47,532 bases of DNA from Clostridia bacterium. Its GTDB lineage: Bacteria > Bacillota > Clostridia > Christensenellales > Aristaeellaceae. Below are positions 1 to 47,532 of this stretch, one piece after another (within the stretch, counting starts at the first letter, position 1; each line of letters starts with the position of its first letter). The notes beneath the pieces are model-generated. The model made no database searches and had not been told where the DNA came from. It worked only from the letters and a program-made list of their open reading frames with translations. Position numbers and translations under genes: made by a program. The stretch is from the NCBI GenBank assembly GCA_017430225.1, contig JAFRNK010000049.1, forward strand, positions 1 through 47,532, written 5' to 3'.

Positions 1-107
1 GTCTCGAAGCGATAGATTTTTGAAAAGTTTCGTCAAAGTTTCGCCGAAATATAAAAATATCACGCTATTGCGTGATATTTGAGGTGCCGGTGGCGGGACT
101 CGAACCC
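1..107. repeat. Left copy of 107-bp att direct repeat (attP-like)
   Basis: Identical to 39,791-39,897. It contains the last 23 bases of the integrase gene including its stop, a pair of 10-base repeats (26-35, 37-46), the tRNA-type terminator hairpin (55-80) and the 3' part of tRNA-Leu (from 81). Identity stops at 107, where phage DNA begins. A true attL would carry host DNA to the left of the tRNA-derived core. Here the integrase end is found instead, which is the arrangement of attP or of a tandem prophage junction. Confidence 0.9.
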
Positions 108-127
108 AATCAAGCGCAAATCAGCAC

Positions 128-173
128 ATATGACGCTATATCAACAAATGCGCGGATATGACGCTATATCAAC
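128..173. repeat. Two 18-bp direct repeats in the attP left arm
   Basis: ATATGACGCTATATCAAC occurs at 128-145 and again at 156-173, 28 bases apart. The stretch 108-240 has no supported gene. The position, between the att core and the outer arm repeats, suits excisionase or directionality-factor binding, but this is inference. Confidence 0.6.
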
Positions 174-206
174 GCAATTCGCTATGGTCTCTGCTGACCG
201 TGATAT

Positions 207-220
207 GGTCATATATGACC
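207..220. repeat. 14-bp perfect palindrome in attP arm
   Basis: GGTCATATATGACC reads the same on both strands. It shares ATATGAC with the 18-bp repeats at 128 and 156. It is probably a binding site for a dimeric protein such as an excisionase or a host factor; no direct evidence identifies the protein. Confidence 0.5.
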
Positions 221-244
221 GTTTTCTGTCACTATTGACGGAAA

Positions 245-265
245 AGTTTCGTCAGAGTTTCGTCA
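245..265. promoter_or_regulatory. Probable integrase arm-type sites (P arm)
   Basis: AGTTTCGTCA occurs at 245-254 and 256-265, spaced 11 bases. The same 10-mer and a near copy (AGTTTCGCCG), also 11 bases apart, occur on the integrase side of the core at 26-35/37-46 and at 39,816-39,825/39,827-39,836. Paired short direct repeats on both arms of attP are the usual arrangement of arm-type sites of tyrosine integrases. Confidence 0.6.
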
Positions 266-290
266 AAAAAGGGGCGGTTTTACCCGCCCC
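265..290 (-). terminator. Rho-independent terminator of the late operon
   Basis: On the minus strand a GC-rich stem of GGGGCGG with CCGCCCC is followed by six T. It starts 9 bases after the stop codon of the giant gene and ends the right-to-left late operon. Confidence 0.9.
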
Positions 291-298
291 TCCTGCCG

Positions 299-3200
299 TC
301 AGAATCCTAACTTCCACAGCAGTTTGTTCAGCTCGCTGTCCTTCCTGGACAGGTCTCCGTTCTCGACGCCATCTGCCAGGATCTCATACAGTTTCTGCAA
401 CACCGCCGCCTTCGCGGGATCGGTTTCCAGTTCCGGCATATAGGCCAGCGCCGCCGTCAGCCTTTCCGCGGGAGTATCCGTCTTGTATCCCTCCGGCACG
501 TAGCCAGGCTGCTTCTCCTGATATAGCTGTGCCTGCCGGTCTTTGGCGATATACTCCATCGTGTTATACACATCATAGATGGCGTTCTGATCAGAAGCCA
601 TTGCCCAAAGTTTCCGGTACACGTCTCCGCCCAGCGTCTGCTCAAACTCCCGGCGTGCCTGCGTCGGTTCGCCATGCATCGAGGTGCCGTACGGATTTAT
701 TCCTTCGCCGCGCTTCACGACGTCCGGAGCCTGTCCGATAGGTTCTGTCCTCTGACGCCGGCCTCGGTACCATCTCGGCGCGTTGCTCGTATTGGTATCC
801 GCCAGTTCCGGAGTCATCGTGCCGCCGCGGGTGACCGTTGGTGCCGCCCAGGGATTATTCTTGTCGCTGTCCGTGTGCAAGTGCCAAAGGTACGAACGCT
901 CTTCATCCGTGAGGCCGTCCATCATCCGGATTGCTTTCTCATAATCGGCGTTGGTGTGGCTGCCGCCGTCTGTATCGGCAACGGACAGGGCCAGCTTGTA
1001 AAGCAGGTATTCCGTCGCATCGATTCCGACAGCTTCGCCGGCATCAATCTTTGCCTGCGTGTCGTTGTCATGACCAGCGGCCAAAGACAGCAGCGCATTC
1101 ATGACAGTCTCGTGCTGCTTGTTGCTGGCCTGCTGCCACACGGGCGACGCCTGGAGACCGTCCGCCGTTATCTGGTAGAACGATTCCCGCTTTGCCTGTT
1201 CCTTCTGCCACTCTTTGACCTTTGCGTCGATATTCTCTTCCGCAGTTTTGCTGGACGTGGCAAACGGATCGCCGGCCATTTCAATCATATCCTGGCGCAT
1301 CTCGGTAAACATTTCAGGATCTTTCGTCCATGCCTTCTTTAGCAGAGCATAGTAATCGCTCTTGTATTTGGCCGGGTCCGTAGTCACGCGCATCGCATTA
1401 TACTCTGCACGCAGGCCGGGGCCAAACAGCGGGTCACCATTTGCTTTCCCAATCGCACGGCCAACAGCAATCGCCAGCACCTGGAAATCCTTGACCACGT
1501 TCGGCATCGGGAGTCCGGTAGTCATCTGCACGACGGTGCCTAAATGGTCGACGATATTACGTGCTGACGTTTCCGCGCTCTTATCTCCCTGGAATGCTCC
1601 GATAGTATCAGTCATCAGAGACACGGTGCTTTCCAGCAGATCATTCACCGCTTCAATGGAGTTCTCTGATAAGCCGTAAAACTTCTGGTCGAAGATAGCG
1701 TCACCGCCAAGTTGCTTGGCTATCTTGTCTACTGTGCTTTCAAGGAGTTCCAGGATCGTTCCGCCAAACGGGACCATACCACCAAGCGACGTGAGCATAT
1801 TCAGTCCAAGAGCCTTGCCGGCGCTCCAGAACGTCAGCTCGTCCTCGTCGTCCTTGTACTTCTTCAGTTTCCCGCGGAGCATATCCCAGACAAACTGCAT
1901 CAGGCTGAAGATGAACGCGGACAGCGCCTGTGACGTCACAGCCCTGGCTACTGTCTTCCTGGCATTCTTCAGGGCGTCAAGGTTCTCCTGGGTCCCATTA
2001 GCTTTATACTGTCGTGCTTTGGCATTCATATTGCCAAATGCGTCGATCAGGATGTTTGCATTCTGGAACGGCTGCGTTTTGAACATATTCATCACACGCA
2101 TAAACTCGCTGTCTGACCGCAGGACGCCGGGTCTCTGCATGGTCGCATAGTTCGGCTGCGTTTCCTCGATGATCCTGTTATAAATCGGCGCAACAGCTTC
2201 GTAAAACTCGTGCGTGCCGGGTGTCAGGTCTTTTCTGGTATCCTTGATGTAATACTCTGCTGCCGTCCACAATTTGGTAGTGGTTGCAATATCAACCGCC
2301 TGGATCCAGTTCAGAACCTTATGGCTGGTCAGCTTCGCCACCAGTCCGCCGCGCTTGCCAATGTCGCCAAGTTCGGCGGTGGAGTACCCCTTGCTCCGGT
2401 ACCACAGCAGCGGCGTGTACTGTGCGATCAGATCAAGGTCCACCTTCTTGTTGGAATCCTTTAGTGCCTTCACAAGCGGGCCATACCCGACAACGGCTGC
2501 TGCCGTAGCATAGGATGCTGCCTGTTTGACGGCGACGCCACCGTTCAACGTCAGCACGCCACCGGCATAGTTGCTTCGGAGTGCCGTGGCAAGCCCACCG
2601 CCACCGCCTGCGCCTGTCTGCACATCCCGCATCATCTTATCCAGATAATCCTCGTGCGCGGATAACAGATTGTTTCGCACACTGGTGCCTTCGCCCTGCC
2701 GGAACTTGACGTTCAGCAGTTTGTTCAGGTTCCGTATCGGCATCGCCAAACCGTAGTATTTACTGTGGCCGTCGATGCTTCTGGTCAGCACGTCGTTCAT
2801 GTCGTACAGCATGATCGTTTCCGTCGCGCCTTTGATACGCTCTTTCAGGAATCCGGCAGCGGCGACTGTGCCATCCGGTTTCACTTCGCCAAAATCCGAT
2901 TTCAGGAAGTCTCTGCTCACGTCGATGGGGAAGTATTTCAGCACACGTGCAATCTCATACCCCACATGCTCAACGCTGACGCTATTGATTGCCTCCTTAC
3001 TCATGGTGTTAAAGTAGTCGAACGCGGCGTCTGCAAAGGCCCGTTCTTCCGGACTCATCTGCTGCGTGATCTCGTGGATCATATACCGGGAGAAAACAGC
3101 ATGCACGCCTTCGCCGTCCTTGTACGCATCAGCCAGCTTGCCTTTTTTGTACATTTCCTTATTCGGGATCAGTACGCCGCCGTTCTCAATGTGCTTTAAG

Positions 3201-6200
3201 TTGTCTTCGCACTTAGCGTGCAGGTACAAGCTCATCCGCATGGCGGGCGTGATCTCGATTTCCTGCATCTGGCCATCCACCAGGGCTTTCACCTTAACCC
3301 ACTTGGCGTCCTTGCCGGCAATACTGCGGATAAACTTCTTGTCGTTCACCCACTTCTTGAAGATTTCTTCGCACCGCCGCTGGTAGTCGTCCATTCTGCG
3401 CTGGCCTTCGGAAAGTTCCTGCGTCAACCGGTACAGCGGGTCATTGTCATTGTAGCCAACGATTCTATGGACCGCTCGCTCCGGGGTCAGCAGGCCGTCG
3501 CCGCCTTTATTTTGTTTGCCGTGTCGCTTGCCGAAAAGCAAGGTTTTGATGAACTCGGTTTCCGTCCTTGCCTTCCCGCCTCTGTAGTCATCGACAAATT
3601 CCAGCGCGGACGCATAAGCATCTCTCCGTTCCTGACTATCGATAAATTGATTCTCCGTGCGGGTCATCGTTTCGATGTTAAGCAAGATTGTGGTCAGGTC
3701 CGCGACTTCCTGCTGCGTCATATCGCTGATGCGCTTCTTGTGCAGGCGTTCGATCAATCCCTCGATATAGCTGTCAGGCACAAAGTCATCACCCAGTTCA
3801 GCCTTCTGTCTTGCTTCCCATTCTTTGTACCAGTCACGCAGCGCTTCCAGGTTCTTGATGGTCTTGCCGGTGATTCCCTTCGACACAAGGTCAAGGTCGC
3901 CAATGTACTGATTCAGCAGCGCTCTCGTGGCCGGCCCCAGTTTCTTGTTGTTCAGCCTCCGGGCGATGTTCAGTAGGCGGGTCCTCGCCTCACTGTCAAT
4001 CCGCTTCGCCCGCTTGTCTTCCGCCACCTGACGGTAGTGCTGCTTCAGGGCCTCCACCTGCTGGTCGCGTTTCTGCCGGACCAGTTTCAGAGCAGCCTTC
4101 GCCTTCTCGCGCTCGGCCTTTAGCCGTGCTTCCATCTTGTCCGCGTAGGTCGGATCGGTCTGCCGGATCTCTTCGCCCACCACGCGGCCCAGGATGTCGT
4201 TGGCCGTCCATTCCACCGCGTCCGCCATCTCGTAGTTGTTCATGCGCTCGTAGATCGGGCGGAAGGATTCCAGGATCTCCAGCACCCGCTTGAGCTGGTC
4301 GGCCGGATGATTGATGTCCGGGAACAGGCCCTCGCCAAAGATTCCCTGCAGTTCCTTGTACGCCTGGTCGATGCCGGTCGCGCTTGTATCGGACGTTGTC
4401 AGCGTCACGGTACCCAGAAGACTCTTCCGGAACGCCTGGTAGTCTTCCGCCAGGTCGTGCTGCATATTGCCGGGGACGTACAGTTTCGTCGTCCGCAGGT
4501 AGTCACGAAGCTTTTCGTACGACGCCGGGTCGCCTTCCTCGCGCAGGATCTCCGCATTGTCCAGGATAATGTGCGCGATCTCGTAGGCTTTCGTCCGGGC
4601 CTCGCCGTAGAACTCGTCGTCGAACTCGCGCTCGTTCAGGCAGAACTCTGCCAGGTCCTTCATCTTCGCGCCGACCACGTCCGCGTCCACTTTCGTGCCA
4701 TACTCTGATGCGATGACCCGCGCCAGTGTCTTCGCGTCGTCCAGGCGCACCCGCCTGCCGTCCGTCACTTTGGTCTGGCCCTTCCAGTAGTCGCGTTGCT
4801 CGGTCCTGGTCTTCAGTTTGGAGCGGAGCTCGGTGAGATCCTTGCGTAGCTGGCGATTTGCTTCGTATAGTTCACCGGTACTGAGCTCGCGGGAAGTCTT
4901 TAATTCTGCAGTTCTGGATGCTCCTTCAGAATCTTCTCGATTCCCTTCTGCATTTCCTCTTTGCTCGTTGCCCCGTCTTCTGTCTCCATATAATCCCTGA
5001 TCAGCCAATCGTTCTCGAATTGTTTGTTCCATTCGGGAGTTCCATGTTTCGGTCGGTTCTTTTCCAAATTCGACATCATTGTTCCTCCATTCTGCGTAAT
5101 CGAAATAGTCCTTGTTTTCAGCATAATCTCTGAACGTCTTATCTGCTTTATTTCCTATCGTAGTTAAATAATCAAGGCTTAAAAAGCGACCTTCTTCTGC
5201 GAAGCGGGACGCTGCCCTCATTATAGAAGAATCCTCGGACACTTCGTTATAATACAGGTTTACCGTGTATCCATATTCTTTGAGGGTCTCAACCACGTCA
5301 CTGATAACACTCTTGCCACCGACACGCGGAATGACAACATTTTCACCTCTCGCAATCGCCATTTGCAATGCTTTATCAGCAATCTTCGCGCTTTCCTTTT
5401 GAACATATCCGGCCCCATAGCCATCATCAAAACCATCAAGCCACGGTTTGACTACGTCGCTATCAATAATCCGTGCCTGATGCTCATGGGAAAGAGGATT
5501 GGCAAAGACTCGTGACTTTCCTCCAGCCGGCCGACCGATTACAATATAAGCCTCCCGGTTTCTGGCAACGGGCCCGGTAAACTGTTCCTTCCCATTCACC
5601 TTTTTAATTTTATTCTTTCCCTCATCCCACGCAGCGCTGCCGTGTTCATCGTCCAGTAGTTTTTCTACAAGGCGATCTCTTCTGGCGTCGACCTCAGCAT
5701 TCGTTCCTGGCAGATTCTTTGACCAGCTGTCTCCTTTTGAACCTCTGGCTCGTTCCTCCGCCTTCACAATTTCGGGGATCGTCTTCAGGATTTCATACGG
5801 AATCTTTGCCCCGGCCACGGAAGCGGCAGATATGTAGGCAAGGTCACGGTGAGCCCAGTTCTTAAACCGTGCGCTCTTACTATACCACTCTTTCGCTTCC
5901 GGCATCAAGTATGTCCTATAATCTTTCTTTGCCTTAATCTCTTCCTGCGTCAGATCCGAGTCGGGCATAAGATAGCGATCATATTTTGATTCCACGTCAG
6001 AATAAGGAGATTGTTCCTCGTTGGCATGAACGGCATCTTTTAGAGAGACGTTCAGCCCCATATACATGCCTTCACGCTGCCGGGTTCCTGAGCGCATATC
6101 CAGCAGCATCTCCGGTCCGTCAAGGATAACGTCCGTGAGGATGTCGTTCACGTATGCGTTCCCCATAGCCTTGTATACGTCATCGTTTTGTGTGTACACA

Positions 6201-9200
6201 AATGCCATACCGGCACCGATGTTCACGCGCTGGTTCCGGATATAATTGACAAGCTGTTTATTGTTCAGGAGTGCCTTATCAGAGACTTCCTGGATCTGGC
6301 GCACCTGACCTTTCTGGCTCGCGTATACGATCGCTGAATAGCCCTTGCCGCTAACGATATCACGGCCTACCGCAGCAACAGTTTCAGGAGAGTAAACATC
6401 TTTCCCGAGGTTTCTGTTCTCCTGGCTCGGCATGAGAAGAAAATCCAGCTGCATCTGCCCGGGGATCTCCTTTTCCTCCTTCGAGACCGTCCTGTTTTTC
6501 GTGTCTGCCTGCAGCTCGGTAAACACGCGGTGATCGATGATAATATGTCCCAGAAGTTTCGCCCCTGTATTTTTCTGCACCGTCTCCGCAATCGTACCTG
6601 TTGCATTGATATCATCCGTGCTGGGATTTACATGCCCGGACGGATGGTTGTGCATGAGATAAACACCATCAGCGCCGACACGCTTAATCTTCTTGATCAG
6701 GTCGTTCGACTGAAAGTCCTCTCTGTACGTCAGCGAAAGCCCAGGCAGTCGGCAGGTCACTGAATCCGTACCAACGATCTTCCCTTTTTTGACATAGAAA
6801 TACCGCACCGTCTCGAATCTCGGATTCCGGAAGATCTGGCACAGCTGCGCTAAATCTTCCGCGTTCCGGATCTTTGTTCCGTTGAGGTTGACTCGTCCGG
6901 TTTTAATGAACTGAGCTGATATTCCGTTTCCAAGAGTTCGGATATCGGTCTTACCGTCCCGTCCTTGTCTACCCAGATCCACTTCTCCTCCGGCAGCGGA
7001 TATTCTCTCGAGTCCGTCGAGGAGGTCTTCAATTCCTTGTTCTGCAATGGTCAGGTTCTCCTTGTCTGTTTTGTATTCTTCGTGCGTCTCCTGAAGATAG
7101 ACGCCAAGATCGCGGCTGTTTTTCTTCTTGACACCAGGGTTCTCTTCTGCTACAGTGTCAACAGAAGAAACGGATGCGTTCCCTCCGCTAAGACGAGTAC
7201 GTATAGGCTTAGCGGCAGTAGCCCCGGAAGAGTCGCGAACCTCTCCGGATGCAGACGCATCCGTTTGTTCGTTTTCCCATCCCGATAGCACCCAACTATT
7301 GGCGCCGCTATTTTGCGAGAGTACCACCGTATATCCATTATCGTATAAACGGATTCTCTTGTTGCCCATTCCGGAAAAATCATTTTTTTGAACGTCACCA
7401 TTTGTCGCATTTGCAATGACATTTACGATTTCGTATGCCGTCCTAACGCCATCTCCACCCTCAGAGTTTCTCTTTGAGATTATGTGCGAAAAACCATACC
7501 CGTGCTTAAACGAAGCACCTTTTCCTGGATTGCCCCATACAAAATCAATATTTCCCAGTTCTTTTCGGGACATGGCGTTTTTCACTGACAAACTCTCCGG
7601 CGAATCGCTGGTCTTCGCTTTTTCGATCAATTCATTAAGCGCAGATTTACCGCTCTGGATATTTTTTTCTGTTTCTTCTGCCGTGTCCTTTGAAAGAGTG
7701 AATGAAGCCGGGGCCTTCAATTCAGCACTATATTTCGGGGCAGAACTGTTATTGTCTTTCCCGCCTTCTGTCCTCGCACTCACCGTCGCTTTCTTCGCCG
7801 CCTTCAGCACCGGCGCTGCCTTTGCCGCATCTTCCATGTGGCCGTGCATGATAAACTCGTTCATGTTGCCGGCAGCGTCGCAGATCATCTCCTCAAAGAC
7901 GTCCTCATTGCTTAATTCGGTTCCTTTGTACAGGGCATAGTAATCACGCAGGACATCCTCCAACTTGTCTACGCTTCCCAAGTCTTCGATCATCCGGTCG
8001 CGGTACTTTGAGAGGACTTCTTCCCTGCTGCTATCATTGTATTCACGAGAGAGGGTCTCGTGCATCAGTTCGTGCCGCGCAATCTGATCCGCGGTGAAAA
8101 TCTGGTGGTCCGCACGCACGTAGATGGTCTTCGTCTCCGGGTCAAAGTACCCACGGGACTGGACGATCACCTTCTTCCCGTTCTTCGATATGGATTCGAT
8201 TTCTAAGGACCCGCCGACAAAAGGCACATACATATACCCGCGGGCCTCAACCTCCTCGCGTGCTTGTTCTATGTATTTGTCCGCGTAAACCCCCTTGCTG
8301 TTCTTCTGAAGGATACGGATGTTCTTCCTCGTCGTTCCGTTCCGAATCCCAAGATCAGACGCACTTACAGATTCCGAACGAACGCCAGAAACTCTTCGAC
8401 CCCCTCGGAATCCCGCGATTTCTTCCCGGAATTCAGCGCTTCCTGTTCCTCTTTCCACTCGGCCAGCTTCGACTCCGGTACCCGCGCCGTCATTCCCTTG
8501 TAGCCCGTCGCGTACACGTACTTCTCCTGTTTCTGCTTCTGTGCCATTTTCAGCCTCCTCATTTATGTTTGTATTGTATTTAGCGCGGCCTGCCGTATAC
8601 GCGACCCGCGCCTGTGCTAAGCTCATCGTAGGATTTTCGCCGGCCGCCTCGTAATCAAAGTCACGGCCTTCTTCGCCCTGATTGATAAACCGTGCAGCCT
8701 CGCCGGCATATTCTACTTCATTCTGTCCCGGCTGGTAAGCCTGCACGATTTCAGCAGCGGAATCGCTGTCTACATTCAGCCGTTCCAGCGCATCGGCCAC
8801 TTTGGAATACTTCCTGAACGCCAGGTCCTCAAACCGTGCGGCCCGTGCTTCCTCGCCGGTCTGCATGCGGATGCTCTCCGCCGGACTCATCGGTTGCGCC
8901 ATTTCCGTCATCGCACGCGCAGTGTCTTCGGCGCTTCTGGTATAGTTAAGACCGCGGCCAAATTCGGGACGGGCTTCAGATTCGCCCGTAGGCGCAGTTT
9001 CTTCCGTCTGTGACACATTCTCCGCCTGCGCGCCCTGGGACGCCTCACGCTGGCTTGCAAGTGCCTTCAGCGCTTCGATAGCGTCAGAGGAAGCGGTTTC
9101 TTCGTGGATCTCGACGCCGGACCGCTCGGCCAGATAATCCGTCACGGCCTCGTTCCGCACGATCCGCGCCACGTCACGCTCGGTCAGGTCCTTGCCTTTT

Positions 9201-11386
9201 TCCAGGCGCTTCACGGCACGCTCGATATCGTCGTAGTCGTCGCCCTGGGTCTGTTCCTCAAACGCCTGCGCCAGTCTCCCCAGGTCGACGTTGCTCATCT
9301 TGTCTGCCTGGTCCGCAAAACTGATGGAGTCATCGTCCAGGTAAATATCGCGCTTGTCCACGATCTTGTCGAAGGTGTCCTGCAGGTCGCCCTTGTACTG
9401 TGACGCAGCAGCGGCGATGCTGTCCAGATAACTCGTGTCGCCGGCCTTCAGTTCGCTTCTGATGTTGCGCCCAATCTGGGCGTCCCGCATACGGCCGACC
9501 ACGCCGACTTCGCCAAAGAGGCCGGACATAGCACCAACGACGAAAGACGACAGCGAGTCCTTCATCGTATCAGCAAACGATCCGCGGTCTTCCCCGATGA
9601 TGCCGGCCGAGTCAAGCATCCAGTTCGCCGCGTCAGCAAGGACTTCTTCAATGCCTTCAAATGCCCCGCCGATGACCTTCTCGCCAAGTTTGCCGAGGAT
9701 TTTTGCGCCGGTATCCGACTTTGCCATGCGCTGCAGTGCGCCGGTCAGTTTTTTGGTCGTCACTTCATCCAGTGCGCCCCCGTCGGTGACTTTGCTCATC
9801 GCACCGACAGATCCCCAAAGCATTTCCGTCGCCATTTCGATTGCGCCGCCCTGGCCCGCGTACCTGTTCAGGTTTTTGGCCATGTCCCTGCCGATCTCTT
9901 CACCGCGGCTCATTACGGTATTTGCGCCTTCCGCCCATGCGCCACCGGCTGCACGCATACCGAATGGCAACATTGATACAGCCCCCAGGTTGTTGATGCC
10001 AAGTGCCATAGTTAAGGCAGCGTCCAGGCCGGACTGAATCCTGCTGGACAATGCTTCTACGGCAAAATCACCAAGACTGCCAAGCTCGGCCGTTGCGTTC
10101 TTCGCGCGCTGAAGATCCTTGTTTGCGCTGTTCTGGAGATTGAGCATAGTCTCAACGTCGAACAGATCCTCGCCGGTGCCGGACTGCGTGAGGGAGAACA
10201 ACTGCTTGTACGTTTCGTCTGCGTCACGGTCCACCTTGCTCAAGTCGAAGCCGGCGAAAATATCCTGCCCTGCGCCCTGGGCGTGGGCTACGTGCTGGTC
10301 GATATACTCCATGACGCGGTGAGCATAGTCATCGCCGCCGAGGGCCGTGGCGGTCCTCACGATGCCTTCACGGAGATTCTGCGTGCCGGGGTCCTGACGC
10401 TGCGGATCATTGTCTACCGCGCCCAGATAAAACCGCGTTGCGGTCCGCAGTGCTTCGTCCGCCTCGCTCTCCACGTTGTTCAGGATGTTGCCGGACTGTG
10501 CGTTCTGATACTGGCCAAGCCAGGACGCCTCGTACTGCTTCAGCGCACCGGTCAGCGTGCCGCCCAGGGCCGTCGCCGCCTTATCCCAGAAAGTCATGCG
10601 GTCCAGGTCCATTCCGGCCAGTTTCGCCTTATACACGCGGTCCTTTTCCGCGTCCTCTAACTGAAGTTTCCGCAGGTTTTCGATACCGCCGGCGGCGTCC
10701 ACGGCCTTGCTGGCGTCCTGCCACTCCTGCATGGCGTCAAGATAACCGTCAGGCGTAGCCGCTCGGTCCTCGTGCTTCATCTGGTCTTCCGCACGCTCGT
10801 AGGCCGTCACATAGCGGTCGATCAGGGAATCGCGCTCGTCGCGCCATTTGCTGTAGGCGTCGTCTTCTTTCTTCCGCTGTTCTTCGCTCACCTGACCTTT
10901 CTGCCGCTCTTCGCTCCATTTCATCAGGTCAGCGGCACTCGACCACTCTCCAATCTCCGTCGTCGGAGCTGTCGGGGCAGAACGCTGCGGTCTGGTGGCG
11001 GCATATTCATCAGCAAGCCTCTGCCGTCTGCTTGCCTCGGCAAAGTCAAAACCGCCGGTACTGGGGGCGCCGGTAATTCGTCTCCTGCTGTCCTGTAAGG
11101 CACTCCCGACAAAGTCATGTGCCGCAGCCATTCTTGCGGTATCCTGTTCGCGCAATCTTGCGATGGCTTCGTCCAGCGCTCGGTCATACGCACGCCGTTC
11201 CGCCTGGGCCTCCTGCTTGCGCGCAAGCGCGCCGCGATCTGCTCCCATAGCAGACGTGGCACGGACATAGTCGTGATACGCCTGTTCCCGTCTCCGCTGC
11301 TCTTCCTCTTCCTCTCTCTTCCTTTTCTCGGCCTCTTCACGCGGGTCGTAAGATCCGCCCAACTGACCAAACTTTCGTAATGCCAT
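299..11386 (-). CDS. Giant polyvalent virion protein (3,695 aa): zincin, PBECR-type nuclease, JAB and zeta-like kinase domains
   Basis: This is the last gene of the late operon and the largest in the phage. The N-terminus is charged and coiled-coil-like (EEAEKRKREEEEE). Hydrophobic segments lie near residues 459-482 and 609-629. A zincin-like motif HELMH is at residues 1105-1109. A domain at about 1235-1375 (with FVWGNPGKG and GYGFSHII) resembles the phage Barnase-EndoU-ColicinE5/D-RelE-like (PBECR) nucleases. A JAB/RadC-type domain lies at about 1480-1620 (HNHPSG then PSTDD). A P-loop kinase resembling zeta toxin lies at about 1940-2110 (GRPAGGKS). The rest is long, mostly helical, with hydrophobic segments near 3148 and 3193-3217. 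The start follows GAGGTGATAA, 3 bases after the stop of the previous gene. By family knowledge, such polyvalent proteins enter the host with phage DNA and counter host functions. That this one is ejected from the particle is inferred from its place behind the tail genes. Confidence 0.85.
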   Translation of the reverse strand: MALRKFGQLGGSYDPREEAEKRKREEEEEQRRREQAYHDYVRATSAMGADRGALARKQEAQAERRAYDRALDEAIARLREQDTARMAAAHDFVGSALQDSRRRITGAPSTGGFDFAEASRRQRLADEYAATRPQRSAPTAPTTEIGEWSSAADLMKWSEERQKGQVSEEQRKKEDDAYSKWRDERDSLIDRYVTAYERAEDQMKHEDRAATPDGYLDAMQEWQDASKAVDAAGGIENLRKLQLEDAEKDRVYKAKLAGMDLDRMTFWDKAATALGGTLTGALKQYEASWLGQYQNAQSGNILNNVESEADEALRTATRFYLGAVDNDPQRQDPGTQNLREGIVRTATALGGDDYAHRVMEYIDQHVAHAQGAGQDIFAGFDLSKVDRDADETYKQLFSLTQSGTGEDLFDVETMLNLQNSANKDLQRAKNATAELGSLGDFAVEALSSRIQSGLDAALTMALGINNLGAVSMLPFGMRAAGGAWAEGANTVMSRGEEIGRDMAKNLNRYAGQGGAIEMATEMLWGSVGAMSKVTDGGALDEVTTKKLTGALQRMAKSDTGAKILGKLGEKVIGGAFEGIEEVLADAANWMLDSAGIIGEDRGSFADTMKDSLSSFVVGAMSGLFGEVGVVGRMRDAQIGRNIRSELKAGDTSYLDSIAAAASQYKGDLQDTFDKIVDKRDIYLDDDSISFADQADKMSNVDLGRLAQAFEEQTQGDDYDDIERAVKRLEKGKDLTERDVARIVRNEAVTDYLAERSGVEIHEETASSDAIEALKALASQREASQGAQAENVSQTEETAPTGESEARPEFGRGLNYTRSAEDTARAMTEMAQPMSPAESIRMQTGEEARAARFEDLAFRKYSKVADALERLNVDSDSAAEIVQAYQPGQNEVEYAGEAARFINQGEEGRDFDYEAAGENPTMSLAQARVAYTAGRAKYNTNINEEAENGTEAETGEVRVRDGLQGNDGAGTGVEAGRVERGTGSAEFREEIAGFRGGRRVSGVRSESVSASDLGIRNGTTRKNIRILQKNSKGVYADKYIEQAREEVEARGYMYVPFVGGSLEIESISKNGKKVIVQSRGYFDPETKTIYVRADHQIFTADQIARHELMHETLSREYNDSSREEVLSKYRDRMIEDLGSVDKLEDVLRDYYALYKGTELSNEDVFEEMICDAAGNMNEFIMHGHMEDAAKAAPVLKAAKKATVSARTEGGKDNNSSAPKYSAELKAPASFTLSKDTAEETEKNIQSGKSALNELIEKAKTSDSPESLSVKNAMSRKELGNIDFVWGNPGKGASFKHGYGFSHIISKRNSEGGDGVRTAYEIVNVIANATNGDVQKNDFSGMGNKRIRLYDNGYTVVLSQNSGANSWVLSGWENEQTDASASGEVRDSSGATAAKPIRTRLSGGNASVSSVDTVAEENPGVKKKNSRDLGVYLQETHEEYKTDKENLTIAEQGIEDLLDGLERISAAGGEVDLGRQGRDGKTDIRTLGNGISAQFIKTGRVNLNGTKIRNAEDLAQLCQIFRNPRFETVRYFYVKKGKIVGTDSVTCRLPGLSLTYREDFQSNDLIKKIKRVGADGVYLMHNHPSGHVNPSTDDINATGTIAETVQKNTGAKLLGHIIIDHRVFTELQADTKNRTVSKEEKEIPGQMQLDFLLMPSQENRNLGKDVYSPETVAAVGRDIVSGKGYSAIVYASQKGQVRQIQEVSDKALLNNKQLVNYIRNQRVNIGAGMAFVYTQNDDVYKAMGNAYVNDILTDVILDGPEMLLDMRSGTRQREGMYMGLNVSLKDAVHANEEQSPYSDVESKYDRYLMPDSDLTQEEIKAKKDYRTYLMPEAKEWYSKSARFKNWAHRDLAYISAASVAGAKIPYEILKTIPEIVKAEERARGSKGDSWSKNLPGTNAEVDARRDRLVEKLLDDEHGSAAWDEGKNKIKKVNGKEQFTGPVARNREAYIVIGRPAGGKSRVFANPLSHEHQARIIDSDVVKPWLDGFDDGYGAGYVQKESAKIADKALQMAIARGENVVIPRVGGKSVISDVVETLKEYGYTVNLYYNEVSEDSSIMRAASRFAEEGRFLSLDYLTTIGNKADKTFRDYAENKDYFDYAEWRNNDVEFGKEPTETWNSRMEQTIRERLADQGLYGDRRRGNEQRGNAEGNREDSEGASRTAELKTSRELSTGELYEANRQLRKDLTELRSKLKTRTEQRDYWKGQTKVTDGRRVRLDDAKTLARVIASEYGTKVDADVVGAKMKDLAEFCLNEREFDDEFYGEARTKAYEIAHIILDNAEILREEGDPASYEKLRDYLRTTKLYVPGNMQHDLAEDYQAFRKSLLGTVTLTTSDTSATGIDQAYKELQGIFGEGLFPDINHPADQLKRVLEILESFRPIYERMNNYEMADAVEWTANDILGRVVGEEIRQTDPTYADKMEARLKAEREKAKAALKLVRQKRDQQVEALKQHYRQVAEDKRAKRIDSEARTRLLNIARRLNNKKLGPATRALLNQYIGDLDLVSKGITGKTIKNLEALRDWYKEWEARQKAELGDDFVPDSYIEGLIERLHKKRISDMTQQEVADLTTILLNIETMTRTENQFIDSQERRDAYASALEFVDDYRGGKARTETEFIKTLLFGKRHGKQNKGGDGLLTPERAVHRIVGYNDNDPLYRLTQELSEGQRRMDDYQRRCEEIFKKWVNDKKFIRSIAGKDAKWVKVKALVDGQMQEIEITPAMRMSLYLHAKCEDNLKHIENGGVLIPNKEMYKKGKLADAYKDGEGVHAVFSRYMIHEITQQMSPEERAFADAAFDYFNTMSKEAINSVSVEHVGYEIARVLKYFPIDVSRDFLKSDFGEVKPDGTVAAAGFLKERIKGATETIMLYDMNDVLTRSIDGHSKYYGLAMPIRNLNKLLNVKFRQGEGTSVRNNLLSAHEDYLDKMMRDVQTGAGGGGGLATALRSNYAGGVLTLNGGVAVKQAASYATAAAVVGYGPLVKALKDSNKKVDLDLIAQYTPLLWYRSKGYSTAELGDIGKRGGLVAKLTSHKVLNWIQAVDIATTTKLWTAAEYYIKDTRKDLTPGTHEFYEAVAPIYNRIIEETQPNYATMQRPGVLRSDSEFMRVMNMFKTQPFQNANILIDAFGNMNAKARQYKANGTQENLDALKNARKTVARAVTSQALSAFIFSLMQFVWDMLRGKLKKYKDDEDELTFWSAGKALGLNMLTSLGGMVPFGGTILELLESTVDKIAKQLGGDAIFDQKFYGLSENSIEAVNDLLESTVSLMTDTIGAFQGDKSAETSARNIVDHLGTVVQMTTGLPMPNVVKDFQVLAIAVGRAIGKANGDPLFGPGLRAEYNAMRVTTDPAKYKSDYYALLKKAWTKDPEMFTEMRQDMIEMAGDPFATSSKTAEENIDAKVKEWQKEQAKRESFYQITADGLQASPVWQQASNKQHETVMNALLSLAAGHDNDTQAKIDAGEAVGIDATEYLLYKLALSVADTDGGSHTNADYEKAIRMMDGLTDEERSYLWHLHTDSDKNNPWAAPTVTRGGTMTPELADTNTSNAPRWYRGRRQRTEPIGQAPDVVKRGEGINPYGTSMHGEPTQARREFEQTLGGDVYRKLWAMASDQNAIYDVYNTMEYIAKDRQAQLYQEKQPGYVPEGYKTDTPAERLTAALAYMPELETDPAKAAVLQKLYEILADGVENGDLSRKDSELNKLLWKLGF
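4900..5079 (-). CDS. Small nested gene at the end of the kinase domain (candidate antitoxin)
   Basis: This 59-residue ORF lies inside the giant gene in another frame of the same strand. It begins MMSNLEKNRPKHGTPEW, is rich in K, E, N and W, and looks like a real soluble protein. A GGAGG box stands 4 bases before the first of two adjacent ATG codons (5079, 5076). In the same stretch the giant frame turns into a low-complexity G/R/N/E linker, as expected when a real gene is read out of frame. It overlaps the end of the zeta-like kinase domain. Toxin-antitoxin genes often overlap in this way, so an antidote role is possible but not shown. I do not recognise the family. Confidence 0.5.
   Translation of the reverse strand: MMSNLEKNRPKHGTPEWNKQFENDWLIRDYMETEDGATSKEEMQKGIEKILKEHPELQN
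8365..8547 (-). CDS. Small nested gene before the zincin domain
   Basis: This 60-residue ORF lies inside the giant gene, in the same alternative frame as the one at 4900-5079. It begins MAQKQKQEKYVYATGYKG and ends EEFLAFVRNL, with a basic N-terminal and an acidic C-terminal half. A strong GAGGAGG box precedes the ATG by 6 bases. Here the giant frame reads as a G/E/R/V-rich linker without evident fold. It lies immediately upstream of the zincin, nuclease, JAB and kinase cassette. The family is not recognised. An independent small protein seems more likely than chance because of the ribosome binding site and composition. Confidence 0.5.
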   Translation of the reverse strand: MAQKQKQEKYVYATGYKGMTARVPESKLAEWKEEQEALNSGKKSRDSEGVEEFLAFVRNL

Positions 11387-11389
11387 TTA

Positions 11390-13057
11390 TCACCTCGCCA
11401 AATAGCCAAGCGCCACGCGTCGCGCGTAATCATCACCGTATCCCTGACCGCGCAGGAACTGATATGCGTCGTCATAACCGCCTATGCCCTGTGCCTGCAT
11501 CACCTGCCACAGGGACGTGTCTATGCTACGTCTACGTTCGCCGGTTCCGCCCATAGTGCCACGGATGCCGTGTACCACACCGCCGCCGGTTTCTTCCGGT
11601 GCGGGCTGCGTCTGTTCCGGCGTGCCGCCGCCACTGCCGCCGAGCTGTGCCAGATACTGCTGGTATCTCTGACGTTCCGCATCCTGCCATTCGCCGTACT
11701 GGCGTGCATATTCCTGCTCGTACTGATCGAGGGCATCCTGATAACCCCTGTACTGCCATTCGCGGTCGGTGTCCCAATCCTGGTCCTGCTGGCGGTACTG
11801 CTGCCACGCAAAGTCGCGGTCGCCTTCCCACTGCTGCTGTTGCTGGAGCCACTGGCGGTAGGCAAAGTCTCTGTCGCCTTCCCACTGGTCCTGCCCCTGC
11901 AGCCACTGGCGGTAGGCGAAATCTCTGTCTTCGCCAAACTGCTGCTGCTGCTGAAGCCACTGCTGGTAAGCGAGCTGACGGTCTTCGCTCCACTGGTCCT
12001 GCCCCTGCAGCCACTGGCGGTAGGCAAAGTCACGGTCCTCACCGTACTGTTGCTGCTGCTGCAGCCACTGACGGTATGCAAAGTCGCGGTCCTCACCATA
12101 CTGCTGCTGACTCTGTAGCCACTGCTGATAGGCAAGCTGACGATCCTGACTCCAGTCTCCGAGCAGATCGCGGAACCGGCCATAATCCTGGCCCTCCAGG
12201 CTTTCCAGCAAGCCAAGCTGTTCCACCATATCCTTGCCCTTGTCCCGGTACATAGAATATGCCAACTGCTGCAGCTCCGGGATCTTGTCGTTCAGTGCCT
12301 GCATATACTGGTTGTATGCGCCCTGCGACGCCGTGCCGGCATAGGAAGATGCCAGGCCGCCGGTGCGCGCGGAGACCTGCGCCAGCGTATCCTGCATGGC
12401 CTGCTGCCCCTGCCGCGTATATGCTTCAGCGTACTGCTGGTACAACGGGTCTGCCTTGTAGTCATAAGAGAAATCACCGCGCCCCAGGATCTGCTCGATC
12501 ATTTCCTGGATGCGTTCGTCGTACCGGGACTGGTACTCCGGTCGTTCTGCTTCGTATGTGAAATCTTCCGGCCGTTGTCCCTCAAAAGTAAAGTCCTCCG
12601 GTCGCTGCCCCTCAAACGTGAAATCTTCGGGTCGTTCCACGCCGTAGGTGAAATCTTCCGGTCGCTGTCCCTCGTAGGTAAAATCGGTGGGGCGTTCCAC
12701 GCCGTAGATGAAATCTTCCGGTCGCGCCGTCTCCCACGTGAACGTGGGCCGTCCCGTCCCGGTATAGTCAAAACCGGGCCTGCCGCTTCCGGTGTACTGG
12801 AAAGAAGACGGCTGGAACTCCTGGATATACGACGGCGGGCCGCTGGGCGGATCCGTGGCGGGCGGATCCGTGGCGGGCGGCGTAAAACGCTGCTGGGCCT
12901 CCTGCCGCTGCTGTACCATTTCCTGGGTCTGTCCGGTTTCACCAAAGCGGGGATCATACTGTTCGGTCATTGTGTCCGCGCCGGTCCTTCTTCTGCTCCT
13001 TCTGTATCCGCCGGTGCCGGCATCCTGCGTCCTTGTCACCATTCCTGCTCTTGCCAT
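11390..13057 (-). CDS. Repeat-rich helical structural protein, probably internal virion protein (555 aa)
   Basis: The start is preceded by AGGAGGAATAT. After a Gln/Pro-rich N-terminus come about seven 10-residue repeats of the RPEDFTYEGQ type (about residues 110-175). A globular or helical region follows (about 180-310), then about seven 18-residue repeats of the type DRDFAYRQWLQQQQQYGE (about 315-440). Eighteen residues equal five turns of alpha helix, so the second array can form one long regular helix. The C-terminus is Gly-rich. It sits between tail-nozzle-like genes and the giant polyvalent gene, with a 3-base gap to the latter. A role as ejection or inner-core protein is inferred from position; a fibre or scaffold role cannot be excluded. 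Confidence 0.7.
   Translation of the reverse strand: MARAGMVTRTQDAGTGGYRRSRRRTGADTMTEQYDPRFGETGQTQEMVQQRQEAQQRFTPPATDPPATDPPSGPPSYIQEFQPSSFQYTGSGRPGFDYTGTGRPTFTWETARPEDFIYGVERPTDFTYEGQRPEDFTYGVERPEDFTFEGQRPEDFTFEGQRPEDFTYEAERPEYQSRYDERIQEMIEQILGRGDFSYDYKADPLYQQYAEAYTRQGQQAMQDTLAQVSARTGGLASSYAGTASQGAYNQYMQALNDKIPELQQLAYSMYRDKGKDMVEQLGLLESLEGQDYGRFRDLLGDWSQDRQLAYQQWLQSQQQYGEDRDFAYRQWLQQQQQYGEDRDFAYRQWLQGQDQWSEDRQLAYQQWLQQQQQFGEDRDFAYRQWLQGQDQWEGDRDFAYRQWLQQQQQWEGDRDFAWQQYRQQDQDWDTDREWQYRGYQDALDQYEQEYARQYGEWQDAERQRYQQYLAQLGGSGGGTPEQTQPAPEETGGGVVHGIRGTMGGTGERRRSIDTSLWQVMQAQGIGGYDDAYQFLRGQGYGDDYARRVALGYLAR
11740..12130 (-). repeat. 54-bp coding repeats (18-residue units)
   Basis: About seven imperfect copies of a 54-base unit encode Q-W/Y-x-x-DRDFAYRQWLQ-type units. 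Copies differ mainly in paired variants (QQQQ or GQDQ), suggesting growth by duplication of a two-unit block. Confidence 0.8.
12530..12740 (-). repeat. 30-bp coding repeats (10-residue units)
   Basis: About seven copies of a 30-base unit encode RPEDFTYEGQ or RPEDFTYGVE. Two earlier, diverged units (GRPGFDYTGT, GRPTFTWETA) precede them. Confidence 0.8.
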
Positions 13058-13066
13058 ATATTCCTC

Positions 13067-13423
13067 CTAAATCTTCTCCTCGGCCTTCAGTTTTGAGTAC
13101 CAATCCTTGATATAACTGTTTCCGCCGGCTGCCGTATAATGGTCATATTGTTCTCTTACCCTGATTCGCTGGATCTCCGTCATCTGCTCGCCGCGTTCCG
13201 CAGCGGACAACACGTTCACCAGGAAGTTCTTCGTTCCCTCAAGATCGATACGGTTTAGCGTTGTTTTCTGTGCGTCAAGCTCTGCCATAATGCCCGCCGT
13301 CTGCGTGGCAAACAGTTTCTTGATCAGTTTTTTGATGGCCAGAAAAATCGCGCTGCAGCTCCCGATAAGAGCTGCCAGGAACCCAAGCCAGGTCCCGATG
13401 TCCCCCATAGTTATTTGTTCCAT
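13067..13423 (-). CDS. Holin-like small membrane protein
   Basis: This 118-residue protein has one hydrophobic segment near residues 11-30 (GTWLGFLAALIGSCSAIFLA), a Lys-rich cytoplasmic-type stretch, and a C-terminus with YDHYTAAGGNSYIKDW. That pattern of Y-D-x-Y, G-N-x-Y-I and a lysine-rich end is familiar from small membrane proteins of Firmicutes phages annotated as holin-like. Its start follows GGAGGGGGGT. It lies between the tail nozzle-like gene and the repeat protein, away from the other holin and the endolysin. It may be a second lysis protein or a virion-linked membrane protein. Confidence 0.6.
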   Translation of the reverse strand: MEQITMGDIGTWLGFLAALIGSCSAIFLAIKKLIKKLFATQTAGIMAELDAQKTTLNRIDLEGTKNFLVNVLSAAERGEQMTEIQRIRVREQYDHYTAAGGNSYIKDWYSKLKAEEKI

Positions 13424-13432
13424 ACCCCCCTC

Positions 13433-13630
13433 CTATTCACCGGGCGTTCTGTTCTGGTCAATCGTCGCCTGATTCCCATTCGCTTCCGGTCCCGGCATCC
13501 GTTTTCCGTAGATGCTTAATATGTGATTGAGGGTTTCCCGCAGGTACTCCAGGTACTCAATGGTCTCCCTCATAGTCTCCCGCAGGTCATCCTTGATGAT
13601 CGGCGGTTCTCTCTGAATATATCGTCCCAT
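13433..13630 (-). CDS. Small phage protein, unknown function (65 aa)
   Basis: A 65-residue protein whose ATG overlaps the stop of the upstream nozzle-like gene (TGATG), showing translational coupling. Its middle (ETMRETIEYLEYLRETL) is a short amphipathic helix, likely a small coiled coil, followed by a polar tail. No family recognised. Confidence 0.6.
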   Translation of the reverse strand: MGRYIQREPPIIKDDLRETMRETIEYLEYLRETLNHILSIYGKRMPGPEANGNQATIDQNRTPGE

Positions 13631-15237
13631 CAGTTGATCACACTCCCTGTCACATACTCCCGGCCAATGGCGCGGATAGTCACTTCGCCGGTGCCCTCCA
13701 GGCGCAGCGTGTACTTGTCACAGCGGCCCAGTCTCACCGGCACCATCACCGGCACCAGGTTCGCCGCGGTCTGCTGCCACACGGTCTTCCACGCCCCGTC
13801 GTCCTCTTTGACTTTGACGGTCACGGTGCTGCCGGCCGTCATAGTCATCCTGATCAGGAGGCGCAGGTAGCCCTTGCGGTTAAAGATGTTTTCGTACGTG
13901 GGTACGAACTCGCCAAACCACTGCTGACTTTCCAGGACGCCCTGCTCAACACGGCGGAGCTTCCCAATGCCATCCTGCTGGAACACCATGTGCAGTTGAT
14001 TGTCCTTGTTCGTCATGGCGGTATATGACTCTCCGCCGACGTCCTCAATGGCCCAGAAACCGTGCTTGAGGTCGTACGCGTACAGGTGACTGACGCCGGC
14101 AGGATTGGTCATGCCGATATAGTATTTCAACCCATCCGTACCGCCGACCGCATTGGTATATATGCCATTTCCGAGATTGTACGAAATAGACTGCGGCCTG
14201 CCGCCGGTGTACGCATAGACGCCGTTGATGCCCTTGTAGTAAAGCGTCTGGTCTATGACTGTCAGGCTGCGCTCACTTCCCTTCTGCAGGCCATCGATGT
14301 TGGAGTCATCCATATAGTATTCCGAGGGGAACTTGCCCAGGATCTTGTGCAGGATCTTTTCTTTCCAGGCGCATACAGTGCCGTTGTACTCGCAGATGCC
14401 GGTGAAAGGCCCCTCCGAACCGACCGTCACGGCGTACGGCCCGATGTCTCCGAGCGAGTATCGGAAAAAGTCCGTCGGATCTCCCAGGGCGGACGCGTAA
14501 ATAGTATTCTCTTCGATGTTGCATCCCCAGATTCTATTTCCGGAGGAGCAGATAAAATCAAGATCAGGGAAAGATCCTTTGATATTGAGGGAACCGCTGT
14601 ATGGTGGATCGAATGTCACGGCGGATTTAAGCAAGCCGATGGCGTCGTCCGCCGGCGTCTGGCCCGCGCTAACGCCCTGCACGACGGCTCTCCTGGCAGT
14701 TAATCCTTGTGCCTGAATATCGATCACGTCGCCGGCCTTTACTTTGGACGCGATGCCTTCCGCTTTAAGGGAGAAGGTTTCGGAACTCCCGGAGATAATA
14801 ATGTCCCAGGTTGTGGCGGTCCAGTCCAGTTCGACAAAGGGAACAATGTCCCCGGTGATCATGTCATAGTAGACTTTGTCAGGGAAGATCACCAGTTTGC
14901 TGTTGATGACAGCCATCTGTTTCGTGCCGGAAGTCAATGCGATGTCATATATGTCCACGCCATCCTTTTTGAGAATCGGCTTATAAAGCGGGGCATCATA
15001 GATGTTGTCAATCACGTAGAGGTGGCCATCCCACACGTAAACGTCCTGCACGTCGTGGTAGGTCGTGTACTGCCCGCGCATCGGGCGCTGGGTGATCACG
15101 GGATAATTTGACGTAGAGAGTCCACCCATATCAGCGAACTCTCCCTCCCTTGTATTCTGCGTAAGGTTAAGGCCGAAGAACTGGATCGTGTCCTCTTTCC
15201 TGTGCTGGATCGTGAAAGGAAGTTTCGGAAGTTTCAT
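13630..15237 (-). CDS. Tail nozzle / head-tail stabilisation-like protein (535 aa)
   Basis: This 535-residue protein is beta-rich, with repeated strand-turn units (VYVWDGHLYVID, YYKGINGVYAYTGGRP, GLKYYIGM, MVFQQDGIGKLRR) resembling a beta-propeller. Proteins of this size and pattern in podovirus-type genomes form the tail nozzle or stabilise the head-tail joint (P22 gp10-like in role). Context agrees: it follows the 121-residue connector-like protein, whose stop it overlaps (TGATG), so ATG at 15,237 is the likely start. It lies downstream of the capsid genes with no tail tube or tape measure gene. The assignment rests on context and fold impression only. Confidence 0.6.
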   Translation of the reverse strand: MKLPKLPFTIQHRKEDTIQFFGLNLTQNTREGEFADMGGLSTSNYPVITQRPMRGQYTTYHDVQDVYVWDGHLYVIDNIYDAPLYKPILKKDGVDIYDIALTSGTKQMAVINSKLVIFPDKVYYDMITGDIVPFVELDWTATTWDIIISGSSETFSLKAEGIASKVKAGDVIDIQAQGLTARRAVVQGVSAGQTPADDAIGLLKSAVTFDPPYSGSLNIKGSFPDLDFICSSGNRIWGCNIEENTIYASALGDPTDFFRYSLGDIGPYAVTVGSEGPFTGICEYNGTVCAWKEKILHKILGKFPSEYYMDDSNIDGLQKGSERSLTVIDQTLYYKGINGVYAYTGGRPQSISYNLGNGIYTNAVGGTDGLKYYIGMTNPAGVSHLYAYDLKHGFWAIEDVGGESYTAMTNKDNQLHMVFQQDGIGKLRRVEQGVLESQQWFGEFVPTYENIFNRKGYLRLLIRMTMTAGSTVTVKVKEDDGAWKTVWQQTAANLVPVMVPVRLGRCDKYTLRLEGTGEVTIRAIGREYVTGSVIN

Positions 15238-15602
15238 CACATGACCCTCCAGTTTCCTTTGTCCGCCGGCTTCGTGGTGCGGCGGTACCAGGATGCGGCT
15301 CTCGCCCAGGCTGCATTGAACATTTCCATATCATTCTGGTACAGGTTAGTCTCTTCGTTAGCCATGTCGATCATCGCGCACAGGTACCAGGTGTAGACCT
15401 CGTCGTACGGATGCGGCATAAGCAGTTCCACGTCGGTCAGTTCCGCTTCAGTGCCGTCGTTCGGATTTTCCGGGGCTTCCACTCCGAACATCTCCGCCAC
15501 GTCTCCCTCGACGCCGCGGAACAGGAGCTGTGCCAGCGTAAACTCATCCGCCGCGTGCGGCCGCAGCATCTTTGCGCTCGATAATGCTTCAGACAGTTTC
15601 AT
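15237..15602 (-). CDS. Head-tail connector / adaptor-like protein (121 aa)
   Basis: I chose the internal ATG (MKLSEALSSAKML) because it overlaps the endolysin stop (ATGA) and the longer upstream extension is a shadow. The protein is predicted helical, with LMPHPYDEVYTWYLCAMIDMANEE and an N-D-x-x-x-FNAAWAR segment typical of short adaptor proteins of tailed phages. It sits directly before the nozzle-like gene, as expected for a head-completion protein. Confidence 0.65.
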   Translation of the reverse strand: MKLSEALSSAKMLRPHAADEFTLAQLLFRGVEGDVAEMFGVEAPENPNDGTEAELTDVELLMPHPYDEVYTWYLCAMIDMANEETNLYQNDMEMFNAAWARAASWYRRTTKPADKGNWRVM

Positions 15603-16597
15603 TTCTTCTCCTTCACATTCAGGCCGCTGGCCCATCCTCGGTGTCCGCCGTAGATGCACTCATACCAGGTCCGCAGGAGGACCTTCTTCTTCGCGCCGGT
15701 CAGGTACGGTTCCGCGCCCTTCGGGATCACGATGATCTGCTTGCCCTTCGTGCCGGCAGACTTGCGCAGCCAGGTGTCGGACGTGCATCTGCCCTGCGGC
15801 AGTGGTGCAGCATAGGCAGAGGATGTGTAGCCGATGCAGTCCTGTCCATCATCGTCGTAGTGCACCCGGTACCAGGGGAAGCCGTCGCTGTCCTTGGCAG
15901 TTCCCTCGGCCTCGTAGATCTCGCCGTCCGAAACAACCATCAGCGTCTGATACTCCACACCGGGACCGGAACGGATGCGGCTCTTTGAGCAATGATTGAT
16001 TTTGACCGGGAAGGTTTCGTGGTGATCATCGGAGTCAATAGCACAGGCGGTGTGCCCTTCCTGCGTAGCGGCATTGTAGCGGAGGAGGATGTCACCGCGC
16101 ATAAGGCCCGTGCCAAGTTCCAAGAGAAGCGGATCAGTGAGCTCCACAAACATCCCGGTGTCCATGATCATCTTGCGTTCCGTCCTTGACCACATGGTAC
16201 GGAAGTCCGGGTTGTAGATCTTTGCCCCGAAGTAGAGCGCATCGCCCATCAGAGCGGTACAGTCACAGTTGCAGAGGGTCTTGACCTTCCGGGGGTCTGG
16301 GTCAGCCATCTGGAAAAGGGCATCAAATAGGGTCGTGCGGGGATATCTGCCGCCGTCAGACTTGAGAGAGTCCTGCCCATAGCCGATATAGGCCCCGTTT
16401 TCGACCGCTCCCAATACAAAGTCAGCAATACGCTCTGCCGTCTGTTCGTCTTTCGGGCGGAAAACATATTGCCACCCGCCGTAGAAGTTGACCACGTTAA
16501 GCTCACCGTCCAGTTTACCAGGCGTGCGCAGCTGGTTCGGAGGCGTGCCATACTTCGTGCCAAACTCAGAGGATGCAGCCTGTGCGAGTCTTAACAT
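15599..16597 (-). CDS. Endolysin: C40-type (NlpC/P60-like) peptidase with two SH3b domains
   Basis: A 332-residue peptidoglycan hydrolase. The N-terminal half holds a likely catalytic Cys113 in NCDCTALMG and His182 in GHTACAID, as in cysteine peptidases that cut wall peptides. Two SH3b-like cell-wall binding repeats follow: about residues 200-255 (RIRSGPGVEYQT to GYTSSAYA) and 265-328 (TWLRKSAGTKGK to GHRGWASGL). The start follows GGAGG and overlaps the end of the holin gene, forming a lysis pair. The pair lies within the head-tail gene block rather than at the end of the late operon. Confidence 0.85.
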   Translation of the reverse strand: MLRLAQAASSEFGTKYGTPPNQLRTPGKLDGELNVVNFYGGWQYVFRPKDEQTAERIADFVLGAVENGAYIGYGQDSLKSDGGRYPRTTLFDALFQMADPDPRKVKTLCNCDCTALMGDALYFGAKIYNPDFRTMWSRTERKMIMDTGMFVELTDPLLLELGTGLMRGDILLRYNAATQEGHTACAIDSDDHHETFPVKINHCSKSRIRSGPGVEYQTLMVVSDGEIYEAEGTAKDSDGFPWYRVHYDDDGQDCIGYTSSAYAAPLPQGRCTSDTWLRKSAGTKGKQIIVIPKGAEPYLTGAKKKVLLRTWYECIYGGHRGWASGLNVKEKK

Positions 16598-16601
16598 AAT
16601 T

Positions 16602-16838
16602 TCATTCCTCCGGTTCTTTGTCTGGCAGGATCTTGGTCACGATGGATTTGGTAGAAAAGTACGTGTTGCTCGACGCTTGTGCGATGTGGCTGATAATGCT
16701 GATGACAAGGGGAACGCACGCTTCCACTACGCTGATATGCCCCCACCCGAACGCCACATCAAGCACCCCATACAGGGATGCAAGGTCGGGGATAATCAGT
16801 TGGAGAAGACGCAGAAAGTCATGTCGTTTTTTGCTCAT
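16602..16838 (-). CDS. Holin (phage holin, small class)
   Basis: A 78-residue protein with two hydrophobic segments. The first, LLQLIIPDLASLYGVLDVAF, matches the pattern P-x-L-A-x-L-Y seen in small Firmicutes phage holins. The second is VVEACVPLVISIISHIAQAS. It ends in a charged tail. Good ribosome binding site (AAAGGAG). It directly precedes and overlaps the endolysin start region, which supports a holin-endolysin cassette that opens the membrane for the lysin. Confidence 0.8.
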   Translation of the reverse strand: MSKKRHDFLRLLQLIIPDLASLYGVLDVAFGWGHISVVEACVPLVISIISHIAQASSNTYFSTKSIVTKILPDKEPEE

Positions 16839-16853
16839 ATATGTACTCCTTTC

Positions 16854-16886
16854 AAAAAGGCGCAGGGCCTCAATGGGTCCTACGCC
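16854..16886 (-). terminator. Rho-independent terminator between head genes and lysis genes
   Basis: On the minus strand a stem of GGCGTAGG with CCTGCGCC (one G-U pair) plus inner CC/GG is followed by TTTTT. It lies between the 95-residue head protein and holin, inside the late operon, and would leave the capsid genes on a separate abundant transcript. Confidence 0.8.
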
Positions 16887-16923
16887 GTGTCGTAAGTAAT
16901 TGTTATCGTTTTCGCGGTAATAT

Positions 16924-17211
16924 TCAGTTCAGCCAGCGCGATGCGTCGTTATAGGCGTTCGATTCGCGCTCGATCAGGTTCGCCGTGGCAGCATCCTGGT
17001 CCATGCTCTGATAGATCACTTCGCGCACGTTCCGGGGGATCATGATCTTGACGCCGCGCTGGATGCGCCACAATTTGCCGTTGATGCCGACGACCAGGTC
17101 GTCTTTGTACTTGCCGTTGTCCTTGAAAGCCTTGAAAGGAACACGTTCGTTCCAGTATTCCTTTTCGCTCTTCATTACCACTTCATCCGTGGCGTCTTTC
17201 TTTTCAGCCAT
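16924..17211 (-). CDS. Small head-associated protein, unknown function (95 aa)
   Basis: Starts at MAEKKDATDEVV, after AAAGGAAGAAC. The middle region, YKDDLVVGINGKLWRIQRG followed by IPRNVREVIYQS, is a small beta fold with a helical tail ending QDAATANLIE. Proteins of this shape often follow the capsid gene in Firmicutes phages, but I cannot name the function. A head decoration or completion role is inferred from position only. Confidence 0.65.
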   Translation of the reverse strand: MAEKKDATDEVVMKSEKEYWNERVPFKAFKDNGKYKDDLVVGINGKLWRIQRGVKIMIPRNVREVIYQSMDQDAATANLIERESNAYNDASRWLN

Positions 17212-17284
17212 GTTCTTCCTTTCTCTGGCGCCCCTGCCGGGGTGCAATTAAGCACCACGCGGCAGAGGACTTTTGCTTTTTGAA

Positions 17285-18526
17285 TTAGTTTTCAGGCGCG
17301 TCGCTGAAGCTGGAGACAGATTCCAGACGGATCATATACTGCTCCACCAGACGCTCCGCAACCTTGATGGCCTTCCAGCCGGCAGTCGCACGCTGGTTCA
17401 GCGGGTCGGCCGTACCGGACGAACCGAGCTGCTTCACGATGTGCTGCAGGCCGCCGCCGGTGACTTCGGTCACGCCGTAGGCGTCAGCGCCCAGGATCAG
17501 AGTGCCGTACACGTCGCGGCCGTTGGCACCGGCACCGACAGGGTACAGGACTTTGTTCTGGGTGATGGAAGCCGCAGCAGACAGGGTCAGGGAAGCGCTG
17601 CCAGCGTTGCCGGCGGTCGCGGAAGCGATGGTGTACTCCACGCCGTCCACGGTAAACTTACGGTTGGCCAGGGCGGTCGCGTCGTCCGCGGTGATCTTTT
17701 CCTTCACGGCCAGGGTCGTGCTGGAAGAGGACGTGGTCTTGACGGACAGGGTCCGGCTGCCGGCGGTCAGGTCGGGCGCGTGATAGACTTTCGCTTCGGT
17801 GGTCTCCACGAAACGCACGCCCTCGATCTTTCCGATCTCGCCTTCGTAGATGCCGTCAGGGTCGCTGTACGTTTTCACGTTGATCCACTTGGAATCACTC
17901 ATGATGTCGTACGCGACGTCCGGGTGGACGATGGCCACGTAGGTGCCATTGATCTTCGGCGCGTTCTGGACCTTCAGGGCGCGGACGGCCTTGCGGATGT
18001 CATCAAAGGTGACGCAGTCGTTCGTGGTCGCGTCGGTGTAGCCCAGGGACGCACGAGCGCTCTTGCCGCCGGCATAGTAGACGTTGGTGCCGCCCTGAAG
18101 GACCTCGCGGGTCACGGTGTCCAGGGTACGGCCGGCCTGGTCAGCGAGCTGACGGGTCGCCTGCAGCAGGTTGTTGTCGATGGCGGTCAGCAGCAGGACG
18201 TCGGACAGTTCGATGTAGCCACCGTACTGGGCGACCGTCGCCGTGATGACGCTCATGGACAGTTTCTGGCCGTCAGGGGTCACGCCTTCGGTCAGGGGGG
18301 TCAGGGCCTTCGCCAGGGGCGAATACTTCCGGAACTCGATGGTCTTACCGCCGGCCTTCGGGATCGGGTGCTTCTGGCCAAACTGATCGTGGACCAGATA
18401 AGGGCCGGCCAGGTCGATCAGGTAGTCAGAGTAATAGGTTTTCATTTCGTCGGACAGGCCGCCATCCGTGGTCACGTTGGTATTGGCACTGAACAGACGA
18501 AGATTCAGTTTGAAAAGAGCATTCAT
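17285..18526 (-). CDS. Major capsid protein, N4-gp56 family
   Basis: A 413-residue protein. After a short N-terminal peptide it has LVHDQFGQKHPIPKAGGKT, EFRKYSPLAKALTPLTEG and ATVAQYGGYIELSD, the hallmark order of N4-gp56-type HK97-fold coat proteins. It continues to a C-terminal domain with Ig-like strands. The start (MNALFKLNLRLF) follows GGAGGG; the longer upstream ORF lacks a better site. The first residues, KLNLRLFSA, resemble the N-terminal motif of ribosomal protein L27 that Prp protease cuts, and a Prp-like gene lies two genes upstream. Cleavage after Phe12 is therefore proposed. Confidence 0.92.
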   Translation of the reverse strand: MNALFKLNLRLFSANTNVTTDGGLSDEMKTYYSDYLIDLAGPYLVHDQFGQKHPIPKAGGKTIEFRKYSPLAKALTPLTEGVTPDGQKLSMSVITATVAQYGGYIELSDVLLLTAIDNNLLQATRQLADQAGRTLDTVTREVLQGGTNVYYAGGKSARASLGYTDATTNDCVTFDDIRKAVRALKVQNAPKINGTYVAIVHPDVAYDIMSDSKWINVKTYSDPDGIYEGEIGKIEGVRFVETTEAKVYHAPDLTAGSRTLSVKTTSSSSTTLAVKEKITADDATALANRKFTVDGVEYTIASATAGNAGSASLTLSAAASITQNKVLYPVGAGANGRDVYGTLILGADAYGVTEVTGGGLQHIVKQLGSSGTADPLNQRATAGWKAIKVAERLVEQYMIRLESVSSFSDAPEN

Positions 18527-18551
18527 GTTTTCCCTCCACTTGCGGCGGGGA

Positions 18552-19478
18552 TCAGAATGAAATGGTCTCTCCCCGCGCAACTCTTCTTGCGATCTCGTCG
18601 CGGTCCGCACGCGTTAAGGCGCGGACGTCTTTTTTAACGATGAATGGACTCTGGGAGGCTGTTCCGTTTTCCGTGGGTCTTGCGCCCTTTGCGCGGATGT
18701 TGTTGACCACCGCGCCTTCCGTGGCCGCTGCCGTCTGCTGCACGGCGTCCCCGACCAGCGTGTCAAAGTGGATCACCTTGTACGCGTGTTCCACAGGGGT
18801 GCCCGCACGAATCAGCCGCACGAAATCAGGGTTGTTCAGTTCAGAAGTCAGATCAAACGCCGGGAATTTGGCTTTGACCTGCTGGCCTTCCTGGAACCAT
18901 TTCTGCACCTGGGCGTCGGCCTGCGATCTTGCCTTGCGTTCTCTTTCGGCCCGCAACAGCTCCGCATTCTGCCGGCGCATCTGCTGCAGTTCCTTGAACT
19001 GCTCGACGCTCATGCCGGCTTCTTCCGCGGCGACGTCCCAATAGGCGTTGTCGCTGTCGATTGCCTTTGCCAGTTTTGAGATGTCGCCGTCCATCACGTT
19101 GTAACGTGCGGACAGCTTGTCCAGGATGTCCTGCGTGTCCGTTGCCCTCTGCTGGAGGGCCTTGTAATCTGGGAAACGCCGGTTGAACGCTTTCTGAAAC
19201 TCCTCGGTGTAAACGTCCTTGTACTCTCCGTTTATCATCTCACGGAAAGCCTTGCGCCTATCTTCCAGAGTGTCGGACGTGACCTGCACGCCCTGCTTTT
19301 CCTCCGCGGCGGCCGGAGCTGTCTCTTCAGCAAGTGCCTGCTTGCCGTAGACGACGTTCGAAAGATCGCCCGATTTTTTCCCGGTGGGTGCGGCCGGAGA
19401 ATTGTTTTCGCCCGTTGTCGCGCCGCCTTCGCCCTCGCCGAACAGGTTGAGGACCAGGCGGAATCGCTCTTTGTTCAT
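18552..19478 (-). CDS. Scaffold (capsid assembly) protein
   Basis: A 308-residue, highly charged protein directly upstream of the capsid gene. It has a low-complexity Gly/Ala/Pro-rich start, a long helical middle (about residues 70-200, with FKELQQMRRQNAELLRAERE) and a basic C-terminus (IARRVARGETISF), the usual layout of phage scaffolds that bind coat protein through the C-terminus. The start at MNKERF follows AAGGAGG. The N-terminal FRLVLNLFGEG resembles a Prp cleavage motif, as in the coat protein. Confidence 0.8.
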   Translation of the reverse strand: MNKERFRLVLNLFGEGEGGATTGENNSPAAPTGKKSGDLSNVVYGKQALAEETAPAAAEEKQGVQVTSDTLEDRRKAFREMINGEYKDVYTEEFQKAFNRRFPDYKALQQRATDTQDILDKLSARYNVMDGDISKLAKAIDSDNAYWDVAAEEAGMSVEQFKELQQMRRQNAELLRAERERKARSQADAQVQKWFQEGQQVKAKFPAFDLTSELNNPDFVRLIRAGTPVEHAYKVIHFDTLVGDAVQQTAAATEGAVVNNIRAKGARPTENGTASQSPFIVKKDVRALTRADRDEIARRVARGETISF

Positions 19479-19528
19479 GGATTCCTCCTTCGCGGACTTG
19501 ACGGCTCCGTGTGCCGGTTTCTTTAGGT

Positions 19529-19558
19529 GGCGGTGACGGTTGGCAGGCCGCCACCGCC
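19529..19558 (-). promoter_or_regulatory. Stable hairpin in the leader of the scaffold gene
   Basis: An 11-bp stem (GGCGGTGGCGG with CCGTCACCGCC, one G-U pair) and an 8-base loop lie 50 bases before scaffold. No T-run follows, so it is not a terminator. It would sit near the 5' end of a transcript from the element at 19,581-19,616 and may protect the capsid mRNA. That role is inference. Confidence 0.6.
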
Positions 19559-19576
19559 TGGAAGAAACATTGTCAA

Positions 19577-19906
19577 TTATATGGTAGCACAACCCTTATC
19601 CGAATCCGCCCTACATTTGGCACGGTAATCGACAAGGGATACGTGTCCCGGTTCTGCCTCGGCTAACTGCTCAAACGCCAGCGTGACCATCCGCAGGACC
19701 GCATCTGCTCCTGGGATGTTCGGCACGCTGACGCAGGCATATCCGGGATCCAGCACGGCCTCGGTCTGGCCGCCGGCGTCGATGACCCAGTTCGCTGTGG
19801 CCGTGATCATCATGGAGATGGCGGCGCATACCCTGTCATCGTCCGCGTGATCGATGCAGCGGATCTTCGTCGCGCCGTTGTCCTCCGTGATCAGGATGGC
19901 CGTCAT
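19577..19906 (-). CDS. Prp-like (YsxB family) cysteine protease, probable capsid maturation protease
   Basis: A 109-residue protein whose ATG overlaps the portal stop (ATGA). It carries DHADDDRVCAAISMM (His20, Cys27), the paired H-A and V-C-A motif of the ribosomal-processing cysteine proteases, and a C-terminal helix (LRMVTLAFEQLAEAEPGHV) like the family's end. Host Prp removes the N-terminus of ribosomal protein L27 in Firmicutes, and host Prp is known to cut staphylococcal phage capsid and scaffold proteins. A phage-encoded homologue between portal and scaffold fits a prohead protease. The loop between His and Cys is shorter than in the cellular enzymes. Confidence 0.7.
   Translation of the reverse strand: MTAILITEDNGATKIRCIDHADDDRVCAAISMMITATANWVIDAGGQTEAVLDPGYACVSVPNIPGADAVLRMVTLAFEQLAEAEPGHVSLVDYRAKCRADSDKGCATI
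19581..19616 (-). promoter_or_regulatory. Copy 2 of a 36-bp bipartite element (candidate late promoter for capsid genes)
   Basis: On the minus strand: ATGTAGGGCGGATT, 11 unrelated bases, then TGTGCTACCAT. The same two blocks with the same 11-base gap occur at 28,508-28,543. TGCTACCAT resembles an extended -10 (TGnTATAAT), and the conserved upstream block covers the -35 region, as in an activator-dependent promoter. Here the element overlaps the last codons of the Prp-like gene. Confidence 0.5.
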
Positions 19907-21843
19907 ACCGGCCTTGCCGCATCAGACGGCGCTTCCATACTCGGCCTGGACCTCTTGGCCAGACGGTCGCTGTAGCTCGTCCGCGGGACCTGACTGTCCA
20001 TGATGCCGGACGCTACGGTCTTGCCGCCCGCCGATTTCTGCTGCGGTGCCGGAGACGGCGCGCTCTGCTGCGGCTGCCCCTGCTGCATCGGAACCGGCTG
20101 GCCCTGGAGCATCGCCGTGAGCTGCATGATCTGCTGCTGCTGTTGCTGGCATATATTGAGCAGCGTCTGACCCTGCATAACATACTCCCGGACCTTCTCG
20201 ATACCCTCAAAGTCCATCATCTCCAGCGCCGGCAGCGTCTCCTGCGCCCGTTCCGGATTAAAGAACCCCAGGCCGTACAGTTCCTTCGCGCGCTCATTCG
20301 CTTCCAGCACGCTGAAAGGATTGTTGCGCTGTGCGCTGATCTTCAGGTCGAACGCCGGCCGCCGCATCTTTACCTGGCCCAGGATGTCGACCGTCGTCTG
20401 GTTCCGCATTCCCTGGTTGGACAGCGTCGCATAGTCATATCCGCCCATTCCGTTGGGGGCCGTGATACGGAAATGCCGTGCCTCGTCGTAGAACTGCCGG
20501 ATCAGTTCGACGCACAGCGTGGCGATCTTCGTCTGCGCTCTGTACGACGCCGCGATCATGTCCCGGCTGGACTTGTTGCCTGCCTCCTGCAGCGCAGCGA
20601 TGGCCGACGCCGCCGTGACGGACCCGGTCGCACCGCCACTGTTGACGTCACGGTTGGAAGCGGTGTCCTTCATCTCCTCTATCTTCTGATTGATGACGTC
20701 CAGATACACTCCGGATACAGGACTGACGTTGATCTCCTGCAGCCTTGCGTCGGACAGTTCGCCCTGGACGTGGACTATGGGGTTGTTCCAGTCCATAAAC
20801 TCGTCCAGGTTGATGTTGGTGGACTCGCTCACGAAATACCGTTTCTTCGTCCCCATCATGGACGCTTCCAGGATGTTGGCGGAGAGCTTGTCGATATACA
20901 TTTGCGGGTCACGACAGATGGATACGTACCCAAAGCCGGTCGGCGTCCCCTTCTCCGGGAAGAGCGAGTCAAACACGACAGGGTACATGCCGTGGTCGTA
21001 GAAGCCGCGGCCGGCGTACTGCGGATCGTTCTCGCTCGCGTACAGCAGCGTGTCCCCGCAGAACTTCGCGTAGTGCAGGAGGGTCCTGCTCCCGTTGCTG
21101 ACCTTGTAGTACCAATCGACCACCACTTCCTTGTCGCTGGTATCCACGGTGTCATTGTAGACGTACTGCGTGATGTCGACAGGCGACCCATTGATCTTCC
21201 CCATAAACTGCGGATACTGCTTGTTCAGCAGGTCATGGTCCACCAGCTCCACCACGAACAGGTTGCGCGATTTCTGGATGTCCGTCACGCCGGGTTCCCA
21301 GAAAATCTTCAGCAGGTCGATGGACTTTACGCTGATGTCGCCCAGGCCGTTTTCCTTGCTGGTATCCCAGAATACGCCATAAACAGCCGTTCCGTGCTTC
21401 AGCTTCTCCCACCAGTTGTCAGAATACGTCTGGTCAAACTCGTTCTGCTGGAGAATGACCGGCAGCACCGCCGACAGGGTCTTCGCGGTTTCCTCGTCGC
21501 TTTTCTCACGCGGCAGGACCGTCGGCTGGGGGTAGTTGTCCATAGCGTCAGCGTGCTTGTTGACGATAGCGTTAAACAGCCAGCCGGACGTCGGTTCCGG
21601 GCCGATCCGCGTCACGTCGTCTTCCTGTTTGCCGCGCTGCTTGCCGCGGATATACCGCCAGTAGCGCAGTTCCCACCATTCTTCCTCTTCCACGACGCGG
21701 TTGTCCAGGTTGGCCTTCCCCTGCTTGTACTGCTGCAGGATCTCTGCCGCCTCGTGGATCTGCTTCAGGCCGATGGGATTGCCAAGATCAGACTGCGGTT
21801 CATTTGTGGTCGGCTGGTCGAATGTCATGGTATTTACGGTCAT
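19903..21843 (-). CDS. Portal protein (P22-like)
   Basis: A 646-residue portal. The N-terminal half has WWELRYWRYIRGKQ, then the portal stem and wing region with DPQMYIDKLSANILEASM. The helical crown region contains a long NSGGATGSVTAASAIAALQEAG segment typical of podovirus-type portals. The C-terminus is disordered and Gln/Pro-rich (from about residue 560). A good site (AAAGGAG) precedes the first ATG. It forms the dodecameric DNA channel at the capsid vertex and is the docking place for terminase. It stands next to the protease, scaffold and capsid genes, though three tail fibre-like genes separate it from terL. Confidence 0.85.
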   Translation of the reverse strand: MTVNTMTFDQPTTNEPQSDLGNPIGLKQIHEAAEILQQYKQGKANLDNRVVEEEEWWELRYWRYIRGKQRGKQEDDVTRIGPEPTSGWLFNAIVNKHADAMDNYPQPTVLPREKSDEETAKTLSAVLPVILQQNEFDQTYSDNWWEKLKHGTAVYGVFWDTSKENGLGDISVKSIDLLKIFWEPGVTDIQKSRNLFVVELVDHDLLNKQYPQFMGKINGSPVDITQYVYNDTVDTSDKEVVVDWYYKVSNGSRTLLHYAKFCGDTLLYASENDPQYAGRGFYDHGMYPVVFDSLFPEKGTPTGFGYVSICRDPQMYIDKLSANILEASMMGTKKRYFVSESTNINLDEFMDWNNPIVHVQGELSDARLQEINVSPVSGVYLDVINQKIEEMKDTASNRDVNSGGATGSVTAASAIAALQEAGNKSSRDMIAASYRAQTKIATLCVELIRQFYDEARHFRITAPNGMGGYDYATLSNQGMRNQTTVDILGQVKMRRPAFDLKISAQRNNPFSVLEANERAKELYGLGFFNPERAQETLPALEMMDFEGIEKVREYVMQGQTLLNICQQQQQQIMQLTAMLQGQPVPMQQGQPQQSAPSPAPQQKSAGGKTVASGIMDSQVPRTSYSDRLAKRSRPSMEAPSDAARPV

Positions 21844-21858
21844 TTTCCATCATCTCCT

Positions 21859-22704
21859 TTACGTCAGCGCAATAGTCTTCGTCGTGACGGTGTTTACGTA
21901 CTCGTAGGTGCTGTCATAGTCAAAGTACGTGTCAATTATCAGCAGCGTTGCCGAAGATCCGGAAATGGGAAGGATCACTCGCGCCACTACATGCTCGTTC
22001 CCGAATCCGTCCGAATAATACGAAAGATCAAGCGCCTGCACATAATACGAATCGCTTGAAATGTCCACGGAAACATACCCGACCGCCGATTTGCACTCGC
22101 TGATCGCCTGGGCAAAGTCGTAAAACTCGATGTCAAGGGATACGTTGACAACTCCCCACCCGTTATTATATTCAAGTCCCCATACGCACGCAGGGATATA
22201 CCGCTTTACCCATTCCCCAGCATACACCGTCAGGAACTTGCCGTTGTCGCTCGTGGTGACAGAAGGCAGGCCGCCAGCAGACGGCGTCTGTGCGGACCAC
22301 GTGCCGGAGCTGACTGTCAGCACCTTCCCATTGTCACTTCCGCTTACCGCAGGCAGTTCCTTCGCCCACGTCAGCTTTCCGCTGCTCACGCCCAGGAACT
22401 TGCCGTTCTGAGTGCTGGAATACGCGGGGATCTCCGCGGGCGACTCCAATGCCGGCACGAAATTGAAATCTCCGCCCAGCGCCTTGATCTGTTCCTCCGT
22501 GAACGTCACGCCCTTGTTGGCATCACTGGTCAGGTCGATTGTGCCGGCCACGGCCACGTAGATTCTGTTCGTTGCAGGCCGCACGTTAAGCGTGGTCGGT
22601 ACGATGCCGGTCACGCCGCCAACCGATACCACGCTGCCTTCTGCCAGGGGGAAGGAAAGTCCCTCTGCGTTGATACTCTTTAATACTGCATTTTGAATAA
22701 ACAT
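21859..22704 (-). CDS. Tail fibre-like protein with internal repeats (281 aa)
   Basis: Three imperfect repeats of the type LPAVSGSDNGKVLTV, LPSVTTSDNGKFLTV and IPAYSSTQNGKFLGV lie at about residues 90-165. Repeats of this type are usual in shafts of phage tail fibres and appendage proteins. The C-terminal part is beta-rich and Tyr-rich (YVQALDLSYYSDGFG), plausibly a receptor-binding domain. GGGAGGGACGAT precedes the start. Function inferred from composition and neighbours. Confidence 0.6.
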   Translation of the reverse strand: MFIQNAVLKSINAEGLSFPLAEGSVVSVGGVTGIVPTTLNVRPATNRIYVAVAGTIDLTSDANKGVTFTEEQIKALGGDFNFVPALESPAEIPAYSSTQNGKFLGVSSGKLTWAKELPAVSGSDNGKVLTVSSGTWSAQTPSAGGLPSVTTSDNGKFLTVYAGEWVKRYIPACVWGLEYNNGWGVVNVSLDIEFYDFAQAISECKSAVGYVSVDISSDSYYVQALDLSYYSDGFGNEHVVARVILPISGSSATLLIIDTYFDYDSTYEYVNTVTTKTIALT

Positions 22705-22719
22705 ATCGTCCCTCCCTAT

Positions 22720-22767
22720 TTATTCTCTCCTCAAGGTGCGGAGAATGTCGTGTAATTTGTTGCTCAT
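22720..22767 (-). CDS. Possible 15-residue peptide between tail fibre genes
   Basis: A very short ORF (MSNKLHDILRTLRRE) with a strong ribosome binding site (AAAGGAGAACACT) in a gap between two fibre-like genes. It may be a leader or coupling peptide that keeps ribosomes on the mRNA, or a minor peptide. There is no homology evidence. Confidence 0.35.
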   Translation of the reverse strand: MSNKLHDILRTLRRE

Positions 22768-22778
22768 AGTGTTCTCCT

Positions 22779-23624
22779 TTATCCTGTCACTTCGTACACG
22801 AGCCATTCATTCATCTTCAAACTCCATTGTGCGCGTAGTGTCACTCCTGTCGGGGGGAATGGTGCAGGTGGCCCGTCATTATAGACGACGATTAGCGATC
22901 CAAGTGGGAGATATTCGTTTGATATAAATACTCCAGATTGAACGGTCATATTTTGGTCTGTGTAATATAGGACATTGGATGCCTCCACATCTGTCACGAG
23001 TGCCGTCTGCACACCACCTCCGCCGCTACCTTCGTATGTGCCGACTATCGAAAAGATGGAAACGTCTTTTTTTATGTTCTCGGCGAGAAGGTTGGCATCG
23101 CCCGCTATGGTCTGCGCTCCCGTCAGGTACTGGCCCGCCGCGATAGTCTGATTCGTGGTGGTGGGCGTGTAGGTCTGTGCGGCCTTCGTCGTGAGCTGTT
23201 CCGTACTCGACCCAGAGACGGTCACGGTGCCATACGTGCCGGACGAAACATACCCTGCGGAGACCGTCGGCGTCACCTTCTGCGATTTTCTCACGCTCGC
23301 CGTGATCTCGCCAAAGAGATTGACGGAGATGGACGGATTCGCCGTGATGGTCGTGGCCGGCGTGGTAGCACTGCCGGCCGGCATGGCATTGATCTGCACG
23401 CTGGAAAGGCCGTCGTAGCCGTTGTCCGCCGTGATCGTCTGCGAGGACAAGGTCGGACTGATATTGCTCTTTGCCTGCAGGGACGGTGCCGGGGCCGCCG
23501 GTTTGGTGTACTGGATTTCTATGTCGCTGTCACAATATTTCCCGCCTGTCTCCAGCGTCTTGATGCCGGTGTTCGACAGGGACGTGATTTCACTATTTCT
23601 GTAAAGGATTGATACGTCGCTCAT
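22779..23624 (-). CDS. Tail fibre-like protein (281 aa)
   Basis: Ser/Thr-rich beta protein with [20 protein letters not shown] and [19 protein letters not shown], segments that recur in tail fibre and appendage proteins of Firmicutes phages. The ATG overlaps the stop of the collagen-like gene and follows GGGGAGG. The C-terminal 80 residues after a GSGGGG linker look like a separate small domain, perhaps for receptor or carbohydrate binding (inference). Confidence 0.65.
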
Positions 23625-25417
23625 CGTGATACCTCCCCGTTATACATTGGCAGCGTCGACAACGTCAGATACCCGCTGTCATTGTTCAGGTCAGATACGT
23701 TGGTCGGGATCGTCGTGCTGTCCGGAAGTGCGCCAACGTCAGAAGCAGTCAGCGTCACTGTGCCGGTCTGGCCGTTCACGCTGTCGACCGCTCCTCCGCT
23801 TACCGCCGCCGCGTTGGTCCATAATCTGATCGCACCATCAGCGTAATGGTAGATCGGATGCGTCAACTGAAGTTCGATATGCGTGGCGTCGTAGGCGATG
23901 CCCAGGAAGATATAGATCTTGCCGTCCGCCGTGGACGGAAGCGTCTGCACGATGGGCGTGGTGCTGTCGATGATCGCGCTGCCGTCGCTCTGCGGTGCCG
24001 CCTTGACGAACACCGGCGTCTTCGTGGTCAGATTCCAGGCGGCCCCGGTGTTGTTGAACGAATAGCCCAGAACAAGGACGTACTGCTGCCAGATTGAGGC
24101 GGCCGGGAGATCCGTGCCGGCCGTATAGTTCGTCGTGTTTGCCAGATACCCGATGCGCCCGAACGGGTTGATCGGCTCCTGGTTTACCGTCTTTGTGCTG
24201 GTCGCGCTATTGTCGTACTGCGTGTTCGCAGGCACCCACTTCTTGTTATCCGCGCTCGTGAATAGCATCCGATAATACCGCGTACGATGCGTGGTCGGCA
24301 AGACGGAACTGTTCGTCCTCACTTGGTACGCAATCGTGTTCGTGTCGCTGTTGTAGCCACGGTAAATGTAAAAACCGCCGTTCCCACCGTCCAGCGTGCT
24401 GTCGTAGACAAACAGCATAGTGTAATTGACGTTAAAGATGGTGGTGTCCTGCGTAGCGAGCGTCATGTTGCTGTAGCATTTCTTCGCGCCGAGGCCGTTG
24501 ATGTTCACCTTGAAGCCAGACGCCGAAGTCACCACGCCGTTCTTCAGCCAGAACGAGGTGCCGTCCTTCAGTTCCGTGATCCCTGCGATGGTCGCCGTGA
24601 AGCTGGTCGAGGTCGAGGTCGAGGCCACCTTGCCCCACGGGATCGCCTGCGAGCGGAGCGCGGTCTTCGTCGCGTCGCCAGAGGCGGCGGAGGCGTAGTC
24701 AATCTCTTCCTCGACGATGCCGGCGATCTCGTGCTTGTCTGTGCTGGTCAGAACATAGTCGTCGCCCTGATCACCCTTGTCGCCTTTAGGGATGCCGAAA
24801 GAGAACGAAAACACCTTCGCCGTGTCCGGGCCGCTTGCCGTGACAGACGCCGTAGCGGAGTCAGTCGGCAGCAGCGTGGAAGCCGAAGCAGCAGGAGTGC
24901 CAAAGCCGGCGGCTTCTCCAGTAGGGCCTTGCTGGCCTTCAGGCCCCCGCTGGCCTTCAGGTCCCGGTGCCCCGGTCGCTCCGGCAGGCCCGCGCTCGCC
25001 CTGGACGCCCTGCGGCCCCTGGGACCCAGTCAAACCCGTAGGTCCGCGGTCGCCTTTCTCGCCCTGGGGTCCCTGGGGTCCCTGGGGTCCGGCCACGCCG
25101 CGTTCGCCACGCGGTCCGGGATTTCCCGCAGGCCCCCGTTCACCCTGCAGTCCTCTCTCTCCACGAGGGCCAGCAGGTCCTGTCTCTCCCACCGCACCCT
25201 GCGGAAGTCCCAGGTTCAGGACCGGTTCTTTCTGCGTCCCGGTCATCGTTGCGTATGCGTCCTCACCGGCCGCGACCGTCTCCACCGTGCCGATAGTGAT
25301 GTTCGGAAGCGGAAGCATCGTCTGTGACAAGCTGGAAGACCCCTGCGGCTGTGATCTCTTGACGGCGGTACCGACAACGTGGTCTGATATGCTGACTGAT
25401 CCCGATACTTTCCGCAT
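23621..25417 (-). CDS. Collagen-like tail fibre protein (598 aa)
   Basis: Residues of about 75-170 are a Gly-X-Y array ([30 protein letters not shown] and similar), broken by a Ser/Ala/Thr-rich hinge. The rest is a beta-rich region with repeated short strands and a C-terminal Gly/Thr/Val part ([19 protein letters not shown]) common in phage fibre tips. Collagen arrays in phages form trimeric rods. The ATG at 25,417 overlaps the upstream stop and follows GGGAGG; the GTG one codon earlier is less likely. It is a likely receptor-binding or fibre protein. Confidence 0.8.
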
Positions 25418-26031
25418 CACAGCACCTCCCTGCTCATGGACTCGTCCACGCGCACTACGCCGAGGGTCGTCCCGACAACCGCCTGATCCGCAAACTTGAC
25501 GCGCGCCTCAAACGGCAAAACGCCGCCCAGGGCGAAGGTTTCCTGCTGGGTCAGCGGCATAACATACTCGCCTGAATGAAGCCCCTTGATGGTCATTTCC
25601 TGCTCAAACGTGTAGTCTCCAAACGGCACTTGCTCCGGGATAATAAAGTCCACCCCCGTGTCTTCGTTGTAGTACGAGTTCCACACGTGCAGGTTGGTCA
25701 TCGTCTTTACATAAGGCGCCTGCGTCGGGTCCGCATATTCTATGCTGATAATGTCGCCTTCGGAGAACACGTCAGAGATGCCGTCTCCGCTGATAACGGT
25801 CACGATTCCATAGTCCTTATCGCCTATCATGACGTCCTTCTCCTCGACTGTCCCGTCTCCGGACCATACCTGGCGCGGCATTTCCGTAATATCGCCGGGG
25901 CAAGTCTTCCGCAGTCTGCCAAGCATGACCTCGACCATTTCCGCGTCGCCCCCGTTGACGGAAATCTGCTCGCCGTCGTCGTCCGTGAGCGTGATGTAAA
26001 CGTCGTATGCGTCTCCCTGTTTAATCTTCAT
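25417..26031 (-). CDS. Hypothetical phage structural protein (204 aa)
   Basis: Begins [20 protein letters not shown], overlapping the terL stop (TGATG). It is beta-rich and acidic, with [13 protein letters not shown] and [20 protein letters not shown] near the end. No family recognised. It lies at the head of the three fibre-like genes, so it may be a fibre adaptor or baseplate-type part. Confidence 0.6.
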
Positions 26032-27475
26032 CAATACCTCCTGTACCACTCGTATGGATCGTATGCCGGCGTGTCATCGTCCAGCGGATTATACGGCTTC
26101 GGTTCCGGTTTCTTCCTCGGCTTCGGCGTGATAGGATTCCGCATGGCCACGTAGCGGCACTCGTCGTAAATGTGGTCCTCGCCGTCCGTGTCTATGTCCT
26201 CGACGTTGCTATCGTCGTATACCAGATTCGGTACGGTCCTTATAAAGTGCTTGCACGTGCTGAATACGTACAGCATCGGCTTGCCTTCCTCGTCAAACGC
26301 CAGCCGGTGATGGATCTGCATCTTCCCGTCGATCCTGGCGTGGTCGCCCTTCTCAAAGTACACGCGCTCGCGCTCCATAAGGCCACCGATGCTCTCGGTG
26401 CCGTCGCTTCCCCATATTGCAGGGTCTCCGACGCGGTAAATCTGCTTGCCCTTCAAGTTCGGGTCATCGGCCTCGATCTCTTTGATCTTCCTGGCCACCT
26501 CGGTCGGCTCCATCTTGACGCCCTCATTCGGCGTGCCGGTGCAGCCGTAGTATTCCCTTATGCGGTACATTCTCCGCTCCGGGTCCACCGCATACCAGCC
26601 GACGGAGAAGGGCCTGCTGTAGCCCCAGTCCAGACCGCACCATACCTTCCAGTCCTTCGGGACCTTAAACGGCTTGATAACGTGCGACCACTGGCGGTCC
26701 TCATAATGCGCCGGATCGTTCCGCCACTCGGTAAAGACCTGGCCGCTGAACGTGTTCCAGTCCCCGTACAGCAGCGCGTTCCGTTCTGCTTCAGGCATTG
26801 ACGCCAGCCGCTGGACATATTCCGGGTCGTTTTGCAGGAGGGCGGGATTATCCCACACCAGCGACGGGATGAAGATCCGCGTCTGCTTCCGCTCCTGCTC
26901 CGTGCCGTCAGGCATCGTCCAGGCCACGGTCTCCTCGATGGGCGTCATGGCCGGCGCCGCCGTGATGAACCGCTCTTTGACCCAACCGTGACCCACGCCG
27001 CCGGGGTTCGCCGTGGCCCTGATATATACACGCGTGTCAGGGCCGTTGGGGCGGTTCCGGGAGAAGAGATAACTGTACTCCTCGTAGGTAAAATGGGTCA
27101 GCTCGTCAAACGCTATGTAGTCATACGCCTGGCCCTGGTAGTTCAGCCGGTCCTTTGCGTGCTGCATACTGCCAAACACGACCTTGGCCCCGGAAGGGAA
27201 GCGCCACGTATGGCTGGATGCGTTGTACCTTGCGCCGGGGATGGCACGCGGATAGTAGTTCAGGCTCTTGTCGATCAGTTCCGCAAGCTGGGGATACGTC
27301 TTTCGCAGGATCAGTCCTTTATACCAGGGCTTCTTGATCTGCCTCAATGCTTCGATCACCAGCGCATCGCTCTTTCCGCCGCCTAACCAGCAGCGCCGCC
27401 AAAAAGGCATTCATATTCGGGTCTCGACATGAATATCTGTTGCCGCGGTTGCGGCTTCCAGATGACGTTGCTCAT
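26031..27475 (-). pseudogene. terL: Terminase large subunit, reading frame broken in the P-loop
   Basis: The gene starts at 27,475 (ATG overlapping the HNH stop) and reads MSNVIWKPQPRQQIF to FGGAAG, then meets TAG at 27,383-27,385. The frame that continues downstream carries GGGKSDALVIEAL, Walker B (YDYIAFDEL) and a nuclease domain with acidic residues in GLDWGYS, GDPAIWGSDG and DHIYDECRY. Removing five bases (for example TTAGG) would restore an unbroken FGGAAGGGKSDAL. The motor ATPase that cuts and packages DNA would thus be split exactly at its ATP-binding loop. A real mutation, a repair scar near the HNH gene, translational frameshifting or an assembly error are all possible. Confidence 0.85.
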
Positions 27476-28005
27476 CAGATCACCTCCTCCCTATAGAATC
27501 GGTGTCCGGCAGCCTTGTCCCTTTTGCCATTCAGCACGTCGCTGATGTGTCTGGTGCCGTAGAACCGTTCCGCGGACGAAACGCTCTCAAAGCGCCTTGT
27601 TTCTCCCGTCAGGCAATCGATGGAAATAATCGGTGTCTTTCTGCCCTCGTTCGTTCTGGCCGACGCAGCAAACACGTTCCCCCACAGCCCATTCTCCATA
27701 GCGTGATGCGAGTTCTGGATGTTGGTCACCCACTCAAGGTTGTCCGCGCGGTTGTTTTGCTTGTTCCCATCGATGTGATTTACCTGCGGTAGGGCCTGCG
27801 GATTCGGGACAAATGCTGACGCAACGACGCGATGCACTTTGAAATGCTTGCGCTCTCGCATAATCGTCACGCTCACGCGACAATATCCCTTATTGTCAAT
27901 CTGCTGCTTCAGGATTCTTCCGTCTCTCATTCTGGATCTGATCCGTCCTTCGTTGCTGACTTCAAGCAATCCTCTTGTCCCCTCAAGTTCTTTCCATTCT
28001 TCCAT
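27475..28005 (-). CDS. HNH homing endonuclease (NUMOD4-HNH-NUMOD1 type)
   Basis: A 176-residue protein. The N-terminal NUMOD4-like segment (LLEVSNEGRIRS) is followed by an HNH nuclease core (HRVVASAFVPNP, VNHIDGNKQNNRADNLEWVT) and a NUMOD1-like DNA-binding end (ERFYGTRHISDVLNGKRD). It is a free-standing gene between terS and terL, sharing a TGATG overlap with terL. Such genes copy themselves into neighbouring sites by double-strand break repair. The nearby damage in terL may be linked. It is related in layout to the gene at 33,851-34,390. Confidence 0.88.
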   Translation of the reverse strand: MEEWKELEGTRGLLEVSNEGRIRSRMRDGRILKQQIDNKGYCRVSVTIMRERKHFKVHRVVASAFVPNPQALPQVNHIDGNKQNNRADNLEWVTNIQNSHHAMENGLWGNVFAASARTNEGRKTPIISIDCLTGETRRFESVSSAERFYGTRHISDVLNGKRDKAAGHRFYREEVI

Positions 28006-28028
28006 AGCAGTCTCCTTTCAAAGTGTGA

Positions 28029-28487
28029 CTATTTTGGATTTTCGTCGACCTCCGGCATCAGAATCACGCCGCGTTCGTCGCCTGCCTCTTCCGTCACGGT
28101 ATCCGGCATCCTCTTCCACTCCGGCTTCCGCCTGTTGGTCAGCCAGAATTGGATGCTGGACGGATCAGGCGGCAGGTGCTTTGTGGTACGCTTCTCCAGC
28201 CAGATGATCTTCCCGCCGGGGCCGATAGTCTGCCAGCGCGTGACCTCTTCATAGTCATAGCCCTGGCATCTTTTCAGAAGTGCGGCCTCGACAATATCGT
28301 CGACCTCCCCCCTGGGGGTCTCTAAAGTCTCGGCAAACTTGGGATACTTGCGCTTGTAGTCGTATAGCGTTGCCTCGTTGATCCCTAACTTTTCTGCGAC
28401 CTCACGTGCCGTGGCCCCCTTCCCTACCCACAGCCGTATGCGGTCCAGGTATGGCAGCACATGGGTCTCGTACTTACCCTTCGCCAT
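28029..28487 (-). CDS. terS: Terminase small subunit
   Basis: A 152-residue protein with an N-terminal helix-turn-helix (GATAREVAEKLGINEATLYDY), a central helical part (EVDDIVEAALLKRCQGYDYEE) and a polar tail, the usual layout of small terminases that recognise the packaging site. The start at MAKGKYETHV uses an AGGAGG box that forms one arm of a terminator-like hairpin. It is the first gene of the late operon. Confidence 0.8.
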   Translation of the reverse strand: MAKGKYETHVLPYLDRIRLWVGKGATAREVAEKLGINEATLYDYKRKYPKFAETLETPRGEVDDIVEAALLKRCQGYDYEEVTRWQTIGPGGKIIWLEKRTTKHLPPDPSSIQFWLTNRRKPEWKRMPDTVTEEAGDERGVILMPEVDENPK

Positions 28488-28488
28488 A

Positions 28489-28524
28489 CAAAAAGCCTCC
28501 TGTACCAATGGTAGCACAGGAGGC
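28489..28524 (-). terminator. Terminator-like hairpin that contains the terS ribosome binding site
   Basis: On the minus strand GCCTCCTG (28,524-28,517) pairs with CAGGAGGC (28,502-28,495), with an inner TACC/GGTA stem, and TTTTTG follows. The AGGAGG used by terS is in the second arm. Transcription from the early operon would meet a terminator and a hidden ribosome binding site. Confidence 0.65.
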
Positions 28525-28543
28525 CGTCAAATCCGCCCTACAT
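28508..28543 (-). promoter_or_regulatory. Copy 1 of the 36-bp bipartite element (candidate late promoter for terS)
   Basis: ATGTAGGGCGGATT, 11 bases, TGTGCTACCAT, as at 19,581-19,616. A start about 7 bases after TACCAT would fall near 28,501, giving a short leader that contains AGGAGG but not the opposing hairpin arm. The promoter reading is inference; the repeat itself is direct observation. Confidence 0.5.
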
Positions 28544-28887
28544 CACGGCTGCTTCAGGGCCACTACGATCATGTTTCTGTCTTCGTCCAGCGTGACCTCT
28601 GCCTCATAGTCAAAGACGCTGTCTTCCCGCGGGATCTCAATCGTCCGCTCCGGTCCGCCGTACTTCAGTGCGACCTTCCGCAGCAGGATCTGCGAGGCCA
28701 CTTTCAGTTCCTCTATCGCGCCGGCCATCTCCGCCACCTTCTTCTCGGCCTTTGCGGCCCGGTCTTCCATATAGTCCAGCTTGTTTCGCAGGACTTTAAT
28801 CTGATCGTCTTTCTTCATCTCCTTGCGTATTCTCCATTCTGCTCTTTTAGCCCGCGCATGCCAGTACAAAATTTCGTCATTCGCCAT
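28543..28887 (-). CDS. Coiled-coil phage protein, unknown function (114 aa)
   Basis: Begins MANDEILYWHARAKRAEWR. Residues of about 15-70 are charged heptad-like helix (DKLDYMEDRAAKAEKKVAEM style), then a short beta-rich end (EAEVTLDEDRNMIVVALK). Last gene of the early operon, overlapping the preceding gene by 11 bases. No family recognised. Confidence 0.6.
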   Translation of the reverse strand: MANDEILYWHARAKRAEWRIRKEMKKDDQIKVLRNKLDYMEDRAAKAEKKVAEMAGAIEELKVASQILLRKVALKYGGPERTIEIPREDSVFDYEAEVTLDEDRNMIVVALKQP

Positions 28888-29149
28888 GCTTTCCTTGCGT
28901 TCTCTCCGCATCCATCCACCCCACTATCTCGTTGTAAGTATTCCAGGTCTGTGCCAAAGTACACTGGCACCACCCCTTGACGTCGGCACAGTGCCGATCC
29001 ATATAGTCGTTTGCATACGTGCGGTTTGGGAAGGTCGGTCTCCCGGCCTGGCACATCACGAACACATCCCCGTCCCACGTGAAGTAGGGGCAGGCCCAGT
29101 CCTTCCGTCTGTGTACCTTCTGATCTTTCCGCCTTCCCATTCGTCTCAC
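28877..29149 (-). CDS. Small Cys-containing phage protein (90 aa)
   Basis: Contains KDWACPYFTWDGDVFVMCQ, TFPNRTYANDYMDRHCADV and WCQCTLAQTWN, so four or five cysteines suggest a metal-binding fold. Similar small proteins are usual in Clostridia prophages near terminase. Start either at MRRM or at MGRRK three codons later. Confidence 0.6.
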   Translation of the reverse strand: MRRMGRRKDQKVHRRKDWACPYFTWDGDVFVMCQAGRPTFPNRTYANDYMDRHCADVKGWCQCTLAQTWNTYNEIVGWMDAERTQGKHGE

Positions 29150-29340
29150 CCATCACGCCGGACTTCGCGTTCCAGCATTGCCCTGACCGCTCTCATCGTC
29201 AGGAGCAGATCAATGTCCTTCCTGGCCGTTTCAGCACGTGCCAGTGCGTTCTCCATCTGGTCCAGCCATTTGGCAGCGTCATCATGCCGCTTCTCTTCCC
29301 GCGCCTTCTGCTGTTCGCAGTACCAGTCATCAGCTCCCAT
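29146..29340 (-). CDS. Small helical phage protein (64 aa)
   Basis: Starts one base after the previous stop and overlaps the next gene by 4 bases. Charged, helical (WLDQMENALARAETARKDIDLL), probably a short coiled coil. Kept as a gene because of its tight fit in the operon; function unknown. Confidence 0.5.
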   Translation of the reverse strand: MGADDWYCEQQKAREEKRHDDAAKWLDQMENALARAETARKDIDLLLTMRAVRAMLEREVRRDG

Positions 29341-29649
29341 TTATCCCTCCATTTTTGCTCCGCAGTTCGGGCAGTAGTTTGCGCCGTTGTCTTTTGGCGT
29401 CCCCTCAATAAATGTCCATAAGCACCCACAAGCAGAGCATTCCCACGCATCGTCATAGTCAGTATATGGGGTTGTCACCCACTTCCCGCGCTTCGGTTCA
29501 ATGGTCGGCACTTCATCAAGCCACACGCTCACCCTGTTGTCGGCCATTTCCTCATAATACGGATGCTCCGTGTCGTTATTCAGAGCGGTTTCATATAGTC
29601 GTTTCTTCAAGTGTTCAATAGCCGCCTGTCTGCTGATAAGGTCATTCAT
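29341..29649 (-). CDS. Zinc-ribbon phage protein (102 aa)
   Basis: Begins MNDLISRQAAIEHLKKRL, a start typical of a large class of small Firmicutes phage proteins. It ends in a CSACGCLW and CPNCGAKM zinc ribbon. It overlaps the upstream gene by 8 bases. Function not known; probably nucleic acid or protein binding. Confidence 0.7.
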   Translation of the reverse strand: MNDLISRQAAIEHLKKRLYETALNNDTEHPYYEEMADNRVSVWLDEVPTIEPKRGKWVTTPYTDYDDAWECSACGCLWTFIEGTPKDNGANYCPNCGAKMEG

Positions 29650-29938
29650 CTGTTCTCCTTTCCCCGTTTGCACAGAACCACTCATCATTAGGCATCCAAG
29701 AATACCACTGGTCTTCGCACCGACACGGGCATTTATAATCATCTGGAAAAATTAAATCTTGCCCATAATTTTTCCCCTCTGGGTCGACTGGCCTGTGTTT
29801 ACAATCCTTGCACCGCACAACAGGAACAGCGTCGATGGTCGGCATATTAAGTATCTGCCCTTTCCAAACCATATAAAGTTCCATACCATTTCGCTTAACC
29901 ATTAAGTAATCAATTTTATCTGCATCAATCAGTCTCAT
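29642..29938 (-). CDS. Zinc-binding phage protein (98 aa)
   Basis: Begins MRLIDADKIDYLM and contains IDAVPVVRCKDCKH, then CPCRCED and WFCANGER. This is another member of the MRLIDAD-type small phage proteins, with a likely zinc site. The stretch is visibly more AT-rich than its neighbours, suggesting a separate origin. Function unknown. Confidence 0.7.
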   Translation of the reverse strand: MRLIDADKIDYLMVKRNGMELYMVWKGQILNMPTIDAVPVVRCKDCKHRPVDPEGKNYGQDLIFPDDYKCPCRCEDQWYSWMPNDEWFCANGERRTDE

Positions 29939-30113
29939 CCTTCACCCTCCTGTTCCACGCCTTGATTGCGGTCTGCTTCGTTGCCCAAAGGTGTTCTTGC
30001 ACTATGTCACATTTTGAGCAACGGACGAAAAAGCGCCCTTCGCCGTAATACGGCCCGCAATCTTCCAACACCGCTTCCCCTCCGCAGAACGGACACGGTT
30101 TCAGTTTCGTCAT
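29925..30113 (-). CDS. Lar-like restriction alleviation protein (62 aa)
   Basis: Begins MTKLKPCPFCGGEAVLEDC and has VRCSKCDIV and AIKAWNRRV, the pattern of the Lar family: two CxxC knuckles and a C-terminal A-x-x-x-W-N-x-R. Members of this family were first described as reducing restriction by type I systems, though many phage copies have no tested function. The start overlaps the upstream stop (ATGA). Confidence 0.8.
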   Translation of the reverse strand: MTKLKPCPFCGGEAVLEDCGPYYGEGRFFVRCSKCDIVQEHLWATKQTAIKAWNRRVKDETD

Positions 30114-30268
30114 CTTCTGCCTCCCCCGATAATGAACGGGATTGCCCACGAAGGGATCTCCGTAATCGGCTTGCCGCCGTAGTTGATGAGAGCATAGAGC
30201 CAAATGACAACCGCCGCCACAAGAGCAAGCACCACAAGTGCAATCGCAAATCTATTATCCTTTTTCAT
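30110..30268 (-). CDS. Small single-span membrane protein (52 aa)
   Basis: Begins MKKDNRFAIALVVLALVAAV: positive start and one hydrophobic span (residues about 8-28), then a short polar part. It overlaps the transglycosylase stop (ATGA), so it may be made with it. Possible roles include a small holin-like or membrane regulator of that enzyme (inference). Confidence 0.6.
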   Translation of the reverse strand: MKKDNRFAIALVVLALVAAVVIWLYALINYGGKPITEIPSWAIPFIIGGGRR

Positions 30269-30849
30269 CTCACTACCTCCAATGCTCCCCAATGCTCCAT
30301 CACATTGTTCACGTACACGTCGCTGTAATCCCACGCTCCCAGGTAATATGCGGACAAGGCCCAGCCGACGTCGCCGCCGCTCGCGTCCAGGTACGAACAC
30401 ATCATGCACGCGTACACGTGGAGCTGGGCGTAAGGGTCCCAGATGCTCGCCCCAGGCACGCCCCAATATGCGGCGCGGTCCGCCCAATAAATGCCCTTCT
30501 GCTGCGTCAGGCCGATGTCCCTGCCGTTGTCGCTATACTGATTCCAGCACGACTCCTGCTGTATCTGGCAGACCGCGTAAGGCATATACCACGCCTTGCC
30601 CCTGCTCGCCAGTTCATCGTACAGATACCGCTGCCATTCCACGGGCGGGATCCGTCCATAGATCGAGTACGCCTGGAAACCCTCCTGCGCCGGCGGCGTC
30701 GGAATCTGCGTCGTTGGTGCTTCCGTTGGTGCTTCTGTCGGGGCCGGCGTCTCCACGACCACCGGCTCCGGTGCATTGTTGGCCGCCGGGACTGTCATCG
30801 AAAAACAGTCCGCCACGACCACCATCATAATTATTGCTAAACCCTTCAT
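30265..30849 (-). CDS. Secreted SLT-type transglycosylase / lysozyme-like protein (194 aa)
   Basis: N-terminal signal-like segment (MKGLAIIMMVVVADCF), then a Pro/Thr-rich linker (PAPTEAPTEAPTTQIPTPP), then a lysozyme-fold domain. Likely catalytic Glu99 lies in QIQQES, followed by GRDIGLTQQ and later WDPYAQLHVYA, as in soluble lytic transglycosylases. It cuts the glycan strands of peptidoglycan. Unusually, it lies in the early operon, far from the holin-endolysin pair. Confidence 0.8.
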   Translation of the reverse strand: MKGLAIIMMVVVADCFSMTVPAANNAPEPVVVETPAPTEAPTEAPTTQIPTPPAQEGFQAYSIYGRIPPVEWQRYLYDELASRGKAWYMPYAVCQIQQESCWNQYSDNGRDIGLTQQKGIYWADRAAYWGVPGASIWDPYAQLHVYACMMCSYLDASGGDVGWALSAYYLGAWDYSDVYVNNVMEHWGALEVVR

Positions 30850-31281
30850 TCAGTACGTCTCCTTTAACTTGCTGTCTATCTTCTCCAGCATCTTCGGGCC
30901 GATGCCCTTCACCTGGGCGATCACGGCCAGCACATCCTCCCAGGCGACCTGCACGTCCTCAAATGGCAGCGCCTCTTCCTCCGCCTGCTCGTGGATCATC
31001 TCCAGGTGCTGCTGTATCGCATCGGCCCCAGCTTCAAAGCCCTGCCGGTACAGGTACACCAGGTACCGCTGCAGCTGCTCCTGCGTCATCGACTGGATCC
31101 CGCGGCGTTTCTCCCTGGTCACCTTCAGCTCCGCGACCACCGCCTCCGCGGCCTCGTCGCTCACGTATTTGACGGTCGGAGCCTCCTCAATCGCCTTCCG
31201 GACAAACTCCCCTCCGAAGAAGTCCGCGCCGTTGTCCCGCGGGAATCTCTTGATCAGCTCGTCAGCATCGATAAGCCTCAC
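30850..31281 (-). CDS. MRLIDADE-type phage protein with C-terminal helix-hairpin-helix (143 aa)
   Basis: GTG start overlapping the previous stop (GTGA). N-terminus MRLIDADELIKRF as in other small phage proteins, a helical middle, and at the end VKGIGPKMLEKIDSKL, a helix-hairpin-helix motif that usually binds DNA non-specifically. No enzyme motif is seen. Probable DNA-binding accessory of early replication or repair. Confidence 0.6.
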   Translation of the reverse strand: MRLIDADELIKRFPRDNGADFFGGEFVRKAIEEAPTVKYVSDEAAEAVVAELKVTREKRRGIQSMTQEQLQRYLVYLYRQGFEAGADAIQQHLEMIHEQAEEEALPFEDVQVAWEDVLAVIAQVKGIGPKMLEKIDSKLKETY

Positions 31282-31643
31282 GCTTCTCTCCTCACTTTCC
31301 CGATTGCCTTCTGCCGCTCCGGATACCTATCCCACGGCAGACACTCGTATATTTGCCCCGACCCCGTATTCCACGGCGCGTGGTCGATCAGCGCTCTCTG
31401 TTTATTGCCGTGGTAGATCACAGATCTCCAACAATGCTCGAAGTCGTTCCAGATATATTTCTCCAGGATGCCGACCTTGCACAGATCCGGCATGCTCTGC
31501 GTCGACACATCGTACACGACCTTCTTGCCGATATATCCGGGCCGCATAATATGGCAGATGACCGCGCCGTGCGTCGTGACATACTCTCCGACCTCCGGCT
31601 CGATCAGGTCAAATATGCTCATCTGCCCAGGAAGCTGCTTCAT
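31278..31643 (-). CDS. Phage protein with N-terminal QMSIF motif (121 aa)
   Basis: I chose the ATG at 31,643 (MKQLPGQMSIFDL), preceded by GGAGGA, over the ATG at 31,658. The N-terminal GQMSIFDL is also present in the next gene upstream. QMSIF resembles the sliding-clamp binding motif (QLSLF-like). The rest contains CHIMRPGYIGKKVVYDV and a Trp/Tyr-rich end. Function unknown. Confidence 0.6.
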   Translation of the reverse strand: MKQLPGQMSIFDLIEPEVGEYVTTHGAVICHIMRPGYIGKKVVYDVSTQSMPDLCKVGILEKYIWNDFEHCWRSVIYHGNKQRALIDHAPWNTGSGQIYECLPWDRYPERQKAIGKVRREA

Positions 31644-31658
31644 CTCTGTCTCCTCCAT

Positions 31659-31934
31659 CTACGGCATCGCTGCCAGCCTTCGCTCTTCTTCCTGCCACTC
31701 CCGGCTGATATGATTCGGCCATTTGCGGCGGAACTCGTCCGGGTTCTCCATTCTGGCCCCGCAATAAGGGCAAAACTTCCACCCGCTTTGTCCGATCGCC
31801 TGCGCGTAATCCACGCCCAGGACCTGGCTCTCACAAGCCGTGCACCTCATCATGACCCTGGCGTTGTCGTGGTGCTTCTCCCATTTTCCGTGACGTTCAC
31901 CGCCCAGGTCGAAAATGCTCATCTGGCCGGTCAT
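31659..31934 (-). CDS. Zinc-ribbon protein with N-terminal QMSIF motif (91 aa)
   Basis: Starts MTGQMSIFDLGGERHG after GGAGGT. Two CxxC pairs (CTACES, CPYCGARM) form a likely zinc ribbon. The shared GQMSIFDL start with the following gene suggests a common partner, possibly the host DNA polymerase clamp (inference). Confidence 0.65.
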   Translation of the reverse strand: MTGQMSIFDLGGERHGKWEKHHDNARVMMRCTACESQVLGVDYAQAIGQSGWKFCPYCGARMENPDEFRRKWPNHISREWQEEERRLAAMP

Positions 31935-31936
31935 CC

Positions 31937-32128
31937 CTATACCTCCGGCGGATCCGGAAGTTCCATCCAGGCAATCACATTACGATTCATCCCGGTCGCC
32001 CACATTTCCAGGTGCTGGCAATAATATCCCAGGACCAGGTTCTTCCTGCCGCTCTGCGTCTGCGTGCAGCACAATACTCTGCGCTCGTCTTCCGGCAATC
32101 TGTCTCTCGTCAAAATCCATTCGTTCAT
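31937..32128 (-). CDS. DUF551-like small protein (63 aa)
   Basis: Begins MNEWILTRDRLPEDERRVL and ends VIAWMELPDPPEV. The W-I-x-x-x-D-R-L-P-E start and the A-W-M-x-L-P-x-P-P end are the marks of the DUF551 family found in many phages. The start overlaps the previous stop (ATGA). Function unknown. Confidence 0.8.
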   Translation of the reverse strand: MNEWILTRDRLPEDERRVLCCTQTQSGRKNLVLGYYCQHLEMWATGMNRNVIAWMELPDPPEV

Positions 32129-32646
32129 CCCTGCAACCTCGCTCTCCGGTACTTCTGCTGCACGAGCTGGCTCATAGTTCTGTTCTGCGTCTGCAGGTAC
32201 CCGCGCATCACTTCCTCCGGTGTGGTCGGCTGGTAGTAGCCTCTGCCGTCCTGGTCGTTGTTGATCAGCAGGCCGTCGCGCCTTGCCTCGGCCAGCCACT
32301 CCCTTGCGGTCCGGTCGCACACCCCAAAGAGTTTCGGCAGTTCTTCCCGTTTTACGGCGTTTGCCTTCCCCTCCGGAATCGCCCACGCGACTATGGCCGT
32401 TATCCGCCCCACAGGGGCTTTTGTGTTCTGGGCGCGGAATATGACGATGTCGTCAAACAGATCGCTCTGTGCGGCTTGCAAGTGCCTTTCCAGTGCCGTC
32501 ATGATCTCGTAGGACGGCAGGCACACGCCGGTCTCGATCTTCGACAGCGTCCCAATATCCAGGCGCGGATCCGTCTCCTTAAGCAGCGCCAGCAGGTCCC
32601 GCTGCGTCATGCCAAGTTCTTGCCGTCTCTCACTTACGCGGTTCAT
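32125..32646 (-). CDS. HTH (XRE-type) DNA-binding protein with C-terminal winged-helix part (173 aa)
   Basis: N-terminal lambda-repressor-like HTH (ELGMTQRDLLALLKETDPRL, then TLSKIETGVCLPS) with a distinct second half (REELPKLFGVCDRTAREWLA) that reads like a second HTH. AAGGAGAAGTAG precedes the ATG. Its place beside the replication initiator-like gene suggests a role in replication or in early gene control, but no target is known. Confidence 0.65.
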   Translation of the reverse strand: MNRVSERRQELGMTQRDLLALLKETDPRLDIGTLSKIETGVCLPSYEIMTALERHLQAAQSDLFDDIVIFRAQNTKAPVGRITAIVAWAIPEGKANAVKREELPKLFGVCDRTAREWLAEARRDGLLINNDQDGRGYYQPTTPEEVMRGYLQTQNRTMSQLVQQKYRRARLQG

Positions 32647-32857
32647 CTACTTCTCCTTTCGCCTGAAGGATGTTCTGGCACTTGTATAAATGCTCGCATT
32701 CAATCGTCTGCCTTACGTTCAGGTGGTTCCCCTCTTCATCCGGCACGACACAAATGTCAGGCCGATGCTTTAACTTCATCTCCGGACAGTTCCCGCAAAA
32801 ATTTGCCGCAACCGTGACCGGCAGCATGATCGTAACTGGTTCGACTGATCGTATCAT
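32630..32857 (-). CDS. Small Cys-rich phage protein (75 aa)
   Basis: Contains FCGNCPEMKL and IECEHLYKCQNI, two Cys pairs likely to bind zinc. Start overlaps the previous stop (ATGA), end overlaps the next gene. No family recognised. Confidence 0.6.
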   Translation of the reverse strand: MIRSVEPVTIMLPVTVAANFCGNCPEMKLKHRPDICVVPDEEGNHLNVRQTIECEHLYKCQNILQAKGEVDEPRK

Positions 32858-33549
32858 CCTGTCCCTCCTGCCAGCTTGCTGTAGTCAATGCTGCTCAAAA
32901 ACGCGGCGTACTTCCCGCCTGTTGCCGGCGGATCATCCCTGGCCGGCCTGTTAGGCGGCGTCTCGCTCTTATCCCGCGCTGCCCAGCCTGAAAGAGCTTG
33001 GTGCCACGATACCATCTTGTTCTTGCCTACCATCCATCCCTTGCTGGCATAAAACGCAACGAATCTCTCTGCGTCCACGCGCAGGCCCTTCTCGTCAGCA
33101 TACTCCCGGACCTCTTCGACCGTGGGCGGGACAAAGCGCTTGCGCTTTTCTTTGGACTCCGTAGGAGTCTTTCTTTCATCAGGTTCAGGATCAGTATCAG
33201 GATCAGTATCAGGAAGGGTTTTTTCAAAACCATTCGGTTTTTCGTAAAACCGTTCGGTTTTTTCGGTTTCGTCTGATAACCGTTCGGTTTTTTCAGAACC
33301 GTTCGGTTTCCGTCCACCCTTTGATCCGTTCTCCCGGTTCCGGGCACACTTGTCTTCGTACCGCTGATTCGCCGCGTCGATCTTCTGGCGCATGGAAAGA
33401 AACACGACCTTCGTCATCGGATCCGGGAAGTCAATCTCTTTGTCTTCTGCGTAGGAAAAGAGTGCGTCCAGCAAGGCAGCCTTCTGGCTATCGTTCAGCA
33501 CTTCCACCAGTTCCCGTGACTCTGTGAAGATGATAAAACTGTCTTTCAT
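32854..33549 (-). CDS. Replication initiator-like protein (DUF6291-like N-terminus, 231 aa)
   Basis: Start at MKDSFIIFTESRELVEVL, overlapping the HNH stop (ATGA). The N-terminal domain (SQKAALLDALFSYAEDKE) resembles the short domain at the start of many Firmicutes phage replisome organisers. A repetitive polar linker follows (residues about 80-140), then a C-terminal part with RFVAFYASKGWMVGKNKM, WHQALSGWAARD, as in phage replication initiators that load host helicase. No separate helicase or helicase loader gene is visible. The linker DNA contains the iterons listed separately. Confidence 0.65.
   Translation of the reverse strand: MKDSFIIFTESRELVEVLNDSQKAALLDALFSYAEDKEIDFPDPMTKVVFLSMRQKIDAANQRYEDKCARNRENGSKGGRKPNGSEKTERLSDETEKTERFYEKPNGFEKTLPDTDPDTDPEPDERKTPTESKEKRKRFVPPTVEEVREYADEKGLRVDAERFVAFYASKGWMVGKNKMVSWHQALSGWAARDKSETPPNRPARDDPPATGGKYAAFLSSIDYSKLAGGTG
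33228..33309. repeat. Four iteron-like repeats, candidate phage replication origin
   Basis: AACC(G/A)TTCGGTTT occurs at 33,228-33,240, 33,248-33,260, 33,278-33,290 and 33,297-33,309, spaced 20, 30 and 19 bases, near multiples of a helical turn. Adjacent tandem 12-mers (GGATCAGTATCA type) lie at about 33,188-33,212. Two iterons are read as P-N-G and two as T-E-R, so the conserved unit is DNA rather than protein. Initiators of many phages bind iterons inside their own gene. Confidence 0.6.
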
Positions 33550-33854
33550 AAGTAGTTCTTCCCGTACCTTTCCCGAAATGCTTCCCGCACGTCCTTCCCC
33601 TGCTGCTCCAGCTCGCGGCCGAAATATGACTCCCACTGCACCTGGCCGAGCTTGTGGTATCTCTCCATCATCGGCCCGCTTTTGTCCCGGTCGAAGTGAA
33701 TCGCATCATGGCACTGGTGGCACATTCTTACGGTCAGACCATCAGCATCACATTTGGATCTGTTCGGTCCGCCGAAAATATGGTGGGTCTCCGTCCCCAT
33801 CGCTGCGTGGCAGTTAAAGCAGCGGTCATCGCTCGTCTGTATAATGCTCTTCAT
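33546..33854 (-). CDS. Small HNH-like nuclease (102 aa)
   Basis: CFNCHAAMGTETHHIFGG and CHQCHDAIHFDRD form an HNH-type zinc-finger core with catalytic-type His pair (HH) and second CxxC. Resembles the small recombination or resolvase-like nucleases (DUF968-like) of phage early regions. The start is just upstream of the homing endonuclease stop; its own stop overlaps the replication gene. Confidence 0.7.
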   Translation of the reverse strand: MKSIIQTSDDRCFNCHAAMGTETHHIFGGPNRSKCDADGLTVRMCHQCHDAIHFDRDKSGPMMERYHKLGQVQWESYFGRELEQQGKDVREAFRERYGKNYL

Positions 33855-34390
33855 AATTGCCCCCCTGGAATTTCCGCATTTTCTGCGAATCTAAAGGTGT
33901 ACCCATTCACAGATTTTCTGCCATAATACCCATGCAGACATCCGCTGATGTTATGACCGTTTACTCCTAAAGCTTTAGAAAGCGCATACACTCCTTGATA
34001 AACTAATTTTTCAGAACCGCGTTCTGCCACGACCCATTTCCTTCTTTTCGCCCCAGCTCTGTACTGACGATTGTTATAATTGTTATTGCGTTCGACTGTG
34101 CACCATTCAAGATTACCAACCACATTGTTTTGCTTGTTCTCGTCCAAATGGTTTATACAGGGCAAATTATCAGGGTTCGGGATAAATGCGTTTGCAACAA
34201 GCCTGTGGATCGGGCAAGTCTTTTTCAAATTGTTCTTTGAAAGACAAACCTTTATGTACCCGTCCTTATCCAGTGTGCCTTTTAGCATTTTCCCTGATGT
34301 CGTAGCTCTCTTAAGAGACCGGACGTTCCCGTAATCGGATACCTCGTAAAGGCCTTCATATAAAGGAATCGGTTTCCAGTGTTCAGCCAT
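33851..34390 (-). CDS. HNH homing endonuclease (NUMOD4-HNH-NUMOD1 type, 179 aa)
   Basis: N-terminal NUMOD4 (LYEVSDYGNVRSLKR), HNH core (PIHRLVANAFIPNP, INHLDENKQNNVVGNLEWC), and NUMOD1-like end (YALSKALGVNGHNISGCLHG). GAGGTGAACA precedes the ATG. The DNA is visibly more AT-rich than the neighbouring genes, as expected for a recently acquired selfish gene. Related in layout to the gene at 27,475-28,005. Confidence 0.88.
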   Translation of the reverse strand: MAEHWKPIPLYEGLYEVSDYGNVRSLKRATTSGKMLKGTLDKDGYIKVCLSKNNLKKTCPIHRLVANAFIPNPDNLPCINHLDENKQNNVVGNLEWCTVERNNNYNNRQYRAGAKRRKWVVAERGSEKLVYQGVYALSKALGVNGHNISGCLHGYYGRKSVNGYTFRFAENAEIPGGQL

Positions 34391-34940
34391 TGTTCACCTC
34401 ATATAATCTGATCATCTGCTCTAATTGGTCCGGCGGCAGCGTTTCAATATCCATGCTCTGGGCCGTAAGCGAGGCCCCTTTGATCAGCACGTTCATCTCT
34501 TTTGTGTCGTACCGGCGGCTGCCCTTGATCTGCAGGTATTCTCGATACAGTTTCCCGTCCATCAGTTTGCTGCAGCTCGTCGGCTTCAAATGGTAGTCCG
34601 CACTCTCCAGGGCCAGAAGGTCCGCTTCCGGGCTGTCCGGAAGGAACACACTCACGTTTGAGCCTGCCACCACTTCCAGCGTGCCGTAATCCCGCAGAAG
34701 CATATTATGGACAAACGGCCGGGATGCCCCCAGCAGGTCGGAGATCTTCTCGACCAGTTTCCAGTAGTACGCGTTCGCGTTTAGGCTCCGCTTCTCCCGG
34801 TGAGGCTTCAGGACGATGTCCAGATCCTTCCCGTGGAGGGAGCCTATCCCCGAAGGGATAGGCCCGATGTCCAGGGCCAGGTACCGAGCGCCGGTCATCA
34901 CGTCCGTCGTCACGTTATGCAGTCTGCCCCGCAGTTCCAT
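34383..34940 (-). CDS. NinB/Orf-like recombination protein (185 aa)
   Basis: Contains LKPHREKRSLNANAYYWKLV, similar in pattern to the R-S-L-x-x-N-x-x-x-W segment of lambda NinB (Orf), a recombination mediator that helps load single-strand annealing proteins. It lies next to the annealing protein and Gp157, and overlaps the former by 26 bases. GGGAGG precedes the ATG. The family link is moderate. Confidence 0.55.
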   Translation of the reverse strand: MELRGRLHNVTTDVMTGARYLALDIGPIPSGIGSLHGKDLDIVLKPHREKRSLNANAYYWKLVEKISDLLGASRPFVHNMLLRDYGTLEVVAGSNVSVFLPDSPEADLLALESADYHLKPTSCSKLMDGKLYREYLQIKGSRRYDTKEMNVLIKGASLTAQSMDIETLPPDQLEQMIRLYEVNNG

Positions 34941-35538
34941 TCTTCGCCTCCCTGGCTCTCTTCGTGATCGTGCGCTTCAGCGTTGCCTTCATCTTCTCCG
35001 CGCACGGTGCGGTCATGTCTTCCAGCCTGCTGATCTTCGCGGCCTTCAGGACCTCGCTGATCGGCACCTGCGCCTTCTCCGCCAGGACCGTGATCTCCTG
35101 CACCGTGACCGGCGTGATCAGTTCCGGCTGCCGCGTCTCTTTAACCTCTGCCTTCGGCTGATTGTTCACGTCGTTCTGGACCTCTTCCGCAGATGCCACG
35201 GACGTATCCACGCCCAGCGCCAGCATTCCCAGCGCACGGCCAACGGCACTCGTCTCGCAGTTCTCGATGTACGACGTCTTGTTGATATAGGTGCTGTCCT
35301 CGCGCTCGTAGGCCGTCCCGGTGCCAAGCACAACGGTCCCACCATTCGCGTAGTAGCCGACCCGCGCCCGCATCACACAGACGCCGTCCACGTTGCTGAC
35401 GATCTCGGTCGTGATGAACCCTTCCGGGTACAGCATCCGAAACGCCTTGATTCGCTCGTTGACCAGGACGTAGTCCTTACCCTTGATATCCATAGTGGAA
35501 AGATTTGCGTTTGCTTTTCTGATGTCTTCGTACGTCAT
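34915..35538 (-). CDS. Probable single-strand annealing protein (207 aa)
   Basis: The core has AFRMLYPEGFITTEIVS, then VGYYANGGTVVLGTGTAYE and NKTSYIENCETSAVGRALGM, a pattern seen in Sak3/ERF/Rad52-like phage annealing proteins (E-N-C-E-T-S-A-x-G-R-A-L). The C-terminal tail is basic (KRTITKRAREAKNG). Located with SSB and Gp157, forming a recombination cassette. Confidence 0.65.
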   Translation of the reverse strand: MTYEDIRKANANLSTMDIKGKDYVLVNERIKAFRMLYPEGFITTEIVSNVDGVCVMRARVGYYANGGTVVLGTGTAYEREDSTYINKTSYIENCETSAVGRALGMLALGVDTSVASAEEVQNDVNNQPKAEVKETRQPELITPVTVQEITVLAEKAQVPISEVLKAAKISRLEDMTAPCAEKMKATLKRTITKRAREAKNGTAGQTA

Positions 35539-35548
35539 GGCGGCCTCC

Positions 35549-36109
35549 TTATTTCATGATCAGGCTGGTCTTCTGCTCCATGTGCGCCCATGTGCAGTCT
35601 GGATGTTCCTTCAGGTAGTTCTTGATCGCCGTCTTGTCCGGTTCCGGATCAGAGTACCGCAGCAGGTCGTCCGGGATCTCAAACACATTCTGCGTGTCGA
35701 TCATCACGGAGCTGGACGTCCTGGTGCTGAATGTAAACGTACCTGCGGTCAGCTTCTTACTGCCGATCCGCTCCAGCGCCATCCGCATGGACTCCTTTAA
35801 CCGCTCCGCTCTGTTCGTGAGCGCCCGCTGCTTCTTCTCCAGTTCCAGCTTCGCCTTCTTCATGGCATCCGCTCTGGCATCCAGTTCCTTCAGGATCCAT
35901 CCGTATGCCTCGGCCTTGTCCTGGAAGTCACCCATGACCATCTCAAACGTATCCTTGAGGGCCTGGTCCCGCAGTTCCTTCTGGCGGGTCAGTTCCTCAA
36001 CCTCTTCCGCGTTGCTACCATCGGGCAGCAGTTTCGGGATCTCAATTTCCGGTTCCAGCAACAGATCCAAAATGCCGGCCACCTGTTCTGCGTGTTCAAA
36101 GAGATACAT
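35549..36109 (-). CDS. Siphovirus Gp157-like protein (186 aa)
   Basis: N-terminal half helical coiled coil (ELRDQALKDTFEMVMGDFQDK and following), C-terminal half with RTSSSVMIDTQNVFEIPDDL and an acidic-basic tail, the layout of the Gp157 family (streptococcal phage Sfi-type). Family members sit in phage recombination or replication operons; the exact role is unknown. AAAGGAAACATTGTC precedes the ATG. Confidence 0.8.
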   Translation of the reverse strand: MYLFEHAEQVAGILDLLLEPEIEIPKLLPDGSNAEEVEELTRQKELRDQALKDTFEMVMGDFQDKAEAYGWILKELDARADAMKKAKLELEKKQRALTNRAERLKESMRMALERIGSKKLTAGTFTFSTRTSSSVMIDTQNVFEIPDDLLRYSDPEPDKTAIKNYLKEHPDCTWAHMEQKTSLIMK

Positions 36110-36159
36110 GACAATGTTTCCTTTCTGTTTTTTTCAATCCACGTCCCGAAGGGCGACCA

Positions 36160-36555
36160 TCAGAAGCTGAATGGGATGCCCTCGTCCTCGTCCGGGGCCG
36201 GAATGAATCCGTCATTTGCCGGTGCGGCAGGCTGTTCCTTCTTCTCCACGAACTCGACCCGGTCCACCACGATCTGCTCCGCGTACTGCGTCCGGCCGTC
36301 CCGGTCCTTGTAATGGTCGTTCTGGAGCTGGCCCTCCAGCAGCATCCGCATGCCCTTGCGCCAATACTTCTCCAGATGCTCCGCGGTCTTGCCGAATGCC
36401 ACCGCGTTGAAGAAATCCGCTTCGGCCTTGCCGTCTTTCTTGAACTGACGGTCCACTGCCAGCGAGAATTTTGCCACTGCCTTGGGCGTATCGCCGGTCG
36501 TGTACCGTACTTCCGGGTCCTTCGTCAACCGGCCGCACATTATCACTCTGTTCAT
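36160..36555 (-). CDS. ssb: Single-stranded DNA-binding protein
   Basis: A 131-residue SSB: OB-fold core with MCGRLTKDPEVRYTTGDTPK, ADFFNAVAFGKTAEHLEKYW and LLEGQLQNDHYKDRDGRTQY. It ends in an acidic tail (PDEDEGIPFSF) that in this family contacts partner enzymes. The start overlaps the previous stop (ATGA). Confidence 0.95.
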   Translation of the reverse strand: MNRVIMCGRLTKDPEVRYTTGDTPKAVAKFSLAVDRQFKKDGKAEADFFNAVAFGKTAEHLEKYWRKGMRMLLEGQLQNDHYKDRDGRTQYAEQIVVDRVEFVEKKEQPAAPANDGFIPAPDEDEGIPFSF

Positions 36556-36728
36556 CTGTTTCTCCCTTCTTTTATGAGCCAGGTCGTGGCCACGATCAGT
36601 CCCACGACCGACAGGATCAAACACACCGTGTTCCGCACGTTGGCCGGCGCATAGTACAGGCACAGCAGCGCTACGATCAGCACCGGCATAACCAACGCGG
36701 CCACGACTCCAAAAAGCACGTACTTCAT
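36552..36728 (-). CDS. Small two-span membrane protein (58 aa)
   Basis: Two hydrophobic segments (FGVVAALVMPVLIVALLCLY and VCLILSVVGLIVATTW) separated by a short polar loop. It sits between an HTH protein and SSB with overlapping ends on both sides. Function unknown; early membrane protein of the phage. Confidence 0.7.
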   Translation of the reverse strand: MKYVLFGVVAALVMPVLIVALLCLYYAPANVRNTVCLILSVVGLIVATTWLIKEGRNR

Positions 36729-36729
36729 C

Positions 36730-36906
36730 TCATCCCTCCAATGTCTTCCAGCGGAATATCTCCCGCATCCTTCTCAAGTCCGGCAGCGTCCAAAGCTCAT
36801 CGTCCAGCCGCCGGCGGCAGGTCTTCTCACTCATCCCCAGTTGCTTTGCCAGCCAGGGAATGCTCCGCCCGATGTAGGCCAGGCTTGCCTTGATCGTTGC
36901 TTTCAT
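36730..36906 (-). CDS. Small HTH DNA-binding protein (58 aa)
   Basis: A helix-turn-helix sequence fills nearly all of it (PWLAKQLGMSEKTCRRRL, residues about 17-34). It could be an excisionase or an early regulator. The ATG overlaps the previous stop (ATGA). No separate excisionase is evident elsewhere, which makes this one a candidate. Confidence 0.6.
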   Translation of the reverse strand: MKATIKASLAYIGRSIPWLAKQLGMSEKTCRRRLDDELWTLPDLRRMREIFRWKTLEG

Positions 36907-37082
36907 ATCCGCGTGTACCTCATCTCCCCTGTATCCTGACGGTCAACGATGTCCCACACGCGCCCGTCGTCGTCCTTCGCGCTGGCCACATACTGCCAGG
37001 GCCCGTTCATGTACTCTCGGCGCGGGATCCATTCCAGGTCGCCGTAGTTCCGGAAGTACCGCATAGGATGGTCCTTCTTCAT
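36903..37082 (-). CDS. Small phage protein, unknown (59 aa)
   Basis: Begins MKKDHPMRYFRNYGDLEW after TTGGAGG. It has a Trp/Tyr-rich middle (REYMNGPWQYVAS) and an acidic end, and overlaps the following HTH gene by 4 bases. No family recognised. Confidence 0.6.
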   Translation of the reverse strand: MKKDHPMRYFRNYGDLEWIPRREYMNGPWQYVASAKDDDGRVWDIVDRQDTGEMRYTRI

Positions 37083-37112
37083 GTTGTGCCTCCAATAATG
37101 TTGTCGTTTTGT

Positions 37113-37322
37113 CTACCGTCTGGGTAAAAAAATATCAAAGGTCTCTTCTGGGGACAGACCGAAGAGATCTTTGATACCACTAATATCCTGGGCGGACCAG
37201 CGAGTCTTGCCATGCAGCTTAGAAGAAAACGCCTGGCGACTGACGCCAAGTTGTTCTGCGACATACTGTTTTGTGTATCCGCGGTCTTTAATCATCTTCT
37301 CTACCGCTTTATTGTTCGTCAT
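37113..37322 (-). CDS. Cro-like repressor (69 aa)
   Basis: Start at MTNNKAVEKMIKDRGYTKQY, after AAAGGAGA; the longer ORF lacks a better site. HTH motif YVAEQLGVSRQAFSSKLHG, then a short C-terminal helix. It is the first gene of the early operon and faces the CI-like gene across a divergent control region, the position of Cro. Confidence 0.8.
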   Translation of the reverse strand: MTNNKAVEKMIKDRGYTKQYVAEQLGVSRQAFSSKLHGKTRWSAQDISGIKDLFGLSPEETFDIFLPRR

Positions 37323-37362
37323 CTTGTGCGTCTCCTTTCGGGTTGGCATTTTGTCTACTTGC

Positions 37363-37391
37363 ATTCTACGAAGCGGTAGGCGTTTTGTCAA
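37363..37391 (-). promoter_or_regulatory. Early promoter (cro operon)
   Basis: TTGACA (37,391-37,386), 17 bases, TAGAAT (37,368-37,363), reading toward cro. Close to sigma-A consensus. Confidence 0.85.
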
Positions 37392-37419
37392 TAGTTTTTT
37401 GAAATTTTTGCAAAAAAAG

Positions 37420-37448
37420 TTGACGAATAGTGTTTCTTCTACTATAAT
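37420..37448 (+). promoter_or_regulatory. Repressor maintenance promoter (cI)
   Basis: TTGACG, 17 bases, TATAAT, followed after about 28 bases by GGAGG and the repressor ATG. The two divergent -35 boxes are about 30 bases apart, so repressor binding can control both. Confidence 0.85.
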
Positions 37449-37485
37449 GCGAATGGAAAGTTTTCTTTACATTATGGAGGCCGTC

Positions 37486-38202
37486 ATGACTATTGGAGAA
37501 ATCATTAAGAACAGGCGTGAAGAATTAAAAATGACGCAAGATGAGCTTGCGCGTCTTGTCGGATACAAACACAAAGCATCTATAACCAAAATTGAAAGCG
37601 GCGAGAGAAAACTAATGCAAGACAAAATTCTCGTGTTTTCAAAAGCGTTGCGATTTACCCCGGAGCAGTTGATGGGGTGGGATACAAAAGCCACAGAGCA
37701 AATGACTTTCACAGACAAAGAGAAAGAACACATTAAGAAATACCGTGCGCTCGACCAGCGCGGCCGTGACACCGTGGATTTCATCCTGAACGTAGAATAT
37801 GAGCACACGCAACAGCTCCGTATGGCATACAAAAAGGAGGGCGCCATGATTCACTATCCCTTCGCCGGCTATCTGGCGGCTGCAGGCAGATGGGTGTACG
37901 TGGATGCGGACGACGTCAAGGACAACTACGTTTACGTCAAGGTCAAGGATGGAGCCACATTTGTATTCGGCGTTTCTGGCGACTCGATGGAACCGGAATT
38001 CTACAACGGCGATCTCGTTTATGTGCAGCGCACCAAAGAGCTGGAGTTTGGCGACATCGGCATCTTCCTGATCGGGAACGAATACTATATCAAGGAGTAC
38101 GGGCCAGACGGGCTGCACTCAAAGAACCCGAACTATCCGGTGATGCCAGGGACCCCGGATATCCAGGTAATTGGGAAGGTTATAGGTAAGGTCGAAGAAT
38201 GA
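37486..38202 (+). CDS. CI/LexA-type prophage repressor with S24 peptidase domain (238 aa)
   Basis: Start at ATG after GGAGG; the longer ORF is not needed. N-terminal HTH (MTQDELARLVGYKHKASITK), then a linker, an Ala-Gly cleavage site (Ala133-Gly134 in LAAAGRW), and an S24 peptidase with Ser167 (GVSGDSMEP) and Lys203 (YIKEYG). Activated RecA would stimulate self-cleavage and prophage induction, by analogy with lambda CI. The stop overlaps the ATG of the next gene (ATGA), so they share an mRNA. Confidence 0.9.
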   Translation: MTIGEIIKNRREELKMTQDELARLVGYKHKASITKIESGERKLMQDKILVFSKALRFTPEQLMGWDTKATEQMTFTDKEKEHIKKYRALDQRGRDTVDFILNVEYEHTQQLRMAYKKEGAMIHYPFAGYLAAAGRWVYVDADDVKDNYVYVKVKDGATFVFGVSGDSMEPEFYNGDLVYVQRTKELEFGDIGIFLIGNEYYIKEYGPDGLHSKNPNYPVMPGTPDIQVIGKVIGKVEE

Positions 38203-38726
38203 AGAAATTTATCGCCTGGGTTGTTGGCGCCGCCTTCTTTTTTGTGTGTTTTTGTCTCCCAATCATAAATTCCGCAAAAAAGGGGAAGTCTACGCCTCAT
38301 TGCCCGATATGTGATGCAACTGTTGAATATGAGATTGATAGAGAAGACGTCAGAGAATGGTTAGAAGATAAAGGATATGTTGTTGCTGATCCGGAGTGGG
38401 GAGAGGTTCAAGAACTGGCCTGGAATTTTTTTGTGAATGATCCGGACCAACTTGAGGACTTGGTAAAAGATTACGGAATAGATTGCCTGGAGGGGATGGG
38501 ATATACCGTCATTACACCAGTGTCCCAGAATAGCCATACTACACAAATGACTACAGCAGCGCTGGAAACACAAGGGCTGATTGTTTACTGGGTGCCACGA
38601 GGATATGCTTACCATTCAACAAAGAGCTGCCCTTCTCTATCAAGATCGACAGTAATCTTTAGCGGGACTATCGAGGAGGCAACAGCGGCCGGCAAGGGAT
38701 GGCCATGCGAGCGCTGTTGGGATTGA
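38199..38726 (+). CDS. Membrane-anchored Cys/His-rich protein expressed with the repressor (175 aa)
   Basis: N-terminal hydrophobic anchor (WVVGAAFFFVCFCLPII), then CPICDA, a charged helical middle, and a C-terminal part YHSTKSCPSL and GKGWPCERCW that resembles the small Y-H-x-x-x-C / P-C-x-x-C metal-binding domain found at the end of some nucleases and surface proteins. It is co-translated with CI, so it is made in the lysogen. Superinfection exclusion or host modification is plausible. Base composition is more AT-rich than the phage average. Confidence 0.65.
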   Translation: MKKFIAWVVGAAFFFVCFCLPIINSAKKGKSTPHCPICDATVEYEIDREDVREWLEDKGYVVADPEWGEVQELAWNFFVNDPDQLEDLVKDYGIDCLEGMGYTVITPVSQNSHTTQMTTAALETQGLIVYWVPRGYAYHSTKSCPSLSRSTVIFSGTIEEATAAGKGWPCERCWD

Positions 38727-38741
38727 GTTTCATTTAAGTTT

Positions 38742-38774
38742 GTTGCAAGTTGGTTGCAAGTTGGTTGCAAGTTG
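38742..38774. repeat. Three tandem 11-bp repeats before the integrase
   Basis: GTTGCAAGTTG occurs three times without gap, about one helical turn per copy, each with the palindrome TTGCAA. It ends 10 bases before the integrase start codon. Possible binding site for a regulator of integrase or for directional control. Confidence 0.8.
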
Positions 38775-38784
38775 AGGTAAGAAT

Positions 38785-39813
38785 ATGAACGCGCGCAAAC
38801 TGCCATCCGGAAGATGGCAAAGCAAAGTATATATAGGAACCGTGGACGGGAAGAAGAAGTTCCGCACGGTCACAGAAGACACCCGGAGAGAGTGTCTGAT
38901 CAAGGCTGCACAAATTCTGGAAGAAGCCAAGGCCCAGAAGCAGGCAGCAGCCGGTGAGATAACCGTCAGCCAGGCTGTCACCAGGTATATCGATTCGCGG
39001 AGAGGCGTCATCTCACCTGCAACCATCCGGGGATACATGGACATCTCCAAACGACACATTCAGGAGATGCCGATCGGAGCAGTGACGATCTCCGGCCTGA
39101 CTCTGGAAAAAGTGCAATCGTGGGTATCGTCTCTTGCAGAAAAGAGATTATCGAAGAAGACCGTGAAGAATGCTTATGCCGTGTTCTCTCCTGCTGTCGC
39201 AATGTTTCACGGTCCAAAGTTTGAAGTAGAGTTCCCGAAAGGGCAGAAATACAAAGGGTACGTGCCTTCCACCGAAGAAGTGCAGAAGGTTATCAAATTG
39301 GCGGCAGAAATGTGTCCGGATCTGTATCGTGCGTGCCTTCTGGCTGCCTGTTCAACGCTCCGGCGCGGAGAGATCGCCTGCCTGACCAGAGATGACATCA
39401 ACGGCAACATCCTGCATGTAGGCCGCGACATGGTCCGGGATGAACACAGGAACTGGGTAATAAAGAATCTGCCCAAAGAAGAAGCATCCGTGAGGGACAT
39501 TCCGCTGCCCAAGTCTATCATCAGCAAGATGCCGGCCAGCGGACGCCTGGTCAATCTGACCCCTGACCAGATCACAGCCCAGTTCGAGAAGGTCCTGGCC
39601 AAAGCAGACGTGCCGTCTTTCCGCTTCCACGACTTGAGAAAGTATTCCGTCTCCCTCATGGCTACGGAGGGTGTTTCCTTCGCGAGCATCAAAGACATAG
39701 GCGGATGGTCAAATATTAACACGCCTCAGCAGATCTATATCAAGACTCTGGCTGACGCCCACGAGCGGGAAATGACCCGGTATCTAGACCGTCTCGAAGC
39801 GATAGATTTTTGA
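38785..39813 (+). CDS. int: Tyrosine integrase
   Basis: A 342-residue integrase. An AP2-like or arm-binding N-terminus (LPSGRWQSKVYIGTVDGKKK) is followed by a core-binding domain (about 60-145) and a catalytic domain with Arg193 (TLRRGEI), His282 and Arg285 (HDLRK), Trp308 in place of the second His (GGWSN), and Tyr318 (QIYIKTL). GAGG precedes the ATG. The last 23 bases of the gene lie in the att repeat, so excision and integration rejoin the gene end with the core. Confidence 0.95.
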   Translation: MNARKLPSGRWQSKVYIGTVDGKKKFRTVTEDTRRECLIKAAQILEEAKAQKQAAAGEITVSQAVTRYIDSRRGVISPATIRGYMDISKRHIQEMPIGAVTISGLTLEKVQSWVSSLAEKRLSKKTVKNAYAVFSPAVAMFHGPKFEVEFPKGQKYKGYVPSTEEVQKVIKLAAEMCPDLYRACLLAACSTLRRGEIACLTRDDINGNILHVGRDMVRDEHRNWVIKNLPKEEASVRDIPLPKSIISKMPASGRLVNLTPDQITAQFEKVLAKADVPSFRFHDLRKYSVSLMATEGVSFASIKDIGGWSNINTPQQIYIKTLADAHEREMTRYLDRLEAIDF

Positions 39814-39897
39814 AAAGTTTCGTCAAAGTTTCGCCGAAATATAAAAATATCACGCTATTGCGTGATATTTGAGGTGCCGGTGGCGGGACTCGAACCC
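39791..39897. repeat. Right copy of att direct repeat (attR)
   Basis: Identical to 1-107. From the left it has the integrase end, arm-type repeats at 39,816-39,825 and 39,827-39,836, the terminator hairpin, and 23 bases of tRNA-Leu 3' end (39,875-39,897) that restore the tRNA after integration. Crossing over must have taken place within the tRNA-derived part. Confidence 0.9.
39845..39870 (-). terminator. Terminator of tRNA-Leu
   Basis: AAATATCACGC pairs perfectly with GCGTGATATTT around a 4-base loop, followed on the minus strand by TTTTATATTT-type sequence. Supplied by the phage side of attR; copied at 55-80. Confidence 0.85.
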
Positions 39898-39958
39898 GCA
39901 CGGGTGTTACCCCAATGGATTTTGAGTCCACCTCGTCTGCCAATTCCAACACACCGGC
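39875..39958 (-). tRNA. tRNA-Leu (anticodon CAA)
   Basis: An 84-base tRNA. Acceptor GCCGGTG with CACCGGC, discriminator A, anticodon loop CTCAAAA (CAA anticodon, reading UUG), long variable arm (GGGGTAACACCC), and GGTTCGAGTCC T-loop. CCA is not encoded (CCT follows). Its 3' end, 39,875-39,897, is inside the phage repeat. Confidence 0.95.
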
Positions 39959-39967
39959 GCGAGTATC

Positions 39968-39995
39968 ATTGTACCATTTTTCGGGGATTTGTCAA
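39968..39995 (-). promoter_or_regulatory. Promoter of tRNA-Leu
   Basis: TTGACA (39,995-39,990), 16 bases, TACAAT (39,973-39,968), then about 9 bases to the tRNA 5' end. Confidence 0.85.
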
Positions 39996-40008
39996 CGGGT
40001 GCAGGCAT

Positions 40009-40043
40009 AAAATCGCCCGGGGAGGGCCATCCCCCCGGGCGAT
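40009..40043 (-). terminator. Rho-independent terminator of the feo operon
   Basis: Stem ATCGCCCGGGG with CCCCGGGCGAT on the minus strand, followed by TTT. Located 62 bases after the FeoB-associated gene. Confidence 0.85.
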
Positions 40044-40104
40044 CCCCGGACAGGTGGCGCTGTCCGGGTGGGAATTAAGGAATGAGTCTATGGAAAGGAA
40101 AGCA

Positions 40105-40302
40105 CTAGTCTTTGGGGGCGGCGGGATGGCATTTCCCCGCCACGGGGCAGCCGCCGCAGGCGCCTCCGCAGGAGCAGGAGGAGCAGAGGGAGCGGCCCGC
40201 TTTTTTCGCGCGGATCAGGCTGCGGACCAGGAAAAACACCATCAGGGCGAGCAGCGCGATCAGCACGATATTGATCCAGTTTGTTTCCAGCCAGTTCATC
40301 AT
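40105..40302 (-). CDS. FeoB-associated Cys-rich membrane protein (65 aa)
   Basis: One hydrophobic span (NIVLIALLALMVFFLVRSLI), basic residues, then a Cys-rich end (CSSCSCGGACGGCPVAGKC). This is the standard small protein encoded after feoB in many Firmicutes; it may aid iron handling at the transporter. The start is one of two adjacent ATG codons (40,302 or 40,299). Confidence 0.88.
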   Translation of the reverse strand: MMNWLETNWINIVLIALLALMVFFLVRSLIRAKKAGRSLCSSCSCGGACGGCPVAGKCHPAAPKD

Positions 40303-40315
40303 TTCACACTTTCTT

Positions 40316-42610
40316 TTATTTCACCGCCAGTTTCTGGGATTCCTTATACGGCTTGAACAGCTGCCAGCAAAGGCCGGCCAGCGCGATCAGCGCCACGATC
40401 AGGCCGATCACGTTCACGCCGCCCGCGAACAGACGGCCCAGCTGCCAGACGATCAGCGCAATGATGTACGCAAAGCCGCACTGATACCCGATCGCGAACC
40501 AGGTCCACTTCCGGCTGTTCATCTCCCGCTTGATCGCGCCGATGGCCGCGAAACACGGCGCGCAGAGCAGGTTGAAGATCAGGAACGCATACGCGGCCAG
40601 CTTGCCGTGCCCGTCCGAAAACTTGTTGAAGTCGGCTTCTACCAGCGGCCAGATCTGGTCGCCGTTCTCTTCCAGCTCCTCTTCGCCCTCCTGGTCGTCG
40701 TAATTGTACAGGACCGCGAAGGTACTGACCACCTCTTCCTTGGCCACCAGGCCGGTCACGGTCGCGACCGTCGGCTTCCAGTCGCCGAAGCCCAGGGGCT
40801 TGAAGACGACCGACACGGGCTGCGCGATGCGCGCCAGGATGGAATCGTCCATCGGCTCCACTTCGTCCTCCGGGATGTTCATCCGCCGCGCGACTTCCGC
40901 CACGTAAGCGTCGTCCACGAGCTCCTCATCCGCGTACAGTTCCTCGACCATGCCGAACTGCTTATTGACCCAGCCGAAGCCGGACAGGAACCAGATAATG
41001 ATCGAGCTCAGCACGATCACGGTACCGGCCCGCTTGATGAAGGACCAGCCGCGCTCCCAGGTGCCCCGCAGCACGTTGGTCAGCGACGGCACGTGATACG
41101 GCGGCAGCTCCATGACGAAAGGCGCGGGATCGCCGGCAAAGCGCTTGGTCTTCTTCAGCATGATGCCGGAGATGATGATCGCGGCAATACCGATGAAATA
41201 GGCGGACACGGCCACCCAGGTGCTCTGGTTGAACAGCGCGCCGGCGATCAGGCCGATGATGGGCAGCTTCGCGCCGCAGGGCATGAACGTCGTCGTCGTG
41301 ATCGTCATGCGGCGGTCGCGCTCGTTCTCAATGGTACGGGAGGCCATGACGCCGGGGATGCCGCAGCCGGTGGCTACCAGCATCGGGATGAAGCTCTTGC
41401 CGGACAGGCCGAAGCGGCGGAAGATCCGGTCCATGATGAAGGCGACGCGGGCCATATACCCGATATCCTCCAGGATGCAGAGCATCAGGAACAGCACCAG
41501 CATCTGCGGGACGAAGCCGAGCACGGCGCCGACGCCGGCCAGAATACCGTCCGAGATCAGGCCCACCAGCCAGGGTGCCGCGCCCCAGCTCTCCAGGAGC
41601 GCGCGGGACCCGTCGGTCAGCCAGGCGCCGCCCAACTGGTCGTTGGCCCAGTCGGTCAGGAACGTGCCGATGGAAATGCCGCCGTCGCCGATGGGTTTGC
41701 CCATCGCCAGCGCGTAGATCAGGAACATCACGCCCGCGAAGATCGGCAGTGCCAGCCAGCGGTTGGTCACGATCTTGTCGATCTTGTCGGACTTGCTGAG
41801 TTTTTCCTCGGAATGCTTGTGATAGATCCCCTTGATCAGTTCCGCGATACAGACGTAGCGTTCATTCGTGATGATCGCTTCCGCGTCGTCGTCCAGTTCC
41901 TTCTCCGCAGACTGGATATCCTTTTCAATATGCGCGAGCGTCTCTTTCGGAAGATTCAGTTGCTCGACCGCCTTTTCGTCGCGTTCGAACAGTTTGACGG
42001 CGTACCAGCGCTGCTGCTCTTCCGGCATGCCGTGCACGGCCGCTTCCTCGATGTGGGCCAGCGCGTGCTCCACGACGCCGCTGAATTTGTGGGCAGGCGC
42101 CGCTGCCTTGCTCTGCGCCGCTGCCACCGCCGCCTGTGCGGCCTTGTCTACGCCGTCGCCCTTCAGGGCGGAGATCTCCACCACCGGGACGCCGAGGCGG
42201 CGGGACAGCTCGGCCGAGTTCAGTTTATCGCCGTTCTTGCGGACGATATCGATCATGTTGAGGGCCACGACCAGCGGGATCCCGAGTTCGGCGAGCTGGG
42301 TCGTCAGGTACAGGTTCCGTTCCAGGTTCGTGGCGTCCACGATATTTAAGATCGCATCGGGGCGTTCGCCGATCAGATAGTTCCGGGCCACCACTTCCTC
42401 CAGCGTGTAGGGGGAAAGCGAGTAGATGCCGGGCAGGTCCGTGATCGTGACGCCTTCAATCTTTTTCAGTTTGCCTTCTTTTTTCTCCACCGTGACCCCG
42501 GGCCAGTTGCCGACGAACTGGTTCGAGCCGGTCAGGGCGTTGAATAATGTCGTTTTGCCGCTGTTGGGGTTGCCTGCCAGGGCGATACGAAGTTCCATTT
42601 TCCCATCCAT
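40316..42610 (-). CDS. feoB: Ferrous iron transport protein B
   Basis: A 764-residue Fe(II) transporter. The N-terminal GTPase has G1 GNPNSGKTT (residues 13-21), G3 DLPG, G4 NMID and a SALKGDG loop. A helical guanine-nucleotide-dissociation part follows, then the transmembrane channel region with conserved CGIPG and CGAKLP-type segments. AAAGGATGG precedes the ATG. It follows two feoA genes, with an operator copy in the gap before it. Confidence 0.97.
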   Translation of the reverse strand: MDGKMELRIALAGNPNSGKTTLFNALTGSNQFVGNWPGVTVEKKEGKLKKIEGVTITDLPGIYSLSPYTLEEVVARNYLIGERPDAILNIVDATNLERNLYLTTQLAELGIPLVVALNMIDIVRKNGDKLNSAELSRRLGVPVVEISALKGDGVDKAAQAAVAAAQSKAAAPAHKFSGVVEHALAHIEEAAVHGMPEEQQRWYAVKLFERDEKAVEQLNLPKETLAHIEKDIQSAEKELDDDAEAIITNERYVCIAELIKGIYHKHSEEKLSKSDKIDKIVTNRWLALPIFAGVMFLIYALAMGKPIGDGGISIGTFLTDWANDQLGGAWLTDGSRALLESWGAAPWLVGLISDGILAGVGAVLGFVPQMLVLFLMLCILEDIGYMARVAFIMDRIFRRFGLSGKSFIPMLVATGCGIPGVMASRTIENERDRRMTITTTTFMPCGAKLPIIGLIAGALFNQSTWVAVSAYFIGIAAIIISGIMLKKTKRFAGDPAPFVMELPPYHVPSLTNVLRGTWERGWSFIKRAGTVIVLSSIIIWFLSGFGWVNKQFGMVEELYADEELVDDAYVAEVARRMNIPEDEVEPMDDSILARIAQPVSVVFKPLGFGDWKPTVATVTGLVAKEEVVSTFAVLYNYDDQEGEEELEENGDQIWPLVEADFNKFSDGHGKLAAYAFLIFNLLCAPCFAAIGAIKREMNSRKWTWFAIGYQCGFAYIIALIVWQLGRLFAGGVNVIGLIVALIALAGLCWQLFKPYKESQKLAVK

Positions 42611-42620
42611 CCTTTCATTT

Positions 42621-42636
42621 GTTAGCTATTGCTAAC
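42621..42636. promoter_or_regulatory. Metalloregulator box upstream of feoB
   Basis: GTTAGC-N4-GCTAAC, the same inverted repeat as the two in front of feoA. A TTGACA lies beside it on the minus strand but no good -10, so a separate feoB promoter is uncertain. Confidence 0.75.
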
Positions 42637-42659
42637 CGTTTGTCAAAAAAAATAGTTTT

Positions 42660-42881
42660 TTACTCGACCTCGATCATTTCGGCGTCGGCCTTGCGCAGGC
42701 TCAGCTCGTAGCCGCGGACCGTCAGTTCCAGCGGATCGCCCAGCGGCGCCACTTTCCTGACGTAGATCTCGATCCCTTTGGTGATCCCCATGTCCATGAT
42801 GCGGCGTTTCACCGCGCCTTCGCCATGGAGCTTCTTCACCCTGGCGGTGTCTCCGATCGCGACATCCCTTAACGTCTTCAT
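42660..42881 (-). CDS. feoA: FeoA-domain protein (73 aa)
   Basis: SH3-like FeoA protein: HGEGAVKRRIMDMGITKGIE, VRKVAPLGDPLELTVRGYEL and SLRKADAEMIEV. It binds FeoB and supports Fe(II) uptake. AAAGGAGAGAAGG precedes the ATG. Second of two feoA genes in the operon. Confidence 0.95.
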   Translation of the reverse strand: MKTLRDVAIGDTARVKKLHGEGAVKRRIMDMGITKGIEIYVRKVAPLGDPLELTVRGYELSLRKADAEMIEVE

Positions 42882-42905
42882 TCCTTCTCTCCTTTCCCGG
42901 GCGGC

Positions 42906-43118
42906 TTACACCATGATTTTTCTTGCCATCTCTTCACTGACAGCGATCCGGCACTCCTTGACCTTGACGATCAGGTTTCCGCCCGTCTTGCTGATCACGG
43001 AGACCGTGCTTCCCGGAACGAATCCGAGGTTTTCCAGATGTTTCTTGACTTCCGGGAGCCCGCTGATCTTCTTGACCGTGGTCTCTTCCCCATCATCCAC
43101 AAAGCACAGCGGCAGCAT
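42906..43118 (-). CDS. feoA: FeoA-domain protein (70 aa)
   Basis: First feoA of the operon: EVKKHLENLGFVPGSTVSVI, SKTGGNLIVKVKECRIAVSE. GGTGG precedes the ATG. It diverges from the second copy, so the two may have different roles toward FeoB. Confidence 0.93.
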   Translation of the reverse strand: MLPLCFVDDGEETTVKKISGLPEVKKHLENLGFVPGSTVSVISKTGGNLIVKVKECRIAVSEEMARKIMV

Positions 43119-43148
43119 GTTTTTCCACCTTTTTCCTTAATTTCTGCG

Positions 43149-43201
43149 GTTAGCCCTTGCTAACCTCTTGCCATTATAGTTAGCGCCGGCTAACTTGTCA
43201 A
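43149..43201 (-). promoter_or_regulatory. feo promoter with two DtxR-type operators
   Basis: TTGACA (43,201-43,196), 17 bases, TATAAT (43,178-43,173). The spacer is filled by GTTAGC-N4-GCTAAC (43,179-43,194), and a second copy (43,149-43,164) lies just after the start region. This suits repression by an iron-loaded DtxR/IdeR-type regulator. Confidence 0.85.
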
Positions 43202-43262
43202 GCGTTTTCCGCCGCTTTTTTCCCGCTTTTCCGCCGGTTTTTTCGGGACCGCGGCCGCCCGC

Positions 43263-43292
43263 AAAAAAAAGAGCGGACGACAACGCCCGCTC
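43263..43292 (-). terminator. Terminator-like hairpin between the HD gene and feo promoter
   Basis: GAGCGG with CCGCTC stem and eight T on the minus strand. No minus-strand gene directly precedes it except the HD gene, whose stop is downstream at 43,317, so it ends that transcript. Confidence 0.8.
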
Positions 43293-43316
43293 CGTATCAC
43301 CTATCACCGTATGATC

Positions 43317-43898
43317 TTATCCCACCGGCTCTCCGGTCCCGCCGAGCCCCAGTTCCTCCGCGTGCGGCCGCATCCCGTCCAGGCAGATCGCCGCGACGTC
43401 CTTCACGTCCATCCCCAGCATTTCGCAGCCGGTCAGGATCAGCTCGCGGTTGCACTTGGCCGCGAACTTCTTATCCTTGAACTTCTTCATGAAGCTTTTG
43501 ACCTCCAGGTCGCGCAGCCCCTGCGGGCGCATCCGCGCCGCCGCCTGAATGATGCCGGTCAGCTCGTCCACGGTGAACAGGCTCTTCTCCAGGTTCGTTT
43601 CCGGCCGCACGTCGTTGCGGATCGAGTACCCGTGCGAAAGGATCGCCCGCACGTCCGCCGCCGGAACGCCGGCCGCCAGCAGCGGTTCCTCGGTGTGGGC
43701 CAGGTGCTCCTCCGGATACTTTTCGTAATCGTAATCGTGCAGCAGGCCCACCGCCTCCCAGTGCTCCTCGTCTTCGCCGAAATGGCGCGCCATGGCGCCC
43801 ATCGCGTAGCGCACGTTCAGGGCGTGGATGCGCAGGTGTTCCTCCGTGATCATCGAATTATTCAATCGTTCAGCTTCCGCCAGTGTCAGTTTTTCCAT
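43317..43898 (-). CDS. HD-domain hydrolase (193 aa)
   Basis: HD-type metal-dependent phosphohydrolase: HIS25 region, HD pair at residues 54-55 (LLHDYDYEK), HLAHTEEPL, and ILSHGYSIR with FTVDELTG. Such proteins usually act on nucleotides or related phosphoesters; the substrate is not shown. GGAGAGGGCG precedes the ATG. Confidence 0.85.
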   Translation of the reverse strand: MEKLTLAEAERLNNSMITEEHLRIHALNVRYAMGAMARHFGEDEEHWEAVGLLHDYDYEKYPEEHLAHTEEPLLAAGVPAADVRAILSHGYSIRNDVRPETNLEKSLFTVDELTGIIQAAARMRPQGLRDLEVKSFMKKFKDKKFAAKCNRELILTGCEMLGMDVKDVAAICLDGMRPHAEELGLGGTGEPVG

Positions 43899-43961
43899 CG
43901 CCCTCTCCTTTCCGGCCGGCCTGCGCGCCGGCTCCTGCGTGCTTCCTCTCTTCTCTCCGCC

Positions 43962-45929
43962 TCAGCCGCGGTGCTTCTCAAACCACTCCGTGATCTCGTT
44001 CAGTCTCTTCAGCCGGTGCGACGGCTTGCCGCTGCGCGACAGTTCGTGGTTCTCCCCGCGGAAGCATACCATCTTCGCCTCTACGCCGTGCGCGATCAGA
44101 GACGTGAACATCTGATATCCCTGGTCGATCGGGCAGCGGTAATCCTCAAACGAATGGATGAACAGCGTGGGCGTCTTCACCTTGTCCGCATATTTCATGG
44201 GGCTGTGGAACCACAGCTTTTCCGGATCGTCCCACGGGCTGGACAGGTTCTGATCCTCCGTGAAGCCCACGCCGATGTCGGACACGCCCAGCATGGAGAA
44301 CCAGTTGGAAATGGACCGCTGGCTGGCCACGGCTTTGAACCGGTTCGTGTGACCGATGATCCAGTTCGTCATGAAGCCGCCGTACGACCCGCCGGTCTCG
44401 AACAGGTTTTTCTTATCCATCGCCGGATACGCCTTCAGCGCCGCATCCGTGAACGCCATGATGTCCTCGTAATCCACCGTCCCGTACTTCCCGCGGATGT
44501 CCATAAACGCGCCGCGGCCGTCGGAACCCGTCGGATTGCAGAAAATGACGAAATAGCCCCTGCCGGCCCAGTACTGCATCTCGTGATAAAACACCGGCCC
44601 GTACACGGTCTTGGGGCCGCCGTGGATGTCCAGGATCACCGGATATTTCTTCTCCGGGTCGTAATCCATGGGCTTCAGCACGAAGCCGTGTACGTCGTAC
44701 CCCTTCCGCTTCACGTTCAGGATCTCCGGCTGCGCCACGTATTTGCCGCGCAGCGCCGCCTCGTTGAAGCGCGAGAGCCGGCGGCCTTTGCCGTCATACA
44801 GTTCCAGCGGCTTCATGTCGAAGAGGCCGATCATCAGCAGCTTCCCGCCGCAGATGTCGAAGCTGTCCACGGAGCCGGGCTTGTCGAACACCTGCGTGAT
44901 CTCGCCGTGCTCCAGTTTGAACAGCCCCGCGCTGTCGAAGCGCGTGGAGATGAACCAGCACACGTCGCCGTCCATCTTCAGCCCTCTCCCGCCGCCGTAG
45001 CGCACATCCGTGCCCACGGAGGAATGCAGGGATTCGCCGTGCTTCGCGTACAGGCCGAATTTGCCCGTCTTATAATCCCACTTATAGAAATCCCCGTCCG
45101 TGTTCAGGCCGTAGACGGGCTCGGCCGCCAGCACCAGCAAGAACGTTTCGCCGGCCGCAAAGCCGTGCAGTTCCAGGTCCTTCGTACTCTTCACGATGCT
45201 CTTCGCCTTCCCCGTCTCCAGGTCCAGGCGGCGGATCTCGCCGGTCCCGTGCAGTTTCAGGAAGGGCTTCACCGGGTAGGCCATAAAGAACACATATTTC
45301 TTGTCCTTGCTCAGTTCCGCCTGGCCGACGTTTTCGTTCAGCGCGGTCAGCCGGGTCAGGGCCTTCTTTTTCTTATCATAACGGAACAGGGAGGTGTAGG
45401 CGCCTTTCGTGAACGTCGCGCCGTTCCACCACCACGGGTTCTGCTCGATGATCTCGTAGTCCTTGTTGTCCTTCATGTGCTTCCGGTACGCCGCGAGCAG
45501 CTTCGGGTCGCCCTTGTACAGGTCCTCGAAGCCCGGGAACGTCATGCCCAGCACCAGCAGGTCGCCGTTCTCCAGCGGCATGACCTTGCTGACCGGGATC
45601 GGGAAGCGGAAGGCCTCCTGCGCCTCGCCGCCGCTTAGGGAGATCGTGTACCAGGAGCTGGAAATGTCGCCTTCCTCGCCCTTTTCCGCGTCGCGCTTGC
45701 CGGGGAACAGGATGGTGTCCTCGTCCAGGTACTGGAAGCTGCGCTCCTTGCCGAAGGAGGTCAGGCGCACGAACTTTTTGTCGCGGTACAGGGTCAGGAA
45801 GGAGCGGTACTCGTCTTTCTTTTTATTGATCTCCGTGACGGTCAGGCAGGCGGTGCCGCCTTCCGGGGAGAAGGTGATATTCGACAGGAATCGGAATCCG
45901 AAGAATTCATCGACGGCGATGGGTTTCAT
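43962..45929 (-). CDS. S9-family peptidase (prolyl oligopeptidase-like, 655 aa)
   Basis: N-terminal beta-propeller (about 1-390) and C-terminal alpha/beta hydrolase with Ser515 (GGSYGG), Asp596 (EDYRCP) and His628 (NHELSRSG). Cytoplasmic-type (no signal peptide) peptidase that cleaves short peptides. Start at MKPIAVDEF after AAGGAGG; the longer ORF is upstream non-coding. Confidence 0.93.
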   Translation of the reverse strand: MKPIAVDEFFGFRFLSNITFSPEGGTACLTVTEINKKKDEYRSFLTLYRDKKFVRLTSFGKERSFQYLDEDTILFPGKRDAEKGEEGDISSSWYTISLSGGEAQEAFRFPIPVSKVMPLENGDLLVLGMTFPGFEDLYKGDPKLLAAYRKHMKDNKDYEIIEQNPWWWNGATFTKGAYTSLFRYDKKKKALTRLTALNENVGQAELSKDKKYVFFMAYPVKPFLKLHGTGEIRRLDLETGKAKSIVKSTKDLELHGFAAGETFLLVLAAEPVYGLNTDGDFYKWDYKTGKFGLYAKHGESLHSSVGTDVRYGGGRGLKMDGDVCWFISTRFDSAGLFKLEHGEITQVFDKPGSVDSFDICGGKLLMIGLFDMKPLELYDGKGRRLSRFNEAALRGKYVAQPEILNVKRKGYDVHGFVLKPMDYDPEKKYPVILDIHGGPKTVYGPVFYHEMQYWAGRGYFVIFCNPTGSDGRGAFMDIRGKYGTVDYEDIMAFTDAALKAYPAMDKKNLFETGGSYGGFMTNWIIGHTNRFKAVASQRSISNWFSMLGVSDIGVGFTEDQNLSSPWDDPEKLWFHSPMKYADKVKTPTLFIHSFEDYRCPIDQGYQMFTSLIAHGVEAKMVCFRGENHELSRSGKPSHRLKRLNEITEWFEKHRG

Positions 45930-45968
45930 GAGGGCCTCCTTTTTTGCAATAGCCGTGTTGCTTTTTCC

Positions 45969-45997
45969 AGTATAAAAGACCGGCCGGCGATAGTCAA
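45969..45997 (-). promoter_or_regulatory. Promoter of the S9 peptidase gene
   Basis: TTGACT (45,997-45,992), 17 bases, TATACT (45,974-45,969). Confidence 0.75.
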
Positions 45998-46034
45998 GAG
46001 AGCGGCGAAAAACGCGAGGGAACGCGATTTCCGC

Positions 46035-46063
46035 TTGCAATCCCGCGGTTTTTGTGCTATGGT
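46035..46063 (+). promoter_or_regulatory. Promoter of the transporter gene
   Basis: TTGCAA, 17 bases, TATGGT, followed by a leader of about 145 bases. Confidence 0.65.
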
Positions 46064-46068
46064 GCTCT

Positions 46069-46190
46069 TGTTAAGGGGAGTAGCCTGCGCGCTGCGTTTT
46101 CCGGTCCGTCATCACGGCAAAGGCCCGGACCGGAAGGGAAAGAGGCGAGACTTTACGCATTATTTGAGATGCGGGAAGTCTTGTTTTTTT
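46069..46190 (+). ncRNA. yybP-ykoY-type (manganese) riboswitch candidate with terminator
   Basis: The leader has AAGGGGAGTAGC near its start, CGTCATCACGGC in the middle and GGCGAGACTTTAC near its end, the order of the conserved parts of the yybP-ykoY class. AGACTT (46,148-46,153) and GCAT can pair with ATGC and AAGTCT (46,176-46,181), and seven T follow, giving a terminator that would compete with the aptamer. Ligand binding would then favour read-through. A covariance search was not run. Confidence 0.6.
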
Positions 46191-46213
46191 ATCCCGCCCG
46201 AGGAGGAGTTTTC

Positions 46214-47479
46214 ATGATCGCCGCTTTGATACTGTTTCTTGCCACGTATGTACTGATGATCATTTTTCAGAAGTACAGGCCGTGGATCGCCCTGGCCAGC
46301 GCCGCCATTTTCCTGATCAGCGGGCTGCTGCCCTGGGAGAAGGCGCTGTCGTCCGTGGATTTCAACGTGCTGCTGATGATCTTCGGTACGATGGGCACCG
46401 TCGCGCTCGTGATCGAATCGAAAATGCCCATGCTGCTGGCGGATATCATCCTGAGCAAGGTGTCCAACGTGAAGTGGGCCATCATCGTACTGTCCCTGTT
46501 CGCGGGCATCGTTTCCGCGTTCATCGACAATGTAGCCACGGTGCTGATGATCGCGCCGATCGCGCTGGCCATCGCCAAAAAACTGAAGATCAACCCCGTG
46601 GGCATGATCATCGCCATCGCCGTCTCCTCCAACCTGCAGGGCGCGGCCACGCTGGTGGGCGACACCACGTCCATCCTGCTGGGCGGCTATGCGGGCATGA
46701 GTTTCATGGATTTCTTCTGGTACAAGGGCCGGCCGGGCATTTTCTGGGCAGTGGAGCTCGGCGCGGTGTGCGCGGCTTCGCTGCTGCTGATCCTTTTCAA
46801 GAATGAAAAGCAGAAGGTGGAGAGCCGGGAGCGGACCGTGGTGACGGACTACGTCCCGTCCATCCTGATGGTTGGCACGGTCGTCCTGCTGATCGCCGCG
46901 TCCTTTATCCCGAACAAGCCGCAGCTGACGAACGGTCTGATCTGCACGGTGCTCATGCTGATCGGGATGATCTACAGTATCATCCGCAAGAAGCGGCCGC
47001 AGGCGGTCTCGGAGCTGCTCAAGGAGATCGATTTTGACACGATCCTGCTGCTGTTCGGCCTGTTCATCGTGATCGGCGGGATCACGGAGCAAGGCGTGAT
47101 CGACGCCATCGCGCAGCTGTTCGACCGCATCGGCGGCGGCAACCTGTTCTGGATCTACACGCTCATCACCTGGGTCAGCGTGCTGTTTTCCGCGTTCATC
47201 GACAACATCCCCTACGTCACCACGATGCTGCCGGTCGTACGCGGCATGGCGCTGGCCATGGGTGTAGACCCGACCATCCTGTACTTCGGCCTGCTTTCCG
47301 GTGCCACGCTGGGCGGGAACCTGACCCCCATCGGCGCCTCCGCCAACATCACCGGCATCGGCATCCTGCGGAAAGAGGGCTACACCGTGAAAAACAGCGA
47401 TTTCCTGCGGATCGGCGTGCCTTTCACGCTGGCCGCGGTGATCCCCGCGTATATCTTCTTCTGGGTGTTCTACGCATAA
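46214..47479 (+). CDS. Ion transporter, ArsB/NhaD/SLC13 superfamily (421 aa)
   Basis: About ten hydrophobic segments in two inverted halves, each with an F-I-D-N motif (SAFIDNVATVLM and SAFIDNIPYVTTM) and a re-entrant-type loop (ATLVGDTTS and GGNLTPIGASAN), the layout of the ArsB/NhaD/CitMHS/SLC13 ion transporter group. AGGAGG precedes the ATG; the upstream part of the longer ORF is leader RNA. The riboswitch candidate suggests a role in metal (manganese) balance or pH, but the substrate is unknown. Confidence 0.8.
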   Translation: MIAALILFLATYVLMIIFQKYRPWIALASAAIFLISGLLPWEKALSSVDFNVLLMIFGTMGTVALVIESKMPMLLADIILSKVSNVKWAIIVLSLFAGIVSAFIDNVATVLMIAPIALAIAKKLKINPVGMIIAIAVSSNLQGAATLVGDTTSILLGGYAGMSFMDFFWYKGRPGIFWAVELGAVCAASLLLILFKNEKQKVESRERTVVTDYVPSILMVGTVVLLIAASFIPNKPQLTNGLICTVLMLIGMIYSIIRKKRPQAVSELLKEIDFDTILLLFGLFIVIGGITEQGVIDAIAQLFDRIGGGNLFWIYTLITWVSVLFSAFIDNIPYVTTMLPVVRGMALAMGVDPTILYFGLLSGATLGGNLTPIGASANITGIGILRKEGYTVKNSDFLRIGVPFTLAAVIPAYIFFWVFYA

Positions 47480-47492
47480 AAGAGATAGGGCA

Positions 47493-47529
47493 GGGCCACT
47501 GGGGGACGGTTCTTACTGGCCTTGTTTTT
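47493..47529 (+). terminator. Terminator-like hairpin after the transporter
   Basis: GGCCA and TGGCC stem with a long loop containing GGGGGACGGTTCTT, followed by TTGTTTTT. Short stem, moderate confidence. Confidence 0.6.
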
Positions 47530-47532
47530 GCA

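What the first reader, a model, noticed from the sequence alone, without database searches (positions are those of the whole stretch)
299..11386. 3,695-residue polyvalent protein joining protease, nuclease, JAB and kinase domains
One late gene takes 28% of the phage genome and combines HELMH (zincin-like), a PBECR-type nuclease, a JAB/RadC domain (HNHPSG...PSxxD) and a P-loop kinase (GRPAGGKS) within one long helical protein with hydrophobic segments. Its place behind the nozzle gene suggests an ejected protein. This would deliver four effector activities with the DNA. The exact combination is not one I know.
Basis: partly seen in the sequence, partly recalled or inferred. Interest (0 to 1): 0.8.

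Follow-up and report, generated by a model that had tools for sequence, protein, structure and literature searches.

The report
Giant modular phage effector protein
A prophage, with an identical stretch in a goat-gut bacterium, spends over a quarter of its genome on one giant protein, probably shipped into the host with the DNA, that strings peptidase, RNase-like, RadC and toxin-kinase modules between conserved ends; across its relatives the swappable modules tend to be bordered by a short repeated signal.

Summary
Window 299-11386, MINUS strand, is one 3,695-aa ORF, 28% of a 39.8-kb prophage bounded by a 38-bp att repeat in tRNA-Leu. PBECR1, RadC and Zeta_toxin exceed Pfam cut-offs. HELMH belongs to an HExxH...E zincin (third Glu in 41 of 43 giants, itself included). 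It is a phage "polyvalent protein", a class described in 2017 (PMC5512222); PBECR1 was found in none of 46 relatives' regions scanned, so none shares this cargo.

New here: relatives share a chassis (N-terminus, zincin, ~880-aa C-terminal core with no PDB relative) around a swappable cargo zone. The giant lies directly behind the same gene family in 36 of 42 loci. In the cargo zone a motif, [KR][FY]S[LMAIVT], is enriched (77 seen, 13.2 expected, 51 giants), also in held-out giants (15 vs 4.3), and sits at module breakpoints (67 of 80 vs 33). It looks like a module-border or processing signal, perhaps read by the zincin.

Unproven: virion location, cleavage, activity. This protein has one canonical copy; its other proposed borders are not statistically supported.

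The parts
299..11386 (-). giant polyvalent protein gene, 3,695 aa, 411 kDa
9212..10138 (-). N-terminal chassis segment (residues 417-725), similar in L032 and L039; contains the two N-terminal hydrophobic stretches (residues 457-478 and 611-634)
   Evidence: blastp; hydropathy
7787..8299 (-). zincin-like metallopeptidase domain (residues about 1030-1200): H1105 E1106 H1109 and E1166
7718..7735 (-). KYSAEL (residue 1218), the one canonical [KR][FY]S[LMAIVT] copy in this protein, 113 residues after HELMH
7265..7576 (-). PBECR1 RNase-like domain (residues 1271-1374)
   Evidence: Pfam PF18809; phrog_6398
7106..7123 (-). KNSRDL (residue 1422), possible degenerate border; homology of the RadC module to L027 starts here, at the L027 motif KFSMK (L027 residue 1184)
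   Evidence: not significant on its own
5978..7123 (-). RadC/JAB module (residues about 1422-1803; the right end is a guess); Pfam RadC at 1562-1620, HNH at 1579-1581
   Evidence: JAB proteins of plasmids
4901..5926 (-). Zeta-kinase module (residues about 1821-2162); Walker A 1951-1958, D1975, D1977, R2061, R2067
   Evidence: Pfam PF06414; module limits from relatives; invariant residues; PDB zeta toxin 1gvn E=1.6e-10
4883..4900 (-). KTSREL (residue 2163), possible degenerate border between the Zeta module and the C-terminal chassis
   Evidence: not significant on its own
1427..4078 (-). C-terminal conserved core (residues 2437-3320) of unknown function, PHROG 22978/28077
   Evidence: no PDB relative by sequence profile
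11390..13057 (-). 555-aa late protein directly upstream; family found directly upstream of the giant in 36 of 42 loci
13630..15240 (-). 536-aa protein, PHROG 511 internal virion protein
17285..18610 (-). major capsid protein
   Evidence: PHROG 1357 E=2.1e-90
19903..21843 (-). portal protein
   Evidence: PHROG 156 E=4e-88
70..107 (.). attL copy of the 38-bp direct repeat
39860..39897 (.). attR copy, 3' end of tRNA-Leu (CAA)

Best explanation
This is a phage polyvalent protein: a modular giant encoded in the late virion operon, most likely packaged in the capsid and ejected with the DNA. A conserved chassis (N-terminal part, zincin peptidase, C-terminal core) carries a swappable cargo, here PBECR1 (predicted RNase), RadC/JAB and a Zeta-type kinase. 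Steps shown: one ORF, the domains, conserved active-site letters of zincin, RadC and Zeta, conserved gene order, cargo differences between relatives, and a short motif at module borders across the family. Steps inferred: packaging and ejection; that the chassis core serves packaging or entry; that the motif is a place where the chain is cut (by its own zincin or another protease) so that the modules act separately in the new host, the Zeta kinase on cell-wall precursor sugars and PBECR1 on RNA.
For: Domains. Position: TerL, tail fibre, portal, MCP, 536-aa, 555-aa, giant on one strand; 555-aa family directly upstream in 36 of 42 loci (13 of the 36 were in the profile's own alignment, 23 were not). 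Chassis and cargo: each of the 20 first IMG/VR relatives aligns to part of the C-terminal chassis, with different cargo (ART 13, PBECR5 8, PBECR3 4, RadC 2, Zeta 0, PBECR1 0 of 20). Motif: enrichment; breakpoints; 93 distinct 12-base codings in 101 copies, both Ser codon families, so kept at protein level; copies within one protein alike also after removing pairs with detected flank homology: 0 of 5000 permutations; flanks richer in disorder-promoting residues, scale values recalled. Precedents: phage DEV's 3,398-aa vRNAP is called an ejection protein, co-transcribed with two others (PMC10925440, preprint, passages); crAss001 virions contain 262.5- and 276.9-kDa proteins by mass spectrometry (PMC10172136, passages); C. 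clostridioforme prophages phi1 and phi4 have an 8-kb 3'-end ORF likened to polyvalent proteins and are spontaneously released, in a culture where 12 of 14 particles looked podovirus-like (PMC11318856, passages).
Against: No virion, cleavage or enzyme data. The motif was narrowed after looking at the first giants; an unbiased tripeptide ranking in the same call did not list it in its top 25; the held-out set is from the same protein family. Two full-length giants without a detectable zincin (L038, L136) and one with a degraded one (L108) still carry 2-3 copies, so the link motif-zincin is not strict. The N-terminal zone of the first 33 giants is also above expectation (16 vs 7.3). 14 of 51 giants have no canonical copy in the cargo zone. 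P0001 has one copy; its K.S[AR][DE]L triple is reached by 164 of 1000 shuffles of the three linkers and 189 of 1000 random triples of places. Three phages with 50-52% identical capsid protein have ordinary-size genes behind the 555-aa homologue instead of a giant (L091-L093), so the giant is dispensable in related phages.
Confidence: 0.7

Rival explanations
1. The border motif is real but is cut by another protease: the phage encodes a Prp-like cysteine protease next to portal and scaffold, and Prp cuts between F and A; [KR][FY]S would be cut after the aromatic residue.
For: Pfam Peptidase_Prp at window 19577-19906, E=3e-6, 27.8 bits (cut-off 27); capsid and scaffold ORFs contain LNLRLFSA and LVLNLFGE stretches, which resemble the Prp site as I recall it; PMC5744158 (passages) says Prp cuts F|A in the 80alpha capsid and scaffold proteins, which share an N-terminal sequence with L27; giants without a zincin keep motifs; Prp-like ORFs found by a pattern in L022, L040, L041, L108, whose giants have 3, 1, 2 and 2 copies.
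Against: The giant motifs lack an LNL stretch before the aromatic residue (column counts); many fetched loci do not reach the portal-capsid region, so no association was tested.
Confidence: 0.2
2. The motif is not a cutting site but a structural linker or a docking signal that simply ends or begins several domain families (for example the tail of ART-PolyVal or the start of PBECR5).
For: 32 of 95 copies are preceded by DI, DV, DL, DT or EV, as after the ART of L027; the PBECR5 match of L028 starts exactly at a copy.
Against: After removing ART-tail-like and PBECR5-start-like copies by pattern the cargo zone still has 41 against 12.5 expected, shuffle maximum 21; copies in one protein resemble each other beyond chance.
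Confidence: 0.35
3. The protein is made late but acts inside the producing cell (or as a lysogen-expressed toxin/defence protein), not as an ejected protein.
For: Zeta-type kinases and BECR-fold RNases are also used in toxin-antitoxin settings (established knowledge; PMC5512222 passages).
Against: Conserved place behind the 555-aa gene; no antitoxin recognised among the neighbouring proteins scanned, which were not all small ORFs; giant virion proteins have precedents.
Confidence: 0.12
4. Chance or degenerate domains: Pfam matches mark inactive remnants.
For: The RadC match covers only 58 of 121 profile positions; the RadC NCBIfam equivalog score 36.4 is far below its cut-off 180.
Against: Catalytic letters are intact: HExxH+E, HxH(x7)SxxD, Walker A, DSD and Arg positions invariant in 16 Zeta sequences.
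Confidence: 0.08

Closest known systems
Polyvalent proteins of phages and conjugative elements (Iyer et al. 2017, PMC5512222; outline and passages read)
   Same: Several unrelated enzymatic domains in one chain; zincin as hub, proposed there to process the chain; PBECR; phage late-gene context; zeta-like kinase and RadC listed as polyvalent domains
   Different: Its passages place the zeta-like kinase in conjugative elements or fused to MuF in phages, and RadC only in conjugative-element proteins (section 33); no border motif is mentioned in the passages I read; this core matched no Pfam family above cut-off
N4-like virion RNA polymerase / DEV gp71 (PMC10925440, passages)
   Same: 3,400-residue class, operon with smaller ejection proteins; zincin fused in N4-like proteins (PMC5512222, passages)
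   Different: No RNA polymerase domain found here
Large 3'-end ORF of C. clostridioforme prophages phi1/phi4 (PMC11318856, passages)
   Same: Clostridial prophage, one 8-kb ORF at the 3' end, almost 20% of genome, likened to polyvalent proteins
   Different: Sequence not compared here; only LPD3 similarity is described in the passages read
Zeta toxin / PezT (PDB 1gvn, 2p5t)
   Same: Walker A, acidic and arginine pattern
   Different: Embedded in a 3,695-aa phage protein; no epsilon-type antitoxin recognised among proteins scanned
MuF polymorphic toxins of phages (recalled)
   Same: Phage structural-module protein with variable toxin parts
   Different: No MuF domain in this protein

Membership tests
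Polyvalent proteins | 2 to 15 domains of disparate activity in one polypeptide | tested here: met
   PBECR1, RadC, Zeta_toxin above Pfam cut-offs plus zincin
Polyvalent proteins | encoded by phage or conjugative element, phage type in late virion context | tested here: met
   att repeat, integrase, TerL, portal, MCP; 36 of 42 loci
Polyvalent proteins | delivered with the DNA into the host | not testable with these tools
   needs virion proteomics
Zincin-like metallopeptidase | HExxH plus third ligand | tested here: met
   HExxH by selection in 43 giants; conserved Glu in 41 of 43; E1166 here
Zincin-like metallopeptidase | zincin fold | tested here: inconclusive
   best PDB profile match IrrE E=0.0069, ArdC 0.49, with non-zincins in between; structure prediction switched off
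Zeta toxin kinase | Walker A, catalytic acid, arginine pair (roles recalled) | tested here: met
   G1951-S1958, D1975/D1977, R2061/R2067 invariant in 16 sequences; 1gvn E=1.6e-10
Zeta toxin kinase | paired epsilon-type antitoxin | tested here: inconclusive
   none recognised among neighbouring proteins scanned; not every small ORF was scanned
RadC/JAB | HxH(x7)SxxD metal motif | tested here: met
   HNHPSGHVNPSTDD, aligned to 2qlc E=0.00031
RadC (full-length protein) | NCBIfam PRK00024 / TIGR00608 cut-off | tested here: not met
   36.4 bits vs 180; 34 vs 133.85: domain only, not a RadC orthologue
PBECR1 | Pfam gathering score | tested here: met
   47.6 vs 27.6 bits
PBECR1 | catalytic His in the first helix and C-terminal Thr/Ser (PMC5512222 passages) | not tested
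   H1301 is present, but no alignment to the catalytic position was made
N4-like virion RNA polymerase | T7-type RNAP domain | tested here: not met
   no Pfam match at E up to 1
LPD38 | Pfam PF18857 in the C-terminal core | tested here: not met
   no match; profile comparison with an LPD38-bearing region, probability 0.5%

The most novel reading that the evidence does not exclude
These giants are self-sorting effector polyproteins: a conserved delivery chassis plus a plug-in zone whose modules are bordered by a short code, [KR][FY]S and its protein-specific variants, which the built-in zincin reads to release each effector after entry; each protein's site drifts together with its own peptidase, so new modules are accepted only with a matching border.
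Probability: 0.3. Interest if true: 0.8.

Novelty: new variant of a known kind. Interest (0 to 1): 0.6.

Why it matters
Why polyvalent proteins carry a zincin has been an open proposal since 2017. A border motif with held-out support turns it into a direct test: look for new N-termini at these sites. It also gives a way to parse unknown modules in giant phage proteins, several of which have no Pfam match in the regions scanned, and suggests that a prophage of a gut-type bacterium carries a Zeta-type cell-wall toxin into the next cell.

Tried and rejected
LPD38 as the C-terminal core: rejected. N4-like RNA polymerase: rejected. Own border variant K.S[AR][DE]L in P0001: exactly three copies, at three borders (0.04 expected by whole-protein shuffle), but a fairer linker test gives 164 of 1000, so kept only as a lead. 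DNA-level recombination site at the borders: rejected, codings are diverse. Nozzle identity of the 536-aa protein and identity of the 555-aa protein by PDB profile: no useful match. One alignment of the whole cargo region for structure prediction failed: zincin rows aligned to the Zeta region, so it was dropped. Association of Prp with the motif could not be tested. A laxer Pfam scan of the first 20 (E up to 10) added SprT-like (a zincin family, recalled) in 2, best E 0.038. Searches that found nothing: phages near mode, first IMG/VR scan with the whole protein, Zeta region of P0001 alone vs PDB, integrase in the L109 genome. The PBECR1 scan gave one partial hit.

Rows dropped before counts: L031 (near-duplicate of L030) and L101 (no core) from then on; of 27 new IMG/VR contigs, two short ones (L130, L149) were not used, leaving 25; L116, L135, L141, L142, L143, L147, L148 (over 80% identical to a kept one); one search dropped of these only L116, L141, L143, L148 (52 giants) and left out giants with a cargo zone of 200 residues or less, alignments under 60 residues or over 70% identity. 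The start of the cargo zone was not the same in all calls: HExxH+120, +100 in 66 and 128, +90 in 111; one search repeats the test with both 100 and 120 and with the broader first pattern, with the same outcome. In the tally I name only the ten core-less ORFs of 2,500 aa or more.

Full report
WHAT IS THERE. The ORF is on the minus strand, 299-11386, 3,695 aa. The window is one whole contig (C39) of an unnamed 2.65-Mb genome in 131 contigs. A 38-bp direct repeat at about 70-107 and 39860-39897, the latter at the 3' end of a tRNA-Leu, with an integrase beside it, bounds a 39.8-kb prophage. The giant is the last of the late genes on one strand: TerL, tail fibre, portal, 346-aa protein, MCP, an endolysin-like protein, 536-aa (PHROG 511, internal virion protein), 555-aa, giant. 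The giant starts 3 bp after the 555-aa gene ends. The phage's tail type was not established.

DOMAINS. PBECR1 1271-1374, RadC 1562-1620 and Zeta_toxin 1943-2092 exceed Pfam gathering scores. RadC aligns to the solved 2qlc over HNHPSG...PSxxD. A Zeta profile of 16 sequences matches the zeta toxin 1gvn at 1.6e-10 and PezT at 2.3e-5, and the Walker A, DSD and two arginine positions are invariant in all 16. The zincin around HELMH has no Pfam match; in 43 giants selected for HExxH, this one included, a downstream Glu is conserved in 41, and its profile's best PDB match is IrrE, E=0.0069.

RELATIVES. In 300 genomes of the host family, 12 (own genome included) matched the C-terminal part; in 297 of the order, 14 (own included). 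IMG/VR gave 20 loci and then 37 and 7 with overlap, of which 25 new contigs gave giants with the core. Each of the first 20 aligns to part of the P0001 C-terminal chassis, starting between residues 2140 and 2633. HExxH before the core is present in 18 of 20 and 22 of 25; three of the five misses (L034, L129, L138) are cut at the 5' end. The cargo differs: of 20, ART 13, PBECR5 8, PBECR3 4, LPD23 2, RadC 2, Zeta 0, PBECR1 0; of 26 cargo regions (two, L159 and L168, chosen because they carry Zeta; some near-duplicates), ART 10, PBECR5 6, MuF_C 4, LPD3 4, Zeta 2, PBECR3 2, RadC 0, PBECR1 0. The 555-aa family lies directly upstream of the giant in 36 of 42 giants with enough flank (9 more lacked flank); 31 of the 36 gaps are 0-23 bp (13 of the 36 sequences were in the profile's alignment). 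In contrast L091-L093, whose capsid protein is 50-52% identical to ours, carry homologues of the 536- and 555-aa genes but ordinary-size genes in the giant's place.

MODULES. The Zeta module (about 1821-2162) is 43-55% identical to stretches of other giants, L159 and L161-L165; no core was seen in the parts of these that are held, all six being cut at the locus end. Core and Zeta also co-occur in L168, and a 1,590-aa ORF in the same host family joins Zeta to LPD38 (L103). L159 has zincin, PBECR3, ART and Zeta, with motif copies just before and just after ART. The RadC module matches L027, L028 and a JAB protein on a conjugative Nitrosomonas plasmid that sits next to a zincin-like protein.

BORDER MOTIF. 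From an idea about linkers I first looked for [KRH][FY]S plus one of several residues and then narrowed it to [KR][FY]S[LMAIVT]; an unbiased tripeptide ranking does not show it in its top 25. In 33 giants the counts in N-terminal zone / cargo zone / core-to-end were 16/58/1 against 7.3/9.0/8.5 by composition shuffles; eight control patterns were near or below expectation. The motif having been chosen on these, I tested 18 further giants, not over 80% identical to the first or each other: 2/17/1 against 3.7/4.3/4.5, highest of 300 shuffles 12 in the cargo zone; of seven controls none was high in the cargo zone, two were about two standard deviations high in the N-terminal zone and one in the core. 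With the zone start used for the first set: 4/15/1 against 3.7/4.3/4.7, highest 11; with the broader first pattern 7/21/5 against 6.0/7.4/7.4, highest 17. Pooled over 51: 16/77/2 against 10.4/13.2/11.8; without ART-tail-like and PBECR5-start-like copies 12/41/2 against 9.8/12.5/11.8; 37 of 51 have at least one in the cargo zone. Of 80 cargo-zone copies, 67 have the end of a pairwise homology within 10 residues, random positions 33.3 (sd 4.0, max 47); 68 of 972 homology starts and 62 of 698 ends are near a copy, against 26.3 and 19.0 for shifted copies, none of 300 reaching either; of three control motifs the closest to significance had 17 of 300. So most homology ends are not at copies, but most copies are at homology ends. 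Examples: L034 1161-1607 and L035 1994-2457 align, beginning at copies and ending just after the next; L037 and L042 diverge at residue 1130, at the copy at 1128; several other pairs have ends away from copies. In 15 of 44 HExxH-bearing giants, P0001 included, a copy lies 90-200 residues after HExxH; 11 of 44 have none after it. Ten ORFs of 2,500 aa or more with Zeta and no core seen (L161-L165, L167, L169, L172, L191, L193) have 2 copies in all. Copies are coded diversely (93 of 101 codings distinct, near-duplicates included). Copies in one protein resemble each other in the five residues from the hydrophobic position on, also after removing pairs with detectable flank homology: mean 2.1 against -0.8, 0 of 5000 permutations. 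Undetected homology between short module edges could contribute to this.

THIS PROTEIN. P0001 has one canonical copy, KYSAEL at 1218, between zincin and PBECR1. Two look-alikes, KNSRDL at 1422 and KTSREL at 2163, lie where homology to L027's RadC module begins and where homology to the Zeta modules of L162 and L167 ends. A fair test on the three linkers does not reach significance (164 of 1000). If all were cut, with a fourth border placed at 1804 by guess, the pieces would be about 134, 22, 43, 41 and 173 kDa.

MECHANISM AND STATUS. The reading that fits best is a packaged, ejected polyvalent protein whose modules are separated during or after delivery. Iyer et al. 2017 already proposed both ejection and zincin processing, contrasting P1 DdrB, cleaved before packaging, with N4 vRNAP (passages). 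Two facts weaken the self-cutting version: zincin-less giants keep the motif (L038, L136; degraded in L108), and the phage has another candidate, a Prp-like protease. In the other direction, the zincin-less L168 has no copy. Nothing here shows that any cut occurs. Five literature searches listed no paper that by title or abstract start reports such a border motif; they cover only the open-access library, and for most hits only the listing was seen.

Noticed in passing
window 19577-19906 (-), 17285-18610 (-), 18552-19592 (-): A Prp-like cysteine protease gene (Pfam E=3e-6; active-site H and C present, by recall of the family) lies between portal and the 346-aa scaffold-type protein, and the capsid and scaffold ORFs contain Prp-site-like stretches after an internal Met: the phage may bring its own Prp instead of using the host's as 80alpha does.
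   Followed up: partly
L109 1-13994 = window 85-14078: A Lachnospiraceae MAG from goat omasum (JAFRRM010000016.1) carries 13,994 bp of this prophage at 100% identity beside other host DNA; 3 kb of that flank has no match in the window's own (82% complete) genome: recent movement between hosts, or a binning problem.
   Followed up: partly
window 11390-13057 (-): The 555-aa neighbour is built partly of short repeats (RPEDFTYE-type and DRDFAYRQWLQ-type).
   Followed up: no
L091, L092, L093: Phages with 50-52% identical capsid protein carry ordinary-size genes in the giant's slot, and their genomes are not among those that matched the chassis.
   Followed up: partly
G000 contig C81 5285-6466: The same genome holds a second, 40% identical capsid gene, so probably another related prophage.
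   Followed up: no
window 33851-34390 (-), 27475-28005 (-): HNH endonuclease genes; the first has a NUMOD4 motif as in homing endonucleases.
   Followed up: no
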